From Trichoderma breve (Eukaryota > Ascomycota > Sordariomycetes > Hypocreales > Hypocreaceae), in NCBI RefSeq assembly GCF_028502605.1, contig NC_079235.1, positions 62,001 to 126,000 on the forward strand: a DNA stretch of 64,000 bases. The letters are read 5' to 3'. The notes beneath the pieces were generated by a model. The model worked only from the letters and a program-made list of their open reading frames with translations, ran no database searches and was not told the origin of the DNA. The translations under genes were made by a program, and so were the position numbers. Below are positions 1-64,000 of the stretch, piece after piece; positions within the stretch are counted from its first letter, which is position 1, and every line of letters starts with the position of its first letter.

Positions 1-1135
1 GAGCTGGACTGATTCTCCCACCCTGGATGGTATCGCCCGAATTCCCCTAGAAGAACACGTACTGTACACGGCTCGTTCGGCAAAGATGTATCTTGACTAC
101 GGCTTCACTATGTGCTTTGGCGCCGCATCAGCTCGACCCCGGCTCGACATCGCCATCAAGGGCGCCATCAAGCAAGGAATGATCCCGGGTCCTCGAACGC
201 TTGCAAACGCCCAAGAAATTTCTACTACGGGTGGCGCCATTGGCCCTTCCATAACCAAGTTTGCAGACGGTGTGGATCAGATGCGTAAGGCAGTCCGCGA
301 GTTTCTGGCACTGGGAGTCGACAACATTAAACTATCAATGACTGGAGACTACGTCCACGAACACATGGGTAGTGAAGAGACATATTTTACTCTGGCAGAA
401 ACTCGCGCAGCGGTTGAGGAAGCGCACAGCCGGGGAAAGCGCGTGTGTGCACACGCACGAAGTGCTGCGTCCGTCAAGCTCTGCGCAATGACTGGTGTAG
501 ACGTCATTTATCACGCATCTTATGTTGATGATGAGGGCATGAAGCTTCTGGAATCAATCAAGGATCGGGTCTTTGTTGCTCCCGCCATCAACTTTCCTCT
601 CACTTCCTGCACAGGCGAAGCCATCCCCTTCGGTCTTACACCGGAGATGGCAGCAAAGAAGAAGTTGAAGGAAGAAGTGGAGATCGCCTCAAGGGCAATG
701 ATCAAGATGCGCGAGAGAGGTATTAAAATACTTCCCGGTGGTGATTACGGGTTTGCTTGGGCACCTCATGGAACATATGCGAGGGATCTTGCTCATTTTG
801 TCAACCTTTTTGGATTCACTCCCATGGAAGCAATTATATCGGCCACTGCATGGGGAGGAGAGCTTATGGGACATCCAGACGAACTTGGGAAGATCCTACC
901 AGGCTACTACGCGGATGTCATTCTTGTAGACGGCAACCCGTTGGAAGATATAGAGATCCTTCAAGACAAGGACCGCATTCATACCATCGTCTTAAACGGA
1001 CATGTGCATAAGAATGTCACTGGCGAGGGACAGCCTCAGAGGGTTCCGAAACCGACCACCTTACCGGTAATGAATGCCGATGGGTCATTTGACTGGAAGA
1101 TCAAAAGGGAAGTAGTGCAACCAATCATGAAATAG
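1..1135 (+). CDS. Amidohydrolase-superfamily protein, 5' end outside window
   Basis: The frame is open from base 2 to the stop at 1135, so the first ATG at 86 is probably internal and the gene begins before the window. The protein resembles imidazolonepropionase/prolidase-like metal-dependent amidohydrolases. Visible metal-site candidates are AHARS (about residue 123 from the ATG at 86), IYHAS, and LPGGDYG near the end of the barrel. The tail GYYADVILVDGNPLEDI is the usual closing strand of the composite beta-sandwich domain. The first HxH metal motif would lie upstream and is not visible. The substrate cannot be told from sequence; amide or lactam hydrolysis is the family role. The next gene on the same strand is also a hydrolase, so a shared catabolic role is possible. 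Confidence 0.85.
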   Translation, partial: SWTDSPTLDGIARIPLEEHVLYTARSAKMYLDYGFTMCFGAASARPRLDIAIKGAIKQGMIPGPRTLANAQEISTTGGAIGPSITKFADGVDQMRKAVREFLALGVDNIKLSMTGDYVHEHMGSEETYFTLAETRAAVEEAHSRGKRVCAHARSAASVKLCAMTGVDVIYHASYVDDEGMKLLESIKDRVFVAPAINFPLTSCTGEAIPFGLTPEMAAKKKLKEEVEIASRAMIKMRERGIKILPGGDYGFAWAPHGTYARDLAHFVNLFGFTPMEAIISATAWGGELMGHPDELGKILPGYYADVILVDGNPLEDIEILQDKDRIHTIVLNGHVHKNVTGEGQPQRVPKPTTLPVMNADGSFDWKIKREVVQPIMK

Positions 1136-2459
1136 TGTTCTTACGAAGGCAAAATTGCATCGTGAGAATAAGCTTCCAATCGCGTTCTATCTCAGAGAAG
1201 ACAGTGCATGAGAGAGCAAGCCATTGAACTAGCAAACATCTCAAAGGGAGAGCAAGCCTTTTTAGAAGGTGGATAGGTCAGTCGCAAGTGTTGAAGAGGA
1301 AAATGGAAACTACATGTACCCAAATTAAGAGAGGAGAAGGGCTACGTGGTTTACATTGGCTCGTTCTTCTGTGTCGCATTATAATTTGTACCATGTCAAA
1401 ACCCTTTGGTCGACGAGAATATTAATAACTGTAGTTCCAACTTAACTATTAAGACTGGCAAGCCCCTTTGAATATTACTTTTCAACTCCTCATCTGAAGT
1501 GGATAACCTGAAAAAATGTTTTGAAGGCGTAGAGATGCAGAGGGCTAGGTTATCGTAAGTAGATGGCTAGAGTAGCGGACGAGCGGCTCCTTGGGGCGTT
1601 TAGCTTCAATCTACATTTAGATATGTTATTGGAGAGAATACGGCTACATCCGTGGCTATCCCCGTCCATGATCAATTGGAACGACTGGAATTCCTTTATT
1701 GCTGGATGATTTTTTTCGTTCACGGTCACTAAGAACACCGACGTCATGGTGTAACGTCGCAATAGTATCTCGTGATAATGAACTTGCTGTTTCTCAAATA
1801 CCGGACTCCAAATACATCAATGATGCTTTGACTATGCTGATGTATGTTAATTGTATGACTATGTCTAGTGGTGGTGTCGGTGCTGCTGGCTTAAAGCTCA
1901 CTTCGCATAATACGTAGTAGTTCTGGCTGGACTTATGAGCTCTATCTCCCTCCGCCAATGGCTTTCGCACTTGTATATCCCACCTTTTTTACTAGATCGT
2001 ATGTGCTCTGTCAAGGAAGCCGGAGACTCTCCGGTACCCTGCTCATCCGCGCAAGTCCGCTCATCTCCGTGCATATGAGCCTTGCCATTGCGACTTATTC
2101 GGTATTTGCTCCGCCGCCTTTCCCCGCGCGCGACTGCGTAGGATGCCGAACGGGGACATTAAATCGGGCGATGATTTGTTTGTGATACCGGGATGTGCGG
2201 ACAATACCATATCCAACGCACTGTAGCGCGAGGTTATTAATGTGCTTCAAAGCGTAGCTCGTTTGCGGCACACTTCCACCACAGGCAATTGGCTACATTA
2301 ACCATCTATTTATTTGGCTAACATTTTGCTTTTCGTGGACTACCACGGGTTTACCACATATCCCTACTATCTTTCCACGAAGGGGAACGTCAACAAGAGA
2401 GAACAAAGAACATTGAAAACAACCACAAAAGGGCTTCTTCCGGGTTGAAATTAGTAGCA
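1136..2459. other. Intergenic, no gene seen
   Basis: About 1.3 kb between two plus-strand genes. I see no conserved coding stretch, tRNA or repeat. It should hold the terminator of the amidohydrolase and the promoter of the fusion gene; CT/AC-rich leader sequence precedes the ATG at 2460. Confidence 0.5.
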
Positions 2460-4326
2460 ATGGGCTCTGAATCACCAAGATTAACTCGATATGCCGCCTT
2501 CGTGCACCTGGAGACAGGTGTTACGCAGATTGGCCACCTGGATTTGCAGGCTGGAACAGTGCAACCTCTACAGTTTCTTTCCGGCAGTCCGGTTGAGAGC
2601 CTTTTCCAGATTATTGAAGCTGGGTCCCTGCCGATAGTTGCATCCGGTTCCGCAATCCCATTGGCTTCTGCCAAGCTTCTAGCGCCTTTATCAGGCCATG
2701 ACATTCTAGCTGTGGGCAAGAACTACATGGACCATGCAAAAGAGTTCAATTCTTCTGGATACGATAGTTCGGATACAGTGGACCGACCGAGTCACCCCGT
2801 GATCTTTACAAAGCGCGCAACATCTATTATTGGACATGGTGATGAGATATTTCTTCATTCGGATTTCACGAATTGTTTAGATTATGAAGGAGAAATTGGT
2901 GTAATCATCGGCAAGGCGGGTTTTAGAGTTTCGAAAGAGAACGCTATGGATTATGTATGGGGGTATACAATCATTAACGATGTTACAGCACGGGAAAAGC
3001 AAAGAGACCATAAACAATTTTTCATTGGCAAGTCAGCCGACACATTTTGTCCTATTGTAAGTGGACGGATATGAATTATGTCAATAATTATCTACTTACA
3101 TGCCTTTAGGGTCCTGCTGCTGTCCCCAAAGAAGATCTGCCCTCCATCTTACGGGTCCAGACGCATGTGAACGGCGAGTTGCGACAAAACGCAACAACTG
3201 AGGACCTAATCTTCGATATTCCGACCTTGATTAGCACGATATCTGAGGGACAGACTTTGCAGCCCGGCGATGTTATCGCTTGCGGAACGGTAAGGTTCTC
3301 AATGCAGTTTTATTCTATGTTGGCTAACAAGTCTTGAAGCCTGCTGGAGTCGGCCTCGGACATACCCCTCCACTGTACCTGAAGAGCGGCGATGAGATTA
3401 CCGTCACTGTCCCCGGAATTGGGACCCTTCAAAACAGGGTTTCAAGCGTCAACGAAGCGGCCAAGCCGCCAGTCTCGCAGTCAGCTTTCAAGATCAGCAA
3501 TGCTTCTCGCTCACTTAATGCCAACGTGGGGTTAACCAGCATCAACGGCAAACCATTAAACTACCGACGTCTCGGTTCCGGCAAGACAAATATCGTTTTT
3601 GTTCACGGCCTTGGTGCCACCTCCGAGTTCTACTCGCCGATTATCTCCCACTTACAGCTGGAGCAGGGAGCCACACTACACCTCTTTGACTTTGAGGGTC
3701 ACGGCCTGAGCCCAACGCATCCGCTCAGTGTGCTTACTATGGAGTCTTTGGCAGCCGATCTTGCAGGCGTCTTTAAGCATTCAGGTATCAGTGCATTGTG
3801 CCCGGCTACGTTGGTTGCGCATTCTATGGGCTGCATAATTGCATTGACTTTTGCACTTGCAAATCCCGGCTTGGTAAATAAGCTCTTGCTCCTTGGTCCA
3901 CCACCCTCACCACTACCGGAGCAACTAAGAACAAATACCGATACGCGTGGCTATATTGCTCAAACACAAGGCATGAAAGCTGTCGTCGATGCTGTCGTGT
4001 TAAATGGCACTTCGGAAAACACGAAAAGAACAAACCCCGTAGCTGTGACAGCCGCTCGGCTGAGCTTGCTTGGACAGGAACCAACGTCCTATGCTAAGGC
4101 GTGCCGGGCGTTAGCAATGGCTACAGCTGCATTGCCGGTCGAGGCTGTAACGGCGCAGACGGTTATTTTGACGGGCACAGAGGACATTGTATCCCCTCCA
4201 GAAGTGGTAGAGGAATACTCTCGGCGTATCAAAGGATCGAAAGCTGTAGTGTTGCCAAATGTCGGGCATTGGCATACTTATGAAGATGTAACGGCGGTAT
4301 CAGAGCAGCTGAAGACTTTGCTATAG
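2460..4326 (+). CDS. Bifunctional fumarylacetoacetate-hydrolase-family / alpha-beta hydrolase fusion
   Basis: The model is join(2460..3056,3110..3289,3340..4326), 587 aa, with two phase-0 introns (GTAAGT...TTTAG and GTAAGG...GAAG). Residues about 1-300 form a fumarylacetoacetate hydrolase (FAH) domain: HDILAVGKNYMDHAKE, the metal-site segment DYEGEIGVIIGK and GYTIINDVTARE. Residues about 320-587 form an alpha/beta hydrolase: HGLGATSEFY oxyanion segment, nucleophile motif AHSMG, acid GTEDIV and histidine NVGHWH. Family knowledge: FAH-fold enzymes cleave or decarboxylate acylpyruvate-type acids, and the hydrolase half resembles 3-oxoadipate enol-lactonases. The two would fit sequential steps of an aromatic or keto-acid breakdown route. 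The ATG at 2460 is the first in frame. No signal peptide is seen, so it is probably cytosolic. Confidence 0.88.
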
Positions 4327-4685
4327 ATAATTTCACCAGACAATAGATAATACACTTTGCTCTCAGGCCTAGAAAGTCGTTAGATTATTGACATGTGTAC
4401 AGAGGTTTCATTGTTGTTCAAGTACTAAAAGCAAATCACAAAATCACAACGTCAAGTAATGAAGTCTGGTATCATAAACAGAGTCACAAACATATCTATC
4501 TGAGTTTTAAAGCTCCTTGACTTTCATTTCCTAGAGAACCTTTTCCAAGTTTGCTCTATTATTAAACCTTTCGCACATAGAGTCCCAAAGCAGCGCAGTG
4601 CTTCTCTATATAAATGGTCACTAGTGTATTCATATCAACAAGGCTAGGCCCAAGCCAACGCTACGTGACATGAAAGACCCTACTA
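4327..4685. other. Intergenic between convergent genes
   Basis: About 360 bp between the stops of two convergent genes. AT-rich, with nothing recognisable beyond presumed 3' untranslated sequence. Confidence 0.5.
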
Positions 4686-5951
4686 TTACCAACTTTTCTC
4701 CACCTCCAACATACTATTGATCATATCATTCACTGTCTTCTTCCAGGGCAGAGGCTCGTTATATCCCAAAATCTCCTTGGCTCGGGAAGTGTCTATCGTA
4801 GCAATTGGGGTCACCCGCTTTACACGAGGATTTCCAAGTCGGTACTTTAATTCCGGGCGAGTCGCCGCAACATGTTCGCTCACGTCACACATTCGGAAAT
4901 TACGGCCCCCAATGAGGATACGTTTCCTTCCAATCTCAGTGGTAGGTGGAGCAGTTAGAGCGAGAATATGAGCACGAGCAACGTCGCGGACGTCGACCGC
5001 AATGGGTATTGCCAAAGATGGAGGTAATTCGAGGAGCGAAGAACCCGCAAGAAGGAGGCTGTAGAACCTACCAAGCGATGGGTGAGTTCTCAGTACCTCT
5101 TTATTAATTTTTGTACCTTTCGCGAGCGGTCCGTAAATAAAAGGCGGATTGACTGTGAATAAATTATTATCTTTAGACTTGAGACTCTGGATTTGGCGTT
5201 TGATACGTACTCGTTGTAACATCTACTTCTGGGTGATCATCAGCGAACTTCCATATCTCTTGCTCAGCCAGAGATTTCGCAGCACCGTGTAGCCAAACAG
5301 GGTTTTTGTTGTGTTTGCCGCTAAGAACCTGCTCGGTCGTTGCAGAATTCCAATCTATTTGGGAGTCAGCCAATATCAGTTGGGGTGACTGAAAACTTGA
5401 GTGAATATTGACATACCTTTCTCGGTGAAGACATAATTGCTGAAACAAGCCGCAGGATCCCCCATATCTACGCACGCACTCCAACTGCTGGTAAAAACAA
5501 TCCTCTTGACATTAGCTTTCGCCGCTTGGCGAGCGATATTTAATGTGCCATCAACAGTCCCTGATATCACTCTCTCTAAGTCCGTCTCACCAACATGAGG
5601 TGCAGCAGCGTGTATAACAATCTCTACGCCTCGGAGTGCATTGGTAAGGTCTCCAGTGGCAATATCAATCATCTCAACAACTTCGACACCCTCTCCAAAC
5701 TGCCCCTTGGAAGAATTGATCTTGCCTGGGAAAGATGTTCTAATAGTGATATTAGCTCTGGACGAGGGAGGATTGTGGCCCATAACTTACACCCGGACCG
5801 GATAGCCAACGTCTAGGGCCTGTTCAACTATATGTGCGCCTACATAGCCTGTGGCTCCGGTGACCTATTAGAAAGCATGTTAGGCTACATACATATAATT
5901 GCCTCTTGTTGATGTTGCCTATCCTACTAGTATTAGGGGTTTGGAAGCCAT
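4686..5951 (-). CDS. Extended short-chain dehydrogenase (NAD-dependent epimerase/DFR-like), catalytic Tyr replaced
   Basis: The model is complement(join(4686..5152,5211..5354,5417..5739,5791..5864,5928..5951)), 343 aa in five exons. The start is a 24-nt exon giving MASKPLIL, which joins to VTGATGYVGAHI, the NAD(P)-binding Rossmann motif. Introns carry CTAAC/CTAAT branch sites. The family (dihydroflavonol-4-reductase, carbonyl reductase type) is confirmed by IVFTSSWSA around the active-site Ser (about 117), INPPFIYGP and VDVRDVARAHILAL. The expected catalytic YxxxK appears as HGAAK: His163 (codon CAC at 5289-5287) replaces Tyr, while Lys167 is kept. The enzyme may therefore be impaired or use altered chemistry. 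A sequencing error or a recent single-base mutation (TAC to CAC) is an alternative. Substrate unknown. Confidence 0.85.
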
Positions 5952-6908
5952 TGATGAGGTTGGTATTTCTGATGAAAGAGAATGAAGGAAGTATATATTG
6001 TCAACGAGAGTTTGGTGCAGTTGGTGAAGGATATTTTGGGGAAATCATCTAGCTGTAGCAATATATATGGTTGATTGCTCGGTAGGAAGTTTAGTTCAGT
6101 AACAACTATTATTAGTAAGTTAAGCTTGTACTGTGACGTATGTCAAGAATAAGCCATCGACTTGAATTCTAGTAATTTTTGCTGATGCTTGTCTTCCCTA
6201 CTATTGGTCAAGTTTCAGCTATACAGTATTGTTGTACAACATTTGGGCGATAGTAACACAAGGAGAATAATTACTAACCATTTACCTGCGTTATACTCTG
6301 CCAAGCCCTTCAAATTCAGTCCAACTACTCCGCCTTTTGATACGGCCAATTAACCTTTTTCGATAAGAGACATGACTTACTCCTCGAGTCAGATAAGTCC
6401 CTGCCGTACAACGTAATACGTTGAAATACCTACTAGCCACCGTTTCACAGAATTGTCGTTCCATTTGCTAGAGTAAGATAACTTACGTTCTGCATACGTA
6501 ATAGAGTTATCATAATCACCGTTGTTCTAAGGATTGAGATATTTGACGCTCCGAGTTTGAAGAGCTTTCAGATGTATTTAAGATCTGCAACAGAAGTTTC
6601 GAGGAAAGACAGTGATACGTGGAGGATCGAGCATTGTTTTGAGATAAGGAAGAAATATTTCCATGTGAGTCGATAAGAGGAGACCAGGAGTAGAATTCCA
6701 TATTCAAGTATGGTAACTCTACTTGTTGGCACGTCGATTGATGGCTAAGAGATCATGGAAAATCTCTGCAGAAACTCAATAATTATCCAATAAACCTAAC
6801 AGTTGCAAGTCTCAATACCCAGGTACTGAGACAAAAATGGCGAGGCCATCAATAATTATCAGATAAATTATCCGTAACTCCGTAACTTATATCGTCACAG
6901 ATACTACA
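5952..6908. other. Intergenic, AT-rich
   Basis: About 960 bp between the start of the SDR gene and the stop of the regulator, both on the minus strand. It holds the SDR promoter and the regulator's 3' region. No coding or RNA gene was recognised. Confidence 0.5.
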
Positions 6909-8963
6909 CTATGGCTTCAGTAAGCCCAATACATCGCGCCCCAGCAGTCGCAGCCCATCCCTTGCAAACGAAGCTGCACTGCCTCTCACCCGTAGCTCCC
7001 ACTGCAGCTCCTCTATTCTTGCAGTACACCACGTCTTGTCTTCTTCATCCACACCGGGTCTTGATCCAAGAAGATTAATAAGCGCCCCAATTTCTGCCAC
7101 CTGGTATGCGGCTGCGCTTCCCCAGAAAGAAGCTGTGTGCTCTGGTCGTAAGGCGCACAGGAAGTCGATGCCCGCTTGCACTTTGGCTTTGCCAGTTTGA
7201 ACAAGCACATTGCGTAGTGATTGCGGCATATCGGGCGTCATAGAGCGGACCAGCGCGCGGTAAAGGGCAATTTCGACCGCAACGTAAGCCAGGTGGAGAG
7301 CACCAACGGCACAGAGCTCGCGCGTGGTGCTGGTGTTATCAAGCAAGAGATGCTGCGGCAGCGCAGCGTACCACTCGCGGATCTTCAGACCCATTGGCTT
7401 GGCCAATGCTACCATTTCCACGATGCTCATCTGCTCAAGAGTGCCTCCACGCCTCCACGCAGCAGCGCTGTAGAAGGTTACCGAAATCTCGCTCAGCATC
7501 TGGGCTAGTTCTGCCTGTCGAAGAAACACTTCCCAGCCGACAGAAATCGCGGTATGCTGCTGTCCATTGACTCCGGGATGCAGCTCCGGATAGTCAGAAT
7601 CCGTACACGATACAACGGCCCAGTCGGATTGATGGATGAGAAACGGCCGTCCGTCGATGTACGAACCCCAACGATCCTGTGTATAAAGCGCCCAGGCCAA
7701 GCGTCGGCGCAGTCCTATTTCCCACCTAGGAATCGACCAAGAGCTACAGTCAAGGTGAATGCCAAGGTCTTGCGCTACGGCGACCAATTGAGCAGTCAGC
7801 ATACGATTGGTCGCAAAGATATGCGCGAGGCCACTCTGTGCAGCACGGCGACTGCGATGGAGGAGCAGAAGCCCAGCCTCGAGAGTGCTCAGCTTGGGTC
7901 GACGCATGTCATTTGCAATAGTTCTCATTGCCAGTTCCTCGAGTGCTTTGGCATCGGGCAGGGAATTTTCCTCGCTAGCAAGGCAAGAATCGTACAGTTG
8001 CCAATCCAGTGCGATCAGATAGACGGCTGCCAATAGAGAAGGGGCAAAGTGATGATGTGAAGCGCGGTATTTTGTGATGAATACATCTTTATGCAAGATG
8101 GGAAAACTAGGGTGGACGATTCGAAAGTACAAATCGACGAGTGTTGATCCCCACGGCCGAGCAATCGCCTCGATGGCGTCAACATCTGCGATGCGCTGTG
8201 CTTCTGAGGCGGATACCTCATCTGCGTGGACAAGGAACACAGTTCTGTCGTCCAGACGGCGTTTCTTGGACGCTTTAGATGGAGCTGTACCAGCAGCTGG
8301 GAGTCGGAGGTCCGTCAAGCCGATGTACTCTGCATGGGTCGTGAGATCCAATCCCAGAGTGTTGCTCAACACCGCCGGGTCTGGCTGAGCAATCGTTTTT
8401 GCGTAGGGGTCCGAAGCCGACAATGCCACATCATCTGTAGCCTGTTCAGCTCCCTTCCGAGAATGCGCTGGTGAGCTGGCTGAGCTAGGTGGCGATGCGG
8501 CCAAGTAAACAGGCTGGACAAGATCGATTTCCTGCTCCTCCTCTTGCTGCTGCTGTTCATGCTGCGTTGTCATAGACGCATTGCGAGTACGTGACGGCGG
8601 CGCGTGCACAAACGTACACGACTGATCGTGAAAGGTACACAGCACACATCGCGGCTGGCCGTCTTGTCGCACACAGCGCGTCTTTCGAATGCGACAGGTA
8701 TCACAAGGTCTTGAGCGATTGGATCCCCGCCTCCGTTGTTGTGCAGCCTTGGACGGTTGATGAGCAGGATTTTGCGCATTGGGCGACAACATCGATATCG
8801 AGATGCACTTGGAGTGCAAAGATGGGTCGCGCCATGAACTGCAATGTGGAGCAATCGTTGATACTCGGAAGATAGTGAGTGATTGAGTGTTGCCACTCGG
8901 CGGCGGTGCGATTTGAGTCGGGCTCAAAGAAAGATTCAACCAAAGATCTTGGGAGATAATCAT
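6909..8963 (-). CDS. Zn2Cys6 transcription factor, Dal81/TamA-like
   Basis: Single exon, 684 aa if it starts at 8963. An in-frame ATG at 8792 (MLSPNAQNP) gives 627 aa and may be the true start, because the residues before it look unstructured. The binuclear zinc cluster is C87-x2-C-x6-C-x8-C-x2-C-x6-C (RPCDTCRIRKTRC ... CVLCTFHDQSCTF). The wording around CVLC/F/H/CTFV resembles the Dal81/TamA branch, known as co-activators of nitrogen, urea and GABA catabolic genes. A Q/E-rich stretch follows, then the fungal-specific middle homology region (about 250-600, with VHPSFPILHKDVF and RRRLAWALYTQDRWG). It is divergently transcribed from the urea amidolyase gene about 640 bp away, so I infer it controls that gene. 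Dal81 relatedness is my recollection, not a search. Confidence 0.85.
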   Translation of the reverse strand: MIISQDLWLNLSLSPTQIAPPPSGNTQSLTIFRVSTIAPHCSSWRDPSLHSKCISISMLSPNAQNPAHQPSKAAQQRRRGSNRSRPCDTCRIRKTRCVRQDGQPRCVLCTFHDQSCTFVHAPPSRTRNASMTTQHEQQQQEEEQEIDLVQPVYLAASPPSSASSPAHSRKGAEQATDDVALSASDPYAKTIAQPDPAVLSNTLGLDLTTHAEYIGLTDLRLPAAGTAPSKASKKRRLDDRTVFLVHADEVSASEAQRIADVDAIEAIARPWGSTLVDLYFRIVHPSFPILHKDVFITKYRASHHHFAPSLLAAVYLIALDWQLYDSCLASEENSLPDAKALEELAMRTIANDMRRPKLSTLEAGLLLLHRSRRAAQSGLAHIFATNRMLTAQLVAVAQDLGIHLDCSSWSIPRWEIGLRRRLAWALYTQDRWGSYIDGRPFLIHQSDWAVVSCTDSDYPELHPGVNGQQHTAISVGWEVFLRQAELAQMLSEISVTFYSAAAWRRGGTLEQMSIVEMVALAKPMGLKIREWYAALPQHLLLDNTSTTRELCAVGALHLAYVAVEIALYRALVRSMTPDMPQSLRNVLVQTGKAKVQAGIDFLCALRPEHTASFWGSAAAYQVAEIGALINLLGSRPGVDEEDKTWCTARIEELQWELRVRGSAASFARDGLRLLGRDVLGLLKP

Positions 8964-9601
8964 CGGCGGCGCCCCCGCCTAAACCGATCAGCGGCCAGAA
9001 AGATAAGATAGGTAGCTCAGATTAGTAGATGAGTTATGTAAGAGGGCTATGGCTATTACGGACTAACACACGCGTTGGAGGCTATCTGCGTACTAAATTG
9101 CTGTGGGTGTGTTGTTGATACGATCCGAAAGTCCACCTACTTAAACCCGCGGTGGCCGGCGGCCGAGTTGCGCCGGCGGCGGGAGGCACTTACATCAAAA
9201 GTGTCTGTTCCATATATGCACTTGGATGTACTCACTCGTCGCCTTCTCCCTACCACTCACTCTGTTCAACTTTGATATCGCCTGGCCGGCGCGGTCATCA
9301 TTATCGCACACTTACTCGGCCCATCATGAGGGAGCTGCAATGGCATTCCTTGATGGGGCGCTCGGCTCCTCGAATTCTTGAGACAATTTGCACCCAGTGG
9401 TGGTTTATCTATTATTATAAGCAGGGCCTTTCCATCCAAGCGACCTCGCTGCCACCAGTCTTCATTCTTCCTTGTCCAACCTTAGAACAGGGTGTATCTT
9501 CCAATATCTTTTCTTCCTCAATCCGGATCTCATGAAGACATTTCCTTGCATCGACACATCCTTAATACAGAGCGCAATTCTGGTATAATTGGCCTGAAAA
9601 A
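8964..9601. promoter_or_regulatory. Divergent promoter with GATA-factor sites
   Basis: Shared upstream region of the Dal81-like regulator (minus) and urea amidolyase (plus). HGATAR matches, the consensus of AreA/NIT2-type nitrogen regulators, lie at 9001-9006 (AGATAA) and 9006-9011 (AGATAG), overlapping by one base. Two more are on the minus strand at 9301-9306 (CGATAA) and 9405-9410 (AGATAA). A TATTATTATAA stretch near 9410-9420 could serve as a TATA element. Single GATA sites are common by chance; the overlapping pair and the gene content make nitrogen control plausible. Confidence 0.5.
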
Positions 9602-12600
9602 ATGACCCGAATCACTCAATCGCGCGAGGGTCAATCCCCTCTTCTCATTCACGAATGGAGGGCAGTCCAGGCATTGGGTGGTGGTTTGCAGAGACTCTAC
9701 TCACTAGTTCAGAGGGAGCGCAGCTCTAATGCAGCAACGCGTGCCTGGATCAGTATCTGTACAGATGAGCAACTCAAAGAGCAATGGGACCGCTTACATG
9801 CCTCACACAAACAGCCAACTTCCCTCCCCTTATACGGCGTCCCCTTTGCCGCAAAAGACAACATAGATGCAGTAGGCTTCGCAACCACGGCGGCTTGCCC
9901 GGCATTCGCCACCACTCCTGCCACTGAAGACGCTTCTGTCGTTGCGAGACTAAAGGCAGCTGGTGCCATCCTCATTGGCAAGACCAACCTCGATCAGTTC
10001 GCTACAGGTCTCGTCGGAACTCGGTCACCGTTCGGAGCGGTTCCCAACAGTTTCGACCCTACGAGGGTAAGCGGCGGATCCAGTTCGGGCAGTGCCGTTG
10101 TGGTCGCTCGGGGAGCTGTCCCATTCTCTCTGGGAACCGACACGGCGGGATCCGGTCGTGTTCCCGCCGGCTTGAATAACATCGTCGGCTTGAAACCTAC
10201 ACGCGGTGCTCTGAGCGCAAGAGGAGTGGTGCCGGCTTGTCGGACACTAGACTGCGTGTCCATCTTCGCGCTCACTGCAGATGACGCCGAGACGGTGTTG
10301 TCTGTCGCAGAGGGTTACGATGCGCAGGACTCTTACTCGAGGATCCGGCCGTTGAACACCACACATACTTCAGACTCTGGATTCGGACACAAGGCGAATG
10401 AAAGACTGCAGCCCGTGCTGGCTATTTGTGCTAATCCACCTTGGTTCGACCGCGATGACCATTCTCCTTCGTATGAAGCTGTCCTCGACAGGGCTAGATC
10501 ACTCGGATGGGTACTACAGCCTGTCGACTTCACATTGCTTTTCGAGCTCGCGTCACTGCTTTACTTCGGCCCATGGGTCGCAGAGCGTTACCAAGCGATT
10601 CGAACCTTTATCCAGAACATTGAACCAGATCAGATGGATCCCGTGGTGCGCAAGATCATCAAGCAAGCGGAGAGCTTCTCTGCCACGGACGCTTTCGAGG
10701 GCGAATACAAGAGGCAGGACTTGACGCGCCAGATCGAGCTGGCATTTGCCGCATACGACGGCCTCCTTGTGCCCACATCACCCACATTCCCAACCCTCGA
10801 ACAGGTCACTCTCAGCCCTGTGGAGGAGAACTCGCGGCTGGGCACTTATACCAACTTTGTCAACTTTCTAGATTGGTCCGCCTTGTCGGTACCAGCTAGA
10901 TTTCGACACGATGGGCTGCCGTTTGGGATCACATTAATCGCAAACAACTGGCAGGAGCCGCACCTGTTGAGATGGGCCCGGGCATGGTTAGCTGGCCAGA
11001 CAAGGACACTTGGAGCTGTGTCTGCGCGCTGTCTCGAGCCGGCACTTTCGAAACCTCAAGAAGCACACGCTTCGGAGAAGATGTCCGAGAACAGCATCAG
11101 CGTCGCCGTAGTTGGTGCTCATCTCTCGGGTATGCCTCTGAACAAAGATCTTGTCTCGCGTGGTGCTGTTCTCAGTCGTAAGACGAGGACGTCGAATCGT
11201 TATCGTTTATTCGCGCTTCAGAGTGAAAGCGGCCCGTCTCGGCCAGGTCTGCAGCGCCTGCAGGATGCACAAGCCGGGGCAGAGATTGTTGTCGAGGTAT
11301 GGGAATTACCCGAGACAGCTTACGCTAGCTTTGCCAACACCATTCCTTCACCACTTTCCATAGGAAAAATAGAGCTTAGAGATCACTCTTGGGTCTCTGG
11401 CTTTGTTTGTGAGCCGTACGGCCTTGATGGAGCGGTCGACATCACGCATTTTTCGGGTTGGCGGTCCTACATCAGTCACCTGAATCAGCCAGAGCCAGCC
11501 TCACTTGGCTCAGTGTCCACGGTCTTGATAGCCAATCGCGGAGAAATTGCCGTACGGATCATAAAGACGCTGCATCGGCTGGGCCTCAAGGCAGTGGCCA
11601 TTTACTCGAGCGTCGACGCCAACTCCCCTCACGGTCACCTTGCGGATCTATCCTACGAGCTCAAGGGTCAATCCGTGGCCGAGACCTACCTCTCGAGCAG
11701 CCAGATTCTTACCATTGCAAAGTCTGCAGGAGTAGACGCGATCATCCCAGGCTATGGGTTTCTGGCTGAGAATGCTGATTTCGCTACGGCCGTTGAGGAA
11801 GCCAGTATCACCTGGGTTGGCCCTACTCCGGCACAGATGGTCGACCTTGGCCTAAAGCATCGCGCACGCGCCCTTGCCATCGAATCCGGTGTTCCTGTGG
11901 TTCCTGGTTCCGAGGGCACGTTAACATCACTAGACGATGCACTAGCCGAGGCGCAGAACGTGGGCTACCCGCTGATGCTCAAAAGCACGGCTGGTGGCGG
12001 TGGTATTGGTTTGAGGCGCTGCGCAAATGAAGCTGAGTTGAGGGACGCCTTTGAAGGAGTCCAGCGCCAGGCAGTAGCTAATTTCGGCGACGGGGCCGTC
12101 TTCATAGAGCGCTTCGTTGAACTGGCGCGTCATATTGAGATCCAAATCATCGGAGACGGCAGAGGAGCTGTCGTCACAGCTGGTGAAAGAGACTGCACCC
12201 TTCAACGACGACACCAGAAGATTTTCGAGGAAAGCCCCGCGATCATGGTGCCGGAAGGACAGCGTGCGGCCATGAGGGCTGCCGCTGTGCGGCTGGCTGC
12301 CCACGTGAGGTACCGCAATGTTGGCACGATTGAGTTCATCTACGACGTGAACAAAGACGAGTTCTACTTTCTCGAAGTCAACACTCGCTTGCAGGTTGAG
12401 CATCCAGTAACCGAGCTGGTGACGGGCTTAGATCTTGTGGAATGCATGCTGCAAGTTGCTGCCGGTCAAGAAGTTGAACTCTTCAGCAGTCCAGTCAACC
12501 ACCTCCCAACAACAGGGGCGTCCATTGAAGTGCGATTGTACGCTGAGAGCCCTCTGGAGCAGTTCCGTCCATGTGCTGGGACGGTGAGCAAACTGAATTG

Positions 12601-15094
12601 GCCCGAATCCCTACGCGTGGATACCTGGATTGATGAGGGCACTCACGTCACGACGCTCTACGACAGTATGATTGCCAAGCTCATTGCCGTGGGATCGGAC
12701 CGTCGCGAGGCTCTAGAGCGACTTGCAGACGGCTTGAATAACACGGTTGTTGAGGGCGTCCAGACAAATCTCGACTATCTGCGGCAAATTGTGGCATCGG
12801 AATTATTCTCTTCGGGAAACTTTCATACCAAGTCACTGGACTCATTTCAGTTCATCTCTTCCACCTTTGAGGTGATTGAGTGCGATGGAAGTGTGTCCGT
12901 ACAAGACTATCCTGGCAGAACTGGTTACTGGAGCGTTGGAATCCCACCCAGCGGCCCAGCTGATAGTCTTTCTTTTCGCCTCGCCAACCGACTTGTGGGC
13001 AACGACGACGATGCTGCAGGGCTTGAGTGTACGCTACACGGACCTCGTCTGAGATTCCATCGTGATGCAGTGATTGCCGTCACCGGCGGTGAAACACTCT
13101 TGCTCATCGATGAAAAGCCCGCCCCTCTGAGCACGACTTTGCGCATTCAAGCCGGACAAACAGTGCACGTGGGTGCTATCACAGCCGGCTACCATGTCTA
13201 CATTGCCATTGGTGGTGGTATCCAAGTTCCGTCCGTTATGGGTAGCAGATCAACCTTTGAACTGGCCAAAATGGGAGGCTATAAGGGTCGTTCGCTTCGT
13301 CCACGAGACATTGTGCCCATAGGTACTTCCCAAACCAAGACAATCAGATTACTGTCCTGTCCTGTAATATCAATGCCAAAGCAGGTTGGCGGTAAGAGCT
13401 GGAGGATTCGTGTGCTCCCTGGACCACACGGAGCGCCCGACTACTTCACCCATAATGGCCTCGTAAAACTATTCTCCAGTATATGGAAGGTACACCACAA
13501 CAGCAACCGTCTTGGCATCCGGCTTTCGGGGCCCAAGCCGGAATGGGCGCGCGATTCGGGAGGCGAGGCAGGGCTTCATCCGTCCAATATCCACGACAGC
13601 CCCTATTCTATTGGAAGTGTGAGCTTCACGGGTGACGAAGCTGTGATTCTCGGATGTGATGGGCCGAGCCTTGGAGGCTTTGTCGTTTTTAGCGTTATCA
13701 TCTCGGCGGATCAGTGGAAGATGGGGCAGCTGCGGCCAGGAGATTCCGTATCGTTTCAGCCCATCTCTTCTCAAGCAGCACTAAAGCTGGACAGCGAATT
13801 TCAGCGTGCAATATCGCAGATCAGGCTGCCATACGATCTCGGGATTGAAGAAACAGTTGGCACCCCCAATCTCGACGGCCTGGAAGTCGTTCTCGGAAAG
13901 ACTACGCACAATGGCCACGACTATGTTTGCCGCCAGGCTGGAGATAATGCACTGCTCATAGAGATCGATGGCGCCTCTGACTTTGATCTTGCGAGAAGTT
14001 TTGAGATCTTTGCATTCTGCGAGCGGCACCGTGAACAGCCTGTTCCTGGCGTCCAAGAACTCACTCCGGGCGTGGGTACTATTCACGTCATTTATGATCA
14101 TGGGCTACCGGCTGCTACGTTGATCGACCGGCTGTTTGCTCACCTAGCGACATGTCAATTAAGACGCAGCATCCCCTCAAGAACAGTCCGACTACCTCTC
14201 GCCTTTGATGATACTGTCTGCCGGGCTGCTGTAGAGCGCTATGCTTCTACAATCCGTGGCGAAGCTCCTTGGCTCCCAAGCAACATTGAGTTTTTGCAGG
14301 AGCTGAATGGTATTGAGGATATATCGGTGCTCTTGCACAGCGCAACTTTCCTCGTGGTCGGCCTCGGTGATGTCTTCCTTGGCTCTCCTTGCGCAGTGCC
14401 ACTCGATCCCCGTCACAGATTGTTTGGAACCAAGTATAATCCCTCACGCTCTTTCACGCCGCGTGGAGCGGTAGGCATCGGTGGGCAATACCTCTGTATT
14501 TATGCGACTGACTCGCCAGGCGGATACCAGCTCGTTGGAAGGACAAAGGATATATGGACATCACCGGAGACTCTACCATCAACTGTTAATCAGCCACCCT
14601 GGCTATTCCGCCAATTCGATCGCATAACCTTCTACCCGGTGACAGAAGAGGAGCTGGACAGCCAACCAGCGGATAAGTTGATCCAAATTGTCGAGGGCGA
14701 ACTGGAACTTGCATGGTACGAATCTCTATTAGCTGGCAATAAGGAGCTCATTGCGCAACACCGAGCGCAGCAAAGAGCATCGATGCTCAATGTGTCCTTC
14801 CTCGAAGATTTGTCAAAGCCGTACATTCCCAAATCCCGCACAGTGAAAGGATCTTCCAGGGGGGAAGACGGGAGTGCCTATGGCACACAGGTACCATCAG
14901 CGATACCGGGACGCTGCTTTGAATTGCATGTGCAGCCTGGACAGAAGATTACCAAGGGTCACCCACTGGTAAGCATTGAGTCGTGCAAGATGGAGGTTGT
15001 CGTCAGGAGCCCCCTTGATGGAGCGTGCAGTGCTGTGCTGGTTGAAGCCGGAGATAATGTCGACGCTGGAGATGTATTAGTGGTTATAGATTAA
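9602..15094 (+). CDS. DUR1,2: Urea amidolyase (urea carboxylase + allophanate hydrolase)
   Basis: Single 1830-aa exon, matching the usual length of about 1830 aa. It converts urea, ATP and bicarbonate to allophanate, then to ammonia and CO2. Domains in order: amidase-signature allophanate hydrolase (1-470) with Lys85 (FAAKDNIDAVG), Ser160 (SGGSSSGSA) and Ser184 (DTAGSGRVPAG); allophanate hydrolase C-terminal domain (about 500-625); biotin carboxylase (about 635-1085) with IANRGEIAVRIIKTLHRLG, ATP loop GGGGIGL, ERDCTLQRRHQK and EVNTRLQVEHPVTE; carboxyltransferase AHS2 then AHS1 (about 1090-1650); biotinyl carrier (about 1755-1830). The biotin lysine is K1796 in ESCKME, where MKM is usual, so Cys replaces Met before the lysine. 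The absence of introns in 5.5 kb contrasts with most neighbours. Probably cytosolic and nitrogen-regulated. Confidence 0.96.
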   Translation: MTRITQSREGQSPLLIHEWRAVQALGGGLQRLYSLVQRERSSNAATRAWISICTDEQLKEQWDRLHASHKQPTSLPLYGVPFAAKDNIDAVGFATTAACPAFATTPATEDASVVARLKAAGAILIGKTNLDQFATGLVGTRSPFGAVPNSFDPTRVSGGSSSGSAVVVARGAVPFSLGTDTAGSGRVPAGLNNIVGLKPTRGALSARGVVPACRTLDCVSIFALTADDAETVLSVAEGYDAQDSYSRIRPLNTTHTSDSGFGHKANERLQPVLAICANPPWFDRDDHSPSYEAVLDRARSLGWVLQPVDFTLLFELASLLYFGPWVAERYQAIRTFIQNIEPDQMDPVVRKIIKQAESFSATDAFEGEYKRQDLTRQIELAFAAYDGLLVPTSPTFPTLEQVTLSPVEENSRLGTYTNFVNFLDWSALSVPARFRHDGLPFGITLIANNWQEPHLLRWARAWLAGQTRTLGAVSARCLEPALSKPQEAHASEKMSENSISVAVVGAHLSGMPLNKDLVSRGAVLSRKTRTSNRYRLFALQSESGPSRPGLQRLQDAQAGAEIVVEVWELPETAYASFANTIPSPLSIGKIELRDHSWVSGFVCEPYGLDGAVDITHFSGWRSYISHLNQPEPASLGSVSTVLIANRGEIAVRIIKTLHRLGLKAVAIYSSVDANSPHGHLADLSYELKGQSVAETYLSSSQILTIAKSAGVDAIIPGYGFLAENADFATAVEEASITWVGPTPAQMVDLGLKHRARALAIESGVPVVPGSEGTLTSLDDALAEAQNVGYPLMLKSTAGGGGIGLRRCANEAELRDAFEGVQRQAVANFGDGAVFIERFVELARHIEIQIIGDGRGAVVTAGERDCTLQRRHQKIFEESPAIMVPEGQRAAMRAAAVRLAAHVRYRNVGTIEFIYDVNKDEFYFLEVNTRLQVEHPVTELVTGLDLVECMLQVAAGQEVELFSSPVNHLPTTGASIEVRLYAESPLEQFRPCAGTVSKLNWPESLRVDTWIDEGTHVTTLYDSMIAKLIAVGSDRREALERLADGLNNTVVEGVQTNLDYLRQIVASELFSSGNFHTKSLDSFQFISSTFEVIECDGSVSVQDYPGRTGYWSVGIPPSGPADSLSFRLANRLVGNDDDAAGLECTLHGPRLRFHRDAVIAVTGGETLLLIDEKPAPLSTTLRIQAGQTVHVGAITAGYHVYIAIGGGIQVPSVMGSRSTFELAKMGGYKGRSLRPRDIVPIGTSQTKTIRLLSCPVISMPKQVGGKSWRIRVLPGPHGAPDYFTHNGLVKLFSSIWKVHHNSNRLGIRLSGPKPEWARDSGGEAGLHPSNIHDSPYSIGSVSFTGDEAVILGCDGPSLGGFVVFSVIISADQWKMGQLRPGDSVSFQPISSQAALKLDSEFQRAISQIRLPYDLGIEETVGTPNLDGLEVVLGKTTHNGHDYVCRQAGDNALLIEIDGASDFDLARSFEIFAFCERHREQPVPGVQELTPGVGTIHVIYDHGLPAATLIDRLFAHLATCQLRRSIPSRTVRLPLAFDDTVCRAAVERYASTIRGEAPWLPSNIEFLQELNGIEDISVLLHSATFLVVGLGDVFLGSPCAVPLDPRHRLFGTKYNPSRSFTPRGAVGIGGQYLCIYATDSPGGYQLVGRTKDIWTSPETLPSTVNQPPWLFRQFDRITFYPVTEEELDSQPADKLIQIVEGELELAWYESLLAGNKELIAQHRAQQRASMLNVSFLEDLSKPYIPKSRTVKGSSRGEDGSAYGTQVPSAIPGRCFELHVQPGQKITKGHPLVSIESCKMEVVVRSPLDGACSAVLVEAGDNVDAGDVLVVID

Positions 15095-16078
15095 ACTACC
15101 TGGATTTAAGCGATGACAGCTTATTTGCACACCTGACTACACGTCAACGTGCCAATTGGTACAACTCCTTGGTATCTTTTCATGGGTCGCGGCGTCTTTG
15201 CCACGAGGCAGTCCAGTTGCGCAAACTGAATATCCTGCGGAACCGATCAGATCTTTGTACCCTATTCGCCATGATTTGCACCGACTCCTCTATAGCCCTT
15301 AACATAACAGTCTTGTAACTATCTATGGTGTTTTTCAGGTTTGAATTAATATTCTTTTTCACGATGTACCACGTGCCATATAATTGACACCAATCTGAAT
15401 TCAACTATAGAGTACTTTATAGCCTATTGGCTTTGTTTGCAGCTTCTCTGTGAAATGCTCTTGACACAAAAGCTCGTTCAAATCCAGTATCCAGTGTTTG
15501 ACGCTGCTTATAGTCATTCAGCTTGTCGTAAAAAAAAGATACTTGTTAAAAAGAGATAACAGAGCGATCAAACCGATGGGAAAACTAGTCTAAGTACAGG
15601 GTAAGTTCCTACGCGAACGCTTGAGTATCTAAGCATTTCCCCCGTTCTATTCTCATGTTTCTAATTATTTTTTATTTTTTATTTTTTTTTCTTTATAAAG
15701 TCCTAAAGGGGTTCCTCTAAAAACCTGTATACTATTTTACCACCTATCAGTTCTAATGGTAAGCTGAGCTTGATGCATACGATAGCTACACGGCTTGTGA
15801 TTGTAGTTCTAATCTAGCAACTTGGTGTGATCTTAGCCAGACCAGCGGACCGCGGATTAATACAGAGGCCGTAAGCTACTGCTAAGCTGAACATAGGTCA
15901 CTCCCCAGCACCTCACTTCACATCAAGCTCCAGGTTCTCATCTATATATAACTGGGAGCTACACGGACAAGGCAGCAAACATCAATCAACCGGGTTGCGG
16001 CTCACGGCTGCATAAGGGGTGAAGAGGGTACACAAACTCCAGCCTCTCTGTAACCAGCCAGCAAGGGAGCTAGCTAGC
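15095..16078. other. Intergenic with poly-T/A tract
   Basis: About 1 kb between two plus-strand genes. It holds a T-rich low-complexity run at about 15664-15695. The stretch before 16079 (TATATATAACTGG at about 15940) looks like the regulator's core promoter. No other gene seen. Confidence 0.5.
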
Positions 16079-18583
16079 ATGGACCGAAGCGTCAGCGACC
16101 GTGAATCCCAGCAATTCTACCAGGGACCGCCCATCTTACCGCGACCTACAGAGGATGCAGAAACCCATGGCTCTTCAGGCGTTTCATCTTCTCGGCATCC
16201 GCCTCGGATTCATCATCGTAGCTGTACCGAGTGCAGCCGCCGCAAGGTGCGATGCAACCATCACCAGCCGTGCTCCAACTGCGTCAAGGCTGGGAGCGAA
16301 TGCATCTTTCCCACGTCCAGGCGCACCCCGGTGAGGCGTGAAAAAGCCTCTAGAAGAAGAGACGAAGAGCTTTTAAAATCGCTGCGGAGACTCCAGCGCC
16401 GACTGCAATCCACCGAGATTGCACAGCTGGTTGCTCAGGGCGAAGCTGATGACAATGGCGATGAGGGCAACTGCTCCGAGGAAAGAATTCGTCAAGATGA
16501 AGAGGCGGGAAGCCATCAAATCAGTCTTTTCGGTCCTTCTCCACCGACAACTCATGTAGACGATGTGCCAGGCGGTACAGAGGAGTCTGCTCGGCTAATG
16601 CTTGATCATGACCGTAGCCGGTACATCAGCAATCATTTCTGGGCAAGTATGTCCAGAGAGGTATGTTCAATACATGTAGCTTCGACGTCCCGTCCCTTGC
16701 CAAACTACGGACTCGCTGACCGGCGGCTTTAGATTGATGAAATGCGCGACATCTTGGACGGCTCCTCCTCAGAGCAGGAAAATGACGATCAAGAACACCA
16801 AGACCAAGGCAGCGAGGCAACACCAAGCTCTCGTCTATCACACAACAGCCGCGACTTTCCCATCTTCAGCCCGTCTGCCACTTCTCAGTCACTGCAGTCT
16901 CTCTACCCGAGCTCTTCGGATCTTTTGACCATTTTTGACGTGTTCCAAGAAAACGTCGACCCCGTTGTTCACATCTTCCACCGCCCTACGATGCGGAAAA
17001 CCATCACTGAGGTACTGCCGGTCCTAGACAGATCGTCGATGGACCGCATGACGGAAGTGGTTGTGTTTTCCATCTGCTATGCCGCATTGACTAGTCTGAA
17101 CGATGCGGACTGTCAGAAGCTGTTGGGAGAAGAACGGCGCGTGTTGCTCTCCCGGTATCGGTATGCGACTGAGCAGTCACTCTCCAGAGCTCGCTTCCTG
17201 GAGTCGCAAAACCTAGGGATCCTCGCAGCCTTGATATTGTTCCTGCTCTGCCTTCGTCGACATGATGACTCCCGCCTTGTGTCCAGCCTGCTCGGTGTGG
17301 TGATTCGCAATGCGCAAGCCGTGGGATTGCATCGCGACGGCACAAAGTTCAACCTCTCGCCGTACGAGACGGAGTGGAGGCGTCGTCTGTGGTGGCACAT
17401 TTGCGTGCTCGACATTCGCGCCGCCGAAGATCACGGGTGCGACCCGTCAATTTACGACCAAAATTACGATACCAGATTCCCGCTGAATATCAACGATGAC
17501 GACCTTTCTCCCGAAGCTACTGTTGCGCCGCCAGAACGACAGGGAGTCACCGATATGACCTTTTGTCTCCTACGCTTCGAGGTTGCAGTCGCCATCCGCA
17601 AGCTCAACTACCATGGGCCTGTTGGGAATCAGGAGCCAGCACTGTCCACGGTTGAGAAACGTGACTTTGTGGAGAGAATAGAGAAACGCTTTTATGAACG
17701 CTACATTAACTGCTGCGACATCACCAAACCCTTTGACTGGGTCTCAGCTGCATGGGCACGGCTGATGCTGTCCAAAATGTGGCTTGCTGTGAGCAATCCG
17801 CTACATCTCCAAGACACTGCCGACGGTGCTGCTTCTCTCAGTCTCCGACGCGTAGCCTTTGAAAGGTCCGTCGAAATGCTGGAGCTAGCAGACTCTTTAG
17901 AAACAGGGCATAGAGCTGCACGATGGCGGTGGCTGTTCATGACACACGTCCAGTGGCACGCTGTTGTCTTTGTGCTGGCCTATCTCTGCGTCCATCCCAC
18001 CGATGAGCTGTCCCATCGTGCATGGCTGGTGATGGACAGAGTCTGTGAGCGGTGGCCTCACGATAGTCGCTCTAAGAAAGGGATGCTCTGGAAGCCTATT
18101 CACCGACTCATGGACCGCGCGCAACAAATTCGGGGCGGCCAAGGAGGAAATCCTCCAAAAGAGCCCGGTGTCTTCGAAGAGAGCCATCACCAGTCTTACC
18201 ATAATCCTCCACCAGGTGCCCCTTCGCAAACTCGAGACTTGGCGATCCCGCTCACAGAATTCGAACCGATGACTCAATCTACAGACCTTGCCAGAGAGAA
18301 CGCTGCCCCTTCAGTCCCTCCGACATGCCAAGGCACCGATGAAGCTGAGCATCACCTCACTACAAGTATCGGCCTAGCAGACAGCAGCTCTACACCCAAC
18401 TTTGGGGTTTCCGTGCAGGCTCCCGGCATCGATGGCCTCCAGGATCTCCAGGACCACCAGTCAGACTGGGCCAACATCCTACATGAACTGCAGCATGGGT
18501 TTCAGGAGGACCCATACGCCGACATGACAGATCCAACAGAGGCAATAAATGAGTACGGCAACAACCTCTGGGGCATGCTCTAG
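16079..18583 (+). CDS. Zn2Cys6 transcription factor of the rhamnoside cluster
   Basis: The model is join(16079..16660,16733..18583), 810 aa. The intron runs GTATGT...TTTAG with a CTGAC branch site. The zinc cluster is C-x2-C-x6-C-x5-C-x2-C-x6-C (SCTECSRRKVRC ... CSNCVKAGSEC, about residues 45-75), followed by a basic, heptad-rich linker (EELLKSLRRLQRRLQ) suited to dimerisation. The middle homology domain (fungal_trans) shows FQENVDPVVHIFHRP, AVGLHRDG and WRRRLWWHICVLDI. The C terminus is low complexity. It sits at one end of a block with an ADP-ribosylglycohydrolase-like gene, a sugar transporter and a GH78 rhamnosidase, so it is the likely pathway regulator. That role is inference from position only. 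Confidence 0.88.
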
Positions 18584-18707
18584 ATGCAGACTCGCATGGG
18601 TCAATCACATATAACATCATGAGGTGTTACAGTGAAGGCAAATCATTGTCGACAACTGGATACGGATCAATTGAACCTATCAAATGTATTTATTGCGGTT
18701 TTCATTT

Positions 18708-20828
18708 TCAGCTGTCTATTGGAGAAATAGAGATGCTATCGGCTGATAGTGAACCATCCGTCACCACCAAACCCACTGCGCCTCCTACATAGTCCTCGTC
18801 TGTCACCGCCAATTCCACCTGACCGACTTTACCTTCGATCTTGCTGCCCCGCACGCGTAGGTGCACTTGGTACTTGTGATTATCTTCCCATGCAAAAGGC
18901 ATGCTCATCAGCTCTATCCTCTTATCGTCAGCGGCCTTAACCAACGCCACGCGCTTGTCTTTGGTAAACATGAGCCCGTAATAGCGGTTCAGTCCCTGGA
19001 CCCGAGCGGCAACCCCCATCGGTCCACCGAAATTGACTACGAAATTCGACACCGTCACATCATAGTCGATCCAGTCCCTGGCACCCTGACTTAGGAGGCC
19101 CTCGCCTCGGTCTTGAGCGATGAAGAATGACGGCCCCATGTCAGTGTGCACTTTGTCTATGGAACTGACCCAGGCACGGTTCCAGAAACTCTGGTATCTA
19201 CTCTTATTCGCGGGTCGTTTCAGTGTCATTCGAGGCGCGCCATCCCATCGCAAGCTGTGAAGGAATATGGCACCATCAAAGTTCGGAGAGCCTGTGGAAG
19301 TGCTGATGGCGATGCCAATCTGCTGGATGGGCCAGTTCTGAAGGCTTTCGGGGATGATCCATTCCAGGCTATCCTGCTGCCCGGACTTCATACTTATAGG
19401 CTGACTATCCACGGTTCTCAAGATGTCGTTTTCGTCGTATGCCTTGATTCTCAGAAACACAGTCGAGACTGCAGTGTTGCTGTCGGCTGCGTGCAGTTCT
19501 GCTTTGACCCTTTGGCCTGGGTACACCAGAGGTGAGGCCATGATTTCGTAGTTTCGATCGACTTGGAGGATATCTAGCGGGGTAAAGGTTGGTGTCATTA
19601 CTTCGACAGCGTCGCTCGTGTCTGTCAGATTGTTGATGTGAATACAAAGGCTATCGACTCCGCTGCCTTGGCTTTGGCTGATACGAGCCAGATCTGAAGG
19701 CGACTGGAAGCCCTGAACACTACCAGGAAGGGAGAAATGAAACTGAGCGCCATCCTTTGGCGGCTGGAAGGCTGGGTTGCCGGATAAGCGGTGGCCGAGA
19801 TTGACTATGTCGTATGCTATACGCGCTGCGTTGTTGATCGAGTAGCCACCGTCAGCGCTGGAGATGATGGCTCGATCGGCCAAAGGGCCTAGCCAGTCAG
19901 GACCATCTTGAAATGCGGCCAGGCCGTGCATCAGAGCAACCAAGCACGCAACGTTTCCGGCATTGCAATCGGTATCCCAACCACATGTGTTGATGACATG
20001 CATGGCCTCATGGAAGTCATGGCCTGCGTATAGTACAGCCATGATCATAATGGCATGGTTGGGGACAACGTGACAGATGCCCAGATACTTATCATAGCCA
20101 TAATTGTCTTCGATTCGCTGACGCGTTTGCCTCCAGTCGCCGTCCTCTTGCACCCAGCGCCTGACGTCGGCAATCATCCGCGCGATAATGGAGTCAGTTG
20201 GAACAAACGCCAGACCGGCATCAAGGAGATGGTTGACGTCGCTGGACAGGAACGCTTCTGCCTCCATGACCGCCCATAACTTGGCCGCATATACGCTCTC
20301 GCCATCGTGGCTCACCCGTGCAGCTGTCTCGGCAAGCTGCGCCGCCAGAGCCTGATTTCCTGGAGCGACCATAGCCCAGCCATCGATGAAGATTTGAGCG
20401 CCAATCTGCTCTGCCAAAGTGCGACCATTCGTCTTAAACGCACCACTTGCAGGGGCAGTGATGCCATTCTTGAGATTGAGGAATGCTGTGTGCTCGGTCG
20501 AGATGCCATTGCCTCCCCACCAGAAGATAGAGCGACCCTCCACGACGTTGTTCAACCAAGTCTTGCCGACATCCTCAGACGAGAGGTCTGCAGAGGCAGC
20601 GTGCTCTTCTAGCGCGCGAACAAAGGTAAAAGTACCTGAGACGTCATCGTCAATTACAACAAGTGGTAGACCTAGCTTGTCGTGTACATAGTAGCGAATG
20701 TCTCCGAGCTTATCCTGTATTTCTTGATACGTCCAGTTTTCGAACGGCCGTCCAAGGTAGACACCCACCAGCTTTCCAAGAACGCCAGCATAGACTCGAT
20801 GCAGATAGTCATCAGGTATAGGTGACAT
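18708..20828 (-). CDS. ADP-ribosylglycohydrolase-fold protein with C-terminal beta-sandwich
   Basis: 706 aa from the ATG at 20828 (MSPIPDDYLHRVYAGVLGK); an in-frame ATG at 20963 would add 45 unconserved residues. Residues about 8-385 match the ADP-ribosylglycohydrolase/DraG fold: the entry helix AGVLGKLVGVYLGRP and the two acidic metal clusters IDDDVSG (60-62) and GWDTDCNAGN (285, 287). About 330 further residues follow; the last part (WIDYDVTVSNFVVNF ... YYGLMF ... VGLVVTD) resembles the concanavalin-like DUF1080/LamG beta-sandwich. Family members remove ADP-ribose from proteins, but its place beside a sugar transporter and rhamnosidase argues for a small-molecule glycoside substrate. No signal peptide. 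It is divergent from the transporter gene, so they probably share a promoter. Function is inferred. Confidence 0.82.
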   Translation of the reverse strand: MSPIPDDYLHRVYAGVLGKLVGVYLGRPFENWTYQEIQDKLGDIRYYVHDKLGLPLVVIDDDVSGTFTFVRALEEHAASADLSSEDVGKTWLNNVVEGRSIFWWGGNGISTEHTAFLNLKNGITAPASGAFKTNGRTLAEQIGAQIFIDGWAMVAPGNQALAAQLAETAARVSHDGESVYAAKLWAVMEAEAFLSSDVNHLLDAGLAFVPTDSIIARMIADVRRWVQEDGDWRQTRQRIEDNYGYDKYLGICHVVPNHAIMIMAVLYAGHDFHEAMHVINTCGWDTDCNAGNVACLVALMHGLAAFQDGPDWLGPLADRAIISSADGGYSINNAARIAYDIVNLGHRLSGNPAFQPPKDGAQFHFSLPGSVQGFQSPSDLARISQSQGSGVDSLCIHINNLTDTSDAVEVMTPTFTPLDILQVDRNYEIMASPLVYPGQRVKAELHAADSNTAVSTVFLRIKAYDENDILRTVDSQPISMKSGQQDSLEWIIPESLQNWPIQQIGIAISTSTGSPNFDGAIFLHSLRWDGAPRMTLKRPANKSRYQSFWNRAWVSSIDKVHTDMGPSFFIAQDRGEGLLSQGARDWIDYDVTVSNFVVNFGGPMGVAARVQGLNRYYGLMFTKDKRVALVKAADDKRIELMSMPFAWEDNHKYQVHLRVRGSKIEGKVGQVELAVTDEDYVGGAVGLVVTDGSLSADSISISPIDS

Positions 20829-21588
20829 GGCTTTTCCTGAGCGTGTAATAATTTGACAAAGAAAAATGAGAGCGTGATAAGGTGCGGCTATAGTACAAGG
20901 GCGCTCAACTATCGTAAGAGCTTCAATGAGGAAGCGCCGGTTGCGGCTCTGCAGTAGCTTCAAGCAGTAATTATACTGACAAATGCAAAAGAATATTTGC
21001 GCATGTGTCCACGTATATCAAAAATCTTCTCAATCTTGTCCTTCCCACCATACTCTCCCGTCCCGAGCCCGAGCCTCCCTTCCCCCACCCTGACTTCGGG
21101 GCACCGTTTTCTCGAATTCGAATCCGCAGTCAGTTTTCGTCACGCCGTCCAATCACAAACTCAGATGGCTCGGGAAACTCGGGGTTCAGCATTCTGTCCG
21201 AAGCCAAGACACACCACCGCGCCATCTAAGACAATACAGGGCTCGCGCCTTAACAAGCAACGCCTCAATGCGGGGGCGCCAGGCTAAGCTTTTCCTTACA
21301 CGGCGATCTGGGAGTCAAGATGCACGTGGATATGAGTCTATTTACCCCGTGGGGAGAGGAGAGACCCACACACATCCGCCGTCTTCTCGGGATTTGGCTT
21401 CAACTTGGAGTTTGCATGACACAGCATGATCAGCGAATGGGTTGTGGTAACACTTCTCCCGATACGCTGGAGCCAAGCGAGGCAGAAGAACTAAATATAG
21501 GAGGCATCTCGGTCTGATCCCTCGCTTGGTCTCGACTGTCATTCATCTCCAGATCTACCAAAGGTTCCAATACGTTGAAGAACCGACC
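20829..21588. promoter_or_regulatory. Divergent promoter of ARH-fold gene and sugar transporter
   Basis: About 760 bp between two genes transcribed away from each other. It is more GC-rich than nearby intergenic DNA and contains several CGG/CCG triplets, the half-sites that Zn2Cys6 proteins recognise. I could not single out one convincing palindrome. No gene seen. Confidence 0.35.
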
Positions 21589-23194
21589 ATGGCTCATCGA
21601 AAGATTTCGCGCTTCATTCCACGAGACCAAAAGTGGCTCATAGCATGTCTCATCGCAGTGTCATCGGTGGACTCTGTGGTATGCCCTTCACCTTGTCACA
21701 CGCGGTAGTTACCAGGCAGGGCTAACCACCAGCAAAACGCAGCTTGTCGGCTACGACAGCTCGCTCATGGGTAGCCTCAACGTGATGCCCTCCTACAGCA
21801 GCTACTTTACTCTTACCACCACGACAAAGTCGCTCAATACAGCCATCTCCTATGTTGGCGGTGCCGCCATCTCACCTCTGGCAGGGTTTCTGGCCGACTG
21901 GCGAGGTCGCCGCGAGTGCGTATTTTGGTCCGCTCTGGTGACTCTCATCGGCGGTGTCATCCAGGGTACTGCTCAGAACATCGGAATGTTCATCGCCGGG
22001 CGGTGCATCGTCGGCGCGGGTATGGGTCTGGCCCAGACGACAGCGCCGACGCTGGTTGCTGAAACCACTCCCGTCAAATATCGAGGCTTCGCTCTCGGCA
22101 TGTACTACGCTTGCTGGGGCATAGGTACACTTATCGCGGCCGGCGTCTGCTTTGGGGTATGTCAAATGTGTTGACTGAGCTCAACTAAGCCCAAGGAGAG
22201 CTGATGAACTGACTTATATGCGCTACAGACGCAGAAACTCGATTCAACGTACGCCTGGCGCATTCCGAGTCTTTTGCAGGCGGCTCCAAGCTTCGTCTGC
22301 TTTCTTATTTTGTTATTCGTTCCTGAGTCACCTCGTTGGCTCATCAGCCATGACCGACACGAAGAAGCGTTGGAGGTTCTCAGCATCGTCAACGGTGGCG
22401 ACGCCGACGATGTACAGGTCCAGTATCGCGAGATTGCGGACACAATCAACTTTGAAAAGGAACACAGCCTGGGCCTGGTGCAAGCGATCTGCAAAAAGTC
22501 CAGCCGCAAGCGCTTGTTGATTACAACCACGTTCTCGGCCATTGTCATGCTCCCGGGAACTAACATCATCACCTTTTACTTTGGCGAAATGCTACAGAAC
22601 GCCGGTATTCAGAGCCCAAATACACAACTCCAAATCAACGTCATTCTCACATCGTGGAGCTTGGTCATTGCCGTCGTCTCAGCCTGGTATACGGATTTGC
22701 TGGGCCGGAGACAACTCTGCTCTGCTAGCTTGGCTCTGCAGACTGCCTTCATCTTCATATTTGGCGCCTTCACGAAACTCTATGGAGACTCAACCAATAC
22801 TTCTGGTATATATGCAACGATTGCCATCATATTCTTGTACAATGGCGCATACAACTGGGGCATCACGCCGCTCACAGTCCTCTATCCTCCCGAAATTTTG
22901 TCTTTTGAGATCAGAGGAGTCGGCATGGGCATTTATACCTTTGCCACAAAGTGTTGCGGTCTTCTGGTGACCATGGCTGTACCTTTCGGCCTGCAGGCTA
23001 TTGGATGGAAATTTTACATGGTGAATGGATGTTTCGATGTCTTGATGCTTGTCTTTGTTATTTTTGTGTGGGTGGAAACTCGTGGTCTCAGCCTTGAAGA
23101 GGTCGACGAGCTGTTCGACAAGGAGAAGCGTGAGGTGGTCGCTGTGCAAGTCCATGCAGAAACCAAGGTAGACATACAGCACAAAGAGTGTTGA
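21589..23194 (+). CDS. MFS sugar transporter
   Basis: The model is join(21589..21678,21743..22156,22229..23194), 489 aa, with both introns in phase 0. Family signatures: DWRGRRE after the second helix, PESPRWL after helix 6, TQLQINVILTSW, and the closing VETRGLSLEEVDELF, all typical of the sugar porter family (hexose, lactose or cellodextrin type). About twelve hydrophobic helices are visible. It begins MAHRKISRF and would sit in the plasma membrane. It is convergent with the intracellular GH78 gene and divergent from the ARH-fold gene, so it likely imports a rhamnosylated sugar or rhamnoside. The substrate is inferred from context. Confidence 0.92.
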
Positions 23195-23332
23195 GGAGCC
23201 CCGTATTAGCCTAACCTACAGCCTATCAATGTTTGTAAAAACTAGTTGCAAAATGCAAATTCAATGGTTCATATCTTGTTGATATCAATTACACTGATCT
23301 TCGATTGTATCTCTGTATTCTTTATAATTTCC

Positions 23333-26131
23333 CTAGAACTCTGCTCTTCCCCATGGTGGAAGCAGTGCCTTTGGTGGCCACTGTGTTTGTACAAATTGCC
23401 ACCTTAAATCGTATTCTCCCGACCCAAATCTTTGCTCTTTAGCTTCCCCCTTCCCCACCTCAGATTCTCGGCCGTCACTGGGAAGGCTGACGACGGCGGT
23501 AGAGTTTGGAGGCACCCGTAATCTCATGCGGAAAAGGTCTCCCTTTAAGGTCCATCTCAGCTCAATCCGGCCGTACCTTGATTCGAATGCGGTATCCGCC
23601 CAGCTCAGCTCCTTATTGGGCTGCGGCTTCACTCTGAATACTTTCCAGCCGGGCTCAATCGCCTCGAGTCCGCCTACATCAGCGTGCATCCAATTTGCGA
23701 TGCTCCCGAGAGCATGATGATTGAAGCTTGTCATTGAACCGGGATTAACAGTCCCATCAGGGAGCATGCTGTCCCAGCGCTCCCACGTCGTGGTGGCTCC
23801 CATTGTAACGGGATACAGGTATGAAGGACATTTCTTCTGGAAGAGCATGGTGTAGGCTAGTTCGACGCCACCAGACTGGGTGAGTGCTCGAGAAAGAAAT
23901 GCACTGCCCACAAATCCTGTGGTAAGCTTAAAGTCATTAAGACGTACCAGTCGGAACAGACGAGCCGCCGCCTGTGCCTTTATTGAGTTGTCTCCACATT
24001 CTGGCAAAAGATCAAACGACAAGGCGAGCGAAAGTGCCGTTGCAGTATCTGGAACCACGAGACCAGCCGCGGTCAAATACTTGTCCCGCCACGCATGAAC
24101 TAGGCGCGGTGCAGCGTCTCTGAAGCGAGAGGAGTCAACCGGTTTGGCTAGCTTCGCGGCTATCTTCCCAGCGATCTGAGTGGAAGCAATGAGGAAACAA
24201 TCGGCGACAAATGTGCCATCCGTGGTCCCTCTGCCGGAATCATTCTGGGGCGCTCTTGGGTCTAACCAGTCGCCAAACTGCCACTGCTCAGGATCCCAGA
24301 GTCCATCCTGACCTCGAGTCACGCCATTTTCCAGGTACTGAACCATGCTATCATACTGCCTCGAGAGGAAACTAACATCACCAGACATACGATACAGGCC
24401 CCAGGGAACCATAACTGCAGCGTCACCCCAAACGCCATTTGGCATCGGATCCCACCCGTGGCCCCCGTCGCCATTTCTTAGTAAAGAATTGGGAATGAAC
24501 AAGGGCACCACGCCTTGGCGCCAGTATTCGGTCCCCTCCATCTGATCGAGGTACAGATCCTGCAACCAGTTTCCCAACATGCCAGCCGTGTCATACAAGA
24601 AGTTGGCAGTAGGTGCAATGATGTTCAGGTCTCCCGTCCAACCAAAGCGCTCATCTCTTGATGGGCACTCTGTGGGCACACTCAGAAAGTTGCTCTTGAT
24701 GCTACAGAGAGCATTCTCATGTAGTCGATTGACATCATCGTTGGAGCATGAAAACCAACCCGTACGCAGCATGTCAGTATGCATCACCTCGGCGACAATG
24801 CATGCTTTGGTGAGCGGGCAGTTCTTGTCATCAGGGCTCCAGCCCGCAATCTCGACATATCTAAAGCCGTGGAACGTGTGCTGCGGATGCCAGTCAAAGA
24901 GCTCTCGCCCATCGCATATGATAATGTCCCTGGCTTTTGCTGTTCGCAAGGGACGACACATAATCTCCCCGTCTTGGATGACTTCGGCATGGCGAAATGT
25001 GATTCTAGAGCCAGCAGGTTTCTGCACTCTTCTAACGCAAATGCGACCGGCGATATTTTGCCCAAAGTCCACAATGACAGCAGTTCCGGACCGCGATTTG
25101 AATATGTCTTTTGCTTCGAGCCTCTCCACCACCCTTACCGGCGGGGCTTCCGGAGAGATGAGCCGGCTCACAGCAATAGGCGACTCTCGGACCGAGAACT
25201 TAGCGTCGTCCAGCTTTGATGAGCCCACACTCAGGCTTTGGTCAAAGATTTCACCATCCAGTATTTCACTGCTAACCAAAGGCGTGTTGGAGACGCTCCA
25301 GCTCGCGTCGGTGTTCACCAAAATCGGCAACGAAGAGTCTGCAGCCCAAATCTCTAGCTGCAGTAGGACTCCGAGTTTCTGGCCGTAGATGAATCGTTTC
25401 CTGGCCCAACTGGTAGCAGAGGCAAACCAGCCGGCGGCCACGTCTATCTCGATCTTGTTCCACCCAGGCGTTACCAGAAGATCTTTAATATCGTAAATCT
25501 GGTAATGCAGTCTCTTGTGGTAGCTTTGGAAGCCTGGGGCCAAACATTGGTCGCCGACTTTTCTGCCATTGATCCGCACGCTGTACACGCCATGGCTCGT
25601 GGCATATAGCCGGCCCCTGTCAATCGTCCCGTCTTTTAGAGAAAGATGAAACCGCTTGTGAAAGCACAGGGGGCGGGCTGAATGGTCCGGACCCAGAGGC
25701 CACGGCTCCGACACCGTGATCATACTCCCCTTCCAATCGCTGTTTCTCAGCAATGCAATTTCCAAAAGAGACGACGCAGACCATTCGGTCACGGAATCAT
25801 GGTCGGAATCATTATCACGCCCATCAAATAGAGAGTATTTGCCGTAGCACCTGACGCGCACAAACCGGCGCGCTCGCGAATTGAGTGGCTCCGAGTTCGG
25901 CCACGGTACTAGAACGTTGTCTTCGCTCTCTACGTGGAAGACTTGGCCGGGCTCTGTGCTATTGGAGGAAATTGCGATATCGTATGCAGTCTGCTTCCAA
26001 TTGCGTATTTGCTCGTTCAAGCATGAAAACCTCCATGAAAGCCTTGGTTGCGCACATTGAACTCCAAACCCATTGTGATGCTGCTCAAAAGTCGGTGGAA
26101 GAACCAAGACTGGAGACTCCGAATGACCCAT
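23333..26131 (-). CDS. GH78 alpha-L-rhamnosidase, intracellular
   Basis: Single exon, 932 aa, near the usual GH78 size. It hydrolyses terminal alpha-L-rhamnose from glycosides. The order fits the family: N-terminal beta-sandwich domains (GFGVQCAQPRLSWRF; YATSHGVYSVRINGRKVGDQ), an acidic active-site region in the (alpha/alpha)6 barrel (CPSRDERFGWTGDLN; WDPEQWQFGDWLDP), then WERWDSMLPDG and SFNHHALGSIANWM before the closing beta domain. The start gives MGHSESPVLV with no hydrophobic leader, so the enzyme should be cytosolic and depend on prior uptake by the neighbouring transporter. The stops of the two genes are about 140 bp apart. No frameshift seen. Confidence 0.93.
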   Translation of the reverse strand: MGHSESPVLVLPPTFEQHHNGFGVQCAQPRLSWRFSCLNEQIRNWKQTAYDIAISSNSTEPGQVFHVESEDNVLVPWPNSEPLNSRARRFVRVRCYGKYSLFDGRDNDSDHDSVTEWSASSLLEIALLRNSDWKGSMITVSEPWPLGPDHSARPLCFHKRFHLSLKDGTIDRGRLYATSHGVYSVRINGRKVGDQCLAPGFQSYHKRLHYQIYDIKDLLVTPGWNKIEIDVAAGWFASATSWARKRFIYGQKLGVLLQLEIWAADSSLPILVNTDASWSVSNTPLVSSEILDGEIFDQSLSVGSSKLDDAKFSVRESPIAVSRLISPEAPPVRVVERLEAKDIFKSRSGTAVIVDFGQNIAGRICVRRVQKPAGSRITFRHAEVIQDGEIMCRPLRTAKARDIIICDGRELFDWHPQHTFHGFRYVEIAGWSPDDKNCPLTKACIVAEVMHTDMLRTGWFSCSNDDVNRLHENALCSIKSNFLSVPTECPSRDERFGWTGDLNIIAPTANFLYDTAGMLGNWLQDLYLDQMEGTEYWRQGVVPLFIPNSLLRNGDGGHGWDPMPNGVWGDAAVMVPWGLYRMSGDVSFLSRQYDSMVQYLENGVTRGQDGLWDPEQWQFGDWLDPRAPQNDSGRGTTDGTFVADCFLIASTQIAGKIAAKLAKPVDSSRFRDAAPRLVHAWRDKYLTAAGLVVPDTATALSLALSFDLLPECGDNSIKAQAAARLFRLVRLNDFKLTTGFVGSAFLSRALTQSGGVELAYTMLFQKKCPSYLYPVTMGATTTWERWDSMLPDGTVNPGSMTSFNHHALGSIANWMHADVGGLEAIEPGWKVFRVKPQPNKELSWADTAFESRYGRIELRWTLKGDLFRMRLRVPPNSTAVVSLPSDGRESEVGKGEAKEQRFGSGEYDLRWQFVQTQWPPKALLPPWGRAEF

Positions 26132-27306
26132 GTCTAAAATGAAATTTGCGTGGTCAATGCGAAAAGAGTTTCCCCATGGGGATAATTTAGATGTCCCGAT
26201 TTAAAAGGCAATGAGCTCTCTAGTCATTTACCAAAAATCTTTTAGGTGGTCGTCAGCTGTTGTGTTTTGTTTGTTTTTTTGCCACTCTGCTGGGAACTTA
26301 TTGGCAGCGCTAGTTAATATCACTTCCACTTCCAATTCATTCGGAATACCGAAAGTCCCGAGCTACCAAGAGTATCTCAAGCTCTTCCTGTAGAGTATTT
26401 CACTTTATTTCATTTGCTAGCAGTATAGAACAAATCTGGTGTTCGTAATCGACCATGAGGGTAAGCTGCTCCGGAATGTTACCGTGGCATGGCATTTTAC
26501 TACTGTTGCTATCCAACATGTCTGACGGCATGGATCGATTCCCCAGATTCTGACACTAATCAAACCCTTGACCTAGCTCGTAGTCAGGAACCAATTTGGG
26601 CCGTTATATATGGCGCTCCTCATTCCCCAACTACCCCGCAAGATATTTTGGCCGGCAACTCGGCAGTGGTATTACTTTATCCCCCGGCCCTATTTCGGGG
26701 ACCTATGTAAACTTGCTAGGCACGATCCCTGAACTGGTTCTACCATCGGACAAACCCAACGTCAAAACATCCACTAATAAGATCTCTCCTTCTGCATATA
26801 TCCTAGTGGCTAGAGGAGAAAACGCACATATGGTACTAAACAGCTACGTTGCAAGCTGGGGTATACTAGCAGGCAGAGGACTGTCGAACTGTATGTGGTA
26901 TGGTTTCTAAGAGAAGCATGGCACTTAGAGGAGAGCGCGGAAGCTCGCCGATAACCGCTCGCAACAGCTATGTATCTGGCCATTCCCTGTTGGCCGGATT
27001 GAACATGTTATTTCGGCGTGTTTACCAGCAGCGTCGGTCCGATTACCGTTGATACTATTGAAATGAAGATTTGTAAATCACGGCTGGACTCCTGGACTCC
27101 TGGACTCCAGGTTGTAGAAGCTGACAGCCAGGGTAGCATGATGTGCACGGCTGTTCGGCATGTAACCATACCTCCGTTACAACTACCCTATTGTTCAAGG
27201 GTATATATTCAGCTGGTATTTCGCATGTGAGAAGAAGCTTTCGGTAGCATCAGTGCCAAGGCCCTTCTTCCTCTTGGCATAACATACTGGTGGTCAAGTC
27301 TCAGCG
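26132..27306. other. Intergenic, GH78 promoter and GH3 promoter
   Basis: About 1.2 kb between divergently transcribed GH78 and beta-glucosidase genes. Only short, unconvincing reading frames. It contains a three-copy CTGGACTC microsatellite (27084-27109) and a TATA-like TATATA at 27202-27207, about 100 bp before the GH3 start. Confidence 0.5.
27202..27207 (+). promoter_or_regulatory. TATA box of GH3 beta-glucosidase gene
   Basis: TATATA lies about 100 bp upstream of the ATG at 27307. This spacing is like that of the TATA boxes of the other secreted-enzyme genes in the island (89-94 bp). Confidence 0.5.
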
Positions 27307-30135
27307 ATGTTGCCAAAATCCATCATCGCCGTCAGCACTGTCCTGGCAGGCGTTGCGTCTGGCCAAGCGACCTCTCCTCCTAAATATCCTTCGCCATGGA
27401 TCAACGCGGACTTTAACTGGGACGATCCTTCTCCCGTTCCTACCAGCGGTCGATCTTGGGCGGAGGCCTATGACAAGGCTGTCCAGTTCGTGAGCAAACT
27501 GACTCTTCTGGAGAAGGTTAACCTCACTACTGGTGTTGGATGGGAGGGCGGAAGCTGCGTAGGAAACACTGGATCAATTCCTCGACTTAATTTTCCAGGT
27601 CTATGCAACCAAGATTCGCCCCTTGGTGTCCGTGACAGTAAGATCAGCCCCCATCAAATTGGCCCTTATGAGAACATTTCTAAGACAACTCCGTGTAGCG
27701 GATGAAAACTCTGCCTTCCCAGCTGGAGTCAATGTGGCAGCAACTTGGAGCCGCAGCTTGATGTACGCACGTGGTGCGGCTATGGGAGCTGAGCATCGAG
27801 GAAAGGGTGTGGATACACAGTTGGGACCTGTAGCAGGACCCATTGGCCGTACGCCTGAGGGTGGCCGAAACTGGGAAGGTTTCAGCCCTGACCCGGTGCT
27901 CACGGGTGTTGGAATGGCTCAGACTGTTCAGGGAATTCAAGACGCCGGTGTGATTGCCTGTGCCAAGCATTTCATCGGTAACGAGCAGGAACATTATCGC
28001 CAGGGCGGCGCTTCCCAGAAGACGAACGGACAGAACAACAAGCTCGCAGAATCTTCCAACATCGATGATGTTACTCTACACGAGCTTTACCTCTGGTGAG
28101 AAATATCCCTATGACAAACTTTGACCAGTCTATTGACTAATTCTCTTTCTAGGCCTTTTGCGGATGCAGTCCGTGCTGGAGTTGGTTCCATCATGTGCTC
28201 TTACAACCAGGTCAACAACAGCTACGCATGCCAAAACAGCTACATGCTCAACTACATCCTCAAAGAAGAATTGAACTTCCAGGGCTTTGGTAAGTCAAAT
28301 CAGTGCTTTCTGATTGATGCAAAAGCTTACACATCTTAGTCATGAGCGATTGGTGGGCACAGCAGTCTGGTGTTGCCAGCGCCCTGGCTGGTCTTGATAT
28401 GACCATGGCTGGAGATCAAGGTCTCGCTTCTGGCGATACCTACTGGGGAAGCAACCTTACCGCCGCTGTTATCAACGGAACCATTCCCCAATGGAGACTC
28501 GACGACATGGTTGTGAGAATCATGACCTCTTACTACAAGATTGGCCGTGATGTCACCAAGGTTCCTGTCAACTTCAACTCTTGGAGCTTGGAGACCACTG
28601 GGCCAATCTATGCACAGGATCCAAGCAAGGGACAGACGACCATCAACCAACATGTAAATGTGCAAGCCAACCACAAGAAGCTCATTCGCCAGATTGGTGG
28701 TGCTTCAACGGTCCTTCTGAAGAACACTAAGAAGGCACTGCCCTTGAAGAAACCCAAGAGTATCGCCGTCATTGGAAACGATGCCCACGATAACCCAGCT
28801 GGCCCCAATGCTTGCAGTGACCGAGGATGCTCTAACGTCAAGAACGGCTACCCCATCTGGACCCTTGCTATGGGTTGGGGAAGTGGCACTGCCAACTTCC
28901 CATACTTGATCAGTCCCGTTACTGCTCTTTCCGCCCAGGCCGAGCAGGACAGAACCGGCTTTAGAAACGTCAGCAACAACTTTGACTCAAAGGCTATCAT
29001 CAAGGCAGCTACCGGTGCGGAGGCCGCTATTGTGTTCGTCAACGCTGATAGTGGCGAAGGCTACATCACTGTCGACGGCAACCAGGGTGATCGAAACAAC
29101 CTTACCGCCTGGGGTGGTGGCGACGCACTGGTCTCGCTGGTTGCACAGCACAACCCAAACACCATCGTTGTCATGCACACTGTAGGACCCATCATTGTGG
29201 AAGACTACAAGAACAACCCCAATGTTACTGCCATCCTCTGGGCTGGTCTCCCTGGCCAAGAGTCTGGTAACGCCATCACTGACGTTCTCTATGGCAAGGT
29301 CAACCCACAGGCCAAGTCTGTGTTTACCTGGGGCAAGGACCGTGCTGACTGGGGCACCGATGTCATTTACGACACTGCCGAAGATCCCGTACAGATCCCG
29401 TATACTGAGGGAACCTTCATCGATTATCGTCACTTTGATGCCGCCGGTATTGAGCCAAGCTACGAGTTCGGTTTCGGTCTCAGCTACACTACTTTCACCT
29501 ATTCTGATCTCCGAATTACCAAACACAAGGTCAGCAAGTATAAGCCTAACAAGGGAAAGACGTCATCTGCACCCACATTCGGAACTCTCAACAAGAATCC
29601 TGCCAAGAATGAGTTCCCCAAGAACATTGATCCCATTAACCTTTACGTCTACCCATACCTTGAAGGCCCCGTTCCCGAAGGACAGCCTGAAGACGTCCCT
29701 CCTGGATCTCAGGATGGCTCGCCCCAGAAGGTCGCCCCTGCCGGTGGCGCTCCTGGTGGAAACCCTGCCTTGTACGACGTTCTCTACACCGTCACAGCCG
29801 AAATCGAGAACACCGGAAAGGTGACCGGTACCGAAATTCCTCAGCTGGTAAGTATTTTGCAAACCATCAACAATATTTGTCAATCCAAATTTGCTAATTT
29901 TTTGTAATAGTATGTGAGCCTGGGTGGCCCAACCGACCCTGTCCGTGTTCTGCGTGGATTTGATGACATTGAGATCCTTCCTGGCCGATCTGCCACTGTC
30001 ACCTTCCAGTTGACCAGACGTGATCTGAGCAACTGGGACTCAGCCAGCCAGAACTGGGTAATCTCTTCTTACCCCAAGACTGTCTATGTAGGCAGCTCTT
30101 CAAGGACTTTGCCCTTGAGCCAGGTCCTTCCTTAG
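27307..30135 (+). CDS. Secreted GH3 beta-glucosidase
   Basis: The model is join(27307..27637,27699..28095,28153..28289,28340..29847,29911..30135), 865 aa in five exons, the usual size for fungal extracellular beta-glucosidases. A signal peptide ([21 protein letters not shown]) opens the protein. GH3 N-terminal domain: [33 protein letters not shown] across the first intron, and the nucleophile motif VMSDWW (Asp292). The C-terminal domain holds [17 protein letters not shown] and [12 protein letters not shown]; a fibronectin-III-like domain closes the protein. It releases glucose from cellobiose and short beta-glucans, the last step of cellulose breakdown, consistent with the Cip1 and AA9 genes that follow. 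Confidence 0.95.
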
Positions 30136-31880
30136 ATATCGTAAGGCCTTGAATAAGCAAAGGGGTAGTAGACTGGGATAGTCATAGGAAAGATGGTAGA
30201 GCTTCCTGAGTGAAGCCAAGCTTAATCTAAATATAGTAGTCTTTAATAAGAAAAAATTATCCGTATCCCTCAGGCAATTGTTCAAATTATCTTTTGAAGG
30301 CATTGTGGTTGGGGCGATATTAAGGGTTGTCCTGAATGTTAATTCGTATCAATGAATCAAGAATTAGCCCTAAATTTATTTCCCTATGGCGTACTAATAT
30401 CATGAGCAGGCCGACACGTTGCTAAGTGAAGTCCATCTGTTTGTGAAGTTGGTTGCACAAGTGAATGGGATATGACTTTCTCGTGACGATCCAAGGATCC
30501 ACTGCATTATCCACGTCTAGGTTCAATTTGAGGCTAAGATTATTTGGCCTATCTCTCCCACCGCATTTTTAAGGAGGACCTTTCAATGTCTCGCCAATCT
30601 AATTTTTTTCTTCTATAGATATATTGCTCTAACTAATTTGGAACTCCCGTAATCTCCGACATACAGAACAGGTTGCACTCTCGTGAGTTTGTTTAGATAA
30701 GAGGGAGCCGTAAAACCATGTCGATTCTTGAATTGAGACACAGGAAGTAGATATTTGAACCAGATCCACAACAAGTCCAGACCTCATCTATCTCTTAATC
30801 GGTTGGGACTAAATACTCATGACATCGATAGCTAACTGTATTCGTAGTGTAGTACGGGAAGAGTTAATGGTCTACAAGCGATTTAAACTGAAATCGGGGC
30901 TTATCGAGAGTAGGGTTATTAAAATAAGAAGTTTTTACCGTAATTATAAAAGCTATATGTAGGCTCTATCAAACTTCTTTTTACATCTAGGTAAATGGAG
31001 GGAAACATACATCGCTCTGTAGGTTGACAAGCTTTCTCTAGCTTATTAAGAATCTTGTCGTAGTCTCAATCGAGTCATAAACCTGCCTTTTTAGTAAAGA
31101 GAGACAAGGGCTTTTGCGCCACTTAATTAATGGGCTAGGTGCTATTCCATACTCAGTTAAAGGCAACCTCGGCCGTGAAGAGGAAGCGCAGACTACCCCA
31201 CACCTCCCCTACGGTCTATACAATATAAGCTTCTTTAATACTCCGTAGGTTGAGGATGACATTTTTCGAGAAGCAACTAACATGGTCTGGTTGTAATAAA
31301 CACTTCCGAATCATGTCCATAGTTACTAGGTGACTTTAAAAGGCATGCCGCCATCTTCGGGGTTCCTTCTTGTAGATTCTATTTGACAAACTACTATGTT
31401 ACAATCATATATTCGTCATTATCCGTCGATGAGGTCGACCTGAGTAGCTTTGTTGACATTTTGGGCATCTATCTAAAAGGTCCTTTACTCTCCATAAAGG
31501 CCAGTACAACAGTATAGTCATCCGCAGATGCACAAACATATTTCAATTCGATCTAATGGATGTCAGTACTACCATGGCATGGATGTCCTAGCTAGAGGAA
31601 AATGCTCGTTCAGCATATGTTGCCCACTCTAAACTTTGGTTTTCTATCCATAACATATGATAGAATGAGCTTGTACACCAGCATTACTTGCAGCCATGAG
31701 AGTCGAAACATGACGGGCTCAGAACCTCTTGGTCACCTGGATTGCTTATACTTTCACATCGCTTTGAATGAAGGACCTATCCAACTAGCCATAAAATAAA
31801 GCCTAATTAAGTTGCTATCCATTTATTTAAAAAGTTCAACTACGCATTTGGCCCTTTACTCGATTTGTTCTTTTCTCAAT
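30136..31880. other. Intergenic, AT-rich, no gene recognised
   Basis: About 1.75 kb between the stops of convergent GH3 and Cip1 genes, longer than needed for two terminators. All six frames are broken by many stops. It could be decayed repeat DNA, but no conserved motif could be read. Confidence 0.4.
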
Positions 31881-32942
31881 TTACAAGCATTGAGAGTAAT
31901 ATGCGTTCGAGTACGTACATGTTGAACCAGCAGCGCATACAAACGGCCCAGGCCAACCTTGGCCTCCACACTGACCGTATTTACTATTATATTTTATTAG
32001 CATGATGTCTCGCCTCCTGAATAGGGGAAGAACTTACGTCTGTGTAGGACCCGCAGCGCTTGTCGTCGTTGAACTTGTTGGCCGAATGGTAGTGCTTGGT
32101 TTCGTAGTGAGGGTAGATGAGACGCTGCTACGCGTAGTTGACGGTCTAACTGAGGTGGTTCCGGATGACGCAGGGCCGCCACATCCTACACGAGTAGATC
32201 CAATCGAAACATCGTCGAACCAGACGGTGTTGACATCTCCGCTGTAGGCTTCCCAGCCAAAGTAGACACCAGTGATGGCAGGTTTATAAGATGCTCTGGT
32301 CCAGCCAGCGTCATTCGGATTGTTAGCATTTGGCCCAGCGGTCATACCCACAATCTCGTTGCCATTCAACCAGGTGTCAATGGTTCCGTCAGTACCCAGA
32401 TGATACTCGAAACACTGGAACGAGCCGGTAGGTAAGTCAACCGAGGAGGCAATGCCTGCTGGAGATAGGTCCGGGAGTGTAGCATCGTCGGATTCGCGGT
32501 TGTAGTCGAGGACTTCGCTTTGACCACCGACACGGAGATGCTTACCGCCCTGAGCGGTGTCTGGCATCACAACAAATGTAACGTGATCGTTGTTGAGAGC
32601 AGTCTGAAGTCGACTGGACATGCTCACTCAGTATCCGTATGTTTCAGTCCCTAACAAGAGTACTTACAGCCAAACTCTAACATATACATCGCCGGCCGGC
32701 ACTTGGGTAGTGCCGAAAAAGATGTGTCCACAATAGCCATTGGGTCCACCGACGACCTTGATGGAGTTGCTGCCACTATGAGCTACTGTGGTGTCAAGAC
32801 TGACGCTTCCCCCCTGATTACAATCTGGTGCATAGGTGGGCCATGTAGTCTGGTCCCAGCCATTCTCAAAATCGTCCGAAATTTGCGCAATGGAGCGGGA
32901 AGTGAGAGCCGCAAAGGCCAGCAGAGCAGCTTGGCGAAACAT
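31881..32942 (-). CDS. cip1: Cip1-like secreted protein with CBM1
   Basis: The model is complement(join(31881..31983,32038..32613,32668..32942)), 317 aa, about the length of Trichoderma Cip1 as I recall it. The signal peptide ends near SIAQ. The core is a beta-jelly roll ([66 protein letters not shown]). A Ser/Thr-rich linker leads to a family 1 cellulose-binding module in the last exon ([12 protein letters not shown] ... YYSQCL). Cip1 is co-induced with cellulases; its fold resembles glucuronan/alginate-type polysaccharide lyases, but its true activity remains uncertain. The last intron lies just before the CBM1 coding sequence. A TATA box and Xyr1-type motifs lie upstream. Confidence 0.93.
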
Positions 32943-33826
32943 ATTTGTCCAAAATGACTGGTCAGAGAAAGAAGCCGCTAGACATATGGTATGAATTGCT
33001 TAACAATATGTCTAAAGCGGACCGATAGGGTAAGATTTATATATGTACATCACGAGGCCGTTCCGCCTTGTCTCGTATTGTCTGTTTATTCCAGACCTGT
33101 TAAATTACAAGATCATTAAAGTAGCACTCTATCCATGTATCAGCTGTCAGAATCTGACTGTGGCATTAACCCGCTCTGCCTATATGGATGTGAACTTAAC
33201 CTTTGACACTTTTGCGGCTAAAGTAGAATGGGAAAATATTTTTTGCCTAAAATAGCCAGAATTAGACGATTTGTGACCAGGAGTCAGTATCACAATACAT
33301 TTCCCACCGACAAATCTTGGCCTGAAGCTCTGGATTTGTACTAGTGGATCACCTAGGGGAACCGGGCAAGGAATGGCATCATGTCACCAAGAGAGTGCAA
33401 TGGCAATTCCAATCTAATTGATATGTTAATGACTGACTATCTAACCCATGTAAATGAATGTTATGAAGTGACGTTATATACCGGGTTGACTATATAGGAT
33501 CAGGTCTCTTTGTTCCATAATTCAGTAAAAAATCATGACATCATTCCAAAATATAGTAATTCGGTCTTAATTGGTCGGATAGTCCGTTTCTCCGATAATA
33601 CCCTGCCCCAATGCCTGCTGTAGCGACCATCAGAGTCTGTGTGTAATACCACTATGAGTATAGAAAGTATAGACGTCACTTGGTATTTTCAAGAGTGGAC
33701 GAGTTCAAAATTCAGCAAATTAAAAGATTGTTCCTCCTTCAGCTCAACAACTGAGTTTTGGCAGGTTGGCCCATGGCTATTTAATGGAAGTTCCGTGGGT
33801 CTTCGTAGATGTACCGGCCATTTTGA
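32943..33826. promoter_or_regulatory. Cip1 promoter region with Xyr1-type motifs
   Basis: Upstream of the minus-strand Cip1 gene. TATATAAA (minus strand, 33036-33043) lies 94 bp before the ATG. GGCTAA is at 33216-33221 (plus), with GGCAAA at 33242-33247 and GGCTAT at 33252-33257 (minus). All fit the GGC(A/T)3 consensus described for Xyr1/XlnR regulators of cellulase genes. Three matches within 42 bp is more than expected by chance, but the motif is short. Confidence 0.5.
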
Positions 33827-34931
33827 CTATCTGGAAACGCACTGAGCATAGTAGGGGTTCAAGGTAGTGCAAACGGCGGGCGAGGCGCAGATAGTCGGGC
33901 CAGAGTAGCCACTGCCACCGCACTGGCCGTATAAAGTCTGAGTTGGGCCGCCAGCGGGTGCAGACGTTGTGCGAACAGAGGAAGAGGTGGGTCTAGATGT
34001 AGCCCCCGACGAGGTTCTCGTAGCAGATGAAGGTCTGCTGCTTGATGAGCCTCCACCACCAGGAATGGTGGCGCTGCTTGTAGCCGTTGCTGCAGAATTA
34101 CCCTGGGCAACACTTGAAGGGAGGCCTGCCACCAAACTAGGACCGGGCATAGTATAGGCAAGGGAGCTGGTGTAGATGTTGACGAGAATACCAGGGTCAG
34201 ATTCGTGGTAAAGGTCGGTCGCTAGGACACCGGTAGGCTGCAGTGATCCAGTGCCTGTGACGGCGAGGTTGAAGCACTGGGGGTAGTTCTGGGCGCCGTC
34301 CGGCTGTCCAGAGCTGTGTAAGGCGATGAGTTCGTGGCGTAGCACGTAGTTGCCCGTCTGTAGATCTTTGGGGATCTGCACAACCCAGGTATTGTTGTTG
34401 GTAACGAGCACGTTCTGGGCCCAGTTGCCCGGATCCGCCCCGCTGATGAGACCAACGCCATCAATCTTGAAGAATTCAAGCGTCGTCTTATCCACAGTCT
34501 CGCAATCGCCATTGCAGTTTGCTAAGTAGTCGACGATAGGGCCCGGGTGTGGCCACGGAAGCGGCAGCCACTGAAGTAGAATAGTATCTCCGGCCTTGAC
34601 AGATGCATGGCCCTTAGCATTGGTAGCATTCTTGTGGCAGACAATATCAGGGCCCTGATATGCGTCGGGTGCAACAAAGCCTGCGGAATAGTATAAGCGT
34701 CAAGGCCCGAGAAGAGTTAATAAATGCAGATGAGAGGCACTTACCATTGTCAAGATCCGCAGCCGTCCAGCCTATCACAATGGGCGGGTTTGGCATGTAT
34801 GGAAATGATGTCGGATCATAGCCCTGATAGTACACCCCGTTGACGATAATGTTGTTGACATGTCCATGTCCGACCACGCCAGTGGCTACCGTTAGTGCGG
34901 TGGCAAGGAGGCTGGAAAGCTTTCGAGCCAT
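33827..34931 (-). CDS. cel61A: AA9 lytic polysaccharide monooxygenase with CBM1 (Cel61A-like)
   Basis: The model is complement(join(33827..34680,34745..34931)), 346 aa. The ATG at 34931 gives a 21-residue signal peptide and exposes His22 (HGHVNN) as the N-terminal copper-brace residue required in AA9; an ATG 15 nt upstream would add five residues. The second copper histidine lies in [11 protein letters not shown], and the axial region is [12 protein letters not shown] ... QNYPQCFN. A Ser/Thr/Pro-rich linker ends in a CBM1 ([13 protein letters not shown] ... YYAQC). The enzyme cleaves crystalline cellulose oxidatively using copper and a reductant. It appears very close to T. reesei Cel61A from memory. 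The neighbouring Cip1 and GH16 genes share its strand and TATA spacing. Confidence 0.95.
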
Positions 34932-35819
34932 GTTTGTAAACAGCACGGAATAAATCTTGCTGCTGTGTATGCATGAAACAACGTTTCAACAGACGATCCA
35001 TACCGGATGATTATGTCGGTATTTATGCATCACGGCTCGGTACTAATAGTGGCCCATCGAACTGCTTTCTTACAAAACGGTTTTCGTTGCCTTCTGGAGC
35101 GCCGAATTATCCGCCAATTTAGAAGCCAAGAAAACATAACATCGCGGCTAAATAATTTACCCCAGAAGTAGAACAATGGAAGGTCTTCTCCCGACATGAA
35201 GTATCATTTATGCGGAGAAGGTTGCAGCGGCTAGAAAAGATTGGCACCTATATCGTAACAGCCGCTTTTAAGCTAGGCAAATCAAAACATCGTTTACCGG
35301 AAGCTTTTGGCCTATTAGATCCAAGACCCGCTTAGTAAACGGATTGTAAACGGGGAGCAGCCGAGCAAAATTGTCTATTCAGGCATATGGGTTTCAAAAA
35401 CAAGTTAGTAGGACATCTTTTCCACCGAGAATGGACTTTGTTTGTACTCAATAATGCCGCATACGTACTCTTCCCATGTGATTCGTCTTGGTACATAGGA
35501 CTCTTGTAGCCATTTTCACTATGTAGGAAACTAGAGTCCAAGATACAAGGCAGATGAAGACAGGAGAAGAAAACTCGGTAATCAAATGACTTCTTTTCAG
35601 ATTTTCAGAGCTGGTGCTGAGTTCTTTGACTGTGAAACCAGGAGACATTGATATGCGAACGTCAACACGCGACTTTGAATAACTGGGGTTTTTATGTATA
35701 CCTAGGGTATACAACTAAATCTAACCCAAAAAGCACGTTTTCATGTATCTCCCAAGTTATCAAATCACTCTCTCTATAGCTATATTTCTCTGTTTACACT
35801 TGATACAAAGGTTTATCCT
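34932..35819. promoter_or_regulatory. AA9 gene promoter region
   Basis: A TATA-like CATAAATA (minus strand) at 35020-35027 lies 89 bp before the AA9 ATG. GGCTAA at 35146-35151 lies in the context CGGCTAAA, identical to the GGCTAA site upstream of Cip1. GGCAAA follows at 35276-35281. These fit Xyr1/XlnR-type control. The rest is AT-rich with no gene. Confidence 0.45.
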
Positions 35820-36668
35820 TTAATTGGTCTTATAAATAGCCACGTACTTGACCCTCATAGAAGCATCATACCCACTGACAGTACTCGCGGTTGGATTTCC
35901 TGGATATCCTCCACCAACGGCCACATTCAGAATGATATAGTATGTGCTTTGGGCTAGCTGTACCCACTGCTGGAACGTCCCGACCTGGGCACCCGTAACA
36001 GAGTAGAACTGAACACCGTCCAGATACCATATCAAACTTTGCTTCGTCCAGTCGGAGTTGCGGCGATCCACCTTGAACGCCCAAGTATGGTACTGTCCTC
36101 CCTGGTAGGTTACTCTGCCGTTGAATGCCCCATTGTGATTGCCGTTTGCGTCCTGGAAGTGCAGCGTTCCCTGGTTCTGGTTGCTCATCTTATCCGTCAC
36201 CTCGAAGATGTCCCACTCGCCACATTTTGGCCATGGGACCCCGCTGCTACGATAATTGTTTCCTTTCGCCCAGAAGGCTGGCCAGAGACCAGCAAATTTG
36301 GCTGGGCTGCCGGTAAAGTCGGGAACCCAAAGCTCGGACTGAAATATCATAGCGCCGCCAGTGTCGCACACCTGCGCAGTGTTGCTCTCAAGGCGGCCCG
36401 AATACCATTTCCCATCAGACTTGGTGGGTACGATGTACAGCTGACCATCACCCGAAAGATGAACATTGTCGGTGCCCGATGTGTAGGTTTCCACCTCTCC
36501 GTTAGCGTTGTTGGATTTGGCGATTTGCACCCATTTGCTGTGGTCGACGCCGGCGTAATGGTCGCCATTGAAGTCATCGGACCAGACGACGTGGTAGCCA
36601 GGCAAGCTGGGGATTGTTGCGAGTGTGGGGGCCCACAGGAGAGCAAGGACAGGAAGATGGGAGAGCAT
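35820..36668 (-). CDS. Secreted GH16 endo-beta-1,3(4)-glucanase-like protein
   Basis: Single exon, 282 aa from the ATG at 36668 (MLSHLPVLALLWAPTLA, a signal peptide). The GH16 active-site pattern E-x-D-x-x-E is intact at Glu151-Asp153-Glu156 (CGEWDIFEV). Flanking conserved parts are WSDDFNGDHYAGVDHSKW near the start, GLWPAFWAKGNN, and the final strand YDASMRVKYVAIY. The sequence lacks a CBM or GPI-anchor tail, so it should be a free secreted laminarinase/licheninase-type enzyme. Exact linkage preference cannot be read. It ends the plant-cell-wall island; its TATATAAA (minus, 36760-36767) is 92 bp upstream. Confidence 0.9.
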   Translation of the reverse strand: MLSHLPVLALLWAPTLATIPSLPGYHVVWSDDFNGDHYAGVDHSKWVQIAKSNNANGEVETYTSGTDNVHLSGDGQLYIVPTKSDGKWYSGRLESNTAQVCDTGGAMIFQSELWVPDFTGSPAKFAGLWPAFWAKGNNYRSSGVPWPKCGEWDIFEVTDKMSNQNQGTLHFQDANGNHNGAFNGRVTYQGGQYHTWAFKVDRRNSDWTKQSLIWYLDGVQFYSVTGAQVGTFQQWVQLAQSTYYIILNVAVGGGYPGNPTASTVSGYDASMRVKYVAIYKTN

Positions 36669-36759
36669 AGTGAGCTTTCGTGAGGGCAATTCCTTGTGTT
36701 GCTATCTGCAGAAATGAATTGTTTGACTTGGATATCCTTTGGATGTAGAAACCTGTCTC

Positions 36760-36767
36760 TTTATATA
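36760..36767 (-). promoter_or_regulatory. TATA box of GH16 gene
   Basis: TATATAAA on the minus strand, 92 bp before the ATG at 36668. It matches the spacing seen upstream of Cip1 (94) and AA9 (89). Confidence 0.55.
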
Positions 36768-38853
36768 ATTTGGACAATGTGGTAGAGGAAACTGATCCAC
36801 TATATTTAAGCTTATCACAGCTTAGACCACAAGGCACAATTCGTAGAGACAACCCCCTATTTTTAGAAAGTTCTCAACACAGACTGATCATTAATCTCGG
36901 CGAAGCTCCGAAGAACACATTTTGAGCGTAGAGTGGCTTGTGAACTTCCAATTTTGTCAACTTCGGGTTCCTGCCGCTGTCTTTCAACTCCACTTACCCG
37001 CAAGCTGAAGAAATGGATATCCAACTTTATGTCCGAGCATGCCCACTAGCCTCTCAGCCCTAAACCACAAGTTGCCTAATCCAGTTGCGTGATACATAAG
37101 TGGCGCACATCGATTTACTTACTCTGCAACCTGACCTTGCTGTCGCTAACTCAAGTCAATCTTACTGCATGGTAATGGCGGGCTTTGATCTGCGTGGTTC
37201 AGGATTAGAGTGCATAAAGCGGCGCATCTGAGCACGTTATTCCATATCTAGAAGTTTCAGGGTTTAACTCGTATAAGTCCCATGATAACTCTGCATATGA
37301 CAATCCGTATTCGGGGATAGCATCGGGCCACTAATCGCAAGCGTAGCAATTAATGTGACAGAGTTAGCTATTTATGAGGTATCAATCTGTTAGGAGACAG
37401 AAAGTGGTTGCACTTAAACGTCCGTTTTTGGTTACATGTTTGCACAAACAATGTGGGATCCACAAGCTTCCTCATTAATGAATCACAGCTCTATGTTTGG
37501 GGGCTTATTGGGAGTCACGGTATATTTAATTCAAAGGTTATTTTGTTAGCTCCTTGACAAGAACTAGGTAATAGGAATACTATCGACTATATTACTCTTT
37601 TTGAGGGTTCATATCTGAGAGGTTCTACACGTCACGGCATTTTACCAGACAAATCCGTAATTTTCTCACCGCATTTACAGTTATTCACTAACAATTGGGA
37701 GAGAAGAGCTAGCTTAGACTTTTAAGAAGACTTAATTTTAACTTTAAATGCTAATGATACATTAATGTAATGAGGGGATGCACTAGGTACTTTCTACCTG
37801 TTGCATTCTAAAGAGTACATACCTACCTAGGTACTTCTGTGAGGAGGAATAACCTAACGAATAGCCCGCCTACCAAGTGGGACAATGCAACGGGCATTTT
37901 GAGAAATGGGGCTCGCCCATAAAGGAGAAATACCCGATTGATGCTAGTTGAAAAGGATTGTGCAGTTATGAGTGTTCCCTACATCCTCATCACCTTTCGT
38001 GAAACCCCAGGAGAGCCACTCACTGGACAACTCACCCCTAGTCGATTCAATTGGTTCTGCAAGATAAGCCCACCACGTATCTTTTGCCCACGGGGCTATC
38101 TGCAAAGAATACCTTGTTGAAGTTTACCAAGCCAATCTTCTTGGGCGTAGCGGCTAGCATGTAATTGTTGGATGATAGGTCGAATCCGCTGCCAGCACTG
38201 GTGCCTGTACTGTAGAGGACTATCCTGCGGACCTTCAGCTTGTTATCAGACTATCTTTACCGTATATCTCGTGGTTGAAGACACAACCGTAGAGGAAAGC
38301 TTTGGTCATTGACGAGGGCTGGCTAAATGCCTTGAGTATATTGTGATATGGCAATAAGATGACTAAAATTAGACTTCAAACTGGGGTGACTGAACGGGAT
38401 AGTTTTCTACGTGTTGAGCTAGGCTATAAGAGCGGGGACATCGATCTTACTGACTTATCTCACGACTTAATAGACAAATGATTCTTGACTGAAAGATCGC
38501 TAGTCCCTTTTCTTAGTCTATTCTCCCCTGTTTAGTAGACAAGCACGTGCAGTAAGGATGAGGCCAGCTTTACCACTTCCAAAGACGACAAAACGGTGAG
38601 CCTTGGCCACAAAATCCTCACGCAAGGCCTTGGACGATGGTTTTGGCGTATCAATGCAAATATGTTCTGCCTCTAGACAGTGATGGAGATTTGGAGGCCG
38701 TTCTTACCTCGGCACAGATACACAAGTACATCCTTAATCTCACTGCTCTGTACATGAGTGAAGCCCTTGAATGCGCCAAATAGACTTCTAGATCTATATT
38801 CCTTTCGGCCGCATTCGCAGCATTATTCTACTATCCCGCTCTCGGCTACTACA

Positions 38854-38879
38854 TCTTTTTTTCTAAAAAGAAAAAAAGA
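38854..38879. repeat. Perfect 11-bp inverted repeat with 4-nt loop
   Basis: The left arm 38854-38864 (TCTTTTTTTCT) is exactly complementary to the right arm 38869-38879, with AAAA between. It is low-complexity DNA, so it may be chance or a transposon remnant. Confidence 0.5.
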
Positions 38880-40362
38880 AATACATGTTAGTATTAGTTC
38901 CAACTTTTTTTCTTTATGAGAGTGATCCCAAAAGCTTTATCTAGGCGAGGGAGAGACGATGAAAGGCCGCGGAGTATATGTTATCGAAGCCAGCATATTG
39001 GGGTATGGCTAGATCGCATCAATGGATATTGAAAACACAGCAGTTAGGATATTACGTTGCAATCCATATACATCTGCGATTTTTCCTTTGTAGAGAAAAT
39101 CCGGGGACCCAGGCATTATTTACATGGCGGCTAGTTATGGGAGTCGACGCTTACACTTATCCCCGCATAGATTCGGACATAATTATGTCACAACTGCTCG
39201 AAGGAAAGGCGCGATTATGCAGCAACTTTGTGATCCCCTCGTATCAAAAAAGACCAAGGACCAATACAACTGAAACATAGCAGAGAGGGAATCTGGAATT
39301 TAGAATTCATCTATTTTTATCGACAGTTTGACGAATTGTAACGTGGCTAGCTCACCAATCTGGAATCCAAAACCAATTTTCATACTTCAGGCACCAATCT
39401 TGGCATAGTTATGGCCCTATGGGAAGATGAAGAGGGATTTCATATATTTAGAAAGTCTCGGCATGCGAGCTCAGTTGTATCAACACTTTTGGCCCATGTG
39501 CTACCACTAGGTACTTGTAGAAGACGGATGATGAACTAATTGCACCTCTAGAACGGTCTGCGTTCTAAGCTAGCCTAGCTGATGTGTCATCCCCCCGAGC
39601 ATTTCTTGGACTTAATGGTATCCGTGAACATTGACAGAGAAGCAAGATTAGGTGACCCGGCCAATCTGACCAGGCCATCTCACAGAACATGATAAACATG
39701 GTACCTTGTCTTCGGAGGCATTCCGGGACAGTTGCTAAGAATAAACAAAGAAACTACAGAGGCAGAAGTATAATAGACGAGTCGGTATGTAATATTGACG
39801 ACGCATTATAGGCTTTAACTGCCATATGTCATCACCCTGGAGAATTTAATTTCTCAAAGAGTATCCGCTATACACGGCTACACCAGGCTCGGATGTATTA
39901 CATTCCATTTCACCGCTAAAATAATGAGACTATTAAATACTATAGTGACTATTAGCGACTTTTAGAGACTTTTAGTGAGAGATTGATGTGGGAGAGCCGA
40001 TTGCTAGAGGTACAAGTTACAAGCAGTTGGTGTGTAATTACAAAGCAACTAAGGAACACCAGATAGCTTCCGCTATGGCTCGGAGTATCCCATAATGAAG
40101 CTAAGAATATTATCAACAGCGTTAAGTAATCTTTAGACGGTCACCATGACTGTGCTTTAAGGTAGCAAATACTTACCTAACAATTGCAGAAGCAAAATAT
40201 ATACACAGTTTATGGCCTTGTTAATAGATATATAAAGGCCGGTTGCTCATCGAGCTACTGAGAGACCTCTGCACTCATGCAAAAAAGCCTTTCCAGAGTC
40301 CTTATCGTAAGATATTTTCATCAGAATATACCTGATTCGATTGAGGGATAAGGCTATTTGAT

Positions 40363-41226
40363 ATGGCGAATCATCACTTTGGCAATATGGACGGCAGGCC
40401 TGCCAACTATAAACCAGCGTATCGCCCGACAGTTGAGGAGCTGCTCAAGCGTAACAAGTACTACTCCTTAAACCATGTACTGTTCACTTGAATACTTGTC
40501 TGACATCGCGTATAGGGAGTATGTAGCCACTGTACATAAGCCTTGGCCTGACTTGGGCGAGTTGCTGGAATGGACTTCGCCGTCTACTATTGTCAGTGCG
40601 TACAATTTTCAGATTCAAATCCAGACGTTACACTTAAACTAATTCTCTGCAGTTGCCTGTTCTGATCCACGATGCGACCCTCAGCAATTTATGCAAGGGA
40701 GAAGGGGTGGTAAGCCTCACGATTGTTCTTAGTCTTCGCCATGCTTCCTCGATACATGATGCTGAGCTGCATATTTACAGAAATTGCTGCAATTAGAAAT
40801 CTAGGTGGTCAGGTCGAGATCAGCATCGTGGATATCGCTACTCTAGACAGCGAGTTCCAGTTCAAGGAGCTTGTGATCGTTCACCACACAAATTGTGGCG
40901 TCATAAGTTTGACGGCAGATGGAGTCTCTGAGTACTTGAAGGAGAATCTCCCCAGCGCCACTAAAGAAGAGCTGGCAGCATTTCCGATTGCTCTTTTCTC
41001 AAAGTAGGTTCCCTAATCTTCTGTCTTTGTTACTGACCCCTTCTGTTTGTCAATGTCTGTCGTGATAACATAAAAGCTGACTGTCGTGTATCATAGTATG
41101 GAAGAGGGAATAAGACATGACTTAGAAGTTGTGCGAAAATCACCTTATATTCGCAAAGAATTGAAAGAATCAGCCAGAGGATTTATTTTTGACATTAAAA
41201 CTGGGCTTTTGACAGAAGTGGTTTAA
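40363..41226 (+). CDS. Beta-class carbonic anhydrase
   Basis: The model is join(40363..40457,40516..40595,40653..40709,40781..41003,41097..41226), 194 aa in five short exons. Zinc ligands are intact: Cys61-x-Asp63-x-Arg65 (VIACSDPRC) and His113-x2-Cys116 (VHHTNCG). AAIRNLGGQ is the beta-strand motif between them. Its size fits the small soluble beta-CA subfamily. It interconverts CO2 and bicarbonate. There is no clear targeting peptide (MANHHFGNMDG), so it is probably cytosolic. It is convergent with the P450 gene. Whether it belongs to the metabolite cluster or merely adjoins it is unknown. Confidence 0.9.
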
Positions 41227-41524
41227 GATAGAACTCTACCCTGGCTTTATATAGGAGAATTAGACCGATAGAGTTCCTCTTCGTGCGTGACACCAGCACA
41301 CTTTCTGATGCTACTTTCAATAGCACTAGTTCGTCAACTTTCAACATAATTCCTTAGCTTACTTATATCCCAGTTGACACTGATAAGATTCCAGCAATGT
41401 TTAATTTGACGACATATAATCTGAATTTGGAAGCCGACTATCTCTACATTGAAGCTGACTATCTCTACATTTGAGCCGACATGCAATATTTTACATTGCT
41501 TTTCCTCTTTTCACAACCGAAAGC
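41227..41524. repeat. 3' region with 21-bp tandem repeat
   Basis: Between convergent stops. A 21-bp unit at 41430-41450 is repeated at 41451-41471 with one mismatch, followed by the start of a third copy. Otherwise AT-rich 3' sequence. Confidence 0.6.
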
Positions 41525-43224
41525 TTATAGATTTACTCTCTTCAATCTGACCCAAAGTGGTAGCTTTGTCATCGAATGGTATACCTTCATAGGCATCATT
41601 TGACCACTCAAACCCCATTGCCGAATCACCGCCTCATGGTCGTTTCTGTCAAGCTCAATATCGAAATTCCACAATATTGTGGCTGCAATGAGTCTCATCT
41701 CAAGATATGCTAGGTTCTTCCCAATGCATACCCTAGGTCCTGTTCCGAATGGTAGCGATGCATTCAGGTGGTCATCCTTGAACTCTGCATCCTCTCCTAG
41801 CCACCTCTCTGGTTTGAAGGTATCGGGATAACTAAAGTTGACAGACGAGTGTGTCGATACCCATGGAGGTACGGCCACTGTGGTTCCTGCAGGAACATAA
41901 TATCCGGCAATGTTAGCGCCACCTGAAGGGACTACACGCTGCTGACTTGCAGGTGATGGTGGGAATAGACGCAGAGCTTCGTTCAACGTAGCCTCGAGGT
42001 ACGCTAATTTTCTAACCTTGTCCCAATTAATATCATCGTTGGCCGTAAAAGCGTTTCTAATTTCCGCTGTAAGTCGCTTATATACACCGGGGTGAGTGCA
42101 GATGTAGTATGTCCACCCGACTAGAGCCGTAGCCGTTGTGTCAGTCCCAGCACTAATAAACAAGGCCATGTTCAACTGAATTTCAGTTTTGGATAACAGG
42201 CTTTTGGATTCGTTGTTCAAAATGTGGTACATGAAGTCCGTGTGCTCTCTATTAGGGTCTTGCAGGCGACGAACTGTTTTCTCGCAGGAATTGTTCAGAT
42301 GGATCGATCGCCATGAGGCAGCCTTCGCAGGGACCAGAAGCCATGTCATGAAACGCTCAAGCCACGTGCCGACACCAGATATTCGGCGTATGCCCTGTGT
42401 CCAAGTAGCCGCTACGAAAACGTTGATGACAGACGTTGACCATTCCGTAGCTGAAGCCTGATCTAAGCATCCAAAAGGCTCTGCGAAGCACAAGTCACCC
42501 ATTACGTCAAATGCAAGGTATGTGTCTGTGATCGTTGTCAGCGGATACGGCAAACGTATAATGATATAATATGCGCATTCATACACCAGTCTGAGACATT
42601 CACTGCCTGCTTCTCAGATGCCCCTTTCTCAAGCACGGATACGAGTTTCTGAACATGGATTTTAAGAATATCTTCCAGTTTGGCCAATGCGCTATTGGTG
42701 AACAGGTATCCCAAAGCCTTGCGTTGCCGAGTATGTTCTTTGTTCAGTGCGAGGCTCACGCCAGTCTCTCCATTGACGTTCCCTACGGCCCCGAGAAATA
42801 TAGGACTCTTCTCCATGAGAAGGCCGCCTTTCTTCACGATCTCAGGTCAGTAAGAGATTACAGTGTCGAGCTTGAAGCACTTACGCGAAACCCATAGATC
42901 TCTTCTCGAGCCTCAGTTGTAATAAAACTCAGCTCGTTGGGAGAAACTCGCACGACCAAACCATATTTTTCATGCAGAGACCTGTAGTAAAGGTGCTGAT
43001 CTCCCTTGACAAGAGCTATTGCAGCAGGCAGTTCTGACAGGCTGTTTAACCAAGGACCAGGTACTGAACGTAGCGGGTGAAAAATTCGGTTCTGTAGAAT
43101 GCGAATAACAAGACCAATGATGAACTGCACAGAATAAGCAAAGGTTGCGGGGTTGGTCAAGGTTACTCACTAGAACAGAAAATGTATAGGTGACCGAGGT
43201 CACAGAGAGCATTTGAATCAGCAT
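41525..43224 (-). CDS. Cytochrome P450 monooxygenase, CYP65-like
   Basis: The model is complement(join(41525..42525,42585..42831,42885..43124,43171..43224)), 513 aa. The first exon encodes the start of a membrane anchor. Signatures: proline hinge HPLRSVPGPW, WYTYLAFDVMGDL, I-helix oxygen-activation motif AGTDTT, ExxR in NEALRLFPPSP, PERW, and heme ligand Cys in FGTGPRVCIGKNLA. The layout and wording recall the CYP65 group (isotrichodermin C-15 hydroxylase-like), common in secondary-metabolite clusters. It would act at the ER membrane with NADPH-P450 reductase. It is divergent from the methyltransferase gene across about 720 bp. Substrate unknown. Confidence 0.92.
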
Positions 43225-43945
43225 GATGGAAACGAGGTGAGACTAAGTGTCTCTCTCAAGGCTGTTCTCAATTTGTTACTGATCGCGCCCTAGGAACACG
43301 ATTTAAAAATTGAGATGCTTAAGGCGTAGAGAATAACGTCATTGTATGGCCAAATTTTTTACGCTCGCACGATTGCCCCGAGATTCATAAGTGCGGCTAC
43401 TGAACCTTTCACTATTCAACTAAGTAAGTATTTAGGGTAACCAGAGTAAGAGAATATAAATTGTCAGGTTTCCAGGCGGTTACTCCCTCATTTCTACTTG
43501 CGTACAGCAATTCTCCCAGTAGTGGTGGGGAATTGTGTGTCCCCTTGTCGTATGGCGCTAGAAGCGTGCAAGCATGGTACAGTCGCATTGCACGAAAAAA
43601 TAGAAGAAGGAGAAAAAGGGAGAAAACCAGCTCAAAATAGCTCTCTTTGTGGGTTGTGATCTACTTCCGATGCGGATACAACCACACCCCGCAGGTGGAT
43701 GCTATTGCTGCACCAGATGGGGTACGCTCTCACACCCTTGTAGGATTTAGGTTGCGTGGTTTTGTTAGTGGGCGTCTGGAATGATGATGTGTCTCAGCGT
43801 GGAGCTTGTCACAGTTCTGGTTGCCGCGCCTATGAGCTTTATAATATGGTGCAAATACTCATGTTATAACTGAGATAATGTTCCAAATCATCTCTTTGTT
43901 TCTGGCAGCTTAACCCTAAGATTTACACTGGGATCAATATTGAAA
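43225..43945. promoter_or_regulatory. Divergent promoter of P450 and methyltransferase
   Basis: About 720 bp between two genes transcribed away from each other, so they are probably co-regulated. Purine-rich and AT-rich stretches. No specific binding site could be assigned. Confidence 0.35.
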
Positions 43946-44725
43946 ATGGGGGATACGGAGGAGCTGGCAACGGAATACACCCGGGTTAGCAACACCCAGT
44001 ACGGCACCGGGCTGTTTCTCCTCGAAAGACTTAATGTTGTCCCAGGCATGAGGGTTCTCGATGTCGGGTGCGGACCTGGAAATCTCACAGCTCATATAGC
44101 GCAGATTGTCGGGGAGAACGGCAGCGTTGTGGGCATTGATCCTAGCACGGAACGCATTTCGATTGCACAGAAGATCCAGAAGTCAAATCTATCATTCTTC
44201 GAAGGCCAAGCCGAAGATCTATCGCAGTTTCCTACGGAGAGTTTTGATGCAGTCTATGTGAACTCGACACTGCATTGGGTACAAGACCAGCCTGCAGCAT
44301 TGAAGGAATTTGGTCGTCTGCTCAGACCAGGAGGACTGCTTGGAATCTCAGGCGGATCAGGCGATACGCTCAGCGCACAAGAGAAGATCAAAGCCGAGGT
44401 GCTGTCCAGAGAACCATACCGAAAGTATCCAGAAGAGAGCCCACCCAAGTTTCTCAAGCAGCGCGAGCTTGAAAAACTTTTGGACGATGCCGGGTTCCCA
44501 GAGAGAAGTATTGTCGTCAACAAGATCACAAAGTCAACCAAGGATGCCGATGAAATGATTGACTGGTTGGATGCAAGCTCATCCGGAAAGACGTATGGTG
44601 GTATTCCTCTGGAGCTTCGGCCACGTGCGAGGGAGGAAATGAAGACGGAATGGAACAAACTTCTCGTGGAAGATGGAATCCACATGGATATCGATCTCTT
44701 GGTCACTGTGGCAGTTAAAGCCTAA
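43946..44725 (+). CDS. Class I SAM-dependent methyltransferase
   Basis: 259 aa, single exon, starting at the first in-frame ATG (MGDTEELATEY). The SAM-binding motif I is VLDVGCGPGNL (residues about 37-47), followed by the acidic ribose ligand region VVGIDPS, AEDLSQFP, and STLHWVQDQPAALKEFGRLLRPGG. The pattern resembles the trans-aconitate/SAM methyltransferase group (Methyltransf_11/25). The C-terminal half is an alpha-helical cap. The small-molecule acceptor is unknown; the neighbours suggest tailoring of a metabolite. A relative that transfers an aminobutyrate group rather than methyl cannot be excluded but has no direct support. Confidence 0.88.
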   Translation: MGDTEELATEYTRVSNTQYGTGLFLLERLNVVPGMRVLDVGCGPGNLTAHIAQIVGENGSVVGIDPSTERISIAQKIQKSNLSFFEGQAEDLSQFPTESFDAVYVNSTLHWVQDQPAALKEFGRLLRPGGLLGISGGSGDTLSAQEKIKAEVLSREPYRKYPEESPPKFLKQRELEKLLDDAGFPERSIVVNKITKSTKDADEMIDWLDASSSGKTYGGIPLELRPRAREEMKTEWNKLLVEDGIHMDIDLLVTVAVKA

Positions 44726-45124
44726 GCGGGGTGGTGGTGCTACACTGCACTGCACTGTACTGCGCTAGGATTTGTCCCATAGAATTGAGCTGTGTTTATC
44801 ACTACTAGATCCCAGTACCGCTTGTTACGTTTCTCCTTTTATGTTGGTTCATGTAGGTATTAGCCATGCCAGGCCACTCTGTGCTGCATAAGCGATGTCA
44901 CTGTGGTCGTGACTGGGAGTGGGCATTCAGTACACTATCTGTGGCACGACATAGGCGGATGTCATTTACCGCCAGAGGTCTAACCTTTACTAACATGGTT
45001 CCCGGTGAGTGATATTCTTGTTACTTACGAAGAGATTTTACACAGGCTGTTTTAAGTGAGACATAGTTACTCCGGAGCTAAGCTATCTGCTGAATTTTGA
45101 GACCGTGTTGCAGTGGAGGATAAA
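44726..45124. other. Intergenic
   Basis: About 400 bp: the methyltransferase 3' region (with a short CACTGCACTG repeat at about 44741-44760) and the promoter of the transporter. No gene seen. Confidence 0.5.
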
Positions 45125-46817
45125 ATGTCACCATGGCGCACTCCAACATTGCCGTCGCAAGACATAGAACAAATCGATAAAAAAATCATAACCAATTCCG
45201 AATCAATGGGAGCTACATACCCTGTAAATTCTTCAACAAGTTCAAGTTCGAAGAATGTCAATCAACAGGTTGAATCATGCACGTCGCTCTCAGTTTGGTG
45301 GGACGAGCCAGAAGAGCAAGATCGCGAAAACCCTATGAACTGGTCTGCGACGAAAAAATGGGCCAACATTCTGACGATTTCCGTCATCAGTTTCCTGGTG
45401 TAAGTGTGAGACCCTCCAATGGCCAGACCATTCGAGGCACGGCTCGAAGCATTGGCTAATTCTCAGCAGGCCACTCGTGTCATCGGTAGTCGCGCCAGCA
45501 GTAGAGCTGATATTGGTGGATTTCCACTCCAGCTCGACAATATTTCCAACCTTTGTGTTGTCGATATTTGTGCTAGGCTTCGCTGTCGGACCACTACTTC
45601 TTCCTTCATTGAGCGAGCTGTATGGCCGTGTCATTGTCTACAACGTCACGAATGTGCTCTTCGTCGTGTTCACCATCTTGTGTGCCGTCTCACACAATGA
45701 AGCGATGCTCCTTGGCTTTCGCTTTCTATCTGGGTTCGCAGGTGTGGCCACAATATCGATCGGCCCGGCGAGCATTGCAGACATTATGCCTCGGGAGAAA
45801 AGAGGAAAGGCTGTGTCACTCTGGGCTGTAGGCACCGTGATTGGCCCAATGGTAGGCCCCATCATTGGTGGTTATGTTACAGAGGTTCTCGGTTGGAGAT
45901 GGATCTTCTGGATCATCTCAATTATAGTAAGCTTAAGCCTGCTAACTTAATAAAAAAATCGTCACGTTAACCATCGTTCATAGGCCGGCCTCGTCACAGT
46001 TGTCGCTCTAGCCATTTTAAGAGAGACATACCCTCCAGTGCTACTCGAAAGGAAGGCAAGCCGACTCAGGAGAGAGACTGGGAACGCCAACTACCGGTCG
46101 AGGCTCGCCTCCGACTTAGGCCTCCAGGAGCTTGTCATACGAAGCATCATGCGACCCTCCAAAATGCTACTCCTTTGTCCAATTGTTACGGCTAGCTGCA
46201 TCTACATCTGTGTGTTGTACAGCATCATCTACATATTCTTCTCAACATTCTCAATTATATTTAAAGAGGCTTACGACTTTTCTACTTTTGAATCCGGGCT
46301 AGTGTTTATAGCCTGTGGCATTGGGACTTTGTCAGGGCTTGCTTACCTGGGATACTTCAGCGACAAGGCATTAGAGAAACGGGCACGCGCTGGAAGGATG
46401 ATTACGCCGGAGGACCGGCTACCCTTCCTAGTTACAGTACCTGGAGCCTTAAGCTTTTCACTTGGGATATTTGTGTATGGCTGGGGAGTGGAAAAACATG
46501 TTTATTGGGCCGTTCCTCAAGTTGGAACGGCCATGACAGGTTTCGGTTACATTCTAATATTTACAGCTGTCCAAACCTATCTCATCGACGCATTCGAGGA
46601 TCACTCTGCTAGTGTTAATGGGGCTAATGCGGCGCTCAGGGGTCTTGCCGGGGCTCTTATTCCTCTCAGCGGCCTGGACTTGTACGAGGCACTGGGATGG
46701 GGATGGGGGAACTCCCTACTGGCTTTCATCGCACTTGCTCTTGCACCACTTCTCTGGATCTTGGATGTGTATGGTGAGAGGATTCGGAAAACACAGCTAT
46801 TCAAGTTAAAGCTCTAA
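45125..46817 (+). CDS. MFS multidrug/metabolite exporter (DHA1 type)
   Basis: The model is join(45125..45399,45470..45926,45984..46817), 521 aa. A soluble N terminus of about 80 residues ends in WWDEPEEQDRENPMNWS, the hallmark leading into helix 1 in fungal polyamine/fluconazole-type DHA1 exporters. ELYGRV lies between helices 2 and 3, IGPASIADIMPREKRGKA between 4 and 5, GPMVGPIIGGYVTEVLGWRWIFW spans helix 5, and about twelve helices are present. It is probably in the plasma membrane, exporting the cluster product or protecting against it. The first intron has a clear CTAAT branch site and restores the helix 1 frame. Confidence 0.92.
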
Positions 46818-47031
46818 CGCCTGAGAACGAGGGCCATTTAATGATAGACAAGAAAACACGTAGTAAATTGACTCAAACATGTATTGTAATGCGTTATCTA
46901 TCTGACAAAATAAACAGTTTGACCACTCCAACCGTAACAACACAGGTTGCTTATGGATGTGGTCAGCGATCCGATCCATCTCCAAGTAGCTATCATCCAA
47001 TATGAACTCTACTTTTCTCTAGCTTCGCCAG

Positions 47032-48117
47032 TTATAATCGGCTGAGAATAAAGTTGTCTGGTTGAGCCGTGAATCTTGCAATTAGCTCTCGCCGGGAGAT
47101 CTCTTCCAGATGAAGCTTCCGAAGGCTTCTCCCAGACTCGAAGTAGTCGACACCAGTAGTCATTTGAGCAAGAACGATAATGGCCTTGATGGGTGACGCA
47201 TCTATGCCAAGCTTCTCAGCAAGGCTGTGCCAGCAAACAAGCAGATCAGGAACGTCCTCTGAGATATTTCGGTTTTGAAGGTCAGATGGAGCCTTTAGTC
47301 CCTTGTGTGGCCCTGAATTCCTTGCCAAATCCACTAGGTCCAAAAAATCGTGGCCGTAGCACTCGTTGGATACTGTCAACGCACTTTTCATATTGTGACC
47401 AAGTGCCTTGCCAATCTGAATCCTCACTTGATCGACCACAGTCATGGCCTTGGCAACGGAGCTTGTCAGGCCATCTCGATATAAGAAAAAGTCGCCACCA
47501 GTGTTTTCGATGCGACCCGCGTTCATCAGCATCATCAATGGATGAAACACGCCGTTCACATTTAACAGGCAAACTTCGAGGACACTGCTGCACCAGCAAA
47601 GCTCGACTGGCATAATCTCTTGTACCGCATCGTATACCGCTTGACTTAGAGGACTTTGAAGTGCTGCAATAAAGATGGAATTCTTTTTTCCCAGAATCGT
47701 CACTACATCTTTTTCCATCCGGCAAGAATATGGAGACAGATTGGTCTCTAGGACGCATCCAATCTCAATATCAGCAACGAGAGAGAACAAGTTGCCCGGT
47801 ATGCAGATAATGGTGTGATGTTGTAGAGGAAATCTTCTCAGTTCCTGCAGAATTGTGTCGTGTCCGGTAGATGGAACCGTAATGATGATAATCGTGGAGA
47901 ATTCTATGATATCACCCATATCCGAGGTGATGCATACGGGCATAGAACCCTCAATCTTTCCCCGTGCTGTCAATAGGCCTGTGTCCATGACCTCGTTGAC
48001 ATATCGAAAATGGTCTGGGTGTGAATAGACCAGTGCATCTATCCCGCGACTTTGGAGATCCGCCACGAGGGCGAAGCCGGATGGACCAGCACCGATGATG
48101 GACACTTTTCGTTGCAT
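47032..48117 (-). CDS. NAD(P)-dependent opine dehydrogenase-like enzyme
   Basis: Single exon, 361 aa. The N-terminal Rossmann domain has KVSIIGAGPSGFALVADL (GxGxxG). The C-terminal half resembles the octopine/nopaline dehydrogenase helical domain, with NVNGVFHP supplying the conserved Asn and His region and GKALGHNM following. Opine dehydrogenases reductively join an alpha-keto acid to an amino group to make N-carboxyalkyl amino acids; bacterial relatives make staphylopine-type metallophores. Here it sits between an exporter and an acyltransferase, divergent from the latter, with P450 and methyltransferase genes nearby. A more general ketopantoate-reductase-like role is the alternative. No targeting signal seen. 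Confidence 0.8.
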   Translation of the reverse strand: MQRKVSIIGAGPSGFALVADLQSRGIDALVYSHPDHFRYVNEVMDTGLLTARGKIEGSMPVCITSDMGDIIEFSTIIIITVPSTGHDTILQELRRFPLQHHTIICIPGNLFSLVADIEIGCVLETNLSPYSCRMEKDVVTILGKKNSIFIAALQSPLSQAVYDAVQEIMPVELCWCSSVLEVCLLNVNGVFHPLMMLMNAGRIENTGGDFFLYRDGLTSSVAKAMTVVDQVRIQIGKALGHNMKSALTVSNECYGHDFLDLVDLARNSGPHKGLKAPSDLQNRNISEDVPDLLVCWHSLAEKLGIDASPIKAIIVLAQMTTGVDYFESGRSLRKLHLEEISRRELIARFTAQPDNFILSRL

Positions 48118-49134
48118 TGCGGCAGTGTCTTATCCGTATCCGAGATTGTGATTGGGTGTGTCTGAACCAGTTATTGATTCAATGTGATTCATATAGGTCC
48201 AATACAGTATGATTACCTTAGAACGGCACCTTGAACGGAAACAATGACTTTACATATGTAAGCTGCTACGCTTTGAACATCATCCATGATCGCCCACTGC
48301 TTTTGTCGTAGAGACAGTCGACATGGGGCTTGGGCATTCACGGCTACTCAGCTGCGCAGGTTTTTTGATACCCCCTGGTTGCTGGAATGTGTGACTTAGA
48401 TCTGTCGCGAGGGAGTGCACGAGATTCCACGATTCATGGTGTATATTCACTCCGTAATTCTAGACCATTCCCATTCCATACGCGGCAGTCAACTCACTCT
48501 CCTAACCCTGTTGGCGAAAGTTGTACTCGGAGTGGAGTGGCAGGAATAGGCTGAGCAAGTTTGCGCGCATATGAAAGGTCGCGACTTCAATCTCTTTCCT
48601 GGCATGGACTCCCTACTATGCAAGCGTCTGTCACATCTGTGGCCCCATCCACATATGCATATAATCTAGCTAACTAGTCTAGTCCCTTCATGGGTGCAGG
48701 CCTGGATCTTCTCTTACAAACACGCCCCTTGGTGTTTAACGTTGCGCTTGGGATAGTCGCGCTCGTTTTCGAAGATCAATTGATGGTCTTTTGTAATATC
48801 ATCCTTCTTAGTAAATTCGCCGGTCCCCAGCCATTCATGTTTTTGTACGCGGTCCTCCAATGGGCGTGTGTAACACCTGCAGGTCTGTTAACATGTCTGA
48901 ATTAATTACCCCGTATATTCCACTGAATCTAGTTCATGAATTCTTACGAGGCATCAAAACCAGACGTACATATCCAAGTCACTGGTGTCACCGCAGTCAT
49001 ATTGTCCTTTCATCAGCACGCAGTAAGAGGGCAAACTGATTATACGGAAGATAATTAATGGCGCTTACGCAAAGACTTGCTTCTCCATAACCGCTGCTAT
49101 CAATTACCAACACTAAATTTTCTCACTGAGAGAA
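48118..49134. promoter_or_regulatory. Divergent promoter of opine dehydrogenase-like and acyltransferase genes
   Basis: About 1 kb between two genes transcribed away from each other. No convincing reading frame. The AC-rich stretch just before 49135 looks like a fungal 5' leader. Co-regulation of the two genes is plausible. Confidence 0.4.
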
Positions 49135-50505
49135 ATGGACTTTTGCCTAGACATATTTGGACAGCAGCCAAGACTCAACATCCATACCCAAATATGTCTA
49201 TGCTTTGCGATGCCCGATGGTGTTGCTCAGTCCACCATCGTGACTACACTAGAATCTGGCCTTCGGCGGCTAACGGCCAACTTTCCATGGGTTGCAGGCC
49301 AGGTCGTCGTTGAAGGTAATTGCGCCGGAAACTCTGGGGTTTTTAAGATCAAGGAGCTGCAGGAAATCCCCTACTTGGCAGTGAAAGATCTCAGAATGGA
49401 CGCCTCAGCTCCAAGCATGATGGAACTAAGAGAAGCCAACTTCCCAATGAGAATGTTGAACGAATCCGTTATTGCGCCTCGCAGTACCTTTCCCGCAGCC
49501 GATGCTGTCAACGGACCCGACCAAGGCTCGCCCGTGTTTCTCCTACAGGCAAATTTTATCGTCGGCGGCTTGGTACTCACGTTCCTTGGTCAACATCAGA
49601 CCATGGACATTATGGGGCAAGGACAGATTATGCATCTCCTCTCGAAGGCCTGTCATGATGAGTCTTTTACAGAGGACGAGCTGTCTTCCGGCAATCTCCA
49701 ACGTCAAAATCTCATCCCTATTCTTGATAATTACGAGCGTGGCCCCGAGCTTGCTCGTCATTTAGCTGCCACTGCACCTGGTCCATCTCGCCATGCTCTC
49801 GATAAGGATGAAAGAGAGCCAACTCAGATTCTCTGGACAAGTTTTACCCTTCATCCCACATCGTTGGCAGCCCTAAAGTCCATTGCTGTCAAGACTCTCC
49901 CAAGTGGTTCCCGCTACGTATCTACTGATGACGCGTTGAGCGCATTTATCTGGCAGAGCATCATGCGCGCCCGTGCCCATCGCTTGCCGCCCAACAGAGA
50001 CACGACCTTTGCGCGAGCTATAGACGTCCGTTCGTATGTTGATGTGCCGGCGACGTACACAGGCATCGTGCAGAACATGACGTACGCGACGTATACGCTA
50101 CAAGAGCTTGTCGCATTGCCGCTGGGCGAAATAGCATCCAGGCTGCGAGCCGCTTTGGAACCTAATACCACGATCCTCCCTTTCCACACGCGTGCCTTGG
50201 CTACCTACTTGCATAGCCAAACTGACAAGTCACATGTCTCGCCTGCCTCAGCATTGGACTTTTTGGTTGACGTGATAGTAAGTTCGTGGGCCAAAACGAA
50301 CACCTATGACTTGGATTTCAATTTAGGACTAGGCAAGCCAGAGGCTGTTCGCCGGCCATGGTTTACGCCGTTGCAGAGTTTTGTGTATTTCATGCCTCGA
50401 AAGGGTGACGGCGAGATCTCTGTAGCAGTGTGCCTTGAAAAAGAGGATATGGAAAGGCTGAAGGCGGATAAAAGATTTACCACGTACGCAAGGCACGATG
50501 GATGA
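49135..50505 (+). CDS. Trichothecene 3-O-acetyltransferase-like acyltransferase
   Basis: Single exon, 456 aa, the usual length for this BAHD-like fungal family. The N terminus MDFCLDIFGQQP and ANFPWVAGQVV match the family opening. The catalytic HxxxD is His-Gln-Thr-Met-Asp in GQHQTMDIMGQG. The C-terminal structural motif (DFGxG-type) reads DFNLGLGKPEAVRRPW. Relatives use acetyl-CoA or other acyl-CoA to acylate hydroxyl or amino groups, in biosynthesis or self-protection. The acceptor here is unknown; similarity does not imply trichothecene production, and no terpene synthase is present. Divergent from the opine dehydrogenase-like gene. Confidence 0.9.
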   Translation: MDFCLDIFGQQPRLNIHTQICLCFAMPDGVAQSTIVTTLESGLRRLTANFPWVAGQVVVEGNCAGNSGVFKIKELQEIPYLAVKDLRMDASAPSMMELREANFPMRMLNESVIAPRSTFPAADAVNGPDQGSPVFLLQANFIVGGLVLTFLGQHQTMDIMGQGQIMHLLSKACHDESFTEDELSSGNLQRQNLIPILDNYERGPELARHLAATAPGPSRHALDKDEREPTQILWTSFTLHPTSLAALKSIAVKTLPSGSRYVSTDDALSAFIWQSIMRARAHRLPPNRDTTFARAIDVRSYVDVPATYTGIVQNMTYATYTLQELVALPLGEIASRLRAALEPNTTILPFHTRALATYLHSQTDKSHVSPASALDFLVDVIVSSWAKTNTYDLDFNLGLGKPEAVRRPWFTPLQSFVYFMPRKGDGEISVAVCLEKEDMERLKADKRFTTYARHDG

Positions 50506-50841
50506 ATCAAGCAGGAAAGGAGATGAACTTTAAGGAACAGTGGCATACATCTCATTATATCCCATTGATCACAGTGTTTTACTATATATATTCAAAATAC
50601 ATAATTCGTGCAGTTCAAATCGTGCTATGATACCATGGTAGATCAAAATCAATGATAGTTTGCTATATCTGCAGTTCAAGTCGAATCATTCGCAGCATGA
50701 CACTTAGACACTGATGTGCGATGATTCCCCCAGGTTGTGGACGTACTCCACTTCGAGTTTATGAGACTGCCTGCACTTGTCCAACAAGAGAGCACCATTC
50801 ATTATACATTCGCCCGTCTTCAAGTAAATTGAATCAAGGGT
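50506..50841. other. Intergenic between convergent genes
   Basis: About 335 bp separating the acyltransferase stop from the copper transporter stop. AT-rich, nothing recognised. Confidence 0.5.
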
Positions 50842-51440
50842 TCAATGGCCCCCAGCACTGCCTGTTAAATGACTGCAGAGCACACTGCCCAGAAAAACAC
50901 CGCCAAGTACCGAAAGAAAATAGCCAGTATTCATTGTCATAACTGCCACCATACTAGAACAAAGTCAGCAGGCTGGTTAAACTGTCATCTCACGGGGATA
51001 TTTCAGACTAACAGTAGATAGCTCACTCCCGCAATCACTGTATCAAGTGCTCCTGACAGGATAGCCTCGCTAGCTCTCCAAGGTCTTGGCGTCGCCTTGG
51101 TCTCGATTATGTCTGGCTGAAGTAGACCGCCACTACGCCTCCGCTTGACGACGGCCACCACCTTGTATAAGTTGAATCGCAATGCCAGCAACATACGGAA
51201 CACGACAGCAAAAGCAATAAGAAAGATGCATGCTCCTGCGTACTGCCCGGTCGTGTTGGGCGTGAAAGCCGATGACCAAAGAGGTGTGCTTGTTGAAGTG
51301 AAGAACGCCATGATCATGGACTCCATGTTCATCGTCATGTTGGATGATGACATATCCATTGGGCCGTCTGTCGAAGAAGGCATGGCCATGGCGGAGGTAG
51401 CGCCCATTGGCATGTCCATTGACGGTGATGCTGAGTCCAT
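50842..51440 (-). CDS. Ctr-family copper transporter
   Basis: The model is complement(join(50842..50953,51013..51440)), 179 aa. The N terminus is rich in Met and MxM motifs (DMPMG, SMAMP, MTMNMESMIM), the extracellular Cu(I)-collecting region. Helix 1 begins AGACIFLIAFAVVF. The intron splits the conserved second helix; once joined it reads MVAVMTMNTGYFLSVLGG, with the selectivity motif MxxxM and the packing motif GxxxG. It functions as a trimer importing Cu(I) at the plasma membrane, normally after reduction by a metalloreductase such as the one encoded divergently next door. It is probably induced by copper shortage. Confidence 0.93.
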
Positions 51441-52479
51441 GGTGGTGATTGTTGTGTTTTTGCGCCGGGTTCCGCGTTACGGCCAGGGCAAGCACAAATT
51501 GTTGGAATAAAGTAAAATCTCAGTGGCAGAGACAATTTGAGTGGCTCACCATGAGTAGGAACAAAATAGAAAGTAACTTCGTCCGTCTCGCAACGATCGT
51601 TGAGCAGGGTATAGGAACATGAGCACGCCGTCGGGCCAGACCATCGGAATAAGAGTCACATGAAAGACGAAGATGATAACACACCAACTTCGCAGAGAAA
51701 GAAACAACTCTGTGTGTCTATGAAAACGCTCAGACTACGCTACTGTAAGCCGTATCAGCTTGTTGGGATCGGTCATAGGTCGCGTATCCTTACCTACCTG
51801 CGTGAGACAGTTGGACAAAGAATCCATACATTCAATCTTTCGATGCAGCAACGTTTCTCAGACAACATGGGCTAGGAAACTCACCAGTAGGTATCTGACC
51901 ACTAGGACAAGGAAGCCGATCGAAAATACGTGCGCAAACTTGCTCAAACAGAGTCATCGCGCTACTGCAAGTGTGACCCCAGCTACAGCGGAAGGATGTT
52001 TAAAATCCATGCCATGTGCTTCTGCATGATTCTGGGCGAATGAGCTGCGATCTTGCCCCTGTCCGGGTCCGTTGTTGGCTTCTTCAGTCCCATATGGGGG
52101 ATCTAGACACGCATGAATCGCCATTTGTGACACCGGCGTGGGGGCCACAACCCTTCACGACGACATCAGTCAGAGGAGTACACACCTACAGGGACGAAGC
52201 ACAAAGCGATGCAACAGGTCATCAGCTAAGCTCAGCATCCCATTGGTGTACACATAATGTACCTTGTGTGTTATGGGCAGGCGCAAACTCGTACTGCCTT
52301 TAGACAAGGTTCTAGGGCGGCACAGTGATAGATGTATCCAGCAGAGTGCTTGAGCAGCGGCGGCCCATTTCACTCATCCTCTCTTCACATCAGCATCGCA
52401 CACAAATGAACCCAATGTTGTTTTCTGAAGTGAAATAGAAACCAAAGAGTTGCTGATTCGCCTTTGAAAAGCATTTACC
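51441..52479. promoter_or_regulatory. Divergent promoter of copper transporter and metalloreductase
   Basis: About 1 kb shared upstream region. At 51931-51938 the minus strand reads TTTGCGCA, an exact match to the Mac1-type copper response element TTTGC(T/G)CA. At 51939-51946 the plus strand reads CTTGCTCA, one mismatch, so the two face each other back to back. This is a candidate copper-responsive site; the consensus comes from yeast and may not carry over. Confidence 0.4.
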
Positions 52480-54708
52480 ATGTCCGCCGCCTGGCTTACG
52501 CCGCCCATCACACTGACGGGAAGTCGCGAGTTTACTTGCGACAGCTTTGGCTTCACACAGGAGCAGTGCGATTACTATCAGCAACGTTGGCATTTCTGGT
52601 AAGTAAAACCAACTCTAACAGTAACTGAGATACAACTGCTCGACGTCAATACTAAATAACTATCTCACAAGGTTCATCGCCGACCATGTCTATGCGTTGT
52701 CGACAATCGCCTTCCTATTGAGCGTCCTCGGCATCTTCGTCATTGGCAACATTGTCTCACAGTTGTTGGGACAGCGGACATGGCGCGGCTCTTCACCTTG
52801 GCAGAGAGTGATCGCAGTAACACGATACTTATCTTACCGCGGCTTCCACATCCAGACGTTGCGATGGAACTCGGCCCCCTTGGGGCTTCTGCTTCTTGCG
52901 GCTGTAGGAACTATCTTTTTCTTCTGTAAGTCGACTGCGAGGTTGGTTGGATGAGGCAGACATTGGTATTGACAAATTGACTTTTCAGGCATGGATCTGA
53001 TTCCCCAGCCCTATTACTGGCCAAGTTTGGATTTCGGCGGCTCTCCACCATTAGGCACAAGATCGGGATGGATGGCTCTGGCATGCATGCCTTTTGTCTT
53101 GTAGGTCTCTCAGATAACCCGACCCAGCAAGCACTCGTCAAAATACTAACGTTTATTCCTCCTCTTTTGCAGCGCGACAGCGACCAAGACGAACTGGATC
53201 ACACTCCTCACGGGTGTCTCGCACGAGAAGCTCCAAGTGTTCCATCGATGGATATCTTACGCCTTTTTCCTCCTCGCACTTATGCATACATTTCCCTTTA
53301 TCGTCTTTCACATAAGATTTCACGACATGGTCATGCAGTTTGAGATGGGCATGATATTTTACTGGACCGGCATCGTAGCCATCATTTTGCAGGCTTGGCT
53401 TACTTTTGCGTCTCACAGTGTGATTCGGTAGGTGGTGGAACAGAATACAACACCAAGACTACACATCTGACACATTACGCAGAAACTTGGGTTATGAATT
53501 TTTCAAAGCAACCCATTTACTCGCCGCCGCAGTATTCGTCTTGATATTCTTCTGGCATTGCGATTACACCTTGACTTCTTGGTAAGGGCAAGCTGCAGCT
53601 ATTAGTATCCCTCCGCCCCAGACACTGATGGTTCCACAGGCATTACTTCATTGCGACAGCAGCTGTGTACGTCCCTTGCTATGTTTATCCATGGGTGCGG
53701 ACTTGTTTCGAGTACGGTACGCGATCAAAGGCTCAGGTCACCGTTGAGGACGGCGGCTTCACACGCATTTCAATCCCGGCGAACTTTGCGTGGATCCCTG
53801 GTCAGCACTGCTTCCTCCGCTTCACCGGCTTTGGGTTCTTCCAATCCTTTTCGGCGCATCCATTCACAATTTGCTCTATGCCATCCAATGTAACAGAAGA
53901 AAAATCGGAGCTCATCTTCTACATTCGCCATCAGAGCGGCTTAACGGCACGTCTGTACCAGTCTGCTCTGAAAACCTCGGGTGCCTCCATTCCTGTACTT
54001 GTCGATGGTCCTTATGGAGGAATTAACCTGCAATCATATGCTCACAGCGACCATCTTCTTGTCATTGCAGGAGGATCAGGTGCGGGATGGACCTTGCCAT
54101 TCATTGAGCAGTTCATCATGTGTCAATCAAAGACAGTTGATGAAGAGCGTGGCCAAGCAGCAAACCTTGATGGCATAACAGGAAAAACGGGAGGTATTGA
54201 GGGCAGAATTCACGGCCCATTCACTCTCCGCGTCGTAGTGGCAATCCGAGACGCCACTACTCGTTCGTGGTACATAAGAACTGTCAAGAAGCTGCTATCT
54301 CGATACGAGAGACTGGAGTCAATTTCCAATATTCGTATCCAATTACACTTAACTGGGGAGGCTGCACAAGAGGTAGATCTGGCTGATAAAACTCTTGACC
54401 TTCCAGCGGATTTAAGTAAGTCTGCCTCATTGCCAGAGAACATCATTGCCCAAGATGGCAGAACAGAGACTACGGCATCGGCACTGTTCGACGAGCAACT
54501 CGACGGACGGCCTCAACTACCGCTGATTGTCCAAGAAGAGGTAGCAATAACAGCAAATGGAGGGGAGTCACTTGCTGTCTTTGTTTGCGGGCCGGTTACT
54601 ATGCAAGATGATGTTCGAAATGCTGTTGCGGATGCAAACCTAAATATCCTCAAAGGCTCTAGGTCTGGAGGAGTATATTTGCATTCTGAGCATTTCTCTT
54701 GGGCATAA
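52480..54708 (+). CDS. Ferric/cupric reductase transmembrane protein
   Basis: The model is join(52480..52598,52672..52925,52989..53100,53173..53427,53483..53581,53640..54708), 635 aa in six exons. The membrane half carries the paired heme histidines of the FRE/NOX superfamily: HRWISYAFFLLALMHTFP and HLLAAAVFVLIFFWH. The cytosolic half has the FAD site HPFTICSMP, the NADPH glycine motif IAGGSGAG and the closing FVCGPVTMQDDVR. It moves electrons from NADPH through FAD and two hemes to extracellular Fe(III) or Cu(II). Its divergence from a Ctr transporter suggests Cu(II) reduction before uptake. The N terminus is short and Cys-containing (TCDSFGFTQEQCDYYQ). Confidence 0.93.
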
Positions 54709-56341
54709 ATAGTTATCGCTCTTTATAATTACAATATTAAATCGTCCATCAGGAGGAGCATAGCCTTCCTCTAATTCAGCTATTACAGTTTTTCTGACCC
54801 TCTTTTATATACATTTAACGTCCATATATACACATGATCAAATTACAACTAAAATCTCAAGGAAGCAGTAGAGACATTGTGTTTCAACTCTTCAGACTAA
54901 GCCGCTCTTACAATCTCTTTTTCAATGTGCTGGACTGCCTCTGTCTCGTATAATGCAAATGCATCAACCATGTTGAGGACCATAGCTGGCTAATCAAGCG
55001 ATCAGTTGGTCATCTTTGCTTCTCTTCAATGTTTCAGCAATAAGCCAAGGACACGAGTTTTCTCTAATATCTCGGCCTTTTTTTTTTCGTTCTTTTCTCG
55101 GCAGCCATAGAGGTCTATAAAATTATTTTGCGACTGTTAACACACCGTAGCCCGTTTATAAGGATGCGCGTAGTTTAATGACCCCCCGGGCATGCTTAGA
55201 TCAAAGTAATGCAGCGCTAGAACGACTAGAGGATAGTAACATTTACACAATCTGATGGAGATGTCTCGCACTATACGAAAGCAAAAAGTACACGAATTAT
55301 CAGGTCCTTGCTTAGCCACCATTGTATCGTAGCTCTAATATAGCTGGGTCTCTTGATGGATAGACTCAACTAGCTGTGAACGGCCTTGTGTGCGTTGAGA
55401 TAATTCTTCGGAAAGGCCGAACGAAGGAGTGTCCGAGCAAAGACGGCACCTGCCTCAATTCCAGGCTGCCATGTCAGGCTCATCCCCCTCTGCGCCACAG
55501 ATCTTTATCTACAATGTTGTCTAACGCAAGAAAGGGAAACTGGAGTAATTCTATGACCCATCCCAGAATATGTATACTCTGTACCTCTTCTTCGGCTGGT
55601 TCACGGTAGAGAATACTTCCCACCATCCTAAAAACCATCAATTATGAACTTGGTCAGTTAATCATTAGCCGGCAGGTTGACTAAGTGGCCGGACCATTAG
55701 GCCTCCATTGCTTAATAGTCAACCCGCCGAGCACCAGCAAAAGAATGAAGCCTAAGAGATAATGTTGCCCGCTGATCTAATTCGTATTGTACCATATTTG
55801 CTCCATAGCAATGGCGCAATCTTGACGATATGGCAGAGAGGTTTAGCCAAAGTACCATAGAGGGAGGGAACCAAGAGTTGGTAATCACGCTTTATGTATC
55901 TGCAACAAGCCGATCTTCCGATAGTACCTCTTATGTCCGGTACCACCATTAGGGATTTTAGTGCTTAGTGTGGTTATTAAGATTACGGCCTGACTCCTTT
56001 ATCAATGATGCCGATTCTCCAGTGACCACGCGCATAGTGGAGAAGCAGGGACTGTTAAGGCTGTGCTGAAGATGTCCGTAGGGACGGAATCTCCATCACG
56101 TGTAATCACTTTTGACAGCTAGGTGAGCGGTGACGACCAAATACCCCTACAGCAATTGCGAAGTCGGTAGTCCTCCTTAGACATGAACTATAAATTCAGT
56201 GCCTGCCTTCTCCTTCATCGCTTCTTAAAACTTACCAATTCCTCAAACTTCCCATTTATAATAGATACATTATCCTATAAGATCAATTTCTACTTTCACA
56301 GCCACATTGACCTCCTATTACAAAAAAAAACACATTTCAAG
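54709..56341. other. Intergenic, no gene seen
   Basis: About 1.6 kb, AT-rich, with no convincing reading frame or RNA gene. The last 60 bp before 56342 are CA/A-rich (a run of nine A, then ACACATTTCAAG) and look like a strong fungal 5' leader. Confidence 0.5.
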
Positions 56342-56503
56342 ATGCTTATTTATTCTGCTGTCAAGAAGTACAGGAATAGCAAAGCTCAAAAGGAAAGAGA
56401 GCAACGTGAGAGAGCCCAGCAATCGGGACAAACTGCCTACAACACCAGCAGCCGACCTAGTCACAATGTTAGGATGACCCAAGCTGCCAATCAGGTTGGT
56501 TAA
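56342..56503 (+). CDS. Small basic protein of unknown function
   Basis: 53 aa (MLIYSAVKKYRNSKAQKERE...). It opens with a short hydrophobic/basic helix and continues with a charged, Q/R/E-rich helix suited to coiled coil, then a Ser/Thr/Asn-rich tail. A good leader precedes the ATG. A possible intron (donor 56495, acceptor 56557) would change the last residues to a few glutamines. I do not recognise a family; short fungal proteins of the SAVKKYR type exist. Confidence rests on the leader, the start context and amphipathic composition. Confidence 0.5.
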   Translation: MLIYSAVKKYRNSKAQKEREQRERAQQSGQTAYNTSSRPSHNVRMTQAANQVG

Positions 56504-57527
56504 ACTTATATTCAATCCTTCTGAGTGGAATCAGTAAGACTTTTGAGGGCTGATCAGCAGCAACAATAGCAAGATCAACAGCCACGTCAGCGTTGAATAG
56601 CACTGTCTGAGGGAAGAGAGCAGCAGTTTTGCGCTTCGGTGATACACTTGAGGATCGTAGGTAAAGGTAGATGCACTGAAAGAGAAGGTGGTGGGTAAGG
56701 CAGCGGGCAAGAGAGTGTAATGGGGGATAAAGGGTGGTGAGATGAAGAGAGAGTAGTAATTGCAGCGAAAATAATAATAAAATTTACTTTATCGGTCACA
56801 CTATGCGGTAAACGGTTGGAGTGAGCGACATTCGGGGAAACGAAGCAAACTTTGATACAGCGTAGTTAAGAACTGAGTTACCCAAGTTTTCCAAAGTGAG
56901 GTTGGAGCTATAATAGTCATGCCAACTTCTTCTGTTGTTTGATGCAAAGGAATCGGTATTAGTCGCCGTCTCGCATGAGTTTCCAAATGGGGAGAAAAAC
57001 GGGGTCTCATAGGCGAGACACGTATTATCCGCTTATGGAGTCATGCAACCCGTATCAGCTATGACTCTGACATACGATTGGCTGCTACCGGAACGACCTG
57101 CTTATTTCCTTCCGGGCATATCCAATCACAGTTAACAAGAGGGACCATTTCGATGCTAACTATATACGGCTAGCTAACATGCAACTTGAGTCAATCGGTT
57201 TGCCTGCTCAGAAGATTGTTGAACAATGAGCGGAAGATTATTACAAAGATTACGATAGTATTAGAGACCGAATACAAAAGCTATCCGGCACTTGAATGAA
57301 GTAAAATGAAAGGTCTATCTATATGTTATAGCGACATGAGAAATAAGTGAATATACATTTTTATTTGAGGAAATGATTAATGCAGTAGTTATTCTGTATA
57401 GGGTAAATGAAACACGATTGAGATATAATAAAAGACCAGAAGATAAAAATATAACAATGCTAAAAGAGAGACCTAGGGTCTTTGAGAGAAAATGCTTGAA
57501 ATTCTCTTCATAGTACCCACACAGTTG
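56504..57527. other. Intergenic, AT-rich
   Basis: About 1 kb. A GA-rich/CT-rich asymmetric stretch lies at about 56660-56760. No gene recognised. Confidence 0.5.
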
Positions 57528-58319
57528 TTATTTTAACGCTGAAAATCGAGCCATTGGCTGCATCTCCTCGCCTGTTTGCTCAACAAAGCCGGTATGAATG
57601 GTGAAGCCCAGAATTTCGCAGATAAGCGTCACAGTGACCTCCATTGCCGTAGACATTCCAAGTAAGAGCCAGGCACTGGTATGAACGCCACCAAAGACGA
57701 GACTGCAGGAGTAAGCAAGGCGTACTAGAACAAAAGGAATGCATATGACAATTGCAAAGAGAATGCGCCTTTCGCCTTGGATGATATAGTCCCGATTCTT
57801 GTATACAAGTAAGATTTCCAGGATCAAGAGCCCTATGACGGCAGCTATAATGCCCGTTCCGACATAGCTGGGAGTAACGTAATGAGTAACTGGGCTTCCA
57901 TTGGTGAGAGTGTAACTCGACTGTGTTCCGCCAATGATCACCAGAACCATGCCAGCCAGCATAAGAAGCTCAAGAAGACGGCGGTGAGTAGATTTGATAA
58001 GAAGCGGACCTTGATTGCCAATAGAGTCGATAAGGCGGCCGAGGAGTCCATGTAAAGTAAGAACCAGAGGACCGAGGCCAACACCAAGAAGGATTAACCA
58101 GCCAATGTACAGACTCTGGTTGGTTGGTAGCGAAATGGTTGCCAGTCGCATAGCATCGCCAATGATGCGAGCAAGAGACAGCATAATAAGGAAACGCCAG
58201 CCGGCACTTCTGCCAAAACCGTGTTTGCGACACAGGAAGATGGCACCACCAAGGTACAGGCAGTAGATGGCAATTTCGCCGCAGGCAATGCCATCATATG
58301 CATCAAAAGGGCGGCTCAT
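57528..58319 (-). CDS. Seven-helix membrane protein, DUF7702-like
   Basis: Single exon, 263 aa. About seven hydrophobic helices alternate with short polar loops, starting DGIACGEIAIYCLYLGG. FLIMLSLARIIGDAMRLATIS is the family-like second/third helix segment, and the acidic ICEILGFTIHTGF is near the end. The topology resembles a rhodopsin or PTH11-like receptor, but I see no retinal lysine or CFEM domain. Fungal genomes hold many such DUF7702 proteins, of unknown role. No signal peptide before helix 1. Function not known. Confidence 0.8.
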   Translation of the reverse strand: MSRPFDAYDGIACGEIAIYCLYLGGAIFLCRKHGFGRSAGWRFLIMLSLARIIGDAMRLATISLPTNQSLYIGWLILLGVGLGPLVLTLHGLLGRLIDSIGNQGPLLIKSTHRRLLELLMLAGMVLVIIGGTQSSYTLTNGSPVTHYVTPSYVGTGIIAAVIGLLILEILLVYKNRDYIIQGERRILFAIVICIPFVLVRLAYSCSLVFGGVHTSAWLLLGMSTAMEVTVTLICEILGFTIHTGFVEQTGEEMQPMARFSALK

Positions 58320-59235
58320 TGCTTCCGCTATGGAGTAGTGAATGTAATGGAAGTTTGTAATTATATGTATCAGATAATACGCCGTGGGTTTGGACGTAAC
58401 GAATCAAAGAAGCTGAAAGACAGGTAGTGAAAAGAAATCTCGAGTCAGAACGGAGCATGAATTGTATTTTATAAAGAACAAGAGTGAGGTGAAGTGATGA
58501 TTGTATCCATCCCTTACGATAGACACAGACATTAAGCACTGTCAGTAAAAGATACCTGTGCTGCGCTAGCTACTGTCTGAGCCACCTTCAATATCTCCAT
58601 ACATGACCTTCGACAAGGCACGATGATATCAAGCGACTAGCAACAAATGCCGAATCGTATCCATAAACTGTAACGACAATGATGCAGTAACCAAGTCATC
58701 CAAAGCGAGTCAGTGGAAGGCCAATTTTAAGCATGCCGGGGCGCAGGTAGCAATTTACCTCGGCTAGGTCAAAAGATGCCAATGAGCAACATTGATTGGC
58801 TATACCCGATGCTACATTTACATGTCCCCGGGCATGTCCAATCTGCAAAATTCTCAAAAGTATACGACTCCTGTAAAAGTTCCAATCTAGCAACCGCAAA
58901 GTCGGCGTGGAAGAAGTGCTCCACACTGTCGGCAATCATGGGTGCCGACATTCCTATTCCACATCAGCCGGGACCCGCGTTGCCGCTACGTCAACGTTGT
59001 GGCTATGTTTAAGTCAAGAGACTATGCCTATGTAGGTATGCAGGTGCTCGCGAAATGGTTGCGAGACACGTCCAATCCCTTTTTGATCTTCGAAAGGGAT
59101 TCTCACGAAATTTTACTCTCCGCACGGATTCAAGCAACAGCTCCCTCGGGCATTCCGTATACAAATCCTTGTGGACTTTGTCGGTCGCTAACAACGCACT
59201 CTTTTGACTCTGGCGAGCCGACTTCGCTGAGGAGT
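58320..59235. other. Intergenic, divergent promoter
   Basis: About 900 bp between the membrane protein (minus) and the regulator (plus). Short open frames exist on both strands from 58700 to 59320 but share no recognisable motif. Confidence 0.45.
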
Positions 59236-61444
59236 ATGGAGAATACATCGACGCCTCTGGTGCCGTCCCCTGACCCATTGTCAGTGTCTTTGTCACGCTT
59301 TGCAGTACGCACCAATCCAATTGAGATGGCTTGACGATATGCAGAAGTAGTAGCTAAATAACCGTGCAGTGTGATTTCTGCAGAGAGAAAAAAATCAAGT
59401 AAGCCATACTGGAGTGAGTAAATCTGTAAGGTTGGTAATCTGTCCGTCCACAGCTAAGCTAGGATAGGTGCTCTCGTGAACAGCCGAAGTGTGCCACTTG
59501 CCGCCCTTGGCCTGGCAAGTGTGTCTATTCCAAAGGAGTTTCGGCTCCAAGATACCAAACGGGAGCCTCAAGGTACGTGGTTTCGGAGATTTGGATCTAT
59601 TTGTTGTACTTATTCGTCTGGAAGCGCGGATAACAGGATCCTATACCCAACAAAGAAAGACTTAGACAGTTTTCAGGAGCGCCTCAGTCGTATAGAGGTA
59701 GCTCTTGAGAAACTGGCCCGCGCTGTGGATAGTTTAAGTCCTAATGTGAACAGGGTAGATGCCACGATCGCATCCGAAAAAAGTTCACGATTTGAAACAA
59801 TCCAATATCAATCAGTTGATGGAGAAGAGACTAACACTCAAACACCTCCTAACCAAAATCTGCTATTTGTTCCACCTGCAAATATCTCCATAGATGTGGA
59901 AATCCTTAATAGTAACGCAAGTCTATTATCCTATCAACAGCCTGGTTCTGGAAGTCTCCAATATCATCCTAGCCCATTAATACGAGCTAGTCTGGACGCA
60001 AGCTGTGACATTTCTCTGTTGGGAAATGAGGCAGTAGCTGGCTTTTTTATTCCATCAAGAGCTCTTGGATATACGCTTATTAGTCGTAAGTATATTGCAT
60101 TGTGTAATCTTTGCCGCCAAGATGCTGAATAATGAGTTTCTCCAAGGGTCTCTGAATGTCTCTAACCTGGCTGACCTGATCGCCATCAAGCCTTCTGACC
60201 AGATCTTGATGGAAGTTGTTTTTGAGCCTGCATCAGTTACCCAGCGCAGTTGGGTACTTTACATTAATTTTATATTCCTCATCATCTCCAACAAGGACCA
60301 GACACTTAGCCACCTCACCACATCATTCCGGCATAACATTCGACTTGCCTTAGATGATGCCAAAATATTCCTAGAACCAAACGAGGTGAATGTTCAAGCC
60401 TTGACCATGCTTTCTTGCCTTGGAGAGGATTATACTTCTCCTAGCCTATCGTGGATGCTTGCTAGCCACGCCTGCCGACAGGCACAAGCCCTAAACCTAC
60501 ACCTCACGGAGCAGCACTACTCCACAGAACAACAGCGCCGACTGACTCTCTTTTGGGTACTATTCATGGTTGATAAAGCATGCTCCTTGGCTTTTGGTCA
60601 CCCAATATTATTACCAAGTAAACTGTATGAAAATGTGCCTTTGCCTGATTTCCAGCATCTCCTAAAATTTCGCCCCCGACATGGGCAGTTCAACAATGCT
60701 CATTCACAGCCTTATTCGTCAACATTTGGCGCCCACTTCTTGACTCAAAATATCAAGTTGGCAAGATTAACTGGTTTAATCCTTCATATCCCGATTAATG
60801 GCGCTCAATACGGTGGTAGGGAGGGCTTAATATCGTATCTGGATGATTGGGACGTGTCAACAAGACAGGTATGCCACAGCTTTATATCGAACTCTCAAAT
60901 TCCGAGCTCACATTCTATAGATCTTATCAGAAGCTCGGGAGCTTGAAGCCGACAATGCCAGTGAAGAACAGCTTCGTGGAATGTCTCTTGCAATTCGACT
61001 CATGAGGTTCAAGTATTTACATATCCTCGTCTTGACATTACCAGAAGATGTCCAATACACTACTCTCCGACTCGAGTCCTCGCGGGAGGCTCTGTCCCTT
61101 CTTCCACACCTTTCGAGTAAACACCATGTATATAGAGGAATATTCTGGTGAGAAAGCTTGATTCATTACTGCTAATGGTAAACTAACTTCGTATCGTTAG
61201 GACACTCCTTTATTACCCTTTTACCTCATTTTTCGTGGTTTTCAACCATATTACGTGTAATCCAGAGGCACCAACCACCAGCGAAGATTTAGATCTATTA
61301 AACACAACGCTGTCATATTTCCAGTCGATGAAGGCAAAACTACACACCCAATCTGTTGTTCCATCTGAGTTGGAGAAAATGGTCGAATCATTTATTCAGC
61401 TTGCACGCTCAGCCGTCTCGAAAGACACATCAAGCTGCACTTAA
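59236..61444 (+). CDS. Zn2Cys6 transcription factor, seven exons
   Basis: The model is join(59236..59304,59370..59398,59468..59572,59625..60085,60147..60868,60921..61147,61201..61444), 618 aa. The zinc cluster is split over small exons, one only 29 nt: CDFCREKKIK joins to CSREQPKCATCRPWPGKC, giving the perfect spacing C-x2-C-x6-C-x6-C-x2-C-x6-C right after a 23-residue leader. A coiled-coil segment follows (DLDSFQERLSRIEVALEKLARAVDSL). The middle homology region shows ASHACRQAQALNLH, RRLTLFWVLFMVDKACSLAFG and a downstream helical domain. All seven exons keep one frame. The first exon rests on donor GTACGC and is the least certain. The target is unknown; the nearest gene is a calcium ATPase, convergent with it. 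Confidence 0.82.
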
Positions 61445-61591
61445 ATATCTCAGAACTCAATAGGACAACTAAAAGAGGCTCTATATATGTGAGCAATGTC
61501 GCAATACCGGAATTGGGGGTCATCTCAGTACTTCACCAGAGAATAGAACCAACGACAATAGCGTAGGGGAAATAATGACTAGGGAATATAA

Positions 61592-64000
61592 CTACTTGCG
61601 CCTAATTATTTTAATAATCTTATAACAACACTTTCGTAAGGCTTCATCGGGAAGTAAGCGAATGAGAATACCCACGGGAATTGAGCCAACACCTAAGCCA
61701 ATAGAGATGGCCCATTGCTCACCAGTGAGCCGGACGACGACAAACGCCTCACCACCAACATAAATAATAATTAATTGCCCACCGACCATAATCGACATCA
61801 TCACCATGAACAGCCAATTGTGGTGCAAACCCTCGAAGATGTTCAGCTTGTTATCGATGCGACGGCTGTTTATGAGCTTGAAGATTTGCATTAAAACAAA
61901 CACGTTGAAAATAAGAGTTCTTAACTGGGACTCTGGGTAACCGAGGCCAGATCCGGCAAACCATAGTACGAAGCAAACAATCAGCTGGTAGATGGATTGG
62001 CCGATGATCATCTTCCACATGATGAAGCTAATAAGAGAAGCTGTCCGCGGCTCTGGTTTACGTTGAAGTACGCTTCCTGTTGGTGGATCTGTCGCAAGTG
62101 CAAGCGCCGCAAATGTGTCCATAATGAGATTAACCCACAGCAGTTGTACTGCGTTGAGCACTGCAGTTTCGTTGTTATCGGATACAGCCGTAACAAATGT
62201 TATGATAACTGCTGTGATGTTGACAGTGAGTTGGAACTGCAAAAATTTCTTCACGGAGTCGTTAACGGCCCGCCCCCAACCAAGTGCCTTAACAATAGAC
62301 GTAAAGTTATCATCCATCAAGATAATATCAGATGCCTCTTTAGCGACTTCTGTTCCAGATAAGCCCATGGAAAAGCCCACATCAGCGGCCTTCAGAGCCG
62401 GCGCATCATTCGTACCATCCCCTGTCACTGCGACAATCTCACCGAGGCTCTGTAGAGTTTTGACGAGGATGCGTTTATCTTCCGGGCTGGACCTGGCCAA
62501 AACACAGATATCTTTGGCAACCTCTTCTTTTTCTTTATCAGGTAGTCGGCGAAAGTCTTGTCCTTCCATCACCAAGCCTTCTTCTCCAGATGAAGTTTTC
62601 AATATGCCACATTCTCTCCCGACTGCTCTTGCTGTCTCAATATTGTCACCGGTCACCATCTTGACTGACACTGATGCTCTTCGGCAAGCTTCGACCGCAG
62701 CAGGGACTCCTTGTCTAACAGGATCTCGAATCCCCACAACGCCAACCCACGTCATATCTTGAAGAAGATCGGGAAGCTCAATATCGTTAGAACCCGTTGA
62801 GCTGTCGTCTGCTTGGAGCCAATGCGGGGGCCACTCCTGGAAGTCGACATATGAAAGAGCCAAAGTTCGTAATGATTGCGTCGTAAAGCCATATATGATA
62901 TGTCTGATAGTATCTTTCTGGTATTCCGACATCGGTACCTGTGATATACATTTCGATACTTCAAACAGTGAGGTGCTGCATTCTGCTAAGACAACTTCCG
63001 GAGCTCCCTTCACAAATAATCGATACTTTGCTTCGCCTTTGCAAATATCCGATTGAGACAGCTTGATTACTGCTCCCATGCATTTGTGCTCTGATTTAAA
63101 TGGGAACAGCTGCTCTAGAGAGCTGTTGGCACGTTCCAAAGAGGCTGGACCAAGTCCAAAATATCGACGAACCCAATCAAGGAGGGCTGTCTCTGTTTTA
63201 GTTCCCACAAATACCATCCTGCCGTTCTCTTCACTCTCAAAAGCAGTAGTGTTTACTGCAAGAGCGGTCTTTAGTAGATTTTGAACCTCCGTACAGAGCT
63301 TTGAAGACAATTGGTCTACAGAAATCTGTTCATATTCCTGCATCTCCACATGTGCCGACGATGCGCTGGCTGATCTTTTAGACTTCGTTTGAGAATGCTG
63401 TGTACGAAGCGCACTATCATCAAGTCCAAGTTGTTGATTCTTATCACCAAATAGCAGTGGCTCGCGGCCTAGTGCACCGGTGACCACAGTCATAGCGTTT
63501 TCTGTGAGGGTGCCTGTTTTATCTGAGCAGATTACGGTGGCATTTCCCATTGTTTCGCATGATTGAAGGTGGCGAACGAGATTATTTTCTCTTGTCATGC
63601 GCTTGGTAGCGAACGCCAGCGACAGTGTCACCGCCAGTGGGAGTCCTTCAGGGACAGCCACGACAATGATGGTGATGGCCATGACAAGAATATGTAGAAA
63701 GTCTTGTGCTTTCTCTTCTGGAGACCCATCGTTTCCGGGCAGTCTGATCAGAAACTCGATAAAAAGGACGGTGAACAACAAGCACCCCGCCCCGCCTCCA
63801 AGTTTTGCGATGTAACCTAGAGTATATACTCATTAGCCTCCTATTGCTCAAATATCCGAGGCTGTAATTAATCGTATGGAACCAAGCAGTGCTTACCAGC
63901 CAGAACATTCAGTTTTTGTTGCAGGGGCGTAGGCCCAGGATCCTCCGATAGTGACATCATGGTCCGACCGTGACTTGAGTTCTGCCCAACGGAAGTGACG
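61592..64000 (-). CDS. PMCA-type calcium-transporting P-type ATPase, 5' end outside window
   Basis: The visible model is complement(join(61592..63816,63897..>64000)), running off the right edge. It is a P-type IIB Ca2+ ATPase that pumps cytosolic Ca2+ outward or into the vacuole. Visible in order: helix 4 VAVPEGLPLAVTLSLAFATK, phosphorylation site CSDKTGTLTEN, nucleotide-binding FPFKSEHKCMGAV and VKGAPEVVL, hinge KMVTGDN and VTGDGTNDAPALK, and helices 5-10 with LLWVNLIMDTFAALALATDPP. A long Ser-rich insertion follows the phosphorylation domain. The exon before the 80-nt intron holds part of the actuator region (MMSLSEDPGPTPLQQKLN). The short C terminus ends KIIRRK without a clear calmodulin site. 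Confidence 0.94.

What the first reader, a model, noticed from the sequence alone, without database searches (positions are those of the whole stretch)
40363..54708. Opine-dehydrogenase-centred metabolite cluster beside a copper/iron uptake pair
A P450, SAM methyltransferase, MFS exporter, opine-dehydrogenase-like enzyme and acyltransferase lie together with divergent shared promoters, and no PKS, NRPS, terpene synthase or DMAT backbone gene is present. Directly next is a Ctr copper importer divergent from a metalloreductase. In bacteria, opine dehydrogenases build staphylopine-type metallophores with an exporter. I infer that this locus may make an opine-type small molecule, possibly metal-binding. 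The link to metals rests on adjacency only.
Basis: partly seen in the sequence, partly recalled or inferred. Interest (0 to 1): 0.75.

Follow-up and report, generated by a model that had tools for sequence, protein, structure and literature searches.

The report
Copper-wired opine gene cluster in Trichoderma
A soil fungus carries a seven-gene cluster, already published as a "plant communication" cluster, that looks like a maker of an amino-acid-based small molecule; its control DNA suggests that copper hunger switches it on, which would make it a possible copper-scavenging system.

Summary
Seven genes (P450, SAM methyltransferase, MFS transporter, opine dehydrogenase, TRI101-like acyltransferase, Ctr, metalloreductase) lie at 41525-54708 in a Trichoderma genome, with three divergent pairs. 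The locus is not new: it is the PCA (Plant Communication Associated) cluster of T. harzianum (PMC12855858, 2026). That paper and two on Pseudogymnoascus destructans already print an opine-metallophore idea. What I add is regulatory. The paper's uncharacterised palindrome sits once in each of the Ctr/reductase and opine-dehydrogenase/acyltransferase promoters and reads as two inverted Mac1-type copper elements. Nearly the same 20-mer lies in the shared promoter of an unlinked Ctr/reductase pair (18/20) and upstream of another Ctr gene (16/20); 80 control segments peak at 14/20. The PCA study's medium, as printed, has no added copper, and an unlinked copper transporter and reductase rose with the cluster. 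So the metal link no longer rests on adjacency alone. Against: four other Ctr promoters score 11-15; the P450/methyltransferase and transporter promoters lack the element; Ctr/reductase pairs also occur without opine genes; the product is unknown. A staphylopine-type pathway is not supported. Most likely this is a copper-starvation-induced opine-type metallophore cluster.

The parts
41525..43212 (-). cytochrome P450 (pca7 equivalent), with introns
   Evidence: Pfam PF00067 5e-59 on the 3' exon; start read from sequence
43946..44725 (+). class I SAM-dependent methyltransferase (pca6 equivalent); top fold match is a carboxyl O-methyltransferase, S-methyltransferases score about as high
45125..46817 (+). 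MFS transporter, probably an exporter (pca5 equivalent)
   Evidence: PF07690 on two open frames; direction of transport inferred
47032..48117 (-). opine dehydrogenase (pca4 equivalent), PF02317; invariant His and Asp aligned with CENDH positions 202 and 297
48552..48567 (.). palindromic element TGAGCAAGTTTGCGCG in the opine dehydrogenase/acyltransferase shared promoter (inverted pair of copper-response-like half-sites)
49135..50505 (+). TRI101-like acyltransferase (pca3 equivalent)
   Evidence: TRI-like_N 1e-65; trichothecene 3-O-acetyltransferase 2zba E 2e-135
50842..51440 (-). Ctr copper transporter (pca2 equivalent), two exons
   Evidence: PF04145; exon reading
51931..51946 (.). palindromic element TGCGCAAACTTGCTCA in the Ctr/reductase shared promoter
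52480..54708 (+). FRE-type metalloreductase (pca1 equivalent), with introns
   Evidence: PF08030, PF08022; C-terminal part 52% identical to the reductase of an unlinked Ctr/reductase pair

Best explanation
This is the PCA cluster of Trichoderma, and I read it as a copper-starvation-induced opine-type metallophore (chalkophore) cluster. Proposed working: when copper runs low, for example near a competing root, a Mac1-type copper-fist activator binds the inverted elements in the two divergent promoters at 51931 and 48552. It switches on Ctr and the metalloreductase together with the opine dehydrogenase and acyltransferase; P450, methyltransferase and transporter follow by a route not seen here. 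The opine dehydrogenase joins an amino acid to a 2-oxo acid by NAD(P)H-dependent reduction of the imine, giving a chelating secondary-amine dicarboxylate. Methyltransferase (perhaps on a carboxylate), P450 and acyltransferase trim it, and the MFS protein exports it. Bound Cu(II) is reduced at the surface by the metalloreductase and the Cu(I) enters through Ctr. Shown here: gene content, the two elements, their near-copies at two other Ctr promoters, the dehydrogenase fold and aligned catalytic residues, a Mac1-like gene. Inferred: binding by Mac1, copper control in this species, the product and its copper binding.
For: (1) Element GTTTGAGCAAGTTTGCGCAC (Ctr/reductase promoter): best ungapped match 17/20 in the opine-dehydrogenase/acyltransferase promoter, 18/20 in the unlinked paralogous reductase/Ctr promoter and 16/20 upstream of another Ctr; 80 control 1-kb segments peak at 14, reached by 2. 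(2) YGMGCAANNTTGCKCR: 5 places in 38.5 Mb, 2 of them these promoters; read backwards 0. (3) TTTGAGCAAGTT: 11 places; 3 in Ctr promoters, 1 about 1.0 kb upstream of a reductase start. (4) The half-sites (TTTGCGC(A/G) and CTTGCTCA) resemble TTTGCTCA of yeast/Candida and fit the F. oxysporum Mac1 ChIP consensus DHNTGCTCANNN in the TGCTCA half; there Mac1 drives two divergent ctr/fre pairs and an isocyanide (crm) cluster (PMC11563359, section 7). DHNTGCTCA: 8 in the 7 Ctr-bearing promoters, 3.0 expected, p 0.012. (5) Mac1-like gene: copper fist plus two CxCx4CxCxxCxxH repeats. (6) PCA paper: the seven genes induced, up to 1000-fold, near a soy root, with an unlinked copper transporter (30.8x) and reductase (21.2x); medium as printed lists Fe, Mn, Zn, Co, no Cu; pca1 and pca5 deletion strains did not colonise roots. 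(7) P. destructans CRC (reductase, MFS, opine dehydrogenase, SAM enzyme, P450): copper withholding raises transcripts, and 4 of 5 proteins were detected and raised, SAM enzyme >70x, opine dehydrogenase 20x. (8) Dehydrogenase model: CENDH 1bg6 TM 0.81; His/Asp aligned (their catalytic role recalled).
Against: Four of the 7 Ctr-bearing promoters lack a 16/20 match: 15, 13, 12 and 11. The P450/methyltransferase and transporter promoters have best matches of 14 and 11, at null level, and no TTGCTCA; the former has two TTGCACG, which fit the paper's loose half-site. The bare half-site TTGCTCA is not clearly enriched in the 7 promoters (5 found, 2.1 expected, p 0.058). Seven 2.5-kb blocks upstream of other reductases hold 4 TTGCTCA between them and no TGAGCAAGTTT. 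TTTGAGCAAGTT is not enriched genome-wide (11 against 17 for the reversed pattern) and 7 of its 11 places were not examined; TGAGCAAGTTTSC has 7 places, 3 of them discussed here, 4 whose genes were not examined. The PCA authors' genome screen tied the full motif to no other plant-regulated gene; the copy at the C4 pair departs from that motif at one base. Plant datasets exist in which pca genes were unchanged or down. No Pseudogymnoascus protein was named in the 120-row listings, so homology of CRC and PCA rests on family names. No metabolite has been isolated.
Confidence: 0.55

Rival explanations
1. Plant-signal cluster, the published main reading: the genes make or modify a compound that acts in talk between fungus and plant; the reductase makes reactive oxygen and the copper genes are secondary.
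For: Induction near soy roots without contact and failure of root colonisation in pca1 and pca5 deletion strains (PMC12855858).
Against: An unlinked copper transporter and reductase rise too; the medium as printed has no added copper; the element recurs at Ctr genes outside the cluster.
Confidence: 0.2
2. Two neighbours under one switch: a copper-uptake pair beside a biosynthetic or detoxifying set (P450, TRI101-like acyltransferase, transporter) whose product does not bind metal.
For: Divergent Ctr/reductase pairs exist twice elsewhere in the genome, where there is only one opine dehydrogenase; the acyltransferase is a strong TRI101 relative, a self-protection enzyme in Fusarium according to the PCA paper.
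Against: The opine-dehydrogenase promoter itself carries the element; the P. destructans cluster names the opine genes with a reductase but no Ctr and is copper-regulated.
Confidence: 0.15
3. An opine for nitrogen or carbon traffic: a simple opine made for the plant or as a nitrogen store.
For: Nitrate and nitrite reductase genes rise with the cluster; the PCA authors raise it.
Against: Does not explain the copper-type element or the copper genes or induction by copper withholding in P. destructans.
Confidence: 0.1

Closest known systems
PCA cluster of Trichoderma harzianum (PMC12855858)
   Same: The same seven families; the same palindrome in the two bidirectional promoters named there, pca1/pca2 and pca3/pca4
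   Different: Copper control through a Mac1-type element is proposed here; the paper has 0 occurrences of Mac1, chelat* or Pseudogymnoascus. The motif is counted here once per promoter; the paper's 'twice' may count both strands of a palindrome (inference)
Copper-responsive cluster (CRC) of Pseudogymnoascus destructans (PMC12113139, PMC13208438)
   Same: Reductase, MFS, opine dehydrogenase, SAM enzyme and P450; induced by copper withholding; opine metallophore proposed
   Different: No Ctr or acyltransferase among the five genes named; sequences not compared here
Bacterial opine metallophores (staphylopine, pseudopaline, yersinopine)
   Same: Opine dehydrogenase fold (TM 0.65-0.69), a SAM enzyme and a transporter
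   Different: No nicotianamine-synthase match; dehydrogenase nearer to CENDH; Ctr and reductase in place of a dedicated importer
Fungal isocyanide (crm) clusters under Mac1, F. oxysporum
   Same: A biosynthetic cluster wired to the copper-starvation activator
   Different: No isocyanide synthase match in the window; matches at three loci elsewhere in the genome
N-(1-D-carboxylethyl)-L-norvaline dehydrogenase, 1bg6
   Same: Best sequence (8.6e-38) and fold match (TM 0.81), His and Asp aligned
   Different: 26% identity in the fold alignment; substrates of the fungal enzyme unknown

Membership tests
PCA cluster (T. harzianum) | Seven gene families pca1-pca7 together in about 15 kb | tested here: met
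   sequences of the T. harzianum cluster as a whole were not aligned
PCA cluster (T. harzianum) | Palindrome YGHGSAADHTTSCDCR in the pca1/pca2 and pca3/pca4 promoters | tested here: met
   48552 and 51931, the only two places in the window
Mac1 copper-starvation regulon | Mac1-type elements in the promoters | tested here: inconclusive
   Present in two of the four cluster promoters, absent from the P450/methyltransferase and transporter promoters; binding not shown
Mac1 copper-starvation regulon | A Mac1 gene in the genome | tested here: met
   Copper fist plus two Cys-rich repeats at G000:C2:1216891; the naming as Mac1 is recalled knowledge
Mac1 copper-starvation regulon | Induction by low copper lost without Mac1 | not testable with these tools
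   No expression data for this species
Bacterial opine metallophore (staphylopine type) | Opine dehydrogenase of the staphylopine/pseudopaline type | tested here: not met
   PF02317; CENDH is nearest by sequence and fold, the metallophore dehydrogenases come after octopine dehydrogenase
Bacterial opine metallophore (staphylopine type) | Nicotianamine-synthase-like enzyme (CntL) | tested here: not met
   PF03059 0 matches in the genome, searched exon by exon; the SAM enzyme is UbiE/BioC/Tam-like
Bacterial opine metallophore (staphylopine type) | Exporter in the cluster | tested here: inconclusive
   An MFS gene is present; direction of transport not tested
Bacterial opine metallophore (staphylopine type) | A metal-binding opine product | not testable with these tools
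   No metabolite data
Isocyanide chalkophore cluster | Isocyanide synthase | tested here: not met
   The 8 PF05141 matches lie on C1, C2 and C6; none in the window on C4

The most novel reading that the evidence does not exclude
The published 'plant communication' cluster of Trichoderma is a copper-starvation regulon: its uncharacterised palindrome is a paired Mac1 element, the root acts by drawing down copper, and the cluster makes a fungal opine-type copper metallophore, built on a CENDH-like dehydrogenase and a class I methyltransferase instead of the bacterial nicotianamine-synthase-like route.
Probability: 0.45. Interest if true: 0.82.

Novelty: already known. Interest (0 to 1): 0.58.

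Why it matters
If right, a result reported as fungus-plant communication becomes, at least in part, a contest for copper, testable simply by adding copper to the plate. It would also join two sets of papers that do not mention each other's organism, and give fungi a further way to scavenge copper beside Ctr uptake, scavenging proteins and isocyanides. The linked dehydrogenase/methyltransferase pair is widespread in filamentous ascomycetes, so the chemistry would be common and still unnamed.

Tried and rejected
Staphylopine-type pathway: rejected for lack of a nicotianamine synthase match and because the SAM enzyme is an ordinary class I methyltransferase.

Hidden backbone gene: 26 of the 39 open frames of 150 aa or more were scanned; no PKS, NRPS or terpene synthase domain found. 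The other 13 frames and short exons were not scanned.

Bare half-site counts as proof: rejected, p 0.058 for TTGCTCA, 0.012 for DHNTGCTCA. Mainly the long element discriminates. The 20-mer was chosen from one of the promoters, so its own score of 20 is not evidence; the copies at the C4 pair and the C2 Ctr were seen while reading promoters, the one near the C3 reductase only in the genome search.

Corrections made on checking: three Ctr promoters began 94-263 bases too far upstream; one search repeats the scores with starts (scores unchanged at 15, 13, 12; DHNTGCTCA 8 instead of 9). The contig list typed for one search had one length doubled and one missing; one search repeats it (still 30).

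Finding the P. destructans protein: a Leotiomycete query named no Pseudogymnoascus protein among its 120 listed rows of 246; direct homology stays untested.

Carbonic-anhydrase-like reading of 40363-41006: suggested by eye, no Pfam match.

Which gene here equals the paper's unlinked reductase Triha1_76871 and its neighbour was not settled. Relatives name Trichoderma; the species was not established.
Full report
What is there. The window is part of a 38.5-Mb genome in 9 contigs. The best-named relatives of its opine dehydrogenase and methyltransferase are Trichoderma (T. compactum 92%, T. virens 83%; T. simmonsii and T. harzianum 95%). Seven genes fill 41525-54708 in the order P450, methyltransferase, MFS, opine dehydrogenase, acyltransferase, Ctr, metalloreductase, with three divergent pairs.

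It is published. PMC12855858 (seen: abstract, sections 8-14, part 1 of 15, section 17, passages) describes these seven families as the PCA cluster of T. harzianum: silent alone, induced up to 1000-fold near a soy root, pca1 and pca5 needed for root colonisation. Its Discussion already offers an opine metallophore as one possibility. PMC12113139 (passages and part 1 of section 18) and PMC13208438 (passages) describe a five-gene copper-responsive cluster in P. destructans with reductase, MFS, opine dehydrogenase, SAM enzyme and P450, induced by copper withholding, and propose an opine metallophore. So neither the locus nor the metallophore idea is new.

What I add. The PCA paper found a palindrome, YGHGSAADHTTSCDCR, in the pca1/pca2 and pca3/pca4 promoters and no match for it in JASPAR. 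In this window it occurs at exactly two places, 48552 and 51931, each seen on both strands. Each is an inverted pair of half-sites, TTGCTCA and TTGCGC(A/G). The yeast and Candida Mac1 site is TTTGCTCA and the F. oxysporum Mac1 ChIP consensus is DHNTGCTCANNN (PMC11563359, passages and section 7). YGMGCAANNTTGCKCR occurs at 5 places in the genome, 2 of them here, and 0 when read backwards. Read by eye, of the other three one falls in a mitochondrial-carrier-like frame, one just upstream of a Zn2Cys6-factor-like frame and one between two other long frames.

The element outside the cluster. The genome has Ctr matches at seven loci and three divergent Ctr/reductase pairs: this one, one at C4:402-405 kb (52% and 47% identical to the window's reductase part and Ctr) and one at C5:89-91 kb. 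The C4 pair's shared promoter carries GTTTGAGCAAGTTTCCCCAC, 18/20 to the window's element and about 0.4 kb before the Ctr start; the strongest Ctr match (C2:3388443) has a 16/20 match about 0.5 kb upstream; the opine-dehydrogenase promoter has 17/20. Control: 80 overlapping 1-kb segments of window 1-40500 peak at 14, reached by 2. The other four Ctr-bearing promoters score 15, 13, 12 and 11. Promoter bounds are approximate and the C5 pair's stretch is only 196 bases. Four pairs of the ten promoters share 13-mers from this element and one pair shares another 13-mer; 30 of 2000 random pairs of 1-kb window segments share any. TTTGAGCAAGTT occurs 11 times genome-wide (17 for the reversed pattern); three places are Ctr promoters and a fourth is about 1.0 kb upstream of a reductase start; the other seven were not looked at. 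TGAGCAAGTTTSC occurs 7 times (reversed 0): the two cluster promoters, the C4 pair and four others whose genes were not examined. Upstream blocks of seven other reductases show no such long element. The bare 7-mer is not significantly enriched, the ChIP consensus weakly. A Mac1-like regulator is present.

Re-reading the plant experiment. The trace solution printed in section 17 has iron, manganese, zinc and cobalt but no copper. An unlinked copper transporter and an unlinked reductase rose 30.8-fold and 21.2-fold with the cluster. Copper drawn down by the root would explain this without a specific plant signal. This is inference: peptone, agar and glucose carry some copper (recalled), nitrogen genes rose as well, and most other plant datasets showed no induction and one a fall.

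The chemistry. The dehydrogenase model (mean pLDDT 85.2, with weak stretches near 201-213) matches CENDH 1bg6 best (TM 0.81), then octopine dehydrogenase (0.70-0.76), then pseudopaline, staphylopine and yersinopine dehydrogenases (0.65-0.69). In the profile alignment CENDH residues H202 and D297 (positions counted by me, catalytic role recalled) meet an invariant His and Asp. The methyltransferase model (pLDDT 91.5) matches juvenile-hormone-acid methyltransferase first (TM 0.74-0.80), and trans-aconitate methyltransferase (0.72-0.75), both acting on carboxylates, but the S-methyltransferases TmtA and GtmA reach 0.76-0.77. Carboxyl methylation of the opine is therefore only a guess. The acyltransferase is a TRI101 relative. 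No nicotianamine synthase match was found in the genome.

How widespread. The listed top 120 relatives of the dehydrogenase (of 272) and of the methyltransferase (of 4628) share 30 exact contig lengths, 36 with the additional rows. The names include Sordariomycetes, Dothideomycetes, Leotiomycetes and lichen fungi (classes recalled); neighbouring locus tags such as TRIVIDRAFT_53537/53536 and PAC_17075/17077 agree. This fits the PCA paper's remark that pca4-pca6 may be the core chemistry; the MFS gene was not tested.

Literature limits. Library searches (listings; five papers opened for passages or sections beyond the PCA paper) showed no paper that calls the PCA motif a copper element or joins PCA with CRC. 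The PCA paper has 0 occurrences of Mac1, chelat* or Pseudogymnoascus, the two P. destructans papers 0 of Trichoderma. Most subscription journals and preprints are not covered.

Verdict. The metal reading is strengthened by a shared copper-type element, but the product and its metal remain unproven.

Noticed in passing
G000:C1:7198449, C2:416223, C6:498577: Isocyanide-synthase (PF05141) matches at three loci in the same genome: the family behind known fungal copper chalkophores, which may share the copper regulon.
   Followed up: no
G000:C3:810971-810986: A perfect inverted element TGAGCAACCTTGCTCA just upstream of a frame that by eye is a Zn2Cys6 transcription factor.
   Followed up: partly
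G000:C4:402379-405671: Paralogous divergent metalloreductase/Ctr pair about 290 kb from the cluster on the same contig, with a near-copy of its promoter element.
   Followed up: yes
window 9566-15094: 1842-aa open frame with urea amidolyase domains (allophanate hydrolase plus urea carboxylase), flanked on both sides by Zn2Cys6 factor frames.
   Followed up: no
window 40363-41006: Interrupted frames upstream of the P450 that by eye recall a small beta-carbonic anhydrase; no Pfam match in the last piece.
   Followed up: partly
listings: Close relatives of the opine dehydrogenase are listed from T. barbatum (83%) and T. chlorosporum (78%); if these lie outside the Harzianum clade (not checked) the cluster's range is wider than published.
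   Followed up: no
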